Assembly: GCF_051401765.1 (NCBI RefSeq)
Contig: NW_027480422.1
Span: 27,422,001-27,486,000 of the forward strand
Direction of reading: 5' to 3'
Source: Calliopsis andreniformis
Taxonomy: Eukaryota > Arthropoda > Insecta > Hymenoptera > Andrenidae
DNA: 64,000 nt
The position numbers and the translations under genes were made by a program. Below are positions 1 to 64,000 of this stretch, piece by piece. The notes below the pieces were generated by a model, which was not told the DNA's origin, ran no database searches, and saw nothing but the letters and a program-made list of their open reading frames with translations. Positions within the stretch are counted from its first letter, which is position 1, and every line of letters begins with the position of its first letter.

Positions 1-3000
1 GAGCAACGCCCTCGAGTGAAGCCTAGGTTGGCCGGAACGTAGAAATGACCATAACTTTCATTCTGGTTGTAATTATACGTTTTATACGATATAAAAACTG
101 TTGTATTTATATTGTATTTTATGCTTCTGTCGTTGACTTCTTAGGCCCTAACTATTCGATCTGGTGGAGCAACGCCCTAGAGTGAAGCCTAGGTTGCCCG
201 GAATGTAGAAGTGACCATAAATTTCACACTGGTTGCAATTATTCCAGGTATAGGATGTAAAAACTGTTGTATTTAAATTGTATTTTATGCTTCTGGCGTT
301 GACTTCTTAGGCCCTAACTATTGGATCCGGTGGATCAACGCCCTAGGGTGAAGCCTAGGTTGCCCGGCACGTAGAAATGACCATAACTTTCATACTGATT
401 GCAATTATTCGTTTTATACGATGGAAAAACTGTTTTACTTATATTATATTTTGTGCCTCTGGCGTTGACTCCTAAGGCCGTAGCTATTCGATGTGGTAGA
501 GCAACGTCCCATAGTGAAGCCTAGGTTGCCCGGAACGTAGAAATGACCATATCTTTCACACTGGTTGCAATTATTCCTGTTATTCGATCGAAAAACTGTT
601 GTATTTATATTATATTTTATGCTTCAGGCGTTGACTTCGAAGGCCGTAGCTATTCGATCTGGTGGAGCAACGCCCTAGGGTGAAGCCTACGTTGTCCGGA
701 ACGTAGAAATGACCATAACTATCATACTGGTTGCAGTTATTCCTGTTATACGATGGAAAAACTGTTGTATTTTTATTTTATTTTATGCTTCTGGCGTTGA
801 CTTCTAAGGCACTAGCTATTCGATCTGGTGGAGCAACGGTCTAGAGTGAAGCCTAGGTTGCCCGGAATGTAGAAATGACATTCACTTTCACACTGGTGCA
901 ATTATTCCTGTTATACGATGGAAAAACTGTTGTATTTAGTTCGTATTTTATGCTTCTGGTGTTGTCTTCTTAGGCTCTAACTATTGGATCTGGTGGAGCA
1001 ACGCCCTAGGGCGAAGCCTAGGTTGCCTGGAACGTATAAATGACCATAACCTTCATACTGATTGCAATTATTCGTTTTATACGATGGATAAGCTGTTGTA
1101 TTTCTATTGTATTTTATGCTTCAGGCGTTGACTTCTAAGGCCGTAGCTATTCGATGTGGTGGAGCAACGCCCTAGTGTGAAACCTAGGTTGCCCGGAACG
1201 TAGAAATGACCATTACTTCCACACTGTTTGCAATTATTCATTCTATACAATGGAAAAACTGTTGTATATATACTGAATTTTATTCTTCTGGCATTGACTT
1301 CTAAGGCCCTAACTATTCGATGTGGTGGACCAACGCCCTATAGCGAAACCGATGTTGCCCGGAACGTAGAAATGACCATAACATTCATTCGAGTTGTAAT
1401 ATTTCGTTTTATACGATGGAAAAACTGTTGTATTTATATTGTATTTTATGCTTCAGGCGTTGACTTCCTAGGCCCTAACTATTCGCTCTGGTGGAACAAC
1501 GCCCAAGAGTGAAGCCAAGGTTGCCTGGAACGTAGAAATGACCATTACTTTCACACTGGTTGCAATTATCCGTGTTAAACGATGGAAAAACTGTTGCATT
1601 TTTATTGTATTTTATGCGTATGGAGTAGTTTTCTAAGGCCCTAACTATTCGACATGGTGGAGCAACGCCCTAGAGTGAAGCCTAGGTTGCCCGGAACGTA
1701 GACATGACCATATCTTTCACACTGGTTGCAATTATTCCTGTTATTCGATCGAAAAACTGTTGTATTTATATTATATTTTATGCTTCAGGCGTTGACTTCG
1801 AAGGCCGTAGCTATTCGGTCTGGTGGAGCAACGCTCTAGGGTGAAGCCTACGTTGTCCGGAACGTAGAAATGACCATAACTATCATACTGGTTGCAATTA
1901 TTCGTTTTATACGATGGAAAGACTATTGTATTTATATTGTATTTTATAGCTATGCCGTTGTCTTCTAAGGCCGTAGCTATTCGATGTGGTTGGGCAACGC
2001 CCTTGAGTGAAGCCTAGGTTGCCCGGAACTTAGAAATGACCATATCTTTCACACTGATTGCAATTATTCCTGTTATACGATGGAAAAACTGTTGTATTTA
2101 TATTGTATTTTATGCTTCTGGCGTTGACTTCTAAGGCCGTAGCTATTCGGCGTGGTGGACCAACGCCATAGTGTGAAGCACAGGTTGCCCGGAACGTAGA
2201 AATGACCTTATCTTTCACTCTGGTTGCAGTTATTCCTGTTATGCATTGGAAAAACTGTTGTATTTTTATTTTATTTTATGCTTCTGGCGTTTACTTCTAA
2301 GCCACTAGCTATTCGATCTGGTGGAGCAACGGTCTAGAGTGAAGCCTAGGTTGCCCGGAATGTAGAAATGACATTCACTTTCACACTGGTTGCAATTACT
2401 CCTGTTATACGATGGAAAAACTGTTGTATTTAGTTCGTATTTTATGCTTCTGGTGTTGTCTTCTTAGGCCCTAACTATTGGATCTGGTGGAGCAACGCCC
2501 TCGAGTGAAGCCTAGGTTGGCCGGAACGTAGAAATGACCATAACTTTCATTCTGGTTGTAATTATTCGTTTTATACGATAGAAAAACTGTTGTACTTATA
2601 TTGTATTTTATGCTTCAGGCGTTGACTTCTTATGCCCTAACTATTCGATCTGGTGGAGCAACGCCCTCGAGTGAAGCCTAGGTTGGCCGGAACGTAGAAA
2701 TGACCATAACTTTCATTCTGGTTGTAATTATACGTTTTATACGATATAAAAACTGTTGTATTTATATTGTATTTTATGCTTCTGTCGTTGACTTCTTAGG
2801 CCCTAACTATTCGATCTGGTGGAGCAACGCCCTAGAGTGAAGCCTAGGTTGCCCGGAATGTAGAAGTGACCATAAATTTCACACTGGTTGCAATTATTCC
2901 AGGTATAGGATGTAAAAACTGTTGTATTTAAATTGTATTTTATGCTTCTGGCGTTGACTTCTTAGGCCCTAACTATTGGATCCGGTGGATCAACGCCCTA

Positions 3001-5178
3001 GGGTGAAGCCTAGGTTGCCCGGGACGTATAAATGACCATAACCTTCATACTGATTGCAATTATTCGTTTTATACGATGGATAAGCTGTTGTATTTCTATT
3101 GTATTTTATGCTTCAGGCGTTGACTTCTAAGGCCGTAGCTATTCGATGTGGTGGAGCAACGCCCTAGTGTGAAACCTAGGTTGCCCGGAACGTAGAAATG
3201 ACCATTACTTCCACACTGTTTGCAATTATTCATTCTATACAATGGAAAAACTGTTGTATATATACTGAATTTTATTCTTCTGGCATTGACTTCTAAGGCC
3301 CTAACTATTCGATGTGGTGGACCAACGCCCTATAGCGAAACCGATGTTGCCCGGAACGTAGAAATGACCATAACATTCATTCGAGTTGTAATATTTCGTT
3401 TTATACGATGGAAAAACTGTTGTATTTATATTGTATTTTATGCTTCAGGCGTTGACTTCCTAGGCCCTAACTATTCGCTCTGGTGGAACAACGCCCAAGA
3501 GTGAAGCCAAGGTTGCCTGGAACGTAGAAATGACCATTACTTTCACACTGGTTGCAATTATCCGTGTTAAACGATGGAAAAACTGTTGCATTTTTATTGT
3601 ATTTTATGCGTATGGAGTAGTTTTCTAAGGCCCTATCTATTCGACATGGTGGAGCAACGCCCTAGAGTGAAGCCTAGGTTGCCCGGAACGTAGACATGAC
3701 CATATCTTTCACACTGGTTGCAATTATTCCTGTTATACGATGGAAAAGCTGTTGTATTTCTATTGTATTTTATCCTTCTGGCGTCGACTTCTTAGGCCCT
3801 AACTATTCGATCTGGTGGAGCAACACCCTAGGGAGAAGCCTAGATTGCCCGGAACGTAGAAATGACCATTACCTTCAGGCTTGTTGCAATTTTTCCTGTT
3901 ATACGATGGAAAAACTGTTGTATTTATATAGAATTTTATGCTTCTGGCGTTGACTTCTAAGGCCCTCACTGTTCGATGTGGTGGAGCATCGCCCTAGAGC
4001 GAAGCCTAGGCTGCCGGAACGTAGAAATGACCATTACTTTCACACTGGCTGCAATTATTCCTGTTATACGATGGACAAACTGCTGGTTTTTTATTGTACT
4101 TTATGCTTCTGGCGATGACTTCTACGGCCCTATGTGTTCGATCTGGTGGAGCAACGCTCTAGAATGAAGCCTAGGTTGCCCGGACCTTGGAAATGACCAT
4201 CACCTTCACTCTGTTTGCAATTATTCCTGTTATACGATGGAAAAACTGTGGTATTTTTATTGTATTTTATGCTTCGGGCGTTGACTTCTGTGGTCCTAAC
4301 TATTGGACCTGCTGGAGCAACGCCATATGGTGAAGCCTAGGTTGCCCGGAACGTAGAAATGACCATATCTTACACACTGGTTGCAATTATTCCTGTTATA
4401 CGATGGAAAAGCTGTTGTACTTATATTGTATTTTATACTTCTGGCGTAGACTTCTTACGCCCTAACTATTCGATCTGGTGGAACGACGCCCCAGAGTGAA
4501 GCCTAGGTTGCCCGGAACTTAGAGGTGACCATCACCTTCGCTCTGGTTGCAATTATTCCTGTAATACGATGGAAAAACTGTTGTATTTTTATTGTATTTT
4601 ATGCACCGGGTATTGACTTCTGAGGTCCTAACTATTGGATCTGCTGGAGCAACGCCCTAGGTTGAAGCCTAGGTTGCCCGGAACGTAGAAATGACCTTAA
4701 CATTCATACTGGTTGCAATTATTCATTTTATACGATGGAAAAACTGTTGTATTTATATTGTATTTCAAGCCCCTGGCGTTGGCTCCTAAGGCAGTAGCTA
4801 TTCGATGTGGTGGAGTAACGCCCTAGACTGAAGCCTAGGTTTCCCGGAACGTAGAAATAACCATATCTTTCACACTGGTTGCAATTATTCCTGTTATACG
4901 ATGGAAAAACTGTTGTATGTATATTATATTTTATTCTTCAGGCGTAGACTGCTAAGGCCGTAGCTACTCGATGTGGTGGGGCCACGCCCTAGAGTGGAGC
5001 CTAGGTTGCCCGGAACGTAGAAATGATCATTACTTCCACACTGTTTGCAATTATTCATTTTATACAATGGAAAAACTGTTGTATTTATATTGTATTTTAT
5101 AGTTATGGCGTTGACTTCTAAGGCCGTAGCTATTCGATGTGGTGGCGCAATGCCATAGAGTGAAGCCTGGGTTGCCCG
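1..5178 (+). repeat. Left satellite array, 166-bp monomer
   Basis: About 31 head-to-tail monomers occur here. The landmark GAGCAACG recurs at 1, 167, 333 and 499, giving a 166-bp period. Conserved monomer segments include GTGAAGCCTAGGTTGCCCGG, ACGTAGAAATGACC, TTGCAATTATTCCTGTTATA and CGATGGAAAAACTGTTGTAT. The block is a mosaic of duplications. Bases 1 to about 366 recur almost exactly from 2656, and about 1030-1735 recurs at 3022-3727 (offset 1992 bp, 12 monomers). The right part of this block has fewer long internal duplications. Open frames up to 94 codons exist but are by-products of the repeat. No unique sequence, gene or other mobile element is visible. The array runs off the window edge. 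Confidence 0.97.
5175..5178. repeat. Target-site duplication CCCG, left copy
   Basis: CCCG immediately precedes the 5' LTR and recurs at 18382-18385 right after the 3' LTR. Removing the element and one CCCG restores a normal monomer reading GTTGCCCG followed by CAACGTAG, a variant seen elsewhere in the array. A 4-bp duplication fits gypsy/errantivirus integration. Confidence 0.9.
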
Positions 5179-5241
5179 TGTTACGTACCGAACATAAAAA
5201 ATTTAAATTTCTTTTTCTTTTTTTATATATAACTCGGTTGA

Positions 5242-5294
5242 ATTGCGTCTCGATAATGCAAAGCATTGTGGGAACTTCCCTAATCGAGCGTAAT
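5242..5294 (+). other. Structured RNA motif A (5' LTR copy)
   Basis: P1: ATTGCG-T-CTCGAT (5242-5254) pairs with ATCGAGCGTAAT (5283-5294), with a bulged T and one G-U pair. P2: AATGC (5255-5259) and GCATT (5263-5267). The constant GTG follows, then P3: GGGA/TCCC (5270-5280). First of six motifs with this layout in the element. Confidence 0.7.
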
Positions 5295-5567
5295 CTTGGC
5301 CTTTGAGTTTACGAAATTAAATATCCCTTTCGGCGGCGCGATCGACTTGTTAACGTAACGCATTCCTTCCTTGAAATCAACGTGGTCCTATTGCGCAGCG
5401 TATAGTCTCACCAAAGCGTAATCTTACAAATGCGTAGTATGAAATTAGGGATCATATTGTATACGCGGTGACACGTTCTGAATATAATTTTTCATTCGTC
5501 AAATATGTATAAATGAGATTCGGAATTTGACACTCTTAGTTAAGGTCATACTTTTACTAGTCTTGGT

Positions 5568-5618
5568 TATTGAAAATTTGGCAACGCATAAGCGTTGTGG
5601 GAAACCTTGTCAAATGAA
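5568..5618 (+). other. Structured RNA motif B (5' LTR copy)
   Basis: P1: ATTTG (5576-5580) with CAAAT (5611-5615), possibly extended by TATT/AATA. P2: AACGC (5583-5587), loop ATAA, GCGTT (5592-5596). Then GTGGGAAACCTTG, with a weak GGG/CCT P3. The P2 pair differs from motif A on both strands (T-A to C-G), so pairing is preserved by compensatory change. Confidence 0.65.
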
Positions 5619-5906
5619 TATTTAAATTTAAAATTTAAAGAACACCCGTTAGACCACTGAGGGTCAGCTTCCTCGAATCTCTGTGGATGATGTTTAAACT
5701 CTTTCGGCTAATTGGTTATTGTAAAGCGTTACACCGGATATATACAAAAGATTGTCATGAGTTGGGTGGTGCGTCGCGTGAGAAAATTTATGATGTGAAA
5801 GAGAGAATTGGAATGTTCACACATACACATTACTCAGCTTCTTTAACCTTAGAACTTGACCAATCACGGGCTCGGTAGGGCCAAAAGCACGCTCTCATTA
5901 GCTAAT

Positions 5907-5978
5907 GAAGCAGCGGCATAACCCTTCCATAATCGGAATGATTGATGCTGGATCCTTCCGAAGGCGTGATGCCGCTTC
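5907..5978 (+). other. Branched inverted repeat in U3
   Basis: GAAGC and GGCAT (5907-5919, with a 3-base bulge) pair with ATGCCGCTTC (5969-5978). Inside are two more hairpins, TTCC-ATAATC-GGAA and CCTT-CCG-AAGG. It is not the GTGG motif. It lies in U3 and could be a regulatory or protein-binding structure. The 3' LTR copy has one loop substitution. Confidence 0.4.
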
Positions 5979-6186
5979 ACTTGTCGACGTACAATCGCGA
6001 GGTGCGTGTCGTAAGTCCGCGATCTTCTAGAGATAGAGTTTTCTTCTAATTCTTAAAATCACTAAGTAGGAAGAAAAGGACTTAGGAAGTTCGTGTGAAT
6101 TCAAAATTTGTTTGTTTGTTCTGTTGTTATAATTTGGTTTATATATACATATATATATATATATATATTATTTTCAATCTGTTCCA

Positions 6187-6225
6187 TATAAAATAGCTGA
6201 TTAATTAAGAATTAAATTCATAGTG
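6187..6225 (+). promoter_or_regulatory. Candidate LTR core promoter (TATA box and start)
   Basis: TATAAAA is at 6187-6193, and a TCATAG initiator-like sequence lies 33 bases downstream at 6219-6224. The spacing fits a TATA-dependent RNA polymerase II start. It would divide the LTR into a long U3 (5179 to about 6219), an R region ending after the AATAAA at 6688, and U5 to 6944. AT-rich sequence makes chance TATA matches common, and an alternative start cannot be excluded. The equivalent TATA box in the 3' LTR is at 17638-17644. Confidence 0.4.
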
Positions 6226-6436
6226 TGTGTATGTGCGAATAAGTGTCTAATTCTTTCTTCCGTACAGGGTTAAGCAGTATCTAAAAAAATCCAAAGTGAG
6301 ACGTCAAAATTATTTTTGAGGAGATTTCTCTATTTTTTTTCTTTTAAAAGGAAAAGAAATTCTACTGGTGAGTCTTTTAAATTAATATTGTTTCCTTCTT
6401 TCGTTTTGAAATTTTAAAATTAATCATTTTAGAACG

Positions 6437-6498
6437 AGTGGCAATAGTTCAGATAGTCTAAAGACTGTGGGAATTTCTCTGGTCTGAATTGTTCCACT
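6437..6498 (+). other. Structured RNA motif C (5' LTR copy)
   Basis: P1: AGTGGCAATAGTTCAGA (6437-6453) pairs with TCTGAATTGTTCCACT (6483-6498), with G-U pairs and one bulge. P2: AGTC-TAAA-GACT (6455-6466). Then GTG and P3 GGGA/TCTC (6469-6479). The P2 sequence is unrelated to motifs A and B, but the constant GTGGG sits in the same place. If transcription starts near 6220 this copy lies in R, at both ends of the genomic RNA. Confidence 0.65.
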
Positions 6499-6596
6499 AT
6501 AAACGGGAGAATGAATGTCCGTTTGCACGTACTAATTTAGATATTTCTGTTCCTATACTCTTATACGTATATATATTTCTATATTATCTATTCACA

Positions 6597-6627
<31 letters not shown>

Positions 6628-6687
6628 TCATTTTTATACACGTTCTTATTGAAACATTTTATTATTCGATCTTTAATTAGATTCATC

Positions 6688-6693
6688 AATAAA
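6688..6693 (+). terminator. Poly(A) signal AATAAA, 5' LTR
   Basis: AATAAA sits in the 3' part of the LTR, followed by a T-rich stretch. The matching copy in the 3' LTR at 18125-18130 would be the functional one for element transcripts. Its location downstream of the putative start gives an R region of about 490 bases. Confidence 0.5.
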
Positions 6694-6949
6694 TACAATT
6701 TACGTATTTTATATTCTTTATTTTTAATTTTTTTCGGCCTTTATCCTGTTCGGATTTGAAATACAGCTGATCAAGGACCCGTATGGGACTGTAGCACCAC
6801 CGATCCCTTTAACTACTCGAAATAATATCTCAAGTTTTATTTACTTTTAAATTCAGACCCTTGTCATCCTCTCTTACGTACATTAGAAACAAGAATCATA
6901 TAAATGTTCGCGCTCGGGCGTCTCAACCCGCTCGGCGCGTAACAAAAAT

Positions 6950-6967
6950 TGGTGGCAGCGGTGGGAT
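6950..6967 (+). other. Primer binding site, tRNA-Leu type
   Basis: TGGTGGCAGCGGTGGGAT lies five bases after the LTR end. It complements the 3' end (including CCA) of metazoan tRNA-Leu with AAG or UAG anticodon as I recall it, and pairing continues past one mismatch into ACGAA. It would prime minus-strand DNA synthesis. The tRNA identity is from memory, not from a database. Confidence 0.75.
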
Positions 6968-7357
6968 ACGAAAATCGTTGTGCATGGAATGTAAATCTTT
7001 GTACAGGGATTTTCTAGGTGCTTCTAGTGATCAGAGGTATATTTGAATTTGAATAGGGTTTTTTTCTTTCTCCCCTTTTCTTTCAGAACTATTTTCTGTA
7101 TTATTCTGTGCAGTAGGACATTCAATTCAAATTTAGTATTAGTACTGTGAAACATTTTGTGCATCCATGGTGACGTTTTTATAAATTACTGTTGCCACTT
7201 GTAATTTTGAACATTTATTTTATTGTGCTACATATTTTTGTGTTATTGTGTATACTTCTATTGTCTTACATTTTGTGATTTATTTTGTGAAACATTTACT
7301 ATATTATGCACTGATTTTATTGTTCTACTTTGTGAGTTATTCCGATTGACATTTAAA
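6968..7357 (+). other. 5' leader with candidate splice donor
   Basis: Untranslated region between the primer binding site and gag. CAGAG|GTATAT (GT at 7037-7038) and CTAG|GTGCTT (GT near 7018) are plausible splice donors for the spliced env and accessory mRNAs. Upstream in-frame sequence from 7223 is T-rich and reads as a hydrophobic stretch unlike Gag, so translation probably starts at 7358. No other gene is seen. Confidence 0.45.
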
Positions 7358-8533
7358 ATGGCTACTTCTAATACTGATTCAAATGCAATGATGGCTTCTA
7401 TGGCAGAATGCTTGGCTATACAAAATAGCACGCTAAATATACCTTTCTTTGATGGAAGAAATACACCGTTAAGAGATTTTGTCCAAGATATTCAAAATAG
7501 TTCAGCTTTAGTTCCTCCGTCGTTAGACGGTTCGTTTCTTAAAGCAGTAATCGGAAAATTAAAGGGACCTGCTCGCGATAGTACATATGGCAAGACGTTT
7601 AAAACTGTTAATGAATTAATTAAACACTTAAAGGGAAGATTTGCGCCTGGGAAAAATTATCCATTTTATCATCACGAAATAGAAAATATACGAATGAATA
7701 GAGGAGAATCAGTTCAAGATTTCTATGATAGATTGAATATCTTTATCAGTGGAGCACAAGTTGCTTTAGAAGATAGTCATGGTAAAGATTCAGTACATAT
7801 GTTGGAACCGTTAAAAGAATGGTCGTTAGAAGCTTTTCTCCGTGGACTTCCGGATGAAATAGCACGATCTGTAGATGCTCGTGATCCTGAAACTTTGGAA
7901 GACGCTATTAAAATCGCAGTTCGGGTAGAATCGCGAATGAAATCGGGAATAACGCCGAACGGCGAAACACAACGTGTAACTTTTTCACAGAATAGTGATA
8001 GTTATTCGAGATCAATATCTCCCAATTATCAACGTTACACAAATTTTCACAATTATCAAACTCCGAAATACTCTAATCATCAGCAATATGCAATTAGTGA
8101 TAAATATGAAAATCGTTCGCGTTCTCCTAGTCCAACTGCAGGTATATCTAAATCACCGATAGGAATTTTAAAACCGCCTCACTCTAATTATCCACACAAA
8201 CAGTCTGAATTTCCGCCTAATATTCCACAACCATATTACCCACAATTCTTTTATCTTCCGGCACCGTATCCTCTTTATTATCCATATGCTCATCCATCAC
8301 AGTTTAATCAAACATACACACCCCATAATAATTATTCACATAGAACGCCTTCTCCATCGAGACCTTCTTCTCCGTACGATAATAATAAATTTAAGCCAAC
8401 CGATTCAAAAACCGATAATTTAAACTCAGAAGGGACTCGTCGAAACGACGCGACGTCGAGCCTCCGTCAGAAAGAGCGTCGCGCAACAGTCAAATTTCTA
8501 GAGAACCAAGAAAGCTTGGAGCAATTGAAATAA
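7358..8533 (+). CDS. gag: Gag structural polyprotein
   Basis: A 391-residue protein. I chose the ATG at 7358 (AAAATGG, good context) rather than the in-frame 7223 ATG, whose extra 45 residues are low-complexity hydrophobic. Residues about 25-220 look like a retrotransposon capsid domain (LNIPFFDGRNTPLRDF, RGESVQDFYDRLN, EAFLRGLPDEIARS). The C-terminal half is Pro/Tyr/Ser-rich with RSRSPSP and RTPSPSRPSSP, and basic near the end. No CCHC zinc knuckle is visible, as is usual for errantivirus Gag; the basic tail may bind RNA instead. It would form cytoplasmic virus-like particles. The last 115 bases overlap pol in the -1 frame. Confidence 0.9.
   Translation: MATSNTDSNAMMASMAECLAIQNSTLNIPFFDGRNTPLRDFVQDIQNSSALVPPSLDGSFLKAVIGKLKGPARDSTYGKTFKTVNELIKHLKGRFAPGKNYPFYHHEIENIRMNRGESVQDFYDRLNIFISGAQVALEDSHGKDSVHMLEPLKEWSLEAFLRGLPDEIARSVDARDPETLEDAIKIAVRVESRMKSGITPNGETQRVTFSQNSDSYSRSISPNYQRYTNFHNYQTPKYSNHQQYAISDKYENRSRSPSPTAGISKSPIGILKPPHSNYPHKQSEFPPNIPQPYYPQFFYLPAPYPLYYPYAHPSQFNQTYTPHNNYSHRTPSPSRPSSPYDNNKFKPTDSKTDNLNSEGTRRNDATSSLRQKERRATVKFLENQESLEQLK
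8419..8425 (+). other. -1 ribosomal frameshift slippery site T_TTA_AAC
   Basis: In the gag frame the codons are AAT TTA AAC, giving the canonical X_XXY_YYZ heptamer UUUAAAC, best known from coronaviruses. The pol (-1) frame has its last upstream stop, TAA, at 8416-8418, directly before the heptamer, and is then open to 13083. Downstream, in otherwise AT-rich DNA, is a CpG-rich stretch that can fold: CGTCG-AAA-CGACG (8438-8450), or GCGACG (8450-8455) with CGTCGC (8477-8482). The spacer of 10-12 bases is slightly long. Confidence 0.75.
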
Positions 8534-11500
8534 AGGGTCCATTAGTAAAAATGTTTTCAAAAGAGTTACGGTTAGGATTGGGATATTTTTTGATAGATAC
8601 CGGTGCGGATATAAATGTAATTAAATTAAATGCTATGGATGAAAATTCTACTGTCGCACTTGACGAGTCAGTTACAATTTCTGGAATAACACCCCAAATA
8701 CTAGAAACATTAGGTACTACAATAATCACTTTATTAGGACAACCGGTAAAATTTCATGTTGTAAAATCTTCATTTCCTTTAAGCTGTGACGGTATATTAG
8801 GAAAAGAATATCTTAGACAAGAACAAGCTGAAATTTCTTTTGCACACAATACTTTGGTAACACAAAACAATCCAATTAAACCCTTACGTTTTATAGGGGA
8901 AAAAGAGTTGAATCAGGATACTAAACGTAGAAATTTAACTATACGAAATTTATGTATAAAAGCGCGTTCCAGGCAAGCGATTGCCATAGACGTTATTAAT
9001 TGTGATTTGAAAGAAGGGTATTTACCAAAATTAGATATGATTGATGGATTATATGTTGGAGAAGCAGTTGTGTCTGTAAATGATGAGGGCACGTGTCATG
9101 TTCTCGCTATTAATACCTTGGAAGAAGATGTAAAAATTGAAATTTCACCTCAAGAATTAATTCCTTTTGAATATCACAACTTTCCAGAGGAACAAGAATA
9201 TTTCGATTCAGACTCAGATGACGAAACTTCACCGATTACATTAGACAGAGTCTCAGAAATAGTTAAAAGATTACGTTTGGATCATTTGAATAATGAAGAA
9301 AGAGATCACGTTATTGACCTTATAGAAGAATTTCCAGAACGTTTTCATTTACCAGGTGATAAATTAAAGGCAACTCCATGTATTAAACATCGTATCGTTA
9401 CTTCAGATGATATACCAATTAATACCAGACAATATAGATTTCCCCCTATTCACAAAGAAGAAATAGAACGACAGGTAGCGCATAAATTAAGCGACGGCAT
9501 TATAGCTCCTTCAAATTCACCATATAATTCACCGCTTTGGATTGTTCCAAAGAAACCAGATTCTAAGGGTAATCCAAGGTGGCGAATGGTAATAGATTTT
9601 CGGAAACTAAATGAAAAGACAATTGGCGATGCATATCCGTTACCTAATATCACCGACATACTCGATCACTTAGGCGAAGCTCAATATTTTTCCACTTTTG
9701 ATTTAGCAAGCGGTTTTCAACAAATTGAGATGAATCCAAAAGATAGACAAAAGACAGCATTTACCACTCCTAATGGACATTACGAGTATATTCGTATGCC
9801 CGAGGGTCTTAAAAATGCACCTGCTACTTTTCAACGTCTGATGGATCAAGTATTACGTGGTTTACAAGGTGTTGAGGTTTTCGTTTATCTAGATGATATC
9901 GTAGTTTACGCTAAAAATTTGGAAGAACATGAAAAGAAAATTCGTCGTTTATTTACACGTTTAGCTGACGCAAAATTAACCTTACAGCCGGATAAATGTG
10001 AATTTTTAAAAACAGAAGTCTCGTACTTAGGCCATATCATCAGTAGGAAAGGATTAAAACCAGATCCTAAAAAGATCAATGCTGTGAAAAATTTTCCTCG
10101 ACCTAAAACTCAGAAAAATATTCGACAATTCTTAGGCTTAGCTGGTTATTATAGACGTTTTATTAAGGACTTTGCACAAAAGGCTAAACCGTTGACAGAA
10201 TTACTAAAGAAAAATGCAAAATTTGTTTGGGGTACAGAACAAAAGGAAAGTTTTCTCGAACTACGAAAGGCTCTTTGCAAACGACCAGTTTTACAATATC
10301 CAAATTTTAAGAAAATATTTACATTAACCACAGATGCTTCAGATATTGCTATTGGTGCTGTACTTAGCCAAGAAGTCGATGGTCATGATTTACCAGTAGC
10401 ATACCTTTCTCGAACTCTAACTAAACCAGAACAAAACTATTTTACAACGGAAAAAGAATGTTTAGCTGTATTATACGCGATTTTACATTTTCGACCTTAT
10501 TTATATGGACGCAAATTTATATTGGTTAGTGATCATGAACCATTACGACGGATAAATTCAATAAAAGATCCAGGACAAAGACTAGTTCGATGGAGATTAA
10601 AATTAAAAGATTATGATTACGATTTTGTTCATAAATCCGGTAAATTAAATACTAACGCAGATGCACTATCGCGTAATCCAGTTATAATAGATGAAATAAT
10701 TTCTTCTGATGATTTTTCTTTATCCAGTTCGTCAGATGACGACATGAACGTTAAATCTGGAAAACTATATCCGATAGATGATCAAAATGCAGCAAGCATA
10801 GAAAAAGGCTCTGAAACTTCTGTGGTTCGTAAAGAAAACGTAGCGAAACCAAAAATAGGTAGACCGTTAGGCTCTAAATCCAGACCAAAGCAACTTTTAC
10901 CAGAAGATTTAGAAGCAATAGCCACTAGAACTAGATCAAGATCACGTTCAGCATTAGTTACACCTAGACCAACTTCGGTACCATTTACACCTTCACATGT
11001 AGAAAACATCTCTGACGATAGTTCCGATGATGAAATGCCAGACTTACCGATATTTCGTCGACGTAGGAGTGTTTTGCCGAATTTGGAACTTCATTCAGAA
11101 GCTCGAATGGTGGATAAGCCTAAAGTTTCAAATGACGGTGATACTTGTTCTCCTGATGCCGATGAATTACAACAATTAGATTCCCAAATAATACAGTCAG
11201 AAGATAACATGAGGATAGATTTACCTGAAATTTATAGTAGCAATAGCGAAACCGAAGACGAAATATTTGAAACTCCAGATCAGAGTAGGCAAGAACTTTC
11301 TAATGATTCGTCTGAGGAATTAACTGATGAACAAACACTAATTTTTAACCCCTCTGCCGAAATGGAAAATCAAGAATTAGCTCAAGGGATAAAAGGGTTA
11401 TTAAATCAAGGAAAGACTTCGGTAGATAGAAATTCTCAAAATTCAAATGATACTATTATACAGCAAACACATTCTAAGAAGGGAGGTAGAGCTACCGCAA

Positions 11501-13083
11501 TGTCAAAAACAAAATTTCCTACTACATTAAACTCACATTCTTTGGGTATACCAATTTCTGAAGATGCTACGTTAGGTTTAGAACCAAGTTCTCAAAATTT
11601 ACAATATGAAAATAAGATTCTAATATTTTCAAGAGAAAATTTAACTTACCATCGTTCAAATTATGTCCATTTCATTTCAGCAGTTTGTAAATTAACAACT
11701 TCAATTGGTAAATTACTTTCTGATTTAGGTGTTCTTATTACTGAATATTTATTAGAAGCTAAACCAAAGGTTGGACAGGTAATGGTCACTAAACATGGTA
11801 AGTATAAAGCTTTCAGCGTAGTTATTAAAAGGAATTATTTTGATGAATTAAAAATAGAGAATTTGATTATGGGTCTACAAAATTTAAGGAAAATTCTTTT
11901 AGATTTGAATGTAACTGAATTCAGAATATCGCAAAGTGGTGATTTCACAGATTTGCTTGCTCAAGGTACATTAATAGAAATATTATTGAATATCTTTGAG
12001 AATAGTAATATTGAAATTACTCTCTGTTGTGGAAATATTCAAATACCACCTGAAAGACTCCGTCTGGATATTATTTCAGAGTTTCATGGAAGTTTAGTGG
12101 GAGGACATAAAGGAGTTACAAAAACGTACCGTAGAATTCGCGAAAAATTTTATTGGCCGAATATGCGTAATGATATTCAAAACTTTATTCGCCCTTGTAA
12201 TAGTTGTCAAAATCAAAAATTAGTACGAACTAAAACGCGTGAACCAATGTTAATAACTGACACTCCATTAGAACCATTTGCAAAGGTTTCCTTAGATACT
12301 GTAGGACCTCTACCTGTTACACCGAATGGAAATAGGCACATTCTAACTATGCAAGACAATTTAACAAAATACTGTATAGCTGTTCCCGTTCCTGATATAA
12401 AAGCTGAAACGGTAGCTCATGCACTAGTTACACATCTTATATTAAAATATGGAACCCCTCGTGTAATTCTAACCGATAGAGGGACTAGTTTCATTAACAA
12501 ATTATTCCGTAAATTAGCCAGCCTTTTTAAGATCCGACATGTTACTACTTCCGGTTATAGATCTCAGACAAATGGCGCATTAGAAAGAAGTCATATAGTC
12601 TTAACTGAGTATATTAGTCATTATATAAACGAATTTGATGACTGGGATAGATTAGTACCTTTTGCAATATTCTCTTATAACACTTCTGTACATGAAGGTA
12701 CCAATTTCACACCGTATGAATTGGTCTTTGGTAAACTTGCGCGATGTCCTACTTCTTTCTCAGTAGAAGAAGATTTACCGACATATAATTCCTATTTACT
12801 CGATTTAATAACACGGCTTTCGGAGATGCAAATCATAGCGGGACAAAACTTGATTAGAGCGAAAGAAAGATCAAAATCCTATTATGATGAAAGTGCTCGC
12901 CCATTTAAAGGTAAGATAGGAGACATGGCACGTGTATTAGTTGAACCTAGGAAAGGCAAATTTGGTAAACGTTATCATGGACCGTACAAAATTATTGGAA
13001 TTCTGGAAGGAAATAATATTATATTGGAAGATGAAAATGGAAAAGTATTCACTAAACATATGGATAAATTACAATTGAATTAA
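8419..13083 (+). CDS. pol: Pol polyprotein (PR-RT-RNaseH-IN), -1 frame
   Basis: About 1554 codons from the slippery site; the first ATG is at 8551 and residues here count from it. Protease: DTGA at 16-19. Reverse transcriptase: about 290-520, with LPNITDILDHLG, FDLASGFQQIEM and the catalytic YLDD at 446-449 (9886-9897). RNase H: from TTDAS (Asp 595) to the HKSGKLNTNADALSR region. Next come about 300 residues of acidic, Ser-rich, disordered-looking sequence with an AT-hook-like KPKIGRPLGSK, then a folded-looking segment about 1025-1165 that may be a degenerate macrodomain. Integrase: HHCC finger (His at 12085, Cys at 12196 and 12205), then Asp 12295, Asp 12475 and Glu 12583 with exact D-35-E spacing, and a C-terminal GPYKI motif without chromodomain. 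No internal stop is seen, so it looks intact. Confidence 0.94.
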   Translation, partial: FKLRRDSSKRRDVEPPSERASRNSQISREPRKLGAIEIKGPLVKMFSKELRLGLGYFLIDTGADINVIKLNAMDENSTVALDESVTISGITPQILETLGTTIITLLGQPVKFHVVKSSFPLSCDGILGKEYLRQEQAEISFAHNTLVTQNNPIKPLRFIGEKELNQDTKRRNLTIRNLCIKARSRQAIAIDVINCDLKEGYLPKLDMIDGLYVGEAVVSVNDEGTCHVLAINTLEEDVKIEISPQELIPFEYHNFPEEQEYFDSDSDDETSPITLDRVSEIVKRLRLDHLNNEERDHVIDLIEEFPERFHLPGDKLKATPCIKHRIVTSDDIPINTRQYRFPPIHKEEIERQVAHKLSDGIIAPSNSPYNSPLWIVPKKPDSKGNPRWRMVIDFRKLNEKTIGDAYPLPNITDILDHLGEAQYFSTFDLASGFQQIEMNPKDRQKTAFTTPNGHYEYIRMPEGLKNAPATFQRLMDQVLRGLQGVEVFVYLDDIVVYAKNLEEHEKKIRRLFTRLADAKLTLQPDKCEFLKTEVSYLGHIISRKGLKPDPKKINAVKNFPRPKTQKNIRQFLGLAGYYRRFIKDFAQKAKPLTELLKKNAKFVWGTEQKESFLELRKALCKRPVLQYPNFKKIFTLTTDASDIAIGAVLSQEVDGHDLPVAYLSRTLTKPEQNYFTTEKECLAVLYAILHFRPYLYGRKFILVSDHEPLRRINSIKDPGQRLVRWRLKLKDYDYDFVHKSGKLNTNADALSRNPVIIDEIISSDDFSLSSSSDDDMNVKSGKLYPIDDQNAASIEKGSETSVVRKENVAKPKIGRPLGSKSRPKQLLPEDLEAIATRTRSRSRSALVTPRPTSVPFTPSHVENISDDSSDDEMPDLPIFRRRRSVLPNLELHSEARMVDKPKVSNDGDTCSPDADELQQLDSQIIQSEDNMRIDLPEIYSSNSETEDEIFETPDQSRQELSNDSSEELTDEQTLIFNPSAEMENQELAQGIKGLLNQGKTSVDRNSQNSNDTIIQQTHSKKGGRATAMSKTKFPTTLNSHSLGIPISEDATLGLEPSSQNLQYENKILIFSRENLTYHRSNYVHFISAVCKLTTSIGKLLSDLGVLITEYLLEAKPKVGQVMVTKHGKYKAFSVVIKRNYFDELKIENLIMGLQNLRKILLDLNVTEFRISQSGDFTDLLAQGTLIEILLNIFENSNIEITLCCGNIQIPPERLRLDIISEFHGSLVGGHKGVTKTYRRIREKFYWPNMRNDIQNFIRPCNSCQNQKLVRTKTREPMLITDTPLEPFAKVSLDTVGPLPVTPNGNRHILTMQDNLTKYCIAVPVPDIKAETVAHALVTHLILKYGTPRVILTDRGTSFINKLFRKLASLFKIRHVTTSGYRSQTNGALERSHIVLTEYISHYINEFDDWDRLVPFAIFSYNTSVHEGTNFTPYELVFGKLARCPTSFSVEEDLPTYNSYLLDLITRLSEMQIIAGQNLIRAKERSKSYYDESARPFKGKIGDMARVLVEPRKGKFGKRYHGPYKIIGILEGNNIILEDENGKVFTKHMDKLQLN

Positions 13084-13085
13084 AA

Positions 13086-13109
13086 TTAAGTTAATTTACT
13101 TAATCCCAG
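13086..13109 (+). promoter_or_regulatory. Candidate 3' splice site before env
   Basis: A T-rich tract runs into ACTTAATCCCAG|GAAGG, with AG at 13108-13109, ten bases before the env ATG at 13119. Errantivirus env is made from a spliced mRNA. The likely donor is in the leader near 7037. Confidence 0.55.
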
Positions 13110-13118
13110 GAAGGAAGA

Positions 13119-14732
13119 ATGAGGCAGGTTCAACTCCTGATGTCATTTTACGTTCTTCATTTCGTCGCTACAACATACGACATACCACAATATGGACTCT
13201 ATAAATTAACGCGACTTGACGCAAACCCGGGATTGTATTTCGAAAAGTTACATAACATCCGCTTTCAAAAGGCAGACTGGCGTGTTTCATTGGTTATAGA
13301 TATAAATAAATTGGACTATGAATATCCGCTAGAATATCGACAATTGGAAAATATTCATCAACAATGTATAAAAATTCCAACAAGGCTTGAATGTAGTTCC
13401 TTATTACGTATTCATTATATAAGGGAAAGAATTCAGGCAGCTTCCGAAATGTATGAGCAATTAAAACTATCAATATCAGAGATCGACTCCGCTGTAACGG
13501 AACCTGACGAGGAGCTCCCTAGGACGATAGTACGTCGGACTGTTCCATTTGGTTTTGTGGGGACGGTTGCTCATACATTATTCGGCACATTAACTGAAGA
13601 CGATGCGGATCAGTTTAATTCGGAAATAGATAAATTATATGCTGACCAAAAAGAAATAATTCAAATAGTGAATAATCGGACTCACATAGTCATAAGTGAC
13701 CTTCATCGTGTACATAGATTGATTGAACAAATTACTATGAATATTAAAGATCACAGAGATAAAATAAATAAACTAATAGGAATATTGAACGAAGACCGTT
13801 TATTAAATTACACATTCGCATTAAGTCAGTATGCAAGTTCCGTGGAGCAATCACTGAATCATTATATTTCTACTACTCAGAAATTTTTAACTGCTATAGC
13901 CTTTGCGCGGGAAGGAAAATTACATCCTTCCTTACTAAACGTGACCAAATTAAAAACAATAATAAATGAAATTCACACTTCCGTAATACACTATGAAATA
14001 CCATTGCCTCATGATCATCCGAGAATTGAAGAGTTTGTAAAATTAACAAAAGTAACTCTGAGACATTACGAAGGGAAATTAATTATAACTGTTCATGTTC
14101 CCTTGGTCAACCGTCTAAATTATTATTTATATCAAGTTCATAGTCTACCAATTTTACAACGTCTGGGGACTAATTTAAATTTTTCCGCTTATATACATCC
14201 ACAAAATTCATATTTAGGACTAAGTAGTGATCATAGTACCTATTTCCGTGCAACCGAACAATTCATAAATACCTGTCAGAAAACTTGGCATTATTATTTA
14301 TGCAATACGGACATACCTCTACATGAAGTCTCAGTAACAGAATCATGTGAAATATCTTTACTCTTGCGACCCAGCAAAGAACACTTTAGGCTATGTGACA
14401 TCAAACTTGCAAAGTTACAGGAATCTTATTGGACGAAATTAAAATCAACTGGAGAGTGGTTGTACTCTATTAAGCAGCCTGAAACATTACAAGTATTATG
14501 CGGAAAACAAGGAAGTACCTCAATCACAATTCATGGAACAGGAATGATAGGATTACATCCTGCCTGTATAGCTAAAACACGAACTACAGCTATTACTGGT
14601 ATCAAAATCTATGACAGTATTGAACAATTTTACTATAATCCTAATCTTTTGCTGGATATAAACGAACTCTCACCTATTATTATGGAATATCATAGCATGA
14701 AACCTATTAACAACAATCAGCCAGAAATTTAG
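13119..14732 (+). pseudogene. env: Env, baculovirus F-like fusion protein, stopped before its anchor
   Basis: A 537-residue open frame. The N-terminus is hydrophobic like a signal peptide (LLMSFYVLHFVATTY). A candidate cleavage region RTIVRR near residues 138-143 is a weak match to the furin motif, and a fusion-peptide-like hydrophobic stretch follows (FGFVGTVAHTLFGTL). A long helical heptad-type region (about 160-240) and a Cys-containing ectodomain come next. This layout matches the F-type envelope proteins of baculoviruses and errantiviruses (Pfam Baculo_F). The frame ends at TAG 14730-14732, but the same frame continues without further stops through a membrane segment to 15068. As read, the product would lack its anchor and be secreted or non-functional. 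A read error or stop readthrough cannot be excluded. Confidence 0.85.
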
Positions 14733-15068
14733 TCATTAGATCACACTGCAGAATCCTTACATGATGTTGAAAGCAAACTTGAAGAAATTGGAAATCATTA
14801 TCGTGAAAAGAAGTCTCATCTCATGTTAACCATAGGAAGTATAGGGATTCAAGCGATAACAATTCTTGGGTTAATAATTTATTACTTCTGGGATACTTTG
14901 AAATTTATATTCTGTATGCGATTACTGAAGAAAAATAAGAATTTTTCACAACGGAAAATCGATGAAGAACAACAAACACCAACCACGGTACCTCTTGAAG
15001 AATTACCTCGATCTACAACATCCCCTGCGTCTCTACCATTGCCTCTTCAAAGAGCAGTAGTGAGCTAA
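14733..15068 (+). pseudogene. env: Env C-terminal portion downstream of the in-frame stop
   Basis: Same frame as env, 111 codons to the natural stop at 15066-15068. It starts with a charged, probably helical stem (HDVESKLEEIGNHYREKK), then a membrane span (about 14826-14900; IGIQAITILGLIIYYFW), then a basic and Pro/Thr-rich cytoplasmic tail. The first internal ATG is at 14823, next to the span, so independent translation of a useful protein is unlikely. It is best read as the severed anchor and tail. Confidence 0.8.
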
Positions 15069-15189
15069 GGAATACAAGGATTCTATCAATCACTACAATA
15101 GAGCCGACTACCTTAATCCATAAAATTACCTTATTACTCCAAAGAATCATAATAGATTAATAATTTCTATTATATCGAATTAGTGCAAA

Positions 15190-15244
15190 AACAATTTTTG
15201 ACAATGTTTTACCATTGTGGGGAAACCCTGGTCATAAAATTGTT
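15190..15244 (+). other. Structured RNA motif D
   Basis: P1: AACAATTTTTGAC (15190-15202) with GTCATAAAATTGTT (15231-15244), about 13 pairs with one bulge. P2: AATG-TTTTAC-CATT (15203-15216). Then GTG and P3 GGG(G)-AAA-CCC (15219-15228). This is one of the cleanest copies. Confidence 0.75.
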
Positions 15245-15363
15245 ACTAAAATTTGATCATTTAAAATTGTATACCCTATATCTATCTATATGTACATGTG
15301 TATACGTCTTTTCTTTATACTTATATCTCAATCAATTCGAATAACTGATTATGTTCCGTCAAA

Positions 15364-15442
15364 GGTAACAATAACTCCTGGCAATGCATAACATTAGAAA
15401 TGGATGGCATTGTGGCACACCTAGTCAGAAGTTGTTGTTACC
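15364..15442 (+). other. Structured RNA motif E
   Basis: P1: GGTAACAATAACT (15364-15376) with AGTTGTTGTTACC (15430-15442), 13 pairs with one G-U, continued by CTG/CAG. P2: AATGC (15383-15387) with GCATT (15407-15411), carrying a larger loop that can itself pair CAT/ATG. Then GTGG-CACA-CC, giving a two-pair P3. It is the longest copy. Confidence 0.72.
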
Positions 15443-15533
15443 ACCAAAATTTTTATTGCCATACTAATTGGAATTGTCATAAAGTTCATTTGTTTCCTGA
15501 ATTTCTATTACCTTTGTATTTGTGTTGCTAAAG

Positions 15534-15553
15534 ATTAATTTGTCTTCACGCAG
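15534..15553 (+). promoter_or_regulatory. Candidate 3' splice site before accessory gene
   Basis: TTAATTTGTCTTCACGCAG ends in AG at 15552-15553, with a pyrimidine-rich tract, five bases before ATG 15558. Splicing here would make 15558 the first AUG of a subgenomic mRNA and explain translation of a gene far from the 5' end. The upstream ATG at 15522 would then be intronic. Confidence 0.55.
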
Positions 15554-15557
15554 CAAT

Positions 15558-16136
15558 ATGGCAAGCACAAGTGAGAAGCAGCCTTTAAATCGAGTTTTTG
15601 TAACACGACTGGCCCAACACACGAAGGGAAAAGATTTAATGAAGGCTTTCCAACATCTTGGTGCTACACATGCTGTAGTATTGCGGAAAAACAGTGGAAG
15701 CACTGCATTCGTAACATTTAATACATCCTACGAGGCTAAGACCGCTGTGCAGGAGGGAGAATTAAAAGGAATCATCTGTCACAAAAGAAGACTGCGTATC
15801 CTCCCAGCAGACGATTGGCACGATCGCAAACCCATAGCTGTAGCACCTAAACCTGTGTTACCAGACCCTTTCAATGGAATACTCCTAAATCGTCAAAAAC
15901 CCGAAATAATACTCCCTTTGGAATGTATTAGAAAAATCTGTAGTTATTTGACTTACAGGGAACGCACTACAATAGAGCTCGTATCAAAACGCTGGAGAGA
16001 AGGATGTCTGCAAAGTCATAGTTCTACCAAAGTTCTCGACCTTCAAGACTGGAGATGGAGTAACGGATGGGAGATCAGACCGAGGGCTGTTACAAAATCG
16101 CTGGATTTGATGCACTTGAACCGCTGGGAGAACTAA
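15558..16136 (+). CDS. Accessory protein: RRM plus F-box, apparently host-derived
   Basis: 192 residues from ATG 15558. Residues about 10-85 read as an RNA recognition motif: RNP2-like VFVTRL, RNP1-like STAFVTFN, and a last strand RLRILPADDWH. Residues about 115-150 form an F-box (ILPLECIRKICSYL, IELVSKRWREGC), the motif that binds Skp1 in SCF ubiquitin ligases. The frame then hits a stop at 16134-16136, but the -1 frame continues with leucine-rich-repeat-like sequence. RRM/F-box/LRR proteins exist in animals; C. elegans EEED8.10 is the comparison I recall. Such a gene is not part of the usual errantivirus set, so I infer capture of a host mRNA. Possible roles are RNA binding and targeting a host factor for ubiquitination, unproven. 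Confidence 0.72.
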   Translation: MASTSEKQPLNRVFVTRLAQHTKGKDLMKAFQHLGATHAVVLRKNSGSTAFVTFNTSYEAKTAVQEGELKGIICHKRRLRILPADDWHDRKPIAVAPKPVLPDPFNGILLNRQKPEIILPLECIRKICSYLTYRERTTIELVSKRWREGCLQSHSSTKVLDLQDWRWSNGWEIRPRAVTKSLDLMHLNRWEN

Positions 16137-16471
16137 CACATTGCACACGACTAATGATGAGCCACCTTAACCCGGAAATAGAAGGTCACTTCCTCGCTAG
16201 GCTTACCAATCTAACTCTTCTGGAATGCCGCGAAAATGCAGGAATAAATGATCAGGAAATATGCAACCTATTTCAAACAGTGCCCACCATACAGCATATC
16301 AGCCTAGAGGGATGTAAAAATATAACTAATGTCACTGCTCAGTATGCTGTAAGAATGTTAACTGGTAATAATACAACCCGTCACTTATATCTGGGTGGAA
16401 CAAGCGCAGAACTAAATTATAGACTAGCAAACAATAGGATAGTTAGAATATACTATGAACGCATGATCTAA
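16064..16471 (+). pseudogene. Leucine-rich-repeat tail of the accessory gene, in the -1 frame
   Basis: This frame opens at 16064 (TAA at 16061-16063) and ends at TAA 16469-16471. It contains F-box/LRR-type repeats: LARLTNLTLLECRENAGIND, then ICNLFQTVPTIQHISLEGCK. It overlaps the RRM/F-box frame from 16064 to 16136, so one small indel or a -1 shift in that interval would join them. No canonical slippery heptamer is in phase there, so a frameshift mutation is the simpler reading. The good preservation of both parts implies the break is recent. Confidence 0.6.
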
Positions 16472-16480
16472 TTAATAGTA

Positions 16481-16536
16481 GGATTAATACTTGATAATGC
16501 AAGACATTGTGGGTCTATCCCTGATTAAGTATTACC
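16481..16536 (+). other. Structured RNA motif F
   Basis: P1: TAATACTTGAT (16485-16495) with ATTAAGTATTA (16524-16534), 11 pairs with one G-U, plus GG/CC beyond a bulge. P2: AATG-CAAGA-CATT (16496-16508). Then GTG and P3 GGG-TCTAT-CCC (16511-16521). It lies just downstream of the accessory reading frame and about 90 bases before the polypurine tract. Confidence 0.75.
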
Positions 16537-16622
16537 TCCAGTTATCAACTACAAATATTATCATTTTTCCATTTCTTTCTCTTTTAACGCCATTAAACAT
16601 CGACGAGGACGACGATGATTCT

Positions 16623-16635
16623 AAGGAGGGAGGGA
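16623..16635 (+). other. Polypurine tract
   Basis: AAGGAGGGAGGGA abuts the TGTTACG start of the 3' LTR exactly, where plus-strand synthesis is primed in LTR retrotransposons. Confidence 0.9.
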
Positions 16636-16698
16636 TGTTACGTACCGAACATAAAAAATTTAAATTTCTTTTTCTTTTTTTATATATAACTCGGTTGA

Positions 16699-16751
16699 AT
16701 TGCGTCTCGATAATGCAAAGCATTGTGGAAACTGCCCTAATCGAGCGTAAT
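16699..16751 (+). other. Structured RNA motif A (3' LTR copy)
   Basis: P1 and P2 are identical to the 5' copy. P3 differs at two bases (GTGGAAACTGCCC instead of GTGGGAACTTCCC), which shortens P3 to two G-C pairs. This copy would be transcribed near the 3' end of the genomic RNA. Confidence 0.65.
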
Positions 16752-17024
16752 CTTGGCCTTTGAGTTTACGAAATTAAATATCCCTTTCGGCGGCGCGATC
16801 GACTTGTTAACGTAACGCATTCCTTCCTTGAAATCAACGTGGTCCTATTGCGCAGCGTATAGTCTCACCAAAGCGTAATCTTACAAATGCGTAGTATGAA
16901 ATTAGGGATCATATTGTATACGCGGTGACACGTTCTGAATATAATTTTTCATTCGTCAAATATGTATAAATGAGATTCGGAATTTGACACTCTTAGTTAA
17001 GGTCATACTTTTACTAGTCTTGGT

Positions 17025-17075
17025 TATTGAAAATTTGGCAACGCATAAGCGTTGTGGGAAACCTTGTCAAATGAA
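17025..17075 (+). other. Structured RNA motif B (3' LTR copy)
   Basis: Same sequence as the 5' LTR copy: ATTTG/CAAAT closing stem, AACGC/GCGTT hairpin, then GTGGGAAACC. Confidence 0.63.
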
Positions 17076-17881
17076 TATTTAAATTTAAAATTTAAAGAAC
17101 ACCCGTTAGACCACTGAGGGTCAGCTTCCTCGAATCTCTGTGGATGATGTTTAAACTCTTTCGGCTAATTGGTTATTGTAAAGCGATACACCGGATATAT
17201 ACAAAAGATTGTCATGAGTTGGGTGGTGCGTCGCGTGAGAAAATTTATGATGTGAAAGAGAGAATTGGAATGTTCACACATACACATTACTCAGCTTCTT
17301 TAACCTTAGAACTTGACCAATCACGGGCTCGGTAGGGCCAAAAGCACGCTCTCATTAGCTAATGAAGCAGCGGCATAACCCTTCCATAATCGGAATGATT
17401 GATCCTGGATCCTTCCGAAGGCGTGATGCCGCTTCACTTGTCGACGTACAATCGCGAGGTGCGTGTCGTAAGTCCGCGATCTTCTAAAGATAGAGTTTTC
17501 TTCTAATTCTTAAAATCACTAAGTAGGAAGAAAAGGACTTAGGAAGTTCGTGTGAATTCAAAATTTGTTTGTTTGTTCTGTTGTTATAATTTGGTTTATA
17601 TATACATATATATATATATTATTTTCAATCTGTTCCATATAAAATAGCTGATTAATTAAGAATTAAATTCATAGTGTGTGTATGTGCGAATAAGTGTCTA
17701 ATTCTTTCTTCCGTACAGGGTTAAGCAGTATCTAAAAAAATCCAAAGTGAGAAATTATTTTTGAGGAGATTTCTCTATTTTTTTTCTTTTAAAAGGAAAA
17801 GAAATTCTACTGGTGAGTCTTTTAAATTAATATTGTTTCCTTCTTTCGTTTTGAAATTTTAAAATTAATCATTTTAGAACG

Positions 17882-17943
17882 AGTGGCAATAGTTCAGATA
17901 GTCTAAAGACTGTGGGAATTTCTCTGGTCTGAATTGTTCCACT
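17882..17943 (+). other. Structured RNA motif C (3' LTR copy)
   Basis: Same as the 5' LTR copy: long AGTGG...CCACT closing stem, AGTC/GACT hairpin, GTGGG and a short third hairpin. Confidence 0.63.
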
Positions 17944-18124
17944 ATAAACAGGAGAATGAATGTCCGTTTGCACGTACTAATTTAGATATTTCTGTTCCTA
18001 TACTCTTATACGTATATATATTTCTATATTATCTATTCACATATTTTTATATATATATATATATTCATTTTTATACACGTTCTTATTGAAACATTTTATT
18101 ATTCGATCTTTAATTAGATTCATC

Positions 18125-18130
18125 AATAAA
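18125..18130 (+). terminator. Poly(A) signal AATAAA, 3' LTR
   Basis: Likely 3'-end processing signal for the genomic and spliced RNAs. T-rich sequence follows. All motifs D, E, F and the 3' LTR copies of A, B and C lie upstream and would be retained in every transcript. Confidence 0.55.
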
Positions 18131-18381
18131 TACAATTTACGTATTTTATATTCTTTATTTTTAATTCTTTTCGGCCTTTATCCTGTTCGGATTTGAAATA
18201 CAGCTGATCAAGGACCCGTATGGGACTGTAGCACCACCGATCCCTTTAACTACTCGAAATAATATCTCAAGTTTTATTTACTTTTAAATTCAAACCCTTC
18301 TCATCCTCTCTTACGTACATTAGAAACAAGAATCATATAAATGTTCGCGCTCGGGCGTCTCAACCCGCTCGGCGCGTAACA

Positions 18382-18385
18382 CCCG
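18382..18385. repeat. Target-site duplication CCCG, right copy
   Basis: Matches 5175-5178. The following CAACGTAGAAATGACC continues the satellite monomer in phase. Confidence 0.9.
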
Positions 18386-21300
18386 CAACGTAGAAATGAC
18401 CATGTCTTTCACACTGTTTGCAATTATTCTTGTTATACGATGGAAAAACTGTTGTATTTATATTGTATTTTATGCACCTGGCGTTGACTTCTTAGGCCCT
18501 AACTATTGGATCTGGTGGACCAACGCCCTAGAGAGAAGCCAATGTTACCCGGAACGTAGAAATGACCATTACTTTCACACTGGTTGCAATTAGTCATGCT
18601 ATACGATGTAAGAACTGTTGTATTTTTATTGTATTTTATGCTTCTGGCGTTGACTTCTAAGGCCCTAACTCTTCGATCTTCTGGAGCAATGCCTCAGAGT
18701 TATGTCTAGGATGCCCGGAACGTAGAAATGGCCGTTACTTTCACACTGGTTGCAATCATTCCTGTTATACGATGGAAAGACTGTTGTATTTTTATTGTGT
18801 TTTATGCTTCGGACGTTGACTTCTAAGGCCGTAGCTATTCGATCTGGTGGAGAAACGCCCTAGAGTGAAGGACAGGTTGCCCGAAACGTAGAAATGACCA
18901 TTACTTTCGCACTGGTCGCAACCATTTCTGTTATACAATGGAAAATCTGTATTTATATTGTATTTTATGCTTCCGGCGTGGACCTCTAAGGACATAACTC
19001 TTCGATCTGGTGGAGCAACGCCCTAGAGTGAAGCCTAGTCTGCCCGGAACGTAGAAATGATCATTACCTTCACACTTGTTTCAATTATTCATGCTATACG
19101 ATGGAAAAACTGTTGCACTTTTATTGTATATTCTGCGCCTGGCGTTGACTTCTAAGCTCGTAGCTATTCGATGTGGTGGAGCAACGCAATAGAGTGAAGC
19201 CTAGGTTGCCCGGAACGTAGAAATGTCCATTACTTTCACACTGGTTGCAATTATTCCTGTCATAGGGTGGAAAAACTGTTGTATTTTTATTGTATTTTAT
19301 GCTTCTGGAGTTGACTCCTAAGGTCTTAACTATTCGATCTGGTGGAGCAACGCCCTAGAGTGAGTTCTAGGTTGCACGGAACGTAGAAATGGCCATTACT
19401 TTCACACTGGTTGCATTTATTCCTGTTATACGATGGAAAAACGGTTGCATTTTTATTGTATTTTCTGCTCCTGGCGTTGACTTCTAAGGTCCTAGCCATT
19501 CCATCTGATTGTGCAATGCCTCAGAGTTAAGTCTAGGATGCACGGAACGTAGAAACGGCCATTACTTTCACACTAGTTGCAATTATTCGTTTTACACGAT
19601 GGAAAAACTGTTTTATTTTTATTTTATTTTATGCTTAAGACGTTGACTTCTAAGGCCCTAGATATTCCATCTGGTGGAACAACGCCCTACAGCGAAACCT
19701 AGGTTGCCCGGAACGTAGAAATGACCATTACCTTCACACTGGTTGCAATTATTCCTGCTATACGATGGAAAAATTTCTGAATTTATATTGTCTTTTATGC
19801 TTCCGGCGTTGACATCTAAGGCCCTAACTCTTCCATCTGGTAGATCAATGCCTCAGAGTTAAGTCTAGGATGCCCGGAACGTAGAAATGGCCGTTACTTT
19901 CGCACTAGTTGAAATCATTCCTGTTATACGATGGAAAAACTGTTTTATTTTTAATTTGATTAATGCTTCCGGCGTAGCCTTCTAAGACGCTAGCTTACCG
20001 ATCTGGTGGATCAGCGCCCTAGAGTGCAGCCTAGGTTGCCGGGAACGTAGAAATGACCATTGCCTACACACTGGTTGCAATTATTCCTGTTACAGGATGA
20101 AAAACTGTTTTATTTTTATTTTGTTTTATGCTTCTGGCGTTGACTTCTAAGGGCCTAGATATTCGATCTGGTGGAGCAACGCCGTGGAGTGAAGCCTACG
20201 TTGTCCTGCACGTAGAATTGGCTGTTACTTTCACACTGGTTGCAATTATTCCTGTTATACAATGGAAAAACTGTTTTATTTTTATTTTATTTTATGCTTC
20301 GGGCGTTGACTTCTGAGGCCCTGACTATTCGATCTGGTGGAGCAACGCCATAGAGTGAAACCTAGGCTGCCCGGAACGTAGAAATGACCATTACATTCAC
20401 AATGGTTGCAATTATTCCTGTTACCCGATGGAAAAGCTGTTGTATTTATATTTCATTTTATGCTTCTGGCGTTGACTTCTAAGGCCCTAGCTATTCGATC
20501 TGGTCGAGCAACGCCCTAGGGTGAACCCTAGGTTGCCCGGAACGGAGAAATGACCATTACTTTCACACTGGTTGCAATTATCCATGCTATACGATGGAAA
20601 AACTGTTGTATTTTTATTGTATTTTATGCGTCTGGCGTTGACTTCTAAGTGCCTAGATATTCGATCTGGTGGAGCAACGCCCTAGAGTGAAGCCTAGGCT
20701 GCCCTGCACGTACAATTGGCTGTCACTTTCACAGTGGTTGCAATTATTCCTGTCATAGGATGGAAAAACTGTTGTATTTATATTGTATTTAATGCTTTTG
20801 GCGTTGACTTCTAAGGCCCTAACTATTCGATCTGGTGGAGCAACGCCCTAAAGTGAAGCCTAGGTTGCCCGTAACGTACTAATGACCATTACCTTCACAC
20901 TGCTTGCAATTATTCCTGTTATAGGATGGAAAAACTGTTTTATTTTTATTTAATTTTATGCTTCCGGCGTTGACTTCTAATACCCTAACTATTCGATCTG
21001 GTGGAACGACGAACTAGGCTGCAGCCTAGGTTAGCCTGAACATAGAAATGACCATTACTATCACACTGGTTGCAATTATTCCTTCCATACGATGGAAAAA
21101 CTCTTGTATTTTTATTGTATTTTATTCGTCTGACGTTGTTTTCTAAGGCCCTAGCTATTCCATCTGGTGGTGCAGTGCCTCAGAGATAAGTCTAGGATGC
21201 CCGGAACGTAGAAATAGCCATTACATTCACACTGGTTGCAATTATTCCTTTTATACGATGGAAAAACTGTTGTATTTTTATAGTATTTTATGCGTCTGGC

Positions 21301-22099
21301 GTTGTTTTCTAAGGCCCTAACTATTCGACCTGGTGGAGCAACGCCCTTGAGTGAACCCAAGGTTGCACGGATCGTAGAAATGGCCACTACTTTCACACAC
21401 GTTGCAGTTATTCCAGTTATACGATGGAAAAACTGTTGTATTTTTATTTTATTTTATGCTCCAGCCATTGGCTTCTAAGGCCCTAGCTATTCGATCTGGT
21501 GGATCAGCGCCCTAGAGTGCAGCCTAGGTTGCCCGGAACGTAGAAATGACCATTACCTTCACAATGGTTCCAATTACTCCTGTTATACAATGGAAAAACT
21601 TCTGTATTTATATTGTATTTTATGCTTCCGGCGTTGACTTCTAAGGCCCTAACTCTTCGATATGGTGGAGCAAAGCCTCAGAGTTAGGTCTAGGATGCCC
21701 GGAACGTAGAAATGATCATTACCTTCACCCTGGTTTCAATTATTCATGCTATACGATGGGAAAACTGTTGCACTTTTATTGTATTTTCTGCTCCTGCCGT
21801 TGACTTCTAAGCTCGTAGCTATTCGATGTGGTGGAGCAATACCTCAGGGTTAAGTGTAGGATTCCCCGAACGTAGAAATGACCATTACCTTCACACTGGT
21901 TGCAATTATTCGTTTTATACGATGGAAAAACTGTTGTATTTATCTTGTATTTGATGCTTCTGGCGTTGGCTTCTTAGAACCTAACTAAGGTATATGGTGG
22001 ACCAACGCCCTAGAGTGAAGCCTAGGTTGCCCGGAACGTAGAAATGACCATCACTTTCACACTGGTTGCAATTACTCCTTTTATGCGATGGAAAAACTG
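18382..22099 (+). repeat. Right satellite array, diverged block
   Basis: About 22 monomers of the same 166-bp family and orientation. They are more different from one another than elsewhere. They carry their own variants, such as CCTCAGAGTTAAGTCTAGGATG in place of CCCTAGAGTGAAGCCTAGGTTG. I see no long internal duplication, so this block has been homogenised less recently. No gene is seen. Confidence 0.93.
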
Positions 22100-25000
22100 T
22101 TGCATTTTTATTGTATTTTACGCTTCTGGCGTTGACTTCTAAGGCCCTAACTATTCGGTCAGGTGGAGCGACGCCCTAGGGTGTAGCCTGGGTTGTCCGG
22201 AACGTAGAAATGACCATAACTTTCATACTGGTTGCAATTATTCGTTTTATACGATGGAAAAACAATTGTATTTATATTCTATTTTATGCTTCTGGCGTTG
22301 ACTTCTTAGGCCCTAACAATTCGATCTGGTGGAGCAACGCCCTAGGGTGAAGCCTAGGTCGCCCGGATCGTAGAAATGACCATTTCTTGCACACTGGTTG
22401 CAATTATTCGTTTTATACGATGGAAAAACTGTTGTATTTATTATGTATTTTATGCTTCGGGCGTTGACTTCCAAGGCCCTAACTATTCGATCTGGTGGAG
22501 CAACGCACTAGAGAGAAGCCTAGGTTGCCCGGAACGTAGAAATGACCATTACCTTCACGTTGCTTGCAATTATACATTTTATACGATGGAAAGACTGTTG
22601 TATTTTTATTATATTTTATGCTGCTGGCGTTGACTTCTAAGTCCCTTGCTATTCGATCTGGTGGAGCAACGCCCTTGAGCGAAGCCTAGGTTGGCCGGAA
22701 CGTAGAAATGACCTGTACTTACACACTGGTTGCAATTATTCCTGTTATACGATGGAAAAACTGTTGTACTTATGTTGTATTTTATGCTTCTGGCGTCGAA
22801 TTCTAAGTCCCAAACTATTCGATCTGGTGGAGCAACGCCCTTGAGTGAAGCCTAGGTTGCCCGTAACGTAGAAATGACCATTACTTTCACACGGTTTGCA
22901 AATATAAATTATATACGATGGAAAAGCTGTTGTATTTATATTGCATTTTATGCTTCTGGCGTTGACTTCTTAGGCCCTAACTATTTCGATCTGGTGGAGC
23001 ACCGCCCTGTAGTGAAGCCTTGGTTGCCCGGAACGTAGAAATGACCATAGCTATCACAGTGGTTGCAATTATTCCTGTTATACAAGGGAAAAACTGTTGT
23101 ATTTGTATTATATTTTATGCTTCAGTCGTTGAGTTCTAAGGCCGCAGCTATTCGATGTGGTGGAGCAACGCCCTAGAGTGAAGCCTAGGTTGCCCGAAAC
23201 GTAGAAATGACCATACCTTTCACACTGGTTGCATTTATTCCTGTTATACGATGGAAAAGCTGTTGTATTTGTATTATATTTTATGCTTCAGACGTTGACT
23301 TCTAGGGCCGTAGATATTCGATGTGGTGGAGAAACGCCCTAGAGTGAAGCCTAGGTTGCCCGGAAAGTAGAAATGCCCATTACTTTCACACTGGTTGTAA
23401 TTATTCCTGTTATACGATAGAATATATGTTGTATTTTTATTTTATTTTGTGCTCCTGGCGTTGACTTCTAAGGTCCTAGCTATTCGATCTGGTGGAGCAA
23501 CGCTCTAGAGTGAAGCCCAGGTTGCCCGGAACTTAGAAATGACCATCACCTTCACTCTGGTTGCAATTAATCCTGTTATACGATGGAAAAACTGTTGTAT
23601 TTATTTTGTATTTTATGCTTCTGGCGTTGACTTCTTAGGCCCTAACTATTCGATCTGGTGGAGCAACGACCTAGGGTGAAGCCTAGGTTGCCCGGAACGT
23701 AGAAATGACCATAATTTTCATACGGATTGCAATTATTCGTTTTATACGATGGAAAAACTGTTGTATTTATATTGTATTTTCTGCGTCTGGCTTTGACTTC
23801 TAAGGTCCTAGCTATTCGATCTGGTGGGGCAATGCCCAAGAGTGAAGCCTATGGGGCCTGGAACGCAGAAATGACCATAACTTTCACACTGGTAGCAATT
23901 ATTCGTTTTATACAGTGGAAAAGCTGTTGTATTTATATTGTATTTTATGCTTCTGGTGTAGACTTCTTGGGCCCTACCTATTCGATCTGGAGGAACAACG
24001 CCCTAGAGTGAAGCCTAGGTTGCCCGGAACGTAGAAATGACAATTACGTTCAGGCATGTTGCAATTGTTCCTGTTATACGATGAAAGAACTGTTGTATTT
24101 TTATTGTGTTTTATGCGTCTGGAGTTGTTTTCTCAGGCCCTAACTATTCGACCTGGTGGACCAACGCCCGAGAGTGAAGCCTAGGTTGCACGGAACGTGG
24201 AAATGCCCATTACTTTCACACTGGTTGTAATTATTCCTGTTATACAATGGAATAACTGTTGTATTTAAATTTATTTTTTTACGCTTCTGGCGTTGACTTC
24301 TAAGGCCCTAGCTATTCGATCTGGTGGTGCAACGCTCTAGAGTGAAGCCTAGGTTGGCCGGAACTTAGAAGTGACCATCATCTTCACTCTGGTTGCAATT
24401 TTTCCTGTTATACGATGGAAAAACTGTTGTATTTTTATTGTATTTTATGCTTCGGGCGTTGACTGCTAAGGCCGTAGCTGTTCGATCTGGTAGAGCAACG
24501 CCCTAGAGTTAAGTCTAGCATGTCCGGGACGTAGAAATGGCCATTGCTTTCACACTGGTTGCACTTATTCGTTTGATACGATGGAAAAGCTCTTGTACAT
24601 ATATCGTATTTTATGCTTCTAGCGTTGACTTCTTAGGACCTAACTATTCGATCTGGTAGAGCAACGCCCTAGGGTGAAGCCTAGGTTGCCCGGAACGTAG
24701 AAATGACCATAACTTTCATACTGGTTGCAATTATTCGTTTTATACCGTGGAAAAACTGTTGTATTTATATTGTATTTTATGCGTCTGGTGTAGTTTTCTA
24801 AGGCCCTAACTATACGACCTGGTGGACCAACGCCCTAGAGTGAAGCCTAGGTTGCACGGAACGTAGAAATGCCCATTACTTTCACACTGGTTGTAATTAT
24901 TCCTGTTATACGGTGGAATAACTCTTGTATTTATATTGTATTTTCTACGTCTGGCTTTGACTTCTAAGGTCCTAGCTATTCGATCTGGTGGGGCAACGTC

Positions 25001-26418
25001 CAAGAGTGAAACCTATTGGGCCTGGGACGCAGGAATGACCATAACTTTCACACTGGTAGCAATTATTCGTTTTATACAATGGAAAAACTGATGTCTTTAT
25101 ATTGTATTTTATGCTTCTGGCGTAGACTTCTTAGGCCCTAGCTATTCGATCTGGATGAACAACGCCCTAGAGTGAAGCCTAGGTTGCCCGGAACGTAGAA
25201 ATGACCATCAGTTTCACACTGGTTGCAATTATTCCTGTTATATGATGGAAAAACTGTTGTATCTATTTTGTATTTTATGCTTCTGGCGTTGACTTCTTAG
25301 GTCCTAACTATTGGATCTGGAGGAGCAACGCCCTAGGGTGAAGCCTAGGTTGCCCGGAACGTAGAAATGCCCATTACTTTCACGCTGGTTGTAATTATTC
25401 CTGCTATACGACGGAAAAACTGTGGTATTTTTATTGTATTTTATGCTTCGGGCGTTGACTTCTTAGGCCCTAACTATTGGATCTGGTGGAGCAACGCCTC
25501 GAGTGATGCCTTAGTTGCCCGGAACGTAGAAATGACCATAACCTTCACTCTGGTTGCTATTATTCCTGTTATACGATGGAAAGACTGTTGTATTTATATT
25601 GTATTTTATGCTTCTGGTGTAGACTTCTTAGGCCCTAGCTATCCGATCTGGAGGAACAACGCCCTAGAGTGAAGCCTAGGTTGCCCGGAACGTAGAAATG
25701 ACCATAACCTTCATACTGATTGCAATTATTCGTTTTATACGATGGAAAAACTGTAGTACTTATATTGTATGTTATGCCTCTGGCGTTGACTCCTAAGGCT
25801 GTAGCTATTCGATGTGGTGGGACAACGCCCTAGAGTGAAGCCTAGGTTGCCCGGAAGGTAGAAATGACCATAACTTTCATACTGGTTCACAATTATTCGT
25901 TTAATACGATGGAAGAACTATTGTATTTATATTGTATTTAATGCTTCTGGCGTTGACTTCTAAGGCCATAGCTATTCGATGTGGTCGAGCAACGCCCTAG
26001 AGTGAAGCCTAGGTTGCCCATATTGTAGAATTGACCATATCTTTCAGACAGGTTGCAATTATTCCTGTTATACGATGGAAAAACTGTTGTATTTCTATTC
26101 TATTTTATGCTACTGGCGTTGACTTGTTAGTCCCTAACTATTCGATCTGGCGGAACAACGCCCTAGAGTGAATCCTACGTTACCCGGAACGTAGAAATGA
26201 CCATCACTTTCACACTGGTTGCAATTATTCCTGTTATACGATGGAAAAACTGTTGGAACTATTTTGTATTTTATGCTTCTGGCGTTGACTTCTTAGGTCC
26301 TAACTATTCGATCTGGTGGAGCAACGCCCTCTGGTGAAGCCCAGTTTGCCCGGAACGTAGAAATGACAATAACTTTCATACTGATTGCAATTATTCGTAT
26401 TATACGATGGAAAAGCTG
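22100..26418 (+). repeat. 26-monomer HOR unit, copy 1 (4319 bp)
   Basis: Satellite DNA repeated almost base for base from 26419. The start is placed where the TTGCATTTTTATTG variant begins and matches at an offset of 4319. No gene is seen. Confidence 0.9.
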
Positions 26419-29400
26419 TTGCATTTTTATTGTATTTTACGCTTCTGGCGTTGACTTCTAAGGCCCTAACTATTCGGTCAGGTGGAGCGACGCCCTAGGG
26501 TGTAGCCTGGGTTGTCCGGAACGTAGAAATGACCATAACTTTCATACTGGTTGCAATTATTCGTTTTATACGATGGAAAAACAATTGTATTTATATTCTA
26601 TTTTATGCTTCTGGCGTTGACTTCTTAGGCCCTAACAATTCGATCTGGTGGAGCAACGCCCTAGGGTGAAGCCTAGGTCGCCCGGATCGTAGAAATGACC
26701 ATTTCTTGCACACTGGTTGCAATTATTCGTTTTATACGATGGAAAAACTGTTGTATTTATTATGTATTTTATGCTTCGGGCGTTGACTTCCAAGGCCCTA
26801 ACTATTCGATCTGGTGGAGCAACGCACTAGAGAGAAGCCTAGGTTGCCCGGAACGTAGAAATGACCATTACCTTCACGTTGCTTGCAATTATACATTTTA
26901 TACGATGGAAAGACTGTTGTATTTTTATTATATTTTATGCTGCTGGCGTTGACTTCTAAGTCCCTTGCTATTCGATCTGGTGGAGCAACGCCCTTGAGCG
27001 AAGCCTAGGTTGGCCGGAACGTAGAAATGACCTGTACTTACACACTGGTTGCAATTATTCCTGTTATACGATGGAAAAACTGTTGTACTTATGTTGTATT
27101 TTATGCTTCTGGCGTCGAATTCTAAGTCCCAAACTATTCGATCTGGTGGAGCAACGCCCTTGAGTGAAGCCTAGGTTGCCCGTAACGTAGAAATGACCAT
27201 TACTTTCACACGGTTTGCAAATATAAATTATATACGATGGAAAAGCTGTTGTATTTATATTGCATTTTATGCTTCTGGCGTTGACTTCTTAGGCCCTAAC
27301 TATTTCGATCTGGTGGAGCACCGCCCTGTAGTGAAGCCTTGGTTGCCCGGAACGTAGAAATGACCATAGCTATCACAGTGGTTGCAATTATTCCTGTTAT
27401 ACAAGGGAAAAACTGTTGTATTTGTATTATATTTTATGCTTCAGTCGTTGAGTTCTAAGGCCGCAGCTATTCGATGTGGTGGAGCAACGCCCTAGAGTGA
27501 AGCCTAGGTTGCCCGAAACGTAGAAATGACCATACCTTTCACACTGGTTGCATTTATTCCTGTTATACGATGGAAAAGCTGTTGTATTTGTATTATATTT
27601 TATGCTTCAGACGTTGACTTCTAGGGCCGTAGATATTCGATGTGGTGGAGAAACGCCCTAGAGTGAAGCCTAGGTTGCCCGGAAAGTAGAAATGCCCATT
27701 ACTTTCACACTGGTTGTAATTATTCCTGTTATACGATAGAATATATGTTGTATTTTTATTTTATTTTGTGCTCCTGGCGTTGACTTCTAAGGTCCTAGCT
27801 ATTCGATCTGGTGGAGCAACGCTCTAGAGTGAAGCCCAGGTTGCCCGGAACTTAGAAATGACCATCACCTTCACTCTGGTTGCAATTAATCCTGTTATAC
27901 GATGGAAAAACTGTTGTATTTATTTTGTATTTTATGCTTCTGGCGTTGACTTCTTAGGCCCTAACTATTCGATCTGGTGGAGCAACGACCTAGGGTGAAG
28001 CCTAGGTTGCCCGGAACGTAGAAATGACCATAATTTTCATACGGATTGCAATTATTCGTTTTATACGATGGAAAAACTGTTGTATTTATATTGTATTTTC
28101 TGCGTCTGGCTTTGACTTCTAAGGTCCTAGCTATTCGATCTGGTGGGGCAATGCCCAAGAGTGAAGCCTATGGGGCCTGGAACGCAGAAATGACCATAAC
28201 TTTCACACTGGTAGCAATTATTCGTTTTATACAGTGGAAAAGCTGTTGTATTTATATTGTATTTTATGCTTCTGGTGTAGACTTCTTGGGCCCTACCTAT
28301 TCGATCTGGAGGAACAACGCCCTAGAGTGAAGCCTAGGTTGCCCGGAACGTAGAAATGACAATTACGTTCAGGCATGTTGCAATTGTTCCTGTTATACGA
28401 TGAAAGAACTGTTGTATTTTTATTGTGTTTTATGCGTCTGGAGTTGTTTTCTCAGGCCCTAACTATTCGACCTGGTGGACCAACGCCCGAGAGTGAAGCC
28501 TAGGTTGCACGGAACGTGGAAATGCCCATTACTTTCACACTGGTTGTAATTATTCCTGTTATACAATGGAATAACTGTTGTATTTAAATTTATTTTTTTA
28601 CGCTTCTGGCGTTGACTTCTAAGGCCCTAGCTATTCGATCTGGTGGTGCAACGCTCTAGAGTGAAGCCTAGGTTGGCCGGAACTTAGAAGTGACCATCAT
28701 CTTCACTCTGGTTGCAATTTTTCCTGTTATACGATGGAAAAACTGTTGTATTTTTATTGTATTTTATGCTTCGGGCGTTGACTGCTAAGGCCGTAGCTGT
28801 TCGATCTGGTAGAGCAACGCCCTAGAGTTAAGTCTAGCATGTCCGGGACGTAGAAATGGCCATTGCTTTCACACTGGTTGCACTTATTCGTTTGATACGA
28901 TGGAAAAGCTCTTGTACATATATCGTATTTTATGCTTCTAGCGTTGACTTCTTAGGACCTAACTATTCGATCTGGTAGAGCAACGCCCTAGGGTGAAGCC
29001 TAGGTTGCCCGGAACGTAGAAATGACCATAACTTTCATACTGGTTGCAATTATTCGTTTTATACCGTGGAAAAACTGTTGTATTTATATTGTATTTTATG
29101 CGTCTGGTGTAGTTTTCTAAGGCCCTAACTATACGACCTGGTGGACCAACGCCCTAGAGTGAAGCCTAGGTTGCACGGAACGTAGAAATGCCCATTACTT
29201 TCACACTGGTTGTAATTATTCCTGTTATACGGTGGAATAACTCTTGTATTTATATTGTATTTTCTACGTCTGGCTTTGACTTCTAAGGTCCTAGCTATTC
29301 GATCTGGTGGGGCAACGTCCAAGAGTGAAACCTATTGGGCCTGGGACGCAGGAATGACCATAACTTTCACACTGGTAGCAATTATTCGTTTTATACAATG

Positions 29401-30737
29401 GAAAAACTGATGTCTTTATATTGTATTTTATGCTTCTGGCGTAGACTTCTTAGGCCCTAGCTATTCGATCTGGATGAACAACGCCCTAGAGTGAAGCCTA
29501 GGTTGCCCGGAACGTAGAAATGACCATCAGTTTCACACTGGTTGCAATTATTCCTGTTATATGACGGAAAAACTGTTGTATCTATTTTGTATTTTATGCT
29601 TCTGGCGTTGACTTCTTAGGTCCTAACTATTGGATCTGGAGGAGCAACGCCCTAGGGTGAAGCCTAGGTTGCCCGGAACGTAGAAATGCCCATTACTTTC
29701 ACGCTGGTTGTAATTATTCCTGCTATACGACGGAAAAACTGTGGTATTTTTATTGTATTTTATGCTTCGGGCGTTGACTTCTTAGGCCCTAACTATTGGA
29801 TCTGGTGGAGCAACGCCTCGAGTGATGCCTTAGTTGCCCGGAACGTAGAAATGACCATAACCTTCACTCTGGTTGCTATTATTCCTGTTATACGATGGAA
29901 AGACTGTTGTATTTATATTGTATTTTATGCTTCTGGTGTAGACTTCTTAGGCCCTAGCTATCCGATCTGGAGGAACAACGCCCTAGAGTGAAGCCTAGGT
30001 TGCCCGGAACGTAGAAATGACCATAACCTTCATACTGATTGCAATTATTCGTTTTATACGATGGAAAAACTGTAGTACTTATATTGTATGTTATGCCTCT
30101 GGCGTTGACTCCTAAGGCTGTAGCTATTCGATGTGGTGGGACAACGCCCTAGAGTGAAGCCTAGGTTGCCCGGAAGGTAGAAATGACCATAACTTTCATA
30201 CTGGTTCACAATTATTCGTTTAATACGATGGAAGAACTATTGTATTTATATTGTATTTAATGCTTCTGGCGTTGACTTCTAAGGCCATAGCTATTCGATG
30301 TGGTCGAGCAACGCCCTAGAGTGAAGCCTAGGTTGCCCATATTGTAGAATTGACCATATCTTTCAGACAGGTTGCAATTATTCCTGTTATACGATGGAAA
30401 AACTGTTGTATATCTATTCTATTTTATGCTACTGGCGTTGACTTGTTAGTCCCTAACTATTCGATCTGGCGGAACAACGCCCTAGAGTGAATCCTACGTT
30501 ACCCGGAACGTAGAAATGACCATCACTTTCACACTGGTTGCAATTATTCCTGTTATACGATGGAAAAACTGTTGGAACTATTTTGTATTTTATGCTTCTG
30601 GCGTTGACTTCTTAGGTCCTAACTATTCGATCTGGTGGAGCAACGCCCTCTGGTGAAGCCCAGTTTGCCCGGAACGTAGAAATGACAATAACTTTCATAC
30701 TGATTGCAATTATTCGTATTATACGATGGAAAAGCTG
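26419..30737 (+). repeat. 26-monomer HOR unit, copy 2 (4319 bp)
   Basis: Tandem copy of the preceding unit. I noticed only two differences by eye (near 29568 and 30411). The end is where sequence changes from TTGCATTTTTATT to TTGTATTTATATT at about 30737. Such identity over 26 individually distinct monomers means a recent unequal exchange or amplification. Confidence 0.9.
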
Positions 30738-33700
30738 TTGTATTTATATTGTATTTTAACATTCCGGCGTTGACTTCTAAGGCCGTAGCTATTCGATCTG
30801 GTAGAGCAACGCCCTAGAGTTAAGTCTAGCATGTCCGGGACGTAGAAATGGCCATTGCTTTCACACTGGTTGCACTTATTCGTTTGATACGATGGAAAAG
30901 CTCTTGTACATATATCGTATTTTATGCTTCTAGCGTTGACTTCGTAGGACCTAACTATTCGATCTGGTAGAGCAACGCCCTAGGGTGAAGCCTAGGTTGC
31001 CCGGAACGTAGAAATGACCATAACTTTCATACTGGTTGCAATTATTCGTTTTATACCGTGGAAAAACTGTTGTATTTATATTGTCTTTTATGCGTCTGGT
31101 GTAGTTTTCTAAGGCCCTAACTATACGACCTGGTGGACCAACGCCCTCGAGTGAAGCCTAGGTTGCACGGAACGTAGAAATGCCCATTACTTTCACACTG
31201 GTTGTAATTATTCCTGTTATACGATGGAATAACTCTTGTATTTATATTGTATTTTCTGCGTCTGGCTTTGACTTCTAAGGTCCTAGCTATTCGATCTGGT
31301 GGGGCAACGTCCAAGAGTGAAACCTATGGGGCCTGGGACGCAGGAATGACCTTAACTTTCACACTGGTAGCAATTATTCGTTTTATACAATGGAAAAACT
31401 GATGTATTTATATTGTATTTTATGCTTCTGGCGTTGACTTCTAAGTCACTAGCTATTCGATCTGGTGGAGCAACGCCCTAGAGTGAAGCCTAGGTTGCCC
31501 GGAACGTAGAAATGACCATTATCTTCACACTGTTTGCGATTATTCATTTTATACGATGGTAAAACTGTTGTACATATATCGTATTTTATGATTCTGGCGT
31601 TGCCTTTTAGGCCCTAACTATTCGATCAGGTGGAGCGACGCCCCAGGGTGTAGCCTGGGATGTCCGGAACGTAGAAATGACCATAACTTTCATACTGGTT
31701 GCAATTATTCGTTTTATACGATGGAAAAACAATTGCATTTATATCGTATTTTATGATTCTGGCGTTGACTTCTAAGGCCGTAGCTATTCGATGTGTTGGA
31801 GCATCTCTCTAGGGTGAAGCCTAGGTTGCCAGGAACGTAGAAATGACCATATATTTCCCACTGTTTGCAATTATTCCTGTTATACGGTGGAAAAGCTGTT
31901 GTATTTATATTGTATTTAATGCTTCTGGCGTTGACTTCTGATGCCATAGCTATTCGATGTGGTCGAGCAACGCCATAGAGTGAAGCCTAGGTAGCCAGCA
32001 ACGTAGATATGACCATATCTTACAGACTGGTGTCAATTATTCCTGTTAAACGATGGAAAAACTTTTGTATTTTTATTGTATTTTAAGCTTCGGGCGCGTG
32101 ACTTCTAAGGTCCTAACTATTGGATCTGGTGGAGCAACGCCCTAGGGTGAAGCCTAGGTTGCCCGGAAGGTAGAAATGACCATAACTTTCATACTGGTTC
32201 ACAATTATTCGTTTAATACGATGGAAGAACTATTGTATTTATATTGCATTTAATGCTTCTGGCGTTGACTTCTAAGGCCATAGCTATTCGATGTGGTCGA
32301 GCAACGCCCTAGAGTGAAGCCTAGGTTGCCCATATTGTAGAATTACCCATATCTTTCAGACAGGTTGCAATTATTCCTGTTATACGATGGAAAAACTGTT
32401 GTATTTCTATTCTATTTTATGCTTCTGGCGTTGACTTCTCAGGCCCTAACTATTCGATCTGGTGGAGCAACCCCTAGACTGAAGCCTAGGTTGCACGGGA
32501 CGTAGAAATGCCCATTACTTTCACACTGGTTGTAATTATTCCTGTTACACGATGGAATAACTGTTGTATTTTTATTTTATTTTGTGCGTCTGGCGTTGAC
32601 TTCCAAGGCCCGAACTATTCGATCTGGTGGAGCAGCGCCAAAGAGTGAAGCCTAGGTTACCCGGAACGTAGAAATGACCATCACTTTCACAATGGTTGCA
32701 ATTATTCCTGTTATACGATGGAAAAACTGTAGTATCTATTTTGTATTTTATGCTTCTGGCGTTGACTTCTTAGGTCCTAACTATTGGATCTGGTGGAGCA
32801 ACGCCCTCTGATGAAGCCCAGGTTGCCCGGAACGTAGAAATGACCATAACTTTCATACTGATTGCAATTATTCGTATTATACGATGGAAAATCTGTTGTA
32901 TTTATATTGTATTTTATGCTTCTGGTGTACACTTCTTAGGCCCTAGCTATTCGATCTGGAGGAACAACGCCCTAGAGTGAAGCCTAGGTTGCCCGGAACG
33001 TAGAAATGACCATAACCTTCATACTGATTGCAATTATTCGATTTATACAATGGAAAAACTGTTGTACTTATATTCTATGTTATGCATCTGGCGTTGACTC
33101 CTAAGGCCGTAGCTACTGGTTGTGGTGGAGCAACGCCCTAGCGTGAAGCCTAGGTTGCCCGCAACGTAGAAATAACCATCACTTCCACACTGTTAGCAAT
33201 TATTCATTTTATACGATGGAAAAACAGTTGTATTTGTATTGTATTTTATGCTTCTGGTGTAGACTTCTTATGTCCTAGCCATTCGATCTGGAGGAACAAC
33301 GCCATAGAGTGAAGCCTAGGTTGCCCGGAACGTAGAAATGACCATAACCTTCATACTGATTGCAATTATTCGTTTTATACGATGGAAAAACTGTTGTACT
33401 TATATTGTATGTTATGCCTCTGGCGTTGACTCCGAAGGCCGTAGCTATTCGATGTGGTAGAGCAACGCCATAGCGTGAAGCCTAGGTTGCCCGGAACGTA
33501 GAAATAACCATTACTTCGACACTGTTTGCGATTATTCATTTTATACAATGGAAAAACTGATGTATTTATATTTTATTTTATAGTTATGGCGTTGACTTCT
33601 ATGGCCGTAGCTATTCGATGTGGTGGAGCAATGCCCTAGAGTGAAGCCTAGGATGCCCGGAACGTAGAAATGACCATACCTTACAAACTGGTTGCAATTA

Positions 33701-36700
33701 TTACTGTTATACAAGGGAATAACTGTTGTATTTATATTGCAGTTTAAGCTTCTGGCGTTGACTTCTTAGTCCCTAACTATTCGATCTGGCGGAACAACGC
33801 CCTAGAGTGAATCCTACGTTACCCGGAACGTAGAAGTGACCATCACTTTCACACTGGTTGCAATTATTCCTGTTATACGATGGAAAAACTGTTGGAACTA
33901 TTTTGTATTGTATGCTTCTGGCGTTGACTTCTTAGGTCCTAACTATTGGATCTGTTGGAGCAACGCCCTCTGGTGAAGCCCAGTTTGCCCGGAACGTAGA
34001 AATGACAATACCTTTCATACTGATTTCAATTATTCGTATTATACGATGGAAAAGCTGTTGTATTTATATTGTATTTTAACATTCTGGCGTTGACTTCTAA
34101 GGCCGTAGCTATTCGATGTGGTGAAGCAACGCCCTAGAGAGAAGCCTAGATTGCCCGGAACGTAGAAATGACCATTACGTTCAGGCATGTTGCAATTGTT
34201 CCTGTTATACGATGAAAGAACTGTTGTATTTTTATTGTGTTTTATGCGTCTGGAGTTGTTTTCTCAGGCCCTAACTATTCGACCTGGTGGACCAACGCCC
34301 GAGAGTGAAGCCTAGGTTGCACGGAACGTGGAAATGCCCATTACTTTCACACTGGTTGTAATTATTCCTGTTATACGATGGAATAACTGTTGTATTTATA
34401 TTTTATTTTACGCTTCTGGCGTTGACTTCTAAGGCCCTAGCTATTCGATCTGGTGGTGCAACGCTCTAGAGTGAAGCCTAGGTTGGCCGGAACTTAGAAG
34501 TGACCATCATCTTCACTCTGGTTGCAATTTTTCCTGTTATACGATGGAAAAACTGTTGTATTTTTATTGTATTTTATGCTTCGGGCGTTGACTGCTAAGG
34601 CCGTAGCTGTTCGATCTGGTAGAGCAACGCCCTAGAGTTAAGTCTAGCATGTCCGGGACGTAGAAATGGCCATTGCTTTCACACTGGTTGCACTTATTCG
34701 TTTGATACGATGGAAAAGCTCTTGTACATATATCGTATTTTATGCTTCTAGCGTTGACTTCTTAGGACCTAACTATTCGATCTGGTAGAGCAACGCCCTA
34801 GGGTGAAGCCTAGGTTGCCCGGAACGTAGAAATGACCATAACTTTCATACTGGTTGCAATTATTCGTTTTATACCGTGGAAAAACTGTTGTATTTATATT
34901 GTATTTTATGCGTCTGGTGTAGTTTTCTAAGACCCTAACTATACGACCTGGTGGACCAACGCCCTAGAGTGAAGCCTAGGTTGCACGGAACGTAGAAATG
35001 CCCATTACTTTCACACTGGTTGTAATTATTCCTGTTATACGGTGGAATAACTCTTGTATTTATATTGTATTTTCTACGTCTGGCTTTGACTTCTAAGGTC
35101 CTAGCTATTCGATCTGGTGGGGCAACGTCCAAGAGTGAAACCTATTGGGCCTGGGACGCAGGAATGACCATAACTTTCACACTGGTAGCAATTATTCGTT
35201 TTATACAATGGAAAAACTGATGTCTTTATATTGTATTTTATGCTTCTGGCGTAGACTTCTTAGGCCCTAGCTATTCGATCTGGATGAACAACGCCCTAGA
35301 GTGAAGCCTAGGTTGCCCGCAACGTAGAAATGACCATCAGTTTCACACTGGTTGCAATTATTCCTGTTATATGATGGAAAAACTGTTGTATCTATTTTGT
35401 ATTTTATGCTTCTGGCGTTGACTTCTTAGGTCCTAACTATTGGATCTGGAGGAGCAACGCCCTAGGGTGAAGCCTAGGTTGCCCGGAACGTAGAAATGCC
35501 CATTACTTTCACGCTGGTTGTAATTATTCCTGCTATACGACGGAAAAACTGTGGTATTTTTATTGTATTTTATGCTTCGGGCGTTGACTTCTTAGGCCCT
35601 AACTATTGGATCTGGTGGAGCAACGCCTCGAGTGATGCCTTGGTTGCCCGGAACGTAGAAATGACCATAACCTTCACTCTGGTTGCTATTATTCCTGTTA
35701 TACGATGGAAAAACTGTTGTATTTTTATTGTATTTTATGCTTCGGGCGTTGACTTCTAAGGCCGTAGCTATTCGATCTGGTATAGCAACGCCCTACAGTT
35801 AAGTCTAGGTTGCCCGGAACGTAGAAATGACCATAACCTTCATACTGATTGCAATTATTCGTTTTATACGATGGAAAAACTGTAGTACTTATATTGTATG
35901 TTATGCCTCTGGCGTTGACTCCTAAGGCTGTAGCTATTCGATGTGGTGGGACAACGCCCTAGAGTGAAGCCTAGGTTGCCCGGAAGGTAGAAATGACCAT
36001 AACTTTCATACTGGTTGCAATTATTCGTTTTATACGATGGAAAAACAATTGCATTTATATCGTATTTTATGATTCTGGCGTTGACTTCTAAGGCGGTAGC
36101 TATTCGATGTGTTGGAGCATCTCTCTAGGGTGAAGCCTAGGTTGCCAGGAACGTAGAAATGACCATATATTTCCCACTGTTTGCAATTATTCCTGTTATA
36201 CGGTGGAAAAGCTGTTGTATTTATATTGTATTTAATGCTTCTGGCGTTGACTTCTGATGCCATAGCTATTCGATGTGGTCGAGCAACGCCATAGAGTGAA
36301 GCCTAGGTAGCCAGCAACGTAGATATGACCATATCTTACAGACTGGTGTCAATTATTCCTGTTAAACGATGGAAAAACTTTTGTATTTTTATTGTATTTT
36401 AAGCTTCGGGCGCGTGACTTCTAAGGTCCTAACTATTGGATCTGGTGGAGCAACGCCCTAGGGTGAAGCCTAGGTTGCCCGGAAGGTAGAAATGACCATA
36501 ACTTTCATACTGGTTCACAATTATTCGTTTAATACGATGGAAGAGCTATTGTATTTATATTGCATTTAATGCTTCTGGCGTTGACTCCTAAGGCCATAGC
36601 TATTCGATGTGGTCGAGCAACGCCCTAGAGTGAAGCCTAGGTTGCCCATATTGTAGAATTACCCATATCTTTCAGACAGGTTGCAATTATTCCTGTTATA

Positions 36701-38766
36701 CGATGGAAAAACTGTTGTATTTCTATTCTATTTTATGCTTCTGGCGTTGACTTCTCAGGCCCTAACTATTCGATCTGGTGGAGCAACGCCTAGACTGAAG
36801 CCTAGGTTGCACGGAACGTAGAAATGCCCATTACTTTCACACTGGTTGTAATTATTCCTGTTACACGATGGAATAACTGTTGTATTTTTATTTTATTTTG
36901 TGCGTCTGGCGTTGACTTCAAAGGCCCGAACTATTCGATCTGGTGGAGCAGCGCCAAAGAGTGAAGCCTAGGTTACCCGGAACGTAGAAATGACCATCAC
37001 TTTCACAATGGTTGCAATTATTCCTGTTATACGATGGAAAAACTGTAGTATCTATTTTGTATTTTATGCTTCTGGCGTTGACTTCTTAGGTCCTAACTAT
37101 TGGATCTGGTGGAGCAACGCCCTCTGATGAAGCCCAGGTTGCCCGGAACGTAGAAATGACCATAACTTTCATACTGATTGCAATTATTCGTATTATACGA
37201 TGGAAAATCTGTTGTATTTATATTGTATTTTATGCTTCTGGTGTACACTTCTTAGGCCCTAGCTATTCGATCTGGAGGAACAACGCCCTAGAGTGAAGCC
37301 TAGGTTGCCCGGAACGTAGAAATGACCATAACCTTCATACTGATTGCAATTATTCGATTTATACAATGGAAAAACTGTTGTACTTATATTCTATGTTAGG
37401 CATCTGGCGTTGACTCCTAAGGCCGTAGCTACTGGTTGTGGTGGAGCAACGCCCTAGCGTGAAGCCTAGGTTGCCCGCAACGTAGAAATAACCATCACTT
37501 CCACACTGTTAGCAATTATTCATTTTATACGATGGAAAAACAGTTGTATTTGTATTGTATTTTATGCTTCTGGTGTAGACTTCTTATGCCCTAGCCATTC
37601 GATCCGGAGGAACAACGCCATAGAGTGAAGCCTAGGTTGCCCGGAACGTAGAAATGACCATAACCTTCATACTGATTGCAATTATTCGTTTTATACGATG
37701 GAAAAACTGTTGTACTTATATTGTATGTTATGCCTCTGGCGTTGACTCCGAAGGTCGTAGCTATTCGATGTGGTAGAGCAACGCCATAGCGTGAAGCCTA
37801 GGTTGCCCGGAACGTAGAAATAACCATTACTTCGACACTGTTTGCGATTATTCATTTTATACAATGGAAAAACTGATGTATTTATATTTTATTTTATAGT
37901 TATGGCGTTGACTTCTATGGCCGTAGCTATTCGATGTGGTGGAGCAATGCCCTAGAGTGAAGCCTAGGATGCCCGGAACGTAGAAATGACCATACCTTAC
38001 AAACTGGTTGCAATTATTACTGTTATACAAGGGAATAACTGTTGTATTTATATTGCAGTTTAAGCTTCTGGCGTTGACTTCTTAGTCCCTAACTATTCGA
38101 TCTGGCGGAACAACGCCCTAGAGTGAATCCTACGTTACCCGGAACGTAGAAGTGACCATCACTTTCACACTGGTTGCAATTATTCCTGTTATACGATGGA
38201 AAAACTGTTGGAACTATTTTGTATTGTATGCTTCTGGCGTTGACTTCTTAGGTCCTAACTATTGGATCTGGTGGAGCAACGCCCTCTGGTGAAGCCCAGT
38301 TTGCCCGGAACGTAGAAATGACAATACCTTTCATACTGATTTCAATTATTCGTATTATACGATGGAAAAGCTGTTGTATTTATATTGTATTTTAACATTC
38401 TGGCGTTGACTTCTAAGGCCGTAGCTATTCGATGTGGTGGAGCAACGCCCTAGAGAGAAGCCTAGATTGCCCGGAACGTAGAAATGACCATTACGTTCAG
38501 GCATGTTGCAATTGTTCCTGTTATACGATGAAAGAACTGTTGTATTTTTATTGTGTTTTATGCGTCTGGAGTTGTTTTCTCAGGCCCTAGCTATTCGACC
38601 TGGTCGACCAACGCCCGAGAGTGAAGCCTAGGTTGCACGGAACGTAGAAATGCCCATTACTTTCACACTGGTTGTAATTATTCCTGTTATACGATGGAAT
38701 AACTGTTGTATTTATATTTTATTTTACGCTTCTGGCGTTGACTTCTAAGGCCCTAGCTATTCGATC
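30738..38766 (+). repeat. Satellite mosaic of 26-mer and 35-mer offset copies
   Basis: About 31670-34450 recurs at about 35986-38766 (offset 4316 bp, 26 monomers). About 34170-36000 matches 28360-30190 (offset 5810 bp, 35 monomers), except for a roughly 100-base patch near 35706-35812. About 30770-31430 resembles 24470-25110. All monomers are in + orientation and no gene is seen. Confidence 0.88.
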
Positions 38767-41700
38767 TGATGGTGCAACTCTCTAGAGTCAAGCCTAGGGT
38801 GCCCGGAACTTAGAAGTGACCATCACCTTCACTCTGGTTGCAATTATTCCTGTTATACGATGGAATAACTGTTGTATTTATATTTTATTTTACGCTTCTG
38901 GCGTTGACTTCTAAGGCCCTAGCTATTCGATCTGATGGTGCAACGCTCTAGAGTGAAGCCTAGGTTGCCCGGAACTTAGAAGTGACCATCACCTTCACTC
39001 TGGTTGCAATTATGCCTGTTATACGATGGAAAAACTGTTGTATTTTTATTGTATTTTATGCTTCGGGCGTTGACTGCTAAGGCCGTAGCTATTCGATCTG
39101 GTAGAGCAACGCCCTAGAGTTAAGTCTAGCATGTCCGGGACGTAGAAATGGCCATTGCTTTCACACTGGTTGCAATTATTCGTTTTATACCGTGGAAAAA
39201 CTGTTGTATTTATATTGTATTTTATGCGTCTGGTGTAGTTTTCTAAGGCCCTAACTATACGACCTGGTGGACCAACGCCCTAGAGTGAAGCCTAGGTTGC
39301 ACGGAACGTAGAAATGACCATAGCTATCACAGTGGTACGCAATTATTCCTGTTATACGATGGAAAAGCTGTTGTATTTATATAATATTTTATGCTTCAGG
39401 CGTTGACTTCTAAGGCCGTAGATATTCGATGTGGTGGAGAAACGCCCTTGAGTGAAGCCTAGGTTTCCCGTAACGTAGAAATGACCATTACTTTCACACT
39501 GTTTGCAAATATAAATTATATACGATGGAAAAGCTGTTGTATTTATATTGCATTTTATGCTTCTGGCGTTGACTTCTTAGGCCCTAACTATTTTATCTGG
39601 TGGAGCACCGCCCTGTAGTGAAGCCTTGGTTGGCCGGAACGTAGAAATGACCATAGCTATCACAGTGGTACGCAATTATTCCTGTTATACAAGGGAAAAA
39701 CTGTTGTATTTACATTATATTTTATGCTTCAGACGTTGACTTCTAAGGCCGTAGCTATTCGATGTGGTGGAGAAACGCCCTAGAGTGAAGCCTAGGTTGC
39801 CCGGAAAGTAGAAATGACCATTACCTCCACACTGTTTGCAATTATTCATTTTATACAATGGAAAAACTGTTGTATTTATATTGTTTTTTATAGTTATGGC
39901 GTTGACTTCTAAGGCCGCAGCTATTCGATGTGGTGGAGCAATGCCCTAGAGTGAAGCCTAGGATGCCCGCAACGTAGAAATGACAATATCTTTCACACTG
40001 TTTGCAATTATTCCTGTTATATGATTGAAAAACTGTTGTATTTATATTGTATTTTTTGCTTCTGGCGTTGACTTCTAAGGTCGCAGCTATTCGATGTGGT
40101 GGAGCAACGCCCTAGATTGAAGGCTAGATTGCCCGGAACGTAGAAATGACCATACCTTTCACAGTGGTTGCAATTATTCGTTTTATACGATGGAAAAACT
40201 GCTGTACATATGTCGTATTTTATGCTTCTGGCGTTGATTTCTTAGGCCCTAACGATTCGACCTGGTGGAGCACCGCCCTAGAGTGAAGCCTAGGTTGCCC
40301 GGAACGTAGAAATGATCATCACATTCACACTGGTTGCAATTATTCATGTTATACGATGGTGTAACTGTTGTACATATATCGTATTTTATGCTTCTGGCGT
40401 TGACTTCTTAGGCCCTAACAATTCGATCTGGTGGAGCAACGCCCTAGGGTGAAGCCTAGGTCGCCCGGATCGTAGAAATGACCATTACTTGCACACTGGT
40501 TGCAATTATTCCTGTTACACGATGGAATAACTGTTGTATTTTTATTTTATTTTGTGCGTCTGTCGTTGACTTCCAAGGCCCGAACTATTCGATCTGGTGG
40601 AGCAGCGCCAAAGAGTGAAGCCTAGGTTACCCGGAACGTAGAAATGACCATCACTTTCACAATGGTTGCAATTATTCCTGTTATACGATGGAAAAACTGT
40701 AGTATCTATTTTGTATTTTATGCTTCTGGCGTTGACTTCTTAGGTCCTAACTATTGGATCTGGTGGAGCAACGCCCTCTGATGAAGCCCAGGTTGCCCGG
40801 AACGTAGAAATGACCATAACTTTCATACTGATTGCAATTATTCGTATTATACGATGGAAAATCTGTTGTATTTATATTGTATTTTATGCTTCTGGTGTAC
40901 ACTTCTTAGGCCCTAGCTATTCGATCTGGAGGAACAACGCCCTAGAGTGAAGCCTAGGTTGCCCGGAACGTAGAAATGACCATAACCTTCATACTGATTG
41001 CAATTATTCGATTTATACAATGGAAAAACTGTTGTACTTATATTGTATGTTATGCATCTGGCGTTGACTCCTAAGGCCGTAGCTACTCGTTGTGGTAGAG
41101 CAACGCCCTAGCGTGAAGCCTAGGTTGCCCGCAACGTAGAAATAACCATCACTTCCACACTGTTAGCAATTATTCATTTTATACAATGGAAAAACTGTTG
41201 TATTTATATTGTATTTTATGCTTCTGGCGGTTACTTCTAAGGCCGCAGCTATTCGATGTGGTGGAGCAGCGCCCTAGAGTGAAGACTAGGTTTCCCGGAA
41301 CGTAGAAATGACCATACCTTTCACACAGGTTGCAATTATTCCTGTTACATAAGGGAAAATGTGTTGTATTTATATTGTATTTTATGCTTCTGGCGTTGAC
41401 TTCTAAGGCCCTAACTATTCCATCTGGTGGAGCAACGCCAAAGAGTGAAGCCTAGGTTACCCGGAAAGTAGAAATGACCAGTACTTTCACACTGGTTGCA
41501 ATTATTCGTATTATACGATGGAAAAACAGTTGTATTTGTATTGTATTTTATGCTTCTGGTGTAGACTTCTTATGCCCTAGCCATTCGATCTGGAGGAACA
41601 ACGCCATAGAGTGAAGCCTAGGTTGCCCGGAACGTAGAAATGACCATAACCTTCATACTGATTGCAATTATTCGTTTTATACGATGGAAAAACTGTTGTA

Positions 41701-44700
41701 CTTATATTGTATGTTATGCCTCTGGCGTTGACTCCGAAGGCCGTAGCTATTCGATGTGGTGGAGCAACGCCATAGCGTGAAGCCTAGGTTGCCCGGAACG
41801 TAGAAATAATCATTACTTCGACACTGTTTGCAATTATTCATTTTATACAATGGAAAAACTGATGTATTTATATTTTATTTTATAGTTATGGCGTTGACTT
41901 CTATGGCCGTAGCTATTCGATGTGGTGGAGCAATGCCCTAGAGTGAAGCCTAGGATGCCCGGAACGTAGAAATGACCATACCTTACAAACTGGTTGCAAT
42001 TATTACTGTTATACAAGGGAATAACTGTTGTATTTATATTGCAGTTTAAGCTTCTGGCGTTGACTTCTTAGTCCCTAACTATTCGATCTGGCGGAACAAC
42101 GCCCTAGAGTGAGTCCTACGTTACCCGGAACGTAGAAGTGACCATCACTTTCACACTGGTTGCAATTATTCCTGTTATACGATGGAAAAACTGTTGGAAC
42201 TATTTTGTATTTTAGTTTTCTGGCGTTGACTTCTTAGGTCCTAACTATTGGATCTGGTGGAGCAACGCCCTCTGGTGAAGCCCAGTTTGCCCGGAACGTA
42301 GAAATGACAATACCTTTCATACTGATTTCAATTATTCGTATTATACGATGGAAAAGCTGTTGTATTTATATTGTATTTTAACATTCTGGCGTTGACTTCT
42401 AAGGCCGTAGCTATTCGATGTGGTGGAGCAACGCCCTAGAGAGAAGCCTAGATTGCCCGGAACGTAGAAAGGACCATTACGTTCAGGCATGTTGCAATTG
42501 TTCCTGTTATACGATGAAAGAGCTGTTGTATTTTTATTGTGTTTTATGCGTTTGGAGTTGTTTTCTCAGGCCCTAACTATTCGACCAGGTCGACCAACGC
42601 CCGAGAGTGAAGCCTAGGTTGCACGGAACGTAAAAATGCCCATTACTTTCACACTGGTTGTAATTATTCCTGTTATACGGTGGAATAACTGTTGTATTTA
42701 TATTTTATTTTACGCTTCTGGCGTTGACTTCTAAGGCCCTAGCTATTCGATCTGATGGTGCAACGCTCTAGAGTGAAGCCTAGGTTGCCCGGAACTTAGA
42801 AGTGACCATCACCTTCACTCTGGTTGCAATTATTCCTGTTATACGATGGAATAACTGTTGTATTTATATTTTATTTTACGCTTCTGGCGTTGACTTCTAA
42901 GGCCCTAGCTATTCGATCTGATGGTGCAACGCTCTAGAGTGAAGCCTAGGTTGCCTGGAACTTAGAAGTGACCATCACCTTCACTCTGGTTGCAATTATT
43001 CCTGCTATACGACGGAAAAACTGTTGTATTTTTATTGTATTTTATGCTTCGGGCGTTGACTGCTAAGGCCGTAGCTATTCGATCTGGTAGAGCAACGCCC
43101 TAGAGTTAAGTCTAGCGTGTCCGGGACGTAGAAATGGCCATTGCTTTCACACTGGTTGCACTTATACGTTTGATACGATGGAAAAGCTCTTGTACGTATA
43201 TCGTATTTTATGCTTCTAGCGTTGACTTCTTAGGACCTAACTATTCGATCTGGTAGAGCAACGACCTAGGGTGAAGCCTAGGTTGCCCGGAACGTAGAAA
43301 TGACCATAACTTTCATACTGGTTGCAATTATTCGTTTTATACCGTGGAAAAACTGTTGTATTTATATTGTATTTTATGCGTCTGGTGTAGTTTTCTAAGG
43401 CCCTAACTATACGACCTGGTGGACCAACGCCCTAGAGTGAAGCCTAGGTTGCACGGAACGTAGAAATGCCCATTACTTTCACACTGGTTGTAATTATTCC
43501 TGTTATACGATGGAATAACTCTTGTATTTATATTGTATTTTCTGCGTCTGGCTTTGACTTCTAAGGTCCTAGCTATTCGATCTGGTGGGGCAACGTCCAA
43601 GAGTGAAACCTATGGGGCCTGGGACGCAGGAATGACCATAACTTTCACACTGGTAGCAATTATTCGTTTTATACAATGGAAAAACTGATGTATTTATATT
43701 GTATTTTATGCTTCTGGCGTAGACTTCTTAGACCCTAGCTATTCGATCTGGATGAACATCGCCCTAGAGTGAAGCCTAGGTTGCCCGGAACGTAGAAATG
43801 ACCATCAGTATCACACTGGTTGCAATTATTCCTGTTATATGATGGAAAAACTGTTGTATCTATTTTGTATTTTATGCTTCTGGCGTTGACTTCTTAGGTC
43901 CTAACTATAGGATATGGAGGAGCAACGCCCTAGGGTGAAGCCTAGGTTGCCCGGAACGTAGAAATGCCCATTACTTTCACAATGGTTGTAATTATTCCTG
44001 CTATACGACGGAAAAACTGTGGGTTTTTTATTGTATTTTATGCTCCGGGCGTTGACTTCTGAGGTCCTAACTATTGGATCTGGTGGAGCAACGCCCTAGA
44101 GTGAAGCCTAGGTTGCACGGAACGTAGAAATGCCCATTACTTTCACACTGGTTGTAATTACTCCTGTTACACGATGGAATAACTGTTGTATTTTTATTTT
44201 ATTTTATGTTTCTGGCGTTGACTTCTAAGGCCTAAGCTATTCGATCTGGTGGAGCAACGCCCTAGGGTGAAGCCTAGGTTGCCCGGAACGTTGAAATGAC
44301 TATCACCTTCACTCTGGTTGCAATTATTCCTGTTATACGATGGAAAAGCTATTGTACCTTTATTGTATTTTATGCTTCTGTCGTTGACTTCTTAGGCCCT
44401 AACTATTGGATCTGGTGGAGGAACGCCCTAGAGTGAAGCCTAGGTTGCCCGGAACGTGGAAATGACCATCACGTTCACATTTGTTGCAATTATTCCCGTT
44501 ATACGATGGAAAAACTGTTGTATTTTTATTGTATTTTATGCGTCTGGAGTTGTTTTCTAACGCCCCAACTATTCGACCTGGTGGAGCAACGCGCTAGAGT
44601 GAAGTCTAGGTTGCACGGAACGTAGAAATGCCAATTTCTTTCACAGTGGTTGTAATTATTCCTGTTATACGATGGAATAGCTGCTCTATTTTTATTTTAT

Positions 44701-47600
44701 TTTGTGCTTCTGGCGTTGACTTCTAAGGCCCTAGCTATTCGATCTTGTGGAGCAACGCCCTATGGTGAAGCCTAGGTTGCCCGGAACGTAGAAATGACAA
44801 TCACCTTCACTCTTGTTGCAATTATTCCTGTTATACGATGGAAAAGCTGTTGTATCTTTATTGTATTTTATGCTTCTGGCGTTGACTTCTTATGTCCTAA
44901 CTATTGGATCTGGTGGAGCAACGACCTAGGGTGAAGCCTAGGTTGCCCGTAACGTAGAAATGACCATATCATTCATACTGGTTGCAATTATTCGTTTTAT
45001 ACGATGGAAAAACTGTTGTATTTTTATTGTATTTTATGCTTCTGGCATTGACTTCTAAGGCCCTAACTATTCGATCTGGTGGAACAACGCCCTTGAGTGA
45101 AGCCTAGGTTGCCCGGAACGTAGAAATGACCATCACTTTCACACTGGTTGCAATTATTCCTGTTACACGATGGAAAAACTGTTGTATTTATATTATATTT
45201 TATGCTTCAGACGTTGACTTCTAGGGCCGTAGATATTCGATGTGATGGAGAAACGCCCTAGAGTGAAGCCTAGGTTGCCCGGAAAGTAGAAATGCCCATT
45301 ACTTTCACACTGGTTGTAATTATTCCTGTTATACGATGGAATATATGTTGTATTTTTATTTTATTTTGTGCTTCTGGCGTTGACTTCTAAGGTCCTAGCT
45401 ATTCGATCTGCTGGAGCAACGCTCTGGAGTGAAGCCTAGGTTGCCCGGAACTTAGAAATGACCATCACCTTCACTCTGGTTGCAATTAATCCTGTTATAC
45501 GATGGAAAAACTGTTGTATTTATATTGTATTTTATGCTTCTGGTGTAGACTTCCTAAGCCCTAGCTCTTCGATCTGGAAGAACAACGCCCTAGAGTGAAG
45601 CGTAGGTTTCCCGGAACGTAGAATTGACCATCACTTTCACACTGGTTGCAATTATTCCTGTTATACGATGGAAAAGCTGTTGTATTTATATAATATTTTA
45701 TGCTTCAGGCGTTGACTTCTAAGGCCGTAGATATTCGATGTGGTGGAGAAACGCCCTTGAGTGAAGCCTAGGTTTCCCGTAACGTAGAAATGACCATTAC
45801 TTTCACACTGTTTGCAAATATAAATTATATACGATGGAAAAGCTGTTGTATTTATATTGCATTTTATGCTTCTGGCGTTGACTTCTTTGGCCCTAACTAT
45901 TTGATCTGGTGGAGCACCGCCCTGTAGTGAAGCCTTGGTTTGCCGGAACGTAGAAATGACCATTACCTCCACACTGTTTGCAATTATTCATTTTATACAA
46001 TGGAAAAACTGTTGTAGTTATATTGTTTTTTATAGTTATGGCGTTGACTTCTAAGGCCGCAGCTATTCGATGTGGTGGAGCAATGCCCTAGAGTGAAGCC
46101 TAGGATGCCCGCAACGTAGAAATGACAATATCTTTCACACTGTTTGCAATTATTCCTGTTATACGATTGAAAAACTGTTGTATTTACATTATATTTTATG
46201 CTTCAGATGTTGACTTCTAAGGCCGTAGCTATTCGATGTGGTGGAGAAACGCCCTAGAGTGAAGCCTAGGTTGCCCGGAAAGTAGAAATGACCATTACCT
46301 CCACACTGTTTGCAATTATTCATTTTATACAATGGAAAAACTGTTGTATTTATATTGTTTTTTATAGTTATGGCGTTGACTTCTAAGGCCGCAGCTATTC
46401 GATGTGGTGGAGCAATGCCCTAGAGTGAAGCCTAGGATGCCCGCAACGTAGAAATGACAATATCTTTCACACTGTTTGCAATTATTCCTGTTATACGATT
46501 GAAAAACTGTTGTATTTATATTGTATTTTATGCTTCTGGCGTTGACTTCTAAGGTCGCAGCTATTCGATGTGGTGGAGCAACGCCCTAGATTGAAGCCTA
46601 GGTTGCCCGGAACGTAGAAATGACCATACCTTTCACAGTGGTTGCAATTATTCGTTTTATACGATGGAAAAACTGCTGTACATATGTCGTATTTTATGCT
46701 TCTGGCGTTGATTTCTTAGGCCCTAACGATTCGACCTGGTGGAGCACCGCCCTAGAGTGAAGCTTAGGTTGCCCGGAACGTAGAAATGATCATCACATTC
46801 ACACTGGTTGCAATTATTCATGTTATACGATGGTGTAACTGTTGTACATATATCGTATTTTATGCTTCTGGCGTTGACTTCTTAGGCCCTAACAATTCGA
46901 TCTGGTGGAGCAACGCCCTAGGGTGAAGCCTAGGTCGCCCGGATCGTAGAAATGACCATTACTTACACACTGGTTGGAATTAAATCGTTTTATACGATGG
47001 AAAAACTGTTGTATTTATTTTGTATTTGGTGCTCCTGGCGTTGACTTCTTAGGCCCTAACAATTGGATCAGGTGGACCAACGCCCTAGAGTGAAGCCTAG
47101 GTTGCCCGGAACGTAGAAATGACCATAACTTTCATACTGGTTGCAATTATTCGTTTTATACGATGGAAAAGCTGTTGTAATTATTTTGTATTTTGTGCTT
47201 CTGGCGTTGACTTCAATAGACCTTAGCTGTTGGATGTGGTGGGCCAACGCCCTAGAGCGAAGCCTAGGTTGCCCGGAACGTAGAAATGAGCATATCTTTC
47301 ATACTGGTTGCAATTATTCGTTTTATGCGATGGAAAAACTATTGTATTTATATTGTATTTTATGCTTTTGGCGTTGACTTCTTAGGCCCTAACTATTCGA
47401 TCTGGTGGAACAACGCCCTTGAGTGAAGCCTAGGTTGTCCGGAACGTAGAAATGACCATCACTTTCACACTGGTTGCAATTATTCCTGTTATACGATGGA
47501 GAAACTCTTGTATGTATTTTGTGTTTTATGCTCCTGGCGTTGATTTCTTAGGCCCTAACTATTGGATCTGGTGGACCAACGCCCTAGAGTGAAGCCTAGG
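38767..47600 (+). repeat. Satellite mosaic, third HOR copy and local dimers
   Basis: About 40505-41200 matches 36850-37550 (offset near 3654, 22 monomers), while about 41800-42900 matches 37820-38900 (offset near 3986, 24 monomers). Two extra monomers were therefore gained between them. About 43100-43900 matches 34630-35440 (offset 8468). Local dimers are visible: the GATGGAATAACTG...CTGATGGTGCAAC monomer is doubled near 38700-39000 and 42680-42960, and a two-monomer unit repeats at about 45960-46600. No gene is seen. Confidence 0.87.
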
Positions 47601-50600
47601 TTGCTCGGAACGTAGAAATGGCCATAACATTCATACTGGTTGCAATTATTCGTTTTATACGATGGAAAAACTGTTGTATTTATTTTGTATTTTATGCTTC
47701 GGGCGCTGACTTCCAAGGCCCTAACTATTCGATCTGGTGGAGCAACGCACTAGAGAGAAGCCTAGGTTGCCCGGAACGTAGAAATGACCATTACCTTCAC
47801 GTTGCTTGCAAATATACATTATATACGGTGAAAAGCTGTTGTATTTATATTGTATTTTATGCTTCTGGCGGTGACTTCTTAGGCCCTAACTATTGGATCT
47901 GGTGGACCAACGCACTAGAGTGAAGCCTAGGTTTCCCGGAACGTGGAAATGACCATAACTTACACACTGGTTGCAATTATTCGTTTTATACAATGGAAAA
48001 ACTGTTCTATTTAATTTGTATTTTATGCTTCGGGCGTTGACTTCTAAGGCCCTACCCATTCGATCTGGTGGAGCAACGCACTAGAGTGAAGCCCAGGTTG
48101 CCCGGAACGTAGCAATGACTATAACTTTCACACTGGTTGCAATTATTCGTTTTATACGATGGAAAAACTGTTGTATTTATTTTGTATTTTATGCTTCGGG
48201 CGTTGACATCCAAGGCCCTAACTATTCGATCTGGTGGAGCAACGCACTAGAGAGAAGCCTAGGTTGCCCGGAACGTAGAAATGACCATTACCTTCACGTT
48301 GCTTGCAATTATACATTTTATACGATGGAAAAACTGTTGCATTTTTATTATATTTTATGCTGCTGGCGTTGACTTCTAAGTCCCTAGCTATTCGATCTGG
48401 TAGAGCAACGACCGCGAGTGAAGCCTAGGTTGCCCGGAACGTAGAAATGACAATTACCTTCACGCTGTTTGCAAATATACATTATATACGGTGAAAAACT
48501 GTTGTATTTATATTGTATTTTATGCTTCTGGCGGTGACTTCTTAGGCCCTAACTACTGGATCTGGTGGACCAACGCACTAGAGTGAAGCCTAGGTTGCCC
48601 GGAACGTGGAAATGACCATAACTTACACACTGGTTGCAATTATTCGTTTTATACAATGGAAAAACTGTTCTATTTAATTTGTATTTTATGCTTCGGGCGT
48701 TGACTTCTAAGGCCCTACCTATTCGATCTGGTGGAGCAACGCACTAGAGTGAAGCCCAGGTTGCCCGGAACGTAGCAATGACTATAACTTTCACACTGGT
48801 TGCAATTATTCGTTTTATACGATGGAAAAACTGTTGTATTTATTTTGTATTTTATGCTTCGGGCGTTGACTTCCAAGGCCCTAACTATTCGATCTGGTGG
48901 AGCAACGCACTAGAGAGAAGCCTAGGTTGCCCGGAACGTAGAAATGACCATTACCTTCACGTTGCTTGCAATTATACATTTTATACGATGGAAAAACTGT
49001 TGTATTTTTATTATATTTTATGCTGCTGGCGTTGACTTCTAAGTCCCTTGCTATTCGATCTGGTGGAGCAACGCCCTTGAGCGAAGCCTAGGTTGGCCGG
49101 AACGTAGAAATGACCTGTACTTACACACTGGTTGCAAATATAAATTATATACGACGGAAAAGCTGTTGTATTTATATTGCATTTTATGCTTCTGGCGTTG
49201 ACTTCTTAGGCCCTAACTATTTGATCTGGTGGAGCGCCGCCCTGTAGTGAAGCATTGGTTGCCCGGAACGTAGAAATGACCATAGCTATCACAGTGGTTG
49301 CAATTATTCCTGTTATACGATTGAAAAACTGTTGTATTTATATTGTATTTTATGCTTCTGACGTTGACTTCTAAGGCCGCAGCTATTCGATGTGGTGGAG
49401 CAACGCCCTAGAGTGAAGCCTAGGTTGCCCGGAACGTAGAATTGACCATACCTTTCACACTGGTTGCAATTATTCCTGTTATACGATGGAAAAGCTGTTG
49501 TATTTATATTGTATTTTATGCGTCTGGCGTTGACTTCTTAGGCCCTAACTATTCGATCCGGTGGAGCAACGCCATTGAGTGGAGCCTAGGTTGCCCGGAA
49601 CGTAGAAATGACCATAACCTTCATACTGATTGCAATTATTCGTTTTATACGATGGAAAAACTGTTGTACTTATATTGTATGTTATGCCTCTGGCGTTGAC
49701 TCCTAAGGCCGTAGCTATTCGATGTGGTGGAGCAACGCCATAGCGTGAAGCCTAGGTTGCCCGGAACGTAGAAATAACCATTACTTCCACACTGGTAGCA
49801 ATTATTCCTGTTATATGATGGAAAAGCTGTTGTATCTATTTTGTATTTTATGCTTCTGGCGTTGACTTCTTATGTCCTAACTATTGGATCTGGTGGAGCA
49901 ACGACCTAGGGTGAAGCCTAGGTTGCCCGGAACGTAGAAATGGCCATGATTTTCATACGGATTGCAATTATTCGTTTTATACGATAGAAAAACTGTTGTA
50001 TTTATATTGTATTTTCTGCGTCTAGCTTTGACTTCTAAGGTCCTAGCTATTCGATCTGGTGGGGCAACGTCCAAGAGTGAAGCCTATGGGGCCTGGAACG
50101 CAGAAATGACCATAACTTTCACACCGGTAGCAATTATTCGTTTTATACAATGGAAAAGCTGTTGTATTTATATTGTATTTTATGCTTCTGGTGTAGACTT
50201 CTTGGGCCCTACCTATTCGATCTGGAGGAACAACGCCCTAGAGTGAAGCCTAGGTTGCCCGGAACGTAGAAATGACCATCACTTTCACACTGGTTGCAAT
50301 TATTCCTGTTATATGATGGAAAAACTGTTGTATCTATTTTGTATTTTATGCTTCTGGCGTTGACTTCTTAGGTCCTAACTATTGGTTCTGGTGGAGCAAC
50401 GCCCTAGGGTGTAGCCTGGGTTGCCCGGAACGTGGAAGTGACCATCAAGTTCACATTTGTTGCAATTATTCCCGTTATACGATGGAAAAACTGTTGTATT
50501 TTTATTGTATTTTATGTTTCGGGCGTTGACTTCTAAGGCCCTAGCTATTCGATCTGGTGGAGCAACGCCCTAGAGTGAAGTCTAGGTTGCACGGAACGTA

Positions 50601-53600
50601 GAAATGCCCATTTCTTTCACACTGGTTGTAATTATTCCTGTTATACGATGGAATAACTGCTTCATTTTTATTTTATTTTATGTTTCTGGCGTTGACTTCT
50701 AAGGCCTAAGCTATTCGATCTGGTGGAGCAACGCCCTAGGGTGATGCCTAGGTTGCCCGGAACGTTGAAATGACTATCACCTTCACTCTGGTTGCAATTA
50801 TTCCTGTTATACGATGGAAAAGCTATTGTACCTTTATTGTATTTTATGCTCCTGTCGTTGACTTCTTAGGCCCTAACTATTGGATCTGGTGGAGGAACGC
50901 CCTAGAGTGAAGCCTAGGTTGCCCGGAACGTGGAAATGACCATCACGTTCACATTTGTTGCAATTATTCCCGTTATACGATGGAAAAACTGTTGTATTTT
51001 TATTTTACTTTATGCTTCTGGCGTTGACTTCTAAGTCCCTAACTATTCGATCTGGTGGAGCAACGCCCTAGGGTGAAGCCGAGGTTGCCCGGAACGTAGA
51101 AATGACCATTACTTTCACACTGGTTGCAATTATTCGTTTTATACAATGGAAAAACTGTTCTATTTAATTTGTATTTTATGCTTCGGGCGTTGACTTCTAA
51201 GGCCCTACCTATTCGATCTGGTGGAGCAACGCACTAGAGTGAAGCCTAGGTTGCCCGGAACGTAGCAATGACTATAACTTTCACACTGGTTGCAATTATT
51301 CGTTTTATACGATGGAAAAACTGTTGTATTTATTTTGTATTTTATGCTTCGGGCGTTGACTTCCAAAGCCCTAACTATTCGATCTGGTGGAGCAACGCAC
51401 TAGAGAGAAGCCTAGGTTGCCCGGAACGTAGAAATGACCATTACCTTCACGTTGCTTGCAATTATACATTTTATACGATGGAAAAACTGTTGTATTTTTA
51501 TTATATTTTATGCTGCTGGCGTTGACTTCTAAGTCCCTAGCTATTCGATCTGGTGGAGCAACGCCCGCGAGTGAAGCCTAGGTTGCCCGGAACGTAGAAA
51601 TGACAATTACCTTCACGCTGTTTGCAAATATACATTATATACGGTGAAAAGCTGTTGTATTTATATTGTATTTTATGCTTCTGGCGGTGACTTCTTAGGC
51701 CCTAACTACTGGGTCTGGTGGACCAACGCACTAGAGTGAAGCCTAGGTTGCCCGGAACGTGGAAATGACCATAACTTACACACTGGTTGCAATTATTCGT
51801 TTTATACAATGGAAAAACTGTTCTATTTAATTTGTATTTTATGCTTCGGGCGTTGACTTCTAAGGCCCTACCTATTCGATCTGGTGGAGCAACGCACTAG
51901 AGTGAAGCCCAGGTTGCCCGGAACGTAGCAATGACTATAACTTTCACACTGGTTGCAATTATTCGTTTTATACGATGGAAAAACTGTTGTATTTATTTTG
52001 TATTTTATGCTTCGGGCGTTGACTTCCAAGGCCCTAACTATTCGATCTGGTGGAGCAACGCACTAGAGAGAAGCCTAGGTTGCCCGGAACGTAGAAATGA
52101 CCATTACCTTCACGTTGCTTGCAATTATACATTTTATACGATGGAAAAACTGTTGTATTTTTATTATATTTTATGCTGCTGGCGTTGACTTCTAAGTCCC
52201 TTGCTATTCGATCTGGTGGAGCAACGCCCTTGAGCGAAGCCTAGGTTGGCCGGAACGTAGAAATGACCTGTACTTACACACTGGTTGCAAATATAAATTA
52301 TATACTATGGAAAAGCTGTTGTATTTATATTGCATTTTATGCTTCTGGCGTTGACTTCTTAGGCCCTAACTATTTGATCTGGTGGAGCGCCGCCCTGTAG
52401 TGAAGCCTTGGTTGCCCGGAACGTAGAAATGACCATAGCTATCACAGTGGTTGCAATTATTCCTGTTATACGATTGAAAAACTGTTGTATTTATATTGTA
52501 TTTTATGCGTCTGGCGTTGACTTCTTAGGCCCTAACTTTTCGATCTGGTGGAGCAACGCCATTGAGTGGAGCCTAGGTTGCCCGGAACGTAGAAATGACC
52601 ATAACCTTCATACTGATTGCAATTATTCGTTTTATACGATGGAAAAACTGTTGTACTTATATTGTATGTTATGCCTCTGGCGTTGACTCCTAAGGCCGTA
52701 GCTATTCGATGTGGTGGAGCAACGCCATAGCGTGAAGCCTAGGTTGCCCGGAACGTAGAAATAACCATTATTTCCACACTGGTAGCAATTATTCCTGTTA
52801 TATGATGGAAAAGCTGTTGTATCTATTTTGTATTTTATGCTTCTGGCGTTGACTTCTTATGTCCTAACTATTGGATCTGGTGGAGCAACGACCTAGGGTG
52901 AAGCCGAGGTTGCCCGGAACGTAGAAATGACCTTGACTTTCACACTGGTTGCAATTATTACTGTTATATGATGGAAAAGCTGTTGTATCTATTTTGTATT
53001 TTATGCTTCTGGCGTTGACTTCTTATGTCCTAACTATTGGATCTGGTGGAGCAACGACCTAGGGTGAAGCCTAGGTTGCCCGGAACGTAGAAATGGCCAT
53101 AATTTTCATACGGATTGCAATTATTCGTTTTATACGATAGAAAAACTGTTGTATTTATATTGTATTTTCTGCGTCTAGCTTTGACTTCTAAGGTCCTAGC
53201 TATTCGATCTGGTGGGGCAACGTCAAAGAGTGAAGCCTATGGGGCCTGGAACGCAGAAATGACCATAACTTTCACACTGGTAGCAATTATTCGTTTTATA
53301 CAATGGAAAAGCTGTTGTATTTATATTGTATTTTATGCTTCTGGTGTAGACTTCTTGGGCCCTACCTATTCGATCTGGAGGAACAACGCCCTAGAGTGAA
53401 GCCTAGGTTGCCCGGAACGTAGAAATGACCATCACTTTCACACTGGTTGCAATTATTCCTGTTATATGATGGAAAAACTGTTGTATCTATTTTGTATTTT
53501 ATGCTTCTGGCGTTGACTTCTTAGGTCCTAACTATTGGTTCTGGTGGAGCAACGCCCTAGGGTGTAGCCTGGGTTGCCCGGAACGTGGGAATGACCATCA

Positions 53601-56600
53601 CGTTCACATTTGTTGCAATTATTCCCGTTATACGATGGAAAAACTGTTGTATTTTTATTGTATTTTATGTTTCGGGCGTTGACTTCTAAGGCCCTAGCTA
53701 TTCGATCTGGTGGAGCAACGCCGTAGAGTGAAGTCTAGGTTGCACGGAACGTAGAAATGCCCATTTCTTTCACACTGGTTGTAATTATTCCTGTTATACG
53801 ATGGAATAACTGCTCCATTTTTATTTTATTTTATGTTTCTGGCGTTGACTTCTAAGGCCTAAGCTATTCGATCTGGTGGAGCAACGCCCTAGGGTGAAGC
53901 CTAGGTTGTCCGGAACGTGGAAATGACCATCACGTTCACATTTGTTGCAATTATTCCCGTTATACGATGGAAAAACTGTTGTATTTTTATTTTACTTTAT
54001 GCTTCTGGCGTTGACTTCTAAGTCCCTAACTATTCGATCTGGTGGAGCAACGCCCTAGGGTGAAGCCGAGGTTGCCCGGAACGTAGAAATGACCATTACT
54101 TTCACACTGGTTGCAATTATTCGTTTTATACAATGGAAAAACTGTTCTATTTAATTTGTATTTTATGCTTCGGGCGTTGACTTCTAAGGCCCTACCTATT
54201 CGATCTGGTGGAGCAACGCACTAGAGTGAAGCCTAGGTTGCCCGGAACGTAGCAATGACTATAACTTTCACACTGGTTGCAATTATTCGTTTTATACGAT
54301 GGAAAAACTGTTGTATTTATTTTGTATTTTATGCTTCGGTCGTTGACTTCCAAGGCCCTAACTATTCGATCTGGTGGAGCAACGCACTAGAGAGAAGCCT
54401 AGGTTGCCCGGAACGTAGAAATGACCATTACCTTCACGTTGCTTGCAATTATACATTTTATACGATGGAAAAACTGTTGTATTTTTATTATATTTTATGC
54501 TGCTGGCGTTGACTTCTAAGTCCCTAGCTATTCGATCTGGTGGAGCAACGCCCGCGAGTGAAGCCTAGGTTGCCCGGAACGTAGAAATGACAATTACCTT
54601 CACGCTGTTTGCAAATATACATTATATACGGTGAAAAGATGTTGTATTTATATTGTATTTTATGCTTCTGGCGGTGACTTCTTAGGCCCTAACTACTGGA
54701 TCTGGTGGACCAACGCACTAGAGTGAAGCATAGGTTGCCCGGAACGTGGAAATGACCATAACTTACACACTGGTTGCAATTATTCGTTTTATACAATGGA
54801 AAAACTGTTCTATTTAATTTGTATTTTATGCTTCGGGCGTTGACTTCTAAGGCCCTACCTATTCGATCTGGTGGAGCAACGCACTAGAGTGAAGCCCAGG
54901 TTGCCCGGAACGTAGCAATGACTATAACTTTCACACTGGTTGCAATTATTCGTTTTATACGATGGAAAAACTGTTGTATTTATTTTGTATTTTATGCTTC
55001 GGGCGTTGACTTCCAAGGCCCTAACTATTCGATCTGGTGGACCAACGCACTAGAGAGAAGCCTAGGTTGCCCGGAACGTAGAAATGACCATTACCTTCAC
55101 GTTGCTTGCAATTATACATTTTATACGATGGAAAAACTGTTGTATTTTTATTATATATTATGCTGCTGGCGTTGACTTCTAAGTCCCTTGCTATTCGATC
55201 TGGTGGAGCAACGCCCTTGAGCGAAGCCTAGGTTGGCCGGAACGTAGAAATGACCTGTACTTACACACTGGTTGCAAATATAAATTATATACGATGGAAA
55301 AGCTGTTGTATTTATATTGCATTTTATGCTTCTGGCGTTGACTTCTTAGGCCCTAACTATTTGATCTGGTGGAGCGCCGCCCTGTAGTGAAGCCTTGGTT
55401 GCCCGGAACGTAGAAATGCCCATAGCTATCACAGTGGTTGCAATTATTCCTGTTATACGATTGAAAAACTGTTGTATTTATATTGTATTTTATGCTTCTG
55501 GCGTTGACTTCTAAGGCCGCAGCTATTCGATGTGGTGGAGCAACGCCCTAGAGTGAAGCCTAGGTTGCCCGGAACGTAGAATTGACCATACCTTTCACAC
55601 TGGTTGCAATTATTCCTGTTATACGATGGAAAAGCTGTTGCATTTATATTGTATTTTATGCGTCTGGCGTTGACTTCTTAGGCCCTAACTTTTCGATCTG
55701 GTGGAGCAACGCCATTGAGTGGAGCCTAGGTTGCCCGGAACGTAGAAATGACCATAACCTTCATACTGATTGCAATTATTCGTTTTATACGATGGAAAAA
55801 CTGTTGTACTTATATTGTATGTTATGCCTCTGGCGTTGACTCCTAAGGCCGTAGCTATTCGATGTGGTGGAGCAACGCCATAGCGTGAAGCCTAGGTTGC
55901 CCGGAACATAGAAATAACCATTACTTCCACACTGGTAGCAATTATTCCTGTTATATGATGGAAAAGCTGTTGTATCTATTTTGTATTTTATGCTTCTGGC
56001 GTTGACTTCTTATGTCCTAACTATTGGATCTGGTGGAGCAACGACCTAGGGTGAAGCCGAGGTTGCCCGGAACGTAGAAATGACCTTGACTTTCACACTG
56101 GTTGCAATTATTACTGTTATATGATGGAAAAGCTGTTGTATCTATTTTGTATTTTATGCTTCTGGCGTTGACTTCTTATGTCCTAACTATTGGATCTGGT
56201 GGAGCAACGACCTAGGGTGAAGCCTAGGTTGCCCGGAACGTAGAAATGGCCATAATTTTCATACGGATTGCAATTATTCGTTTTATACGATAGAAAAACT
56301 GTTGTATTTATATTGTATTTTCTGCGTCTAGCTTTGACTTCTAAGGTCCTAGCTATTCGATCTGGTGGGGCAACGTCCAAGAGTGAAGCCTATGGGGCCT
56401 GGAACGCAGAAATGACCATAACTTTCACACTGGTAGCAATTATTCGTTTTATACAATGGAAAAGCTGTTGTATTTATATTGTATTTTATGCTTCTGGTGT
56501 AGACTTCTTGGGCCCTACCTATTCGATCTGGAGGAACAACGCCCTAGAGTGAAGCCTAGGTTGCCCGGAACGTAGAAATGACCATCACTTACAAACTGGT

Positions 56601-57120
56601 TGCAATTATTCCTGTCATATGATGGAAAAACTGTTGTATCTATTTTGTATTTTATGCTTCTGGCGTTGACTTCTTAGGTCCTAACTATTGGTTCTGGTGG
56701 AGCAACGCCCTAGGGTGTAGCCTGGGTTGCCCGGAACGTGGAAATGACCATCACGTTCACATTTGTTGCAGTTATTCCCGTTATACGATGGAAAAACTGT
56801 TGTATTTTTATTGTATTTTATGTTTCGGGCGTTGACTTCTAAGGCCCTAGCTATTCGATCTGGTGGAGCAACGCCGTAGAGTGAAGTCTAGGTTGCATGG
56901 AACGTAGAAATGCCCATTTCTTTCACACTGGTTGTAATTATTCCTGTTATACGATGGAATAACTGCTCCATTTTTATTTTATTTTATGTTTCTGGCGTTG
57001 ACTTCTAAGGCCTAAGCTATTCGATCTAGTGGAGCAACGCCCTAGGGTGAAGCCTAGGTTGTCCGGAACGTGGAAATGACCAACACGTTCACATTTGTTG
57101 CAATTATTCCCGTTATACGA
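47601..57120 (+). repeat. About 19-monomer HOR, three copies
   Basis: The monomer landmark at 48115 recurs at 51268 (+3153) and 54255 (+2987), and another at 49962 recurs at 53115 and 56268 (both +3153). Each copy contains an inner four-monomer repeat (48115/48778, 51268/51931, 54255/54918; 663 bp). Copies differ by whole monomers gained or lost. No gene is seen. Confidence 0.9.
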
Positions 57121-60100
57121 TGGAAAAACTGTTGTATTTTTATTATATTTTATGCTGCTGGCGTTGACTTCTAAGTCCCTTGCTATTCGATCTGGTGGAG
57201 CAACGCCCTTGAGCGAAGCCTAGGTTGGCCGGAACGTAGAAATGACCTGTACTTACACACTGGTTGCAAATATAAATTATATACGATGGAAAAGCTGTTG
57301 TATTTATATTGCATTTTATGCTTCTGGCGTTGACTTCTTAGGCCCTAACTATTTGATCTGGTGGAGCGCCGCCCTGTAGTGAAGCCTTGGTTGCCCGGAA
57401 CGTAGAAATGACCATAGCTATCACAGTGGTTGCAATTATTCCTGTTATACGATTGAAAAACTGTTGTATTTATATTGTATTTTATGCTTCTGGCGTTGAC
57501 TTCTAAGGCCGCAGCTATTCGATGTGGTGGAGCAACGCCCTAGAGTGAAGCCTAGGTTGCCCGGAACGTAGAAATGACCATACCTTTCACACTGGTTGCA
57601 ATTATTCCTGTTATACGATGGAAAAGCTGTTGTATTTGTATTGTATTTTATGCTTCTGGCGTTGACTTCTTAGGCCCTAACTATTCGATCTGGAGGAGCA
57701 ACGCCCTAGAGAGAAGCCTAGATTGCCCGGAACGTAGAAATGACCATTACCTTCTGGCTTGTTGCAATTATTACTGTTATACGATGAAAAAACTGTTGTA
57801 TTTTTATTGTATTTTATGCGTCTGGAGTTGTTTTCTAAGGCCCTAACTATTCGACCTGGTGGAGCAAAGCCCTAGAGTGAAGCCTAGGTTGCCCAGGAAC
57901 GTAGAAATGACCATCACTTTCATACTGGTTGCAATTATTCCTGTTATACGATGGAAAAACTGTTGTATTTATATTATATTTTATGCTTCAGACGTTGACT
58001 TCTAGGGCCGTAGATATTCGATGTGGTGGAGAAACGCGCTAGAGTGAAGCCTAGGTTGCCCGGAAAGTAGAAATGCCCATTACTTTCACACTGGTTGTAA
58101 TTACTCCTGTTATACGATAGAATATATGTTGTATTTTTATTTTATTTTGTGCCCCTGGCGTTGACTTCTAAGGTCCTAGCTATTCGATCTGGTGGAGCAA
58201 CGCTCTAGAGTGAAGCCTAGGTTGCCCGGAACTTAGAAATGACCATCACCTTCACTCTGGTTGCAATTAATCCTGTTATGCGATGGAAAAACTGTTGTAT
58301 TTATTTTGTATTTTATGCTTCTGGCGTTGACTTCTTAGGCCCTAGCTATTCGATCTGGTGGAGCAACGACCTAGGGTGAAGCCTAGGTTGCCCGGAACGT
58401 AGAAATGACCATAATTTTCATACGGATTGCAATTATTCGTTTTATACGATGGAAAAACTCTTGTATTTATATTGTATTTTCTGCGTCTGGCTTTGACTTC
58501 TAAGGTCCTAGCTATTCGATCTGGTGGGGCAACGTCCAAGAGTGAAGCCTATGGGGCCTGGAACGTAGAAATGACCATTACTTTCACACTGGTTGCAATT
58601 ATTCCTGTTATACGATGGACAAACTGTTGGATTTTTATTGTACGTTATGCTTCTGGCGTTGACTTCTTAGGCCCTAACTATTGGATCTGGTGGAGCAACG
58701 CCTCGAGTGATGCCTTGGTTGCCCTGAACGTAGAAATGACCATAACCTTCATACTGATTGCAATTATTCGATTTATACGATGGAAAAACTGTTGTACTTT
58801 TATTTTATTTTGTGCTTCTGGCGTTGACTTCTAAGGTCCTAGCTATTCGATCTGGTGGAGCAACGCTCTAGAGTGAAGCCTAGGTTGCCCGGAACTTAGA
58901 AAAGACCATCACCTTCACTCTGGTTGCTATTATTCCTGTTATACGATGGAAAAACTGTTGTATTTTTATTGTATTTTATGCTTCGGGCGTTGACTTCTAA
59001 GGCCGTAGCTATTCGATCTGGTATAGCAACGCCCTACAGTTAAGTCTAGGATGCCCGGAACGTAGAAATGGCCATTGCTTTCACACTGGTTGCAATTATT
59101 CGTATTATACGATGGAAAGACTGTTGTATTTATATTGTATTTTATGCTTCTGGTGTAGACTTCTTAGGCCCTAGCTATCCGATCTGGGGGAACAACGACC
59201 TAGGGTGAAGCCTAGGTTGCCCGGAACGTAGAAATGACCATAACCTTCATACTGATTGCAATTATTCGTTTTATACGATGGAAAAACTGTAGTACTTATA
59301 TTGTATGTTATGTCTCTGGCGTTGACTCCTAAGGCTGTAGCTATTCGATGTGGTGGGACAACGCCCTAGAGTGAAGTCTAGGTTGCCCGGAACCTAGAAA
59401 TGACCATACCTTTCACACAGGTTGCAATTATTCCTGTTATACAAGGGAAAAACTGTTGTATTTATATTGTATTTTATGCTTCTGGCGTTGACTTTCTGGG
59501 CCCTAACTATTCTATCTGGAGGAGCAACAGCCTAAAGTGAAGCCTAGGTTGCCCGGAATGAAGAAACGACCATCACTTTCACACTGGTGGCAATTATTCC
59601 TGTTAAACGATGGAAAAACTTTTGTATTTTTATTGTATTTTAAGCTTCGGGCGCGTGACTTCTAAGGTCCTAACTATTGGATCTGGTGGAGGAACGCCCT
59701 AGGGTGAAGCCTAGGTTGCCCGGAAGGTAGAAATGACCATAACTTTCATACTGGTTCACAATTATTCGTTTAATACGATGGAAGAGCTATTGTATTTATA
59801 TTGCATTTAATGCTTCTGGCGTTGACTTCTAAGGCCATAGCTATTCGATGTGGTCGAGCAACGCCCTAGAGTGAAGCCTAGGTTGCCCATATTGTAGAAT
59901 TGACCATATCTTTCAGACAGGTTGCAATTATTCCTGTTATACGATGGAAAAACTGTTGTATTTCTATTCTATTTTATGCTTCTGGCGTGGACTTCTCAGG
60001 CCCTAACTATTCGATCTGGTGGAGCAACGCCTAGAGTGAAGCCTAGGTTGCACGGAACGTAGAAATGCCCATTACTTTCACACTGGTTGTAATTATTCCT

Positions 60101-63100
60101 GTTACACGATGGAATAACTGTTGTATTTTTATTTTATTTTGTGCGTCTGGCGTTGACTTCCAAGGCCCGAACTATTCGATCTGGTGGAGCAGCGCCAAAG
60201 AGTGAAGCCTAGGTTACCCGGAACGTAGAAATGACCATCACTTTCACAATGGTTGCAATTATTCCTGTTATACGATGGAAAAACTGTAGTATCTATTTTG
60301 TATTTTATGCTTCTGGCGTTGACTTCTTAGGTCCTAACTATTGGATCTGGTGGAGCAACGCCCTCTGATGAAGCCCAGGTTGCCCGGAACGTAGAAATGA
60401 CCATAACTTTCATACTGATTGCAATTATTCGTATTATACGGTGGAAAATCTGTTGTATTTATATTGTGTTTTATGCTTCTGGTGTACACTTCTTAGGCCC
60501 TAGCTATTCGATCTGGAGGAACAACGCCCTAGAGTGAAGCCTAGGTTGCCCGGAACGTAGAAATGAGTATAACCTTCATACTGATTGCAATTATTCGATT
60601 TATACAATGGAAAAACTGTTGTACTTATATTGTATGTTATGCATCTGGCGTTGACTCCTAAGGCCGTAGCTACTCGATGTGGTGGAGCAACGCCCTAGCG
60701 TGAAGCCTAGGTTGCCCGCAACGTAGAAATAACCATCACTTCCACACTGTTAGCAATTATTCATTTTATACAATGGAAAAACTGTTGTATTTATATTGTA
60801 TTTTATGCTTCTGGCGTTGACTTCTAAGGCCGCAGCTATTCGATGTGGTGGAGCAGCGCCCTAGAGTGAAGACTAGGTTGCCCGGAACGTAGAAATGACC
60901 ATACCTTTCACACTGGTTGCAATTATTCCTGTTACATAAGGGAAAAACTGTTGTATTTATATTGTATTTTATGCTTCTGGCGTTGACTGCTAAGGCCGTA
61001 GCTATTCGATCTGGTAGAGCAACGCCCTAGAGTTAAGTCTAGCATGTCCGGGACGTAGAAATGGTCATTGCTTTCACACTGGTTGCACTTATTCGTTGGA
61101 TACGATGGAAAAGCTCTTGTACATATATCGTATTTTATGCTTCTAGCGTTGACTTCTTAGGACCTAACTATTCGATCTGGTAGAGCAACGCCCTAGGGTG
61201 AAGCCTAGGTTGCCCGGAACGTAGAAATGACCATAACTTTCATACTGGTTGCAATTATTCGTTTTATACCGTGGAAAAACTGTTCTATTTATATTGTATT
61301 TTATGCGTCTGGTGTAGCTTTCTAAGGCCCTAACTATACGACCTGGTGGACCAACGCTCTAGAGTGAAGCGTAGGTTGCACGGAACGTAGAAATGCCCAT
61401 TACTTTCACACTGGTTGTAATTATTCCTGTTATACGATAGAATAACTCTTGTATTTATATTGTATTTTCTGCGTCTGGCTTTGACTTCTAAGGTCCTAGC
61501 TATTCGATCTGGTGGGGCAACGTCCCAGAGTCAAACCTATGGGGCCTGGGACGCAGGAATGACCATAACTTTCACACTGGTAGCAATTATTCGTTTTATA
61601 CAATGGAAAAACTGATGTATTTATATTGTATTTTATGCTTCTGGCGTAGACTTCTTAGGCCCTAGCTATTCGATCTGGATGAACAACGCCCTAGAGTGAA
61701 GCCTAGGTTGCCCGGAACGTAGAAATGACCATCAGTATCACACTGGTTGCAATTATTCCTGTTATATGATGGAAAAACTGTTGTATCTATTTTGTATTTT
61801 ATGCTTCTGGCGTTGACTTCTTAGGTCCTAACTATTGGATCTGGAGGAGCAACGCCCTAGGGTGAAGCCTAGGTTGCCCGGAACGTAGAAATGCCCATTA
61901 CTTTCACACTGGTTGTAATTATTCCTGCTATACGACGGAAAAACTGTGGGATTTTTATTGTATTTTATGCTCCGGGCGTTGACTTCCAAGGCCCGAACTA
62001 TTCGATCTGGTGGAGCAGCGCCAAAGAGTGAAGCCTAGGTTATCCGGAACGTAGAAATGACCATCACTTTCACAATGGTTGCAATTATTCCTGTTATACG
62101 ATGGAAAAACTGTTGTATTTATTTTGTATTTTATGCTTCGGGCGTTGACTTCTAAGGCCCTAACTATTCGATCTGGTGGAGCAACGCACTAGAGAGAAGC
62201 GTAGGTTGCCCGGAACGTAGAAATGACCATTACCTTCACGTTGCTTGCAATTATACATTTTATACGATGGAAAAACTGTTGTATTTTTATTATATTTTAT
62301 GCTGCTGGCGTTGACTTCTAAGTCCCTAGCTATTCGATCTGGTGGAGCAACGCCCGCGAGTGAAGCCTAGGTTGCCCGGAACGTAGAAATGACAATTACC
62401 TTCACGCTGTTTGCAAATATACATTATATACGGTGAAAAGCTGTTGTATTTATATTGTATTTTATGCTTCTGGCGGTGACTTCTTAGGCCCTAACTATTG
62501 GATCTGGTGGACCAACGCACTAGAGTGAAGCCTAGGTTGCCCGGAACGTGGAAATGACCATAACTTACACACTGGTTGCAATTATTCGTTTTATACAATG
62601 GAAAAACTGTTCTATTTAATTTGTATTTTATGCTTCGGGCGTTGACTTCTAAGGCCCTACCTATTCGATCTGGTGGAGCAACGCACTAGAGTGAAGCCTA
62701 GGTTGCCCGGAACGTAGCAATGACTATAACTTTCACACTGGTTGCAATTATTCGTTTTATACGATGGAAAAACTGTTGTATTTATTTTGTATTTTATGCT
62801 TCGGGCGTTGACTTCCAAGGCCCTAACTATTCGATCTGGTGGAGCAACGCACTAGAGAGAAGCCTAGGTTGCCCGGAACGTAGAAATGACCATTACCTTC
62901 ACGTTGCTTGCACTTATACATTTTATACGATGGAAACACTGTTGTATTTTTATTAAATTTTATGCTGCTGGCGTTGACTTCTAAGTCCCTTGCTATTCGA
63001 TCTGGTGGAGCAACGCCCTTGAGCGAAGCCTAGGTTGGCCGGAACGTAGAAATGACCTGTACTTACACACTGGTTGCAAATATAAATTATATACGATGGA

Positions 63101-64000
63101 AAAGCTGTTGTATTTATATTGCATTTTATGCTTCTGGCGTTGACTTCATAGGCCCTAACTATTTGATCTGGTGGAGCGCCGCCCTGTAGTGAAGCCTTGG
63201 TTGCCCGGAACGTAGAAATGACCATGTCTTTCACACTGGTTGCAATTATTCCTGTTATACGATGGAAAAACTGTTGTACTTATATTATATTTTATGCTTC
63301 AGGCGTTGACTTCTAAGGGCGTAGCTATTCGATGTGGTGGAGCAAAGCCCTAGAGTGAAGCCTAGGTTGCCCGGAACGTAGAAATGACCATACCTTTCAC
63401 ACTGGTTGCAATTATTCCTGTTATACGATGGAAAAGCTGTTGTATTTGTAGTGTATTTTATGCTTCTGGCGTTGACTTCTTAGGCCCTAACTATTCGATC
63501 TGGAGGAGCAACGCCCTAGAGAGAAGCCTAGATTGCCCGGAACGTAGAAATGACCATTACCTTCTGGCTTGTTGCAATTATTCCTGTTATACGATGAAAA
63601 AACTGTTGTATTTTTATTGTATTTTATGCGTCTGGAGTTGTTTTCTAAGGCCCTAACTATTCGACCTGGTGGAGCAAAGCCCTAGAGTGAAGCCTAGGTT
63701 GCCCAGGAACGTAGAAATGACCATAACTTTCATACTGGTTGCAATTATTCCTGTTATACGATGGAAAACTGTTGTATTTATATTATATTTTATGCTTCTG
63801 GTGTAGACTTCTTAGGCCCTAGCTATTCGATCTGGTGGAGCAACGCTCTAGAGTGAAGCCTAGGTTGCCCGGAACTTAGAAAAGACCATCACCTTCACTC
63901 TGGTTGCTATTATTCCTGTTATACGATGGAAAAACTGTTGTATTTTTATTGTATTTTATGCTTCGGGCGTTGACTTCTAAGGCCGTAGCTATTCGATCTG
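57121..64000 (+). repeat. Terminal satellite mosaic
   Basis: Pieces of earlier HOR types are rejoined here. About 59700-60950 resembles 36480-37500 and 40505-41400, about 60990-61950 resembles 43060-44030, about 62080-63200 resembles 54180-55400, and 63384-63656 repeats 57574-57846 (offset 5810). The array continues off the window. No gene is seen. Confidence 0.88.

What the first reader, a model, noticed from the sequence alone, without database searches (positions are those of the whole stretch)
15190..16536. A repeated, covarying three-way-junction RNA motif in a retrotransposon
Six distinct motifs (A 5242, B 5568, C 6437, D 15190, E 15364, F 16481; A-C repeated in the 3' LTR) share one layout: closing stem P1, hairpin P2, constant GTGG(G), short GG/CC hairpin P3, then the other P1 strand. 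P1 sequences are unrelated yet pair over 5-17 bp in every copy. P2 keeps pairing through changes (AATGC/GCATT, AACGC/GCGTT, AGTC/GACT). Only GTGG(G) and the fold are constant. That is compensatory evidence within one element. The motifs concentrate at the 3' end of the predicted RNA. I know of no named element with this pattern. Candidate roles include nuclear export (CTE-like), stability or exonuclease resistance, translation, and packaging.
Basis: partly seen in the sequence, partly recalled or inferred. Interest (0 to 1): 0.87.

Follow-up and report, generated by a model that had tools for sequence, protein, structure and literature searches.

The report
Repeated three-way-junction RNA in bee retroelements
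A retrovirus-like element in what looks like a bee genome carries seven scattered copies of a small three-armed RNA fold, and related elements keep the fold at matching places while its sequence changes, so it is very probably a real RNA signal, not found described so far, whose job still has to be tested.

Summary
All six motifs exist; a seventh (G, 11081-11133, in pol) was found by descriptor. Layout: P1, P2 directly on P1, joint GU, P3 (GG..CC), joint UR (UU in B), P1'. A strict descriptor finds exactly these 7 in the one-LTR element, 0 antisense, 0 in 51 kb of satellite; 1000 shuffles average 0.011. Ten of 12 core pairs change on both sides.

The genome (1.02 Gb, probably a bee's) holds diverged relatives. 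A covariance model from four window motifs gives 9 hits at E<=0.0035 in their pieces, all sense, before the LTR and 67 and 432 nt into it (window 70 and 398). P1 is replaced but still pairs: motif A against a family-H copy, 12 pairs, 6 changed on both sides, 0 broken. GUGG is not strictly constant: AUGG and UUGG occur. Rfam has no match.

The elements are errantivirus-like (Baculo_F env) with an extra RRM-F-box gene. Best reading: repeated protein-docking sites on the element's RNA for post-transcriptional control, like RSV direct repeats or an RRE. Function is untested; the RRM protein as ligand is a guess.

The parts
5179..6944 (+). 5' LTR (TGTTACG...CGTAACA), flanked by CCCG on both outer sides of the element (4-bp target duplication)
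   Evidence: sequence and LTR comparison
16636..18381 (+). 3' LTR
5242..5294 (+). motif A (5' LTR)
5576..5615 (+). motif B (5' LTR)
   Evidence: found by R1, which was not built from it, E 1.3e-4
6438..6497 (+). motif C (5' LTR)
11081..11133 (+). motif G, new, inside pol (linker between RNase H and integrase)
   Evidence: descriptor; counterpart in L050; not found by R1
15190..15244 (+). motif D, between env and accessory ORF
15364..15442 (+). motif E, between env and accessory ORF; long P2 loop
   Evidence: R1 E 0.051; counterpart in L054 by alignment
16485..16534 (+). motif F, between the accessory gene and the 3' LTR
   Evidence: counterparts in L053, L059, L061, L063, L065
16699..16751 (+). 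motif A in the 3' LTR
17033..17072 (+). motif B in the 3' LTR
17883..17942 (+). motif C in the 3' LTR
15558..16136 (+). accessory ORF with RRM and F-box domains; an acceptor-like sequence lies just before its ATG (by eye)
   Evidence: Pfam; sequence; relatives
16064..16471 (+). overlapping ORF in another frame, LRR-like by eye and by a sub-threshold Pfam match
7211..8533 (+). gag ORF
   Evidence: (Retrotrans_gag E 0.0014, below its cut-off)
8419..13083 (+). pol ORF (protease, RT, RNase H, integrase)
13104..14732 (+). env ORF (Baculo_F), interrupted by an in-frame TAG; the frame continues to 15068

Best explanation
The motif is a cis-acting RNA element of an errantivirus-like lineage: a three-way junction of about 40 nt at its core, in which P1 and P2 abut without spacer, a short P3 is held between two 2-nt joints (NU, and usually YR), and P1 may have almost any sequence as long as it pairs. 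It is repeated 7 times per element so that several molecules of one RNA-binding protein can dock on the element's RNA. The most likely job is post-transcriptional: helping unspliced and partly spliced element RNA to be exported or kept stable, as the direct repeats of Rous sarcoma virus or an RRE do. Shown: the fold by covariation, its repetition, its strand bias, its conservation at matching places in diverged elements. Inferred: protein docking, export or stability. Guessed: that the element's own RRM-F-box protein is the ligand.
For: Fold and repetition. Counterparts in other families at matching places, measured from the LTR start to the model core: F ends 107 nt before it in the window, 134, 134 and 96 nt in X, Y and Z; A begins 70 nt into the LTR in the window, 67 in X; B 398 in the window, 432 in Z. 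P1 turnover with kept pairing: A against the family-H copy L030, 12 pairs: 4 same, 2 one-sided, 6 two-sided, 0 broken, a one-nt bulge at the same place; C counterpart in L049 with 10 contiguous P1 pairs; 16 chosen rows, 95.3% of cells paired against 73.1% shuffled, 10 of 12 pairs with two-sided change. All 9 model hits with E<=0.0035 are sense. D and E lie between env and an acceptor-like sequence just before the accessory ATG (by eye); if used, they are intronic for that mRNA, as an RRE is. D/E and F flank an extra gene as the RSV repeats flank src (PMC7551171, passages).
Against: No expression, splicing or binding data. Modelled in isolation the junction is often not the favoured fold (ensemble share 0.006-0.29). 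In families X, Y and Z the 0.8 kb upstream of the accessory gene holds no D/E counterpart at E<=5, and the C3 locus shows none in either piece, so the RRE-like placement is not universal. Two weak antisense hits (E 0.4) also occur. The acceptor-like sites before env and the accessory ATG are not in the list of my own acceptor scan. LTR copies could equally serve packaging or transcription.
Confidence: 0.42

Rival explanations
1. Packaging signal: the junctions are binding sites for Gag, several along the genomic RNA, so that full-length RNA is chosen for particles.
For: Several copies spread over the element, sense strand only, including one in pol. Three-way junctions with exposed G are known in retroviral packaging signals (recalled).
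Against: A, B, C and F would be present in spliced RNAs too. Gag here shows no zinc-knuckle among its Pfam matches up to E 1.
Confidence: 0.2
2. RNA decay block or stability element: the junctions resist exonucleases or recruit tailing enzymes.
For: Most copies lie in LTRs or near the 3' LTR; compact three-way junctions occur in exonuclease-resistant RNAs (recalled).
Against: No match to any Rfam family at gathering level, and none convincing permissively for 15150-17100. P2 and P3 loops, read by eye, share no sequence and contain no CNGGN pentaloop of the kind I recall for tailing-recruiting elements. No constant loop that could form a pseudoknot.
Confidence: 0.15
3. DNA-level element: cruciform or promoter/insulator sites.
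For: Three of seven are in LTRs, close to likely regulatory DNA.
Against: Fixed orientation with 0 antisense in the element, G-U pairs among the kept pairs, copies outside the LTRs.
Confidence: 0.06
4. Neutral relics: hairpins duplicated long ago, with no present function.
For: Old copies do decay: in L004, E and B carry changes that break pairs; of 10 core matches in the genome outside the A, H, D, E and F types only 1 has a P1 of 5 bp or more.
Against: P1 replaced yet paired at matching places in several families; joints and P2 kept while loops change in the G counterpart.
Confidence: 0.05

Closest known systems
Direct repeats flanking src of Rous sarcoma virus (PMC7551171, passages seen)
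   Same: Repeated cis element on both sides of an extra gene near the 3' LTR; retroviral RNA
   Different: Here 7 copies of a short three-way junction, also in LTRs and pol; no binding to NXF1 shown
HIV-1 RRE with Rev and MPMV CTE (PMC7551171 passages; PMC10309623 section 15)
   Same: Structured RNA serving unspliced RNA; D and E may be intronic like an RRE
   Different: RRE and CTE are, as far as I recall, single larger structures; ligand unknown here
Cer1 LTR element of C. elegans and its CERV protein (PMC10309623, abstract and section 15 read)
   Same: An invertebrate LTR element with an own extra protein, there needed for genomic RNA export
   Different: CERV is described with G and M domains, not as an RRM-F-box protein; no repeated RNA motif is mentioned in what I read
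SPRE of mammalian endogenous retroviruses (PMC8579622, passages seen)
   Same: Cis RNA element of endogenous retroviruses acting after transcription
   Different: Its authors find that predicted structures vary markedly; here the structure is what is kept
Errantiviruses (gypsy-like elements with baculovirus-F-type env)
   Same: gag, pol, Baculo_F env, LTRs
   Different: Extra RRM-F-box gene and the repeated junction

Membership tests
Errantivirus-like LTR element | RT, RNase H, integrase of Gypsy type between LTRs | tested here: met
Errantivirus-like LTR element | env of baculovirus F type | tested here: met
   PF12259 E 1.1e-48; frame interrupted
Any Rfam 15 RNA family | score at or above gathering threshold | tested here: not met
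   0 matches in the window
RSV-DR / CTE / RRE type export element | structured or repeated cis element in the RNA of a retroelement | tested here: met
   by sequence and covariation only:
RSV-DR / CTE / RRE type export element | promotes export of unspliced RNA through NXF1 or CRM1 | not testable with these tools
   no expression data
Tailing-recruiting 3' elements (CNGGN pentaloop, recalled) | CNGGN pentaloop in a hairpin | tested here: not met
   by eye in the P2 and P3 loops printed
Retroviral packaging signal | binds Gag and directs packaging | not testable with these tools
   none
Self-cleaving ribozyme | match to a described ribozyme model | tested here: not met
   no Rfam match; undescribed classes not excluded

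The most novel reading that the evidence does not exclude
The element's own RRM-F-box protein (in relatives an open frame of about 572 codons) binds the junctions through its RRM and brings an SCF ubiquitin ligase to its RNA, clearing host proteins such as silencing factors from it: a self-encoded RNA-tethered ligase adaptor with its own RNA tag. Gene and motif were found together in the window family, in H (C133), in X, Y, Z and at C4; one gene-bearing locus (C3) showed no motif in the two pieces read. Elements without the gene were not examined, so association is not tested.
Probability: 0.1. Interest if true: 0.93.

Novelty: new variant of a known kind. Interest (0 to 1): 0.72.

Why it matters
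Repeated cis RNA signals that survive turnover of their closing helix give unusually direct evidence of an RNA fold. If the reading holds, it would give insect retroelements an RRE/CTE-like signal with a clear consensus that can be tested, and it sits beside an accessory gene whose domains (RNA binding plus ubiquitin-ligase adaptor) suggest a way to interfere with the host.

Tried and rejected
Rfam at gathering level and permissively: nothing at gathering level, three weak unrelated matches permissively. Relatives in viral contigs with env, RT and an RT alignment and in genome contigs: none confirmed. Protein homologues of the accessory ORF and of the LRR-like ORF: none at the thresholds used. 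AlphaFold of the accessory ORF from one sequence: mean pLDDT 33.8, not used. PDB sequence search: best E 0.039 to an SRSF7 RRM, too weak to use.

Amino-acid test of motif G with the Anthophora pol protein: 4 pairs are forced to change, 3 of them stay pairable including one two-sided change, but random pairs that are forced to change stay pairable 52% of the time, so this is not counted as evidence. Covariation within the H family alone is not significant (9 rows, 96.5% paired against 95.9% shuffled, 105 of 500 shuffles as high). Core matches in the genome: of 20 flanks fetched, 10 have a P1 of 5 bp or more, 8 of them H copies; of the 10 matches of other types only L027 does. The cross-locus control, inflated by same-family pairs, gives 106 of 380. 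MAFFT misaligned B and G, so model R1 was built from A, C, D and F only. The strict descriptor finds none of the motifs in the 14 flanks of other accessory genes; only the model and a loosened descriptor do.

The 16 rows of A7 were chosen and trimmed by hand. Left out: Y_F (core identical to X_F), further copies of X_A and of the H type, and decayed or P1-less loci (L028, L032-L034, L036-L038, L040, L041). H_C entered after a model hit of only E 0.09; W_E and H_G entered by alignment, not by model; L027 by pattern. For 'pairs with a change on both sides' 2 of 500 shuffles reach the observed 10.

Papers: the listings of searches (best 12 to 20 rows each, open-access papers only) show nothing that describes this motif.

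Full report
What the window is. Positions 1-5178 and 18382-64000 are a satellite of about 166 bp. It is interrupted by an LTR element: LTRs 5179-6944 and 16636-18381 with 9 substitutions and 24 gap columns between them, gag, pol, an env of baculovirus F type and an extra ORF with RRM and F-box domains. The pol proteins most alike by identity are from bees (85% to Anthophora quadrimaculata, 83% to Osmia bicornis, over residues 300-800), so the host is probably a bee; the genome itself is unnamed (1.02 Gb).

The motif. Written by joints: P1, no spacer, P2, GU, P3 with GG..CC (one G-U in C), UR (UU in B), P1'. A loose descriptor anchored on GTGG finds 8 sites in the one-LTR element and none antisense; 200 shuffles average 0.25, and 0.01 at P1>=10 against 6 observed. 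It also finds 5 in 45.6 kb of satellite, + strand. GTGG is first of 256 tetramers by hits per occurrence; by raw count 9 against 8 for AAAT. One of the 8 (7749, gag) does not fit the strict joints and is dropped. One is new: G at 11081-11133 in pol, with an 11-bp P1; it obeys the UR joint, which was not part of the loose descriptor. The strict descriptor, written after seeing these, finds exactly 7 in the element and none antisense or in the satellite; 1000 shuffles average 0.011 at P1>=5. In 20 other stretches of the genome (200 kb, both strands) there is one hit, with a 5-bp P1.

Covariation inside the element. On 7 trimmed cores, 97.6% of cells pair against 74.7% after shuffling, 10 of 12 pairs have changes on both sides, and sliding the partners gives 50% or less. 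Outer P1 sequences show no kinship (p 0.34 and 0.39). Model R1, from A, C, D and F, recovers B (E 1.3e-4) and E (0.051), but not G. The energy model alone does not favour the junction in every copy: ensemble share 0.006 to 0.29.

The motif in the genome. The core pattern without P1 has 45 matches in the genome and 0 for the reversed pattern: 15 of the A type (one is this window's 3' LTR variant), 11 of a second type (H), 3 each of D, E and F, and 10 others. A second pattern for motif B had 27 rows against 8 in the control; 19 of the 27 are B itself or near it. Flanks of 20 matches of the first pattern were fetched: 10 have a P1 of at least 5 bp (8 of type H, one A, and L027); of the 10 'other' matches only L027 does, so those are mostly chance matches or decayed copies.

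Diverged relatives. A type-H locus on contig C133 belongs to a damaged element (gag 57% in its longest stretch; pol 48-85% by stretch, env 56%, accessory 37-52%). Type H is the counterpart of A. Compared on the H copy L030 (contig C3), 12 P1 pairs: 4 the same, 2 changed on one side, 6 on both, none broken, and a one-nt bulge at the same place, set by hand; the C133 copy itself has a somewhat shorter P1 (score 9 against 10). The C133 element also has the G counterpart: P2, P3 and joints unchanged, loops changed, the innermost and outermost P1 pairs lost, one G-U become G-C. It has a C counterpart with joint UU and 10 contiguous P1 pairs (model E only 0.09). In its tblastn matches env stops at residue 225 and the accessory match begins at residue 65, so the D/E region seems deleted; no F or 3' LTR was found in L051.

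A search with the accessory protein gave 32 matches in the genome; 15 of them show open frames of 572 codons at 48-49% identity. Flanks of 7 genes were fetched (14 pieces). With R1, 5 of the 7 loci have hits at E 2.1e-4 or better (C304, C11, C203, C13:39664016, C1:338430); C4 has the E counterpart by alignment although the model gives only E 1; C3 has none. C304, C11 and C203 are near-identical copies of one family and C13 is close to them, so these are three families (X, Y, Z) rather than five. All 9 hits with E<=0.0035 (these and H) are sense; two hits at E 0.4 are antisense. Measured from the LTR start to the model core, F ends 134, 134 and 96 nt before it in X, Y and Z (107 in the window), A begins 67 nt into the LTR in X (70), B 432 nt in Z (398). 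The upstream pieces of X, Y and Z hold no D/E counterpart at E<=5.

Sixteen chosen rows. 95.3% of cells pair against 73.1% shuffled; 10 of 12 pairs change on both sides (2 of 500 shuffles reach this); 45 such cells against 12.7; sliding gives 49% or less. The rows were picked and trimmed by hand, and several are related, so the shuffle counts are not probabilities.

Mechanism. What is shown is a kept RNA fold. Its freedom in P1 and its nearly fixed joints fit recognition of a shape by a protein. Seven copies fit several bound molecules. D and E lie between env and an acceptor-like sequence just before the accessory ATG (by eye; not in my scan's list); if that site is used they are intronic for the accessory mRNA and stay on unspliced and env RNA, as an RRE does. 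D/E and F lie on either side of the extra gene, as the RSV repeats lie beside src, which are reported to bind NXF1 and DDX5 (PMC7551171, passages). Cer1 of C. elegans shows that an invertebrate LTR element can need an own protein for export of its RNA (PMC10309623, abstract and section 15). From this I take export or stability control as most likely (0.42), packaging next (0.2). Whether the RRM-F-box protein is the ligand is open.

Novelty. No Rfam family matches at gathering level. The listings of the paper searches show nothing on it, within open-access papers. As a kind, a cis RNA element of a retroelement is known; this form and its repetition are not known to me.

Noticed in passing
15558-16136 and relatives (C304, C396, C364 and others): An errantivirus-like lineage carries an RRM-F-box accessory gene; 15 of 32 matches in the genome show an open frame of 572 codons. 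No homologue was found in the protein database at E<=0.001.
   Followed up: partly
16064-16471: LRR-like ORF overlaps the RRM-F-box ORF in another frame; another copy on C13 shows one open frame of 570 codons, so the frame in this window is probably broken.
   Followed up: partly
14730-14732: In-frame TAG in env; the same frame continues to 15068 with what looks like a membrane-spanning stretch (by eye).
   Followed up: no
5272 and 5277 versus the 3' LTR: Two of the 9 substitutions between the LTRs fall in P3 of motif A; the 3' copies in L004 and L005 have the 5' LTR form.
   Followed up: partly
about 11011-11115 (pol linker): The best conserved 30-codon stretches of an otherwise variable pol linker overlap motif G (Anthophora protein); also alike in the C133 element. 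Protein or RNA constraint not separated.
   Followed up: partly
6368, 6267, 7086; before 13119 and before 15558: Splice-donor-like and acceptor-like sequences in the LTR and leader (scan) and just before the env and accessory ATG (by eye).
   Followed up: no
1-5178 and 18382-64000: Long array of a satellite of about 166 bp; the element is inserted in it.
   Followed up: no
6950-6966: Primer-binding-site-like sequence after the 5' LTR; resembles the end of a tRNA-Leu by recall, not tested.
   Followed up: no
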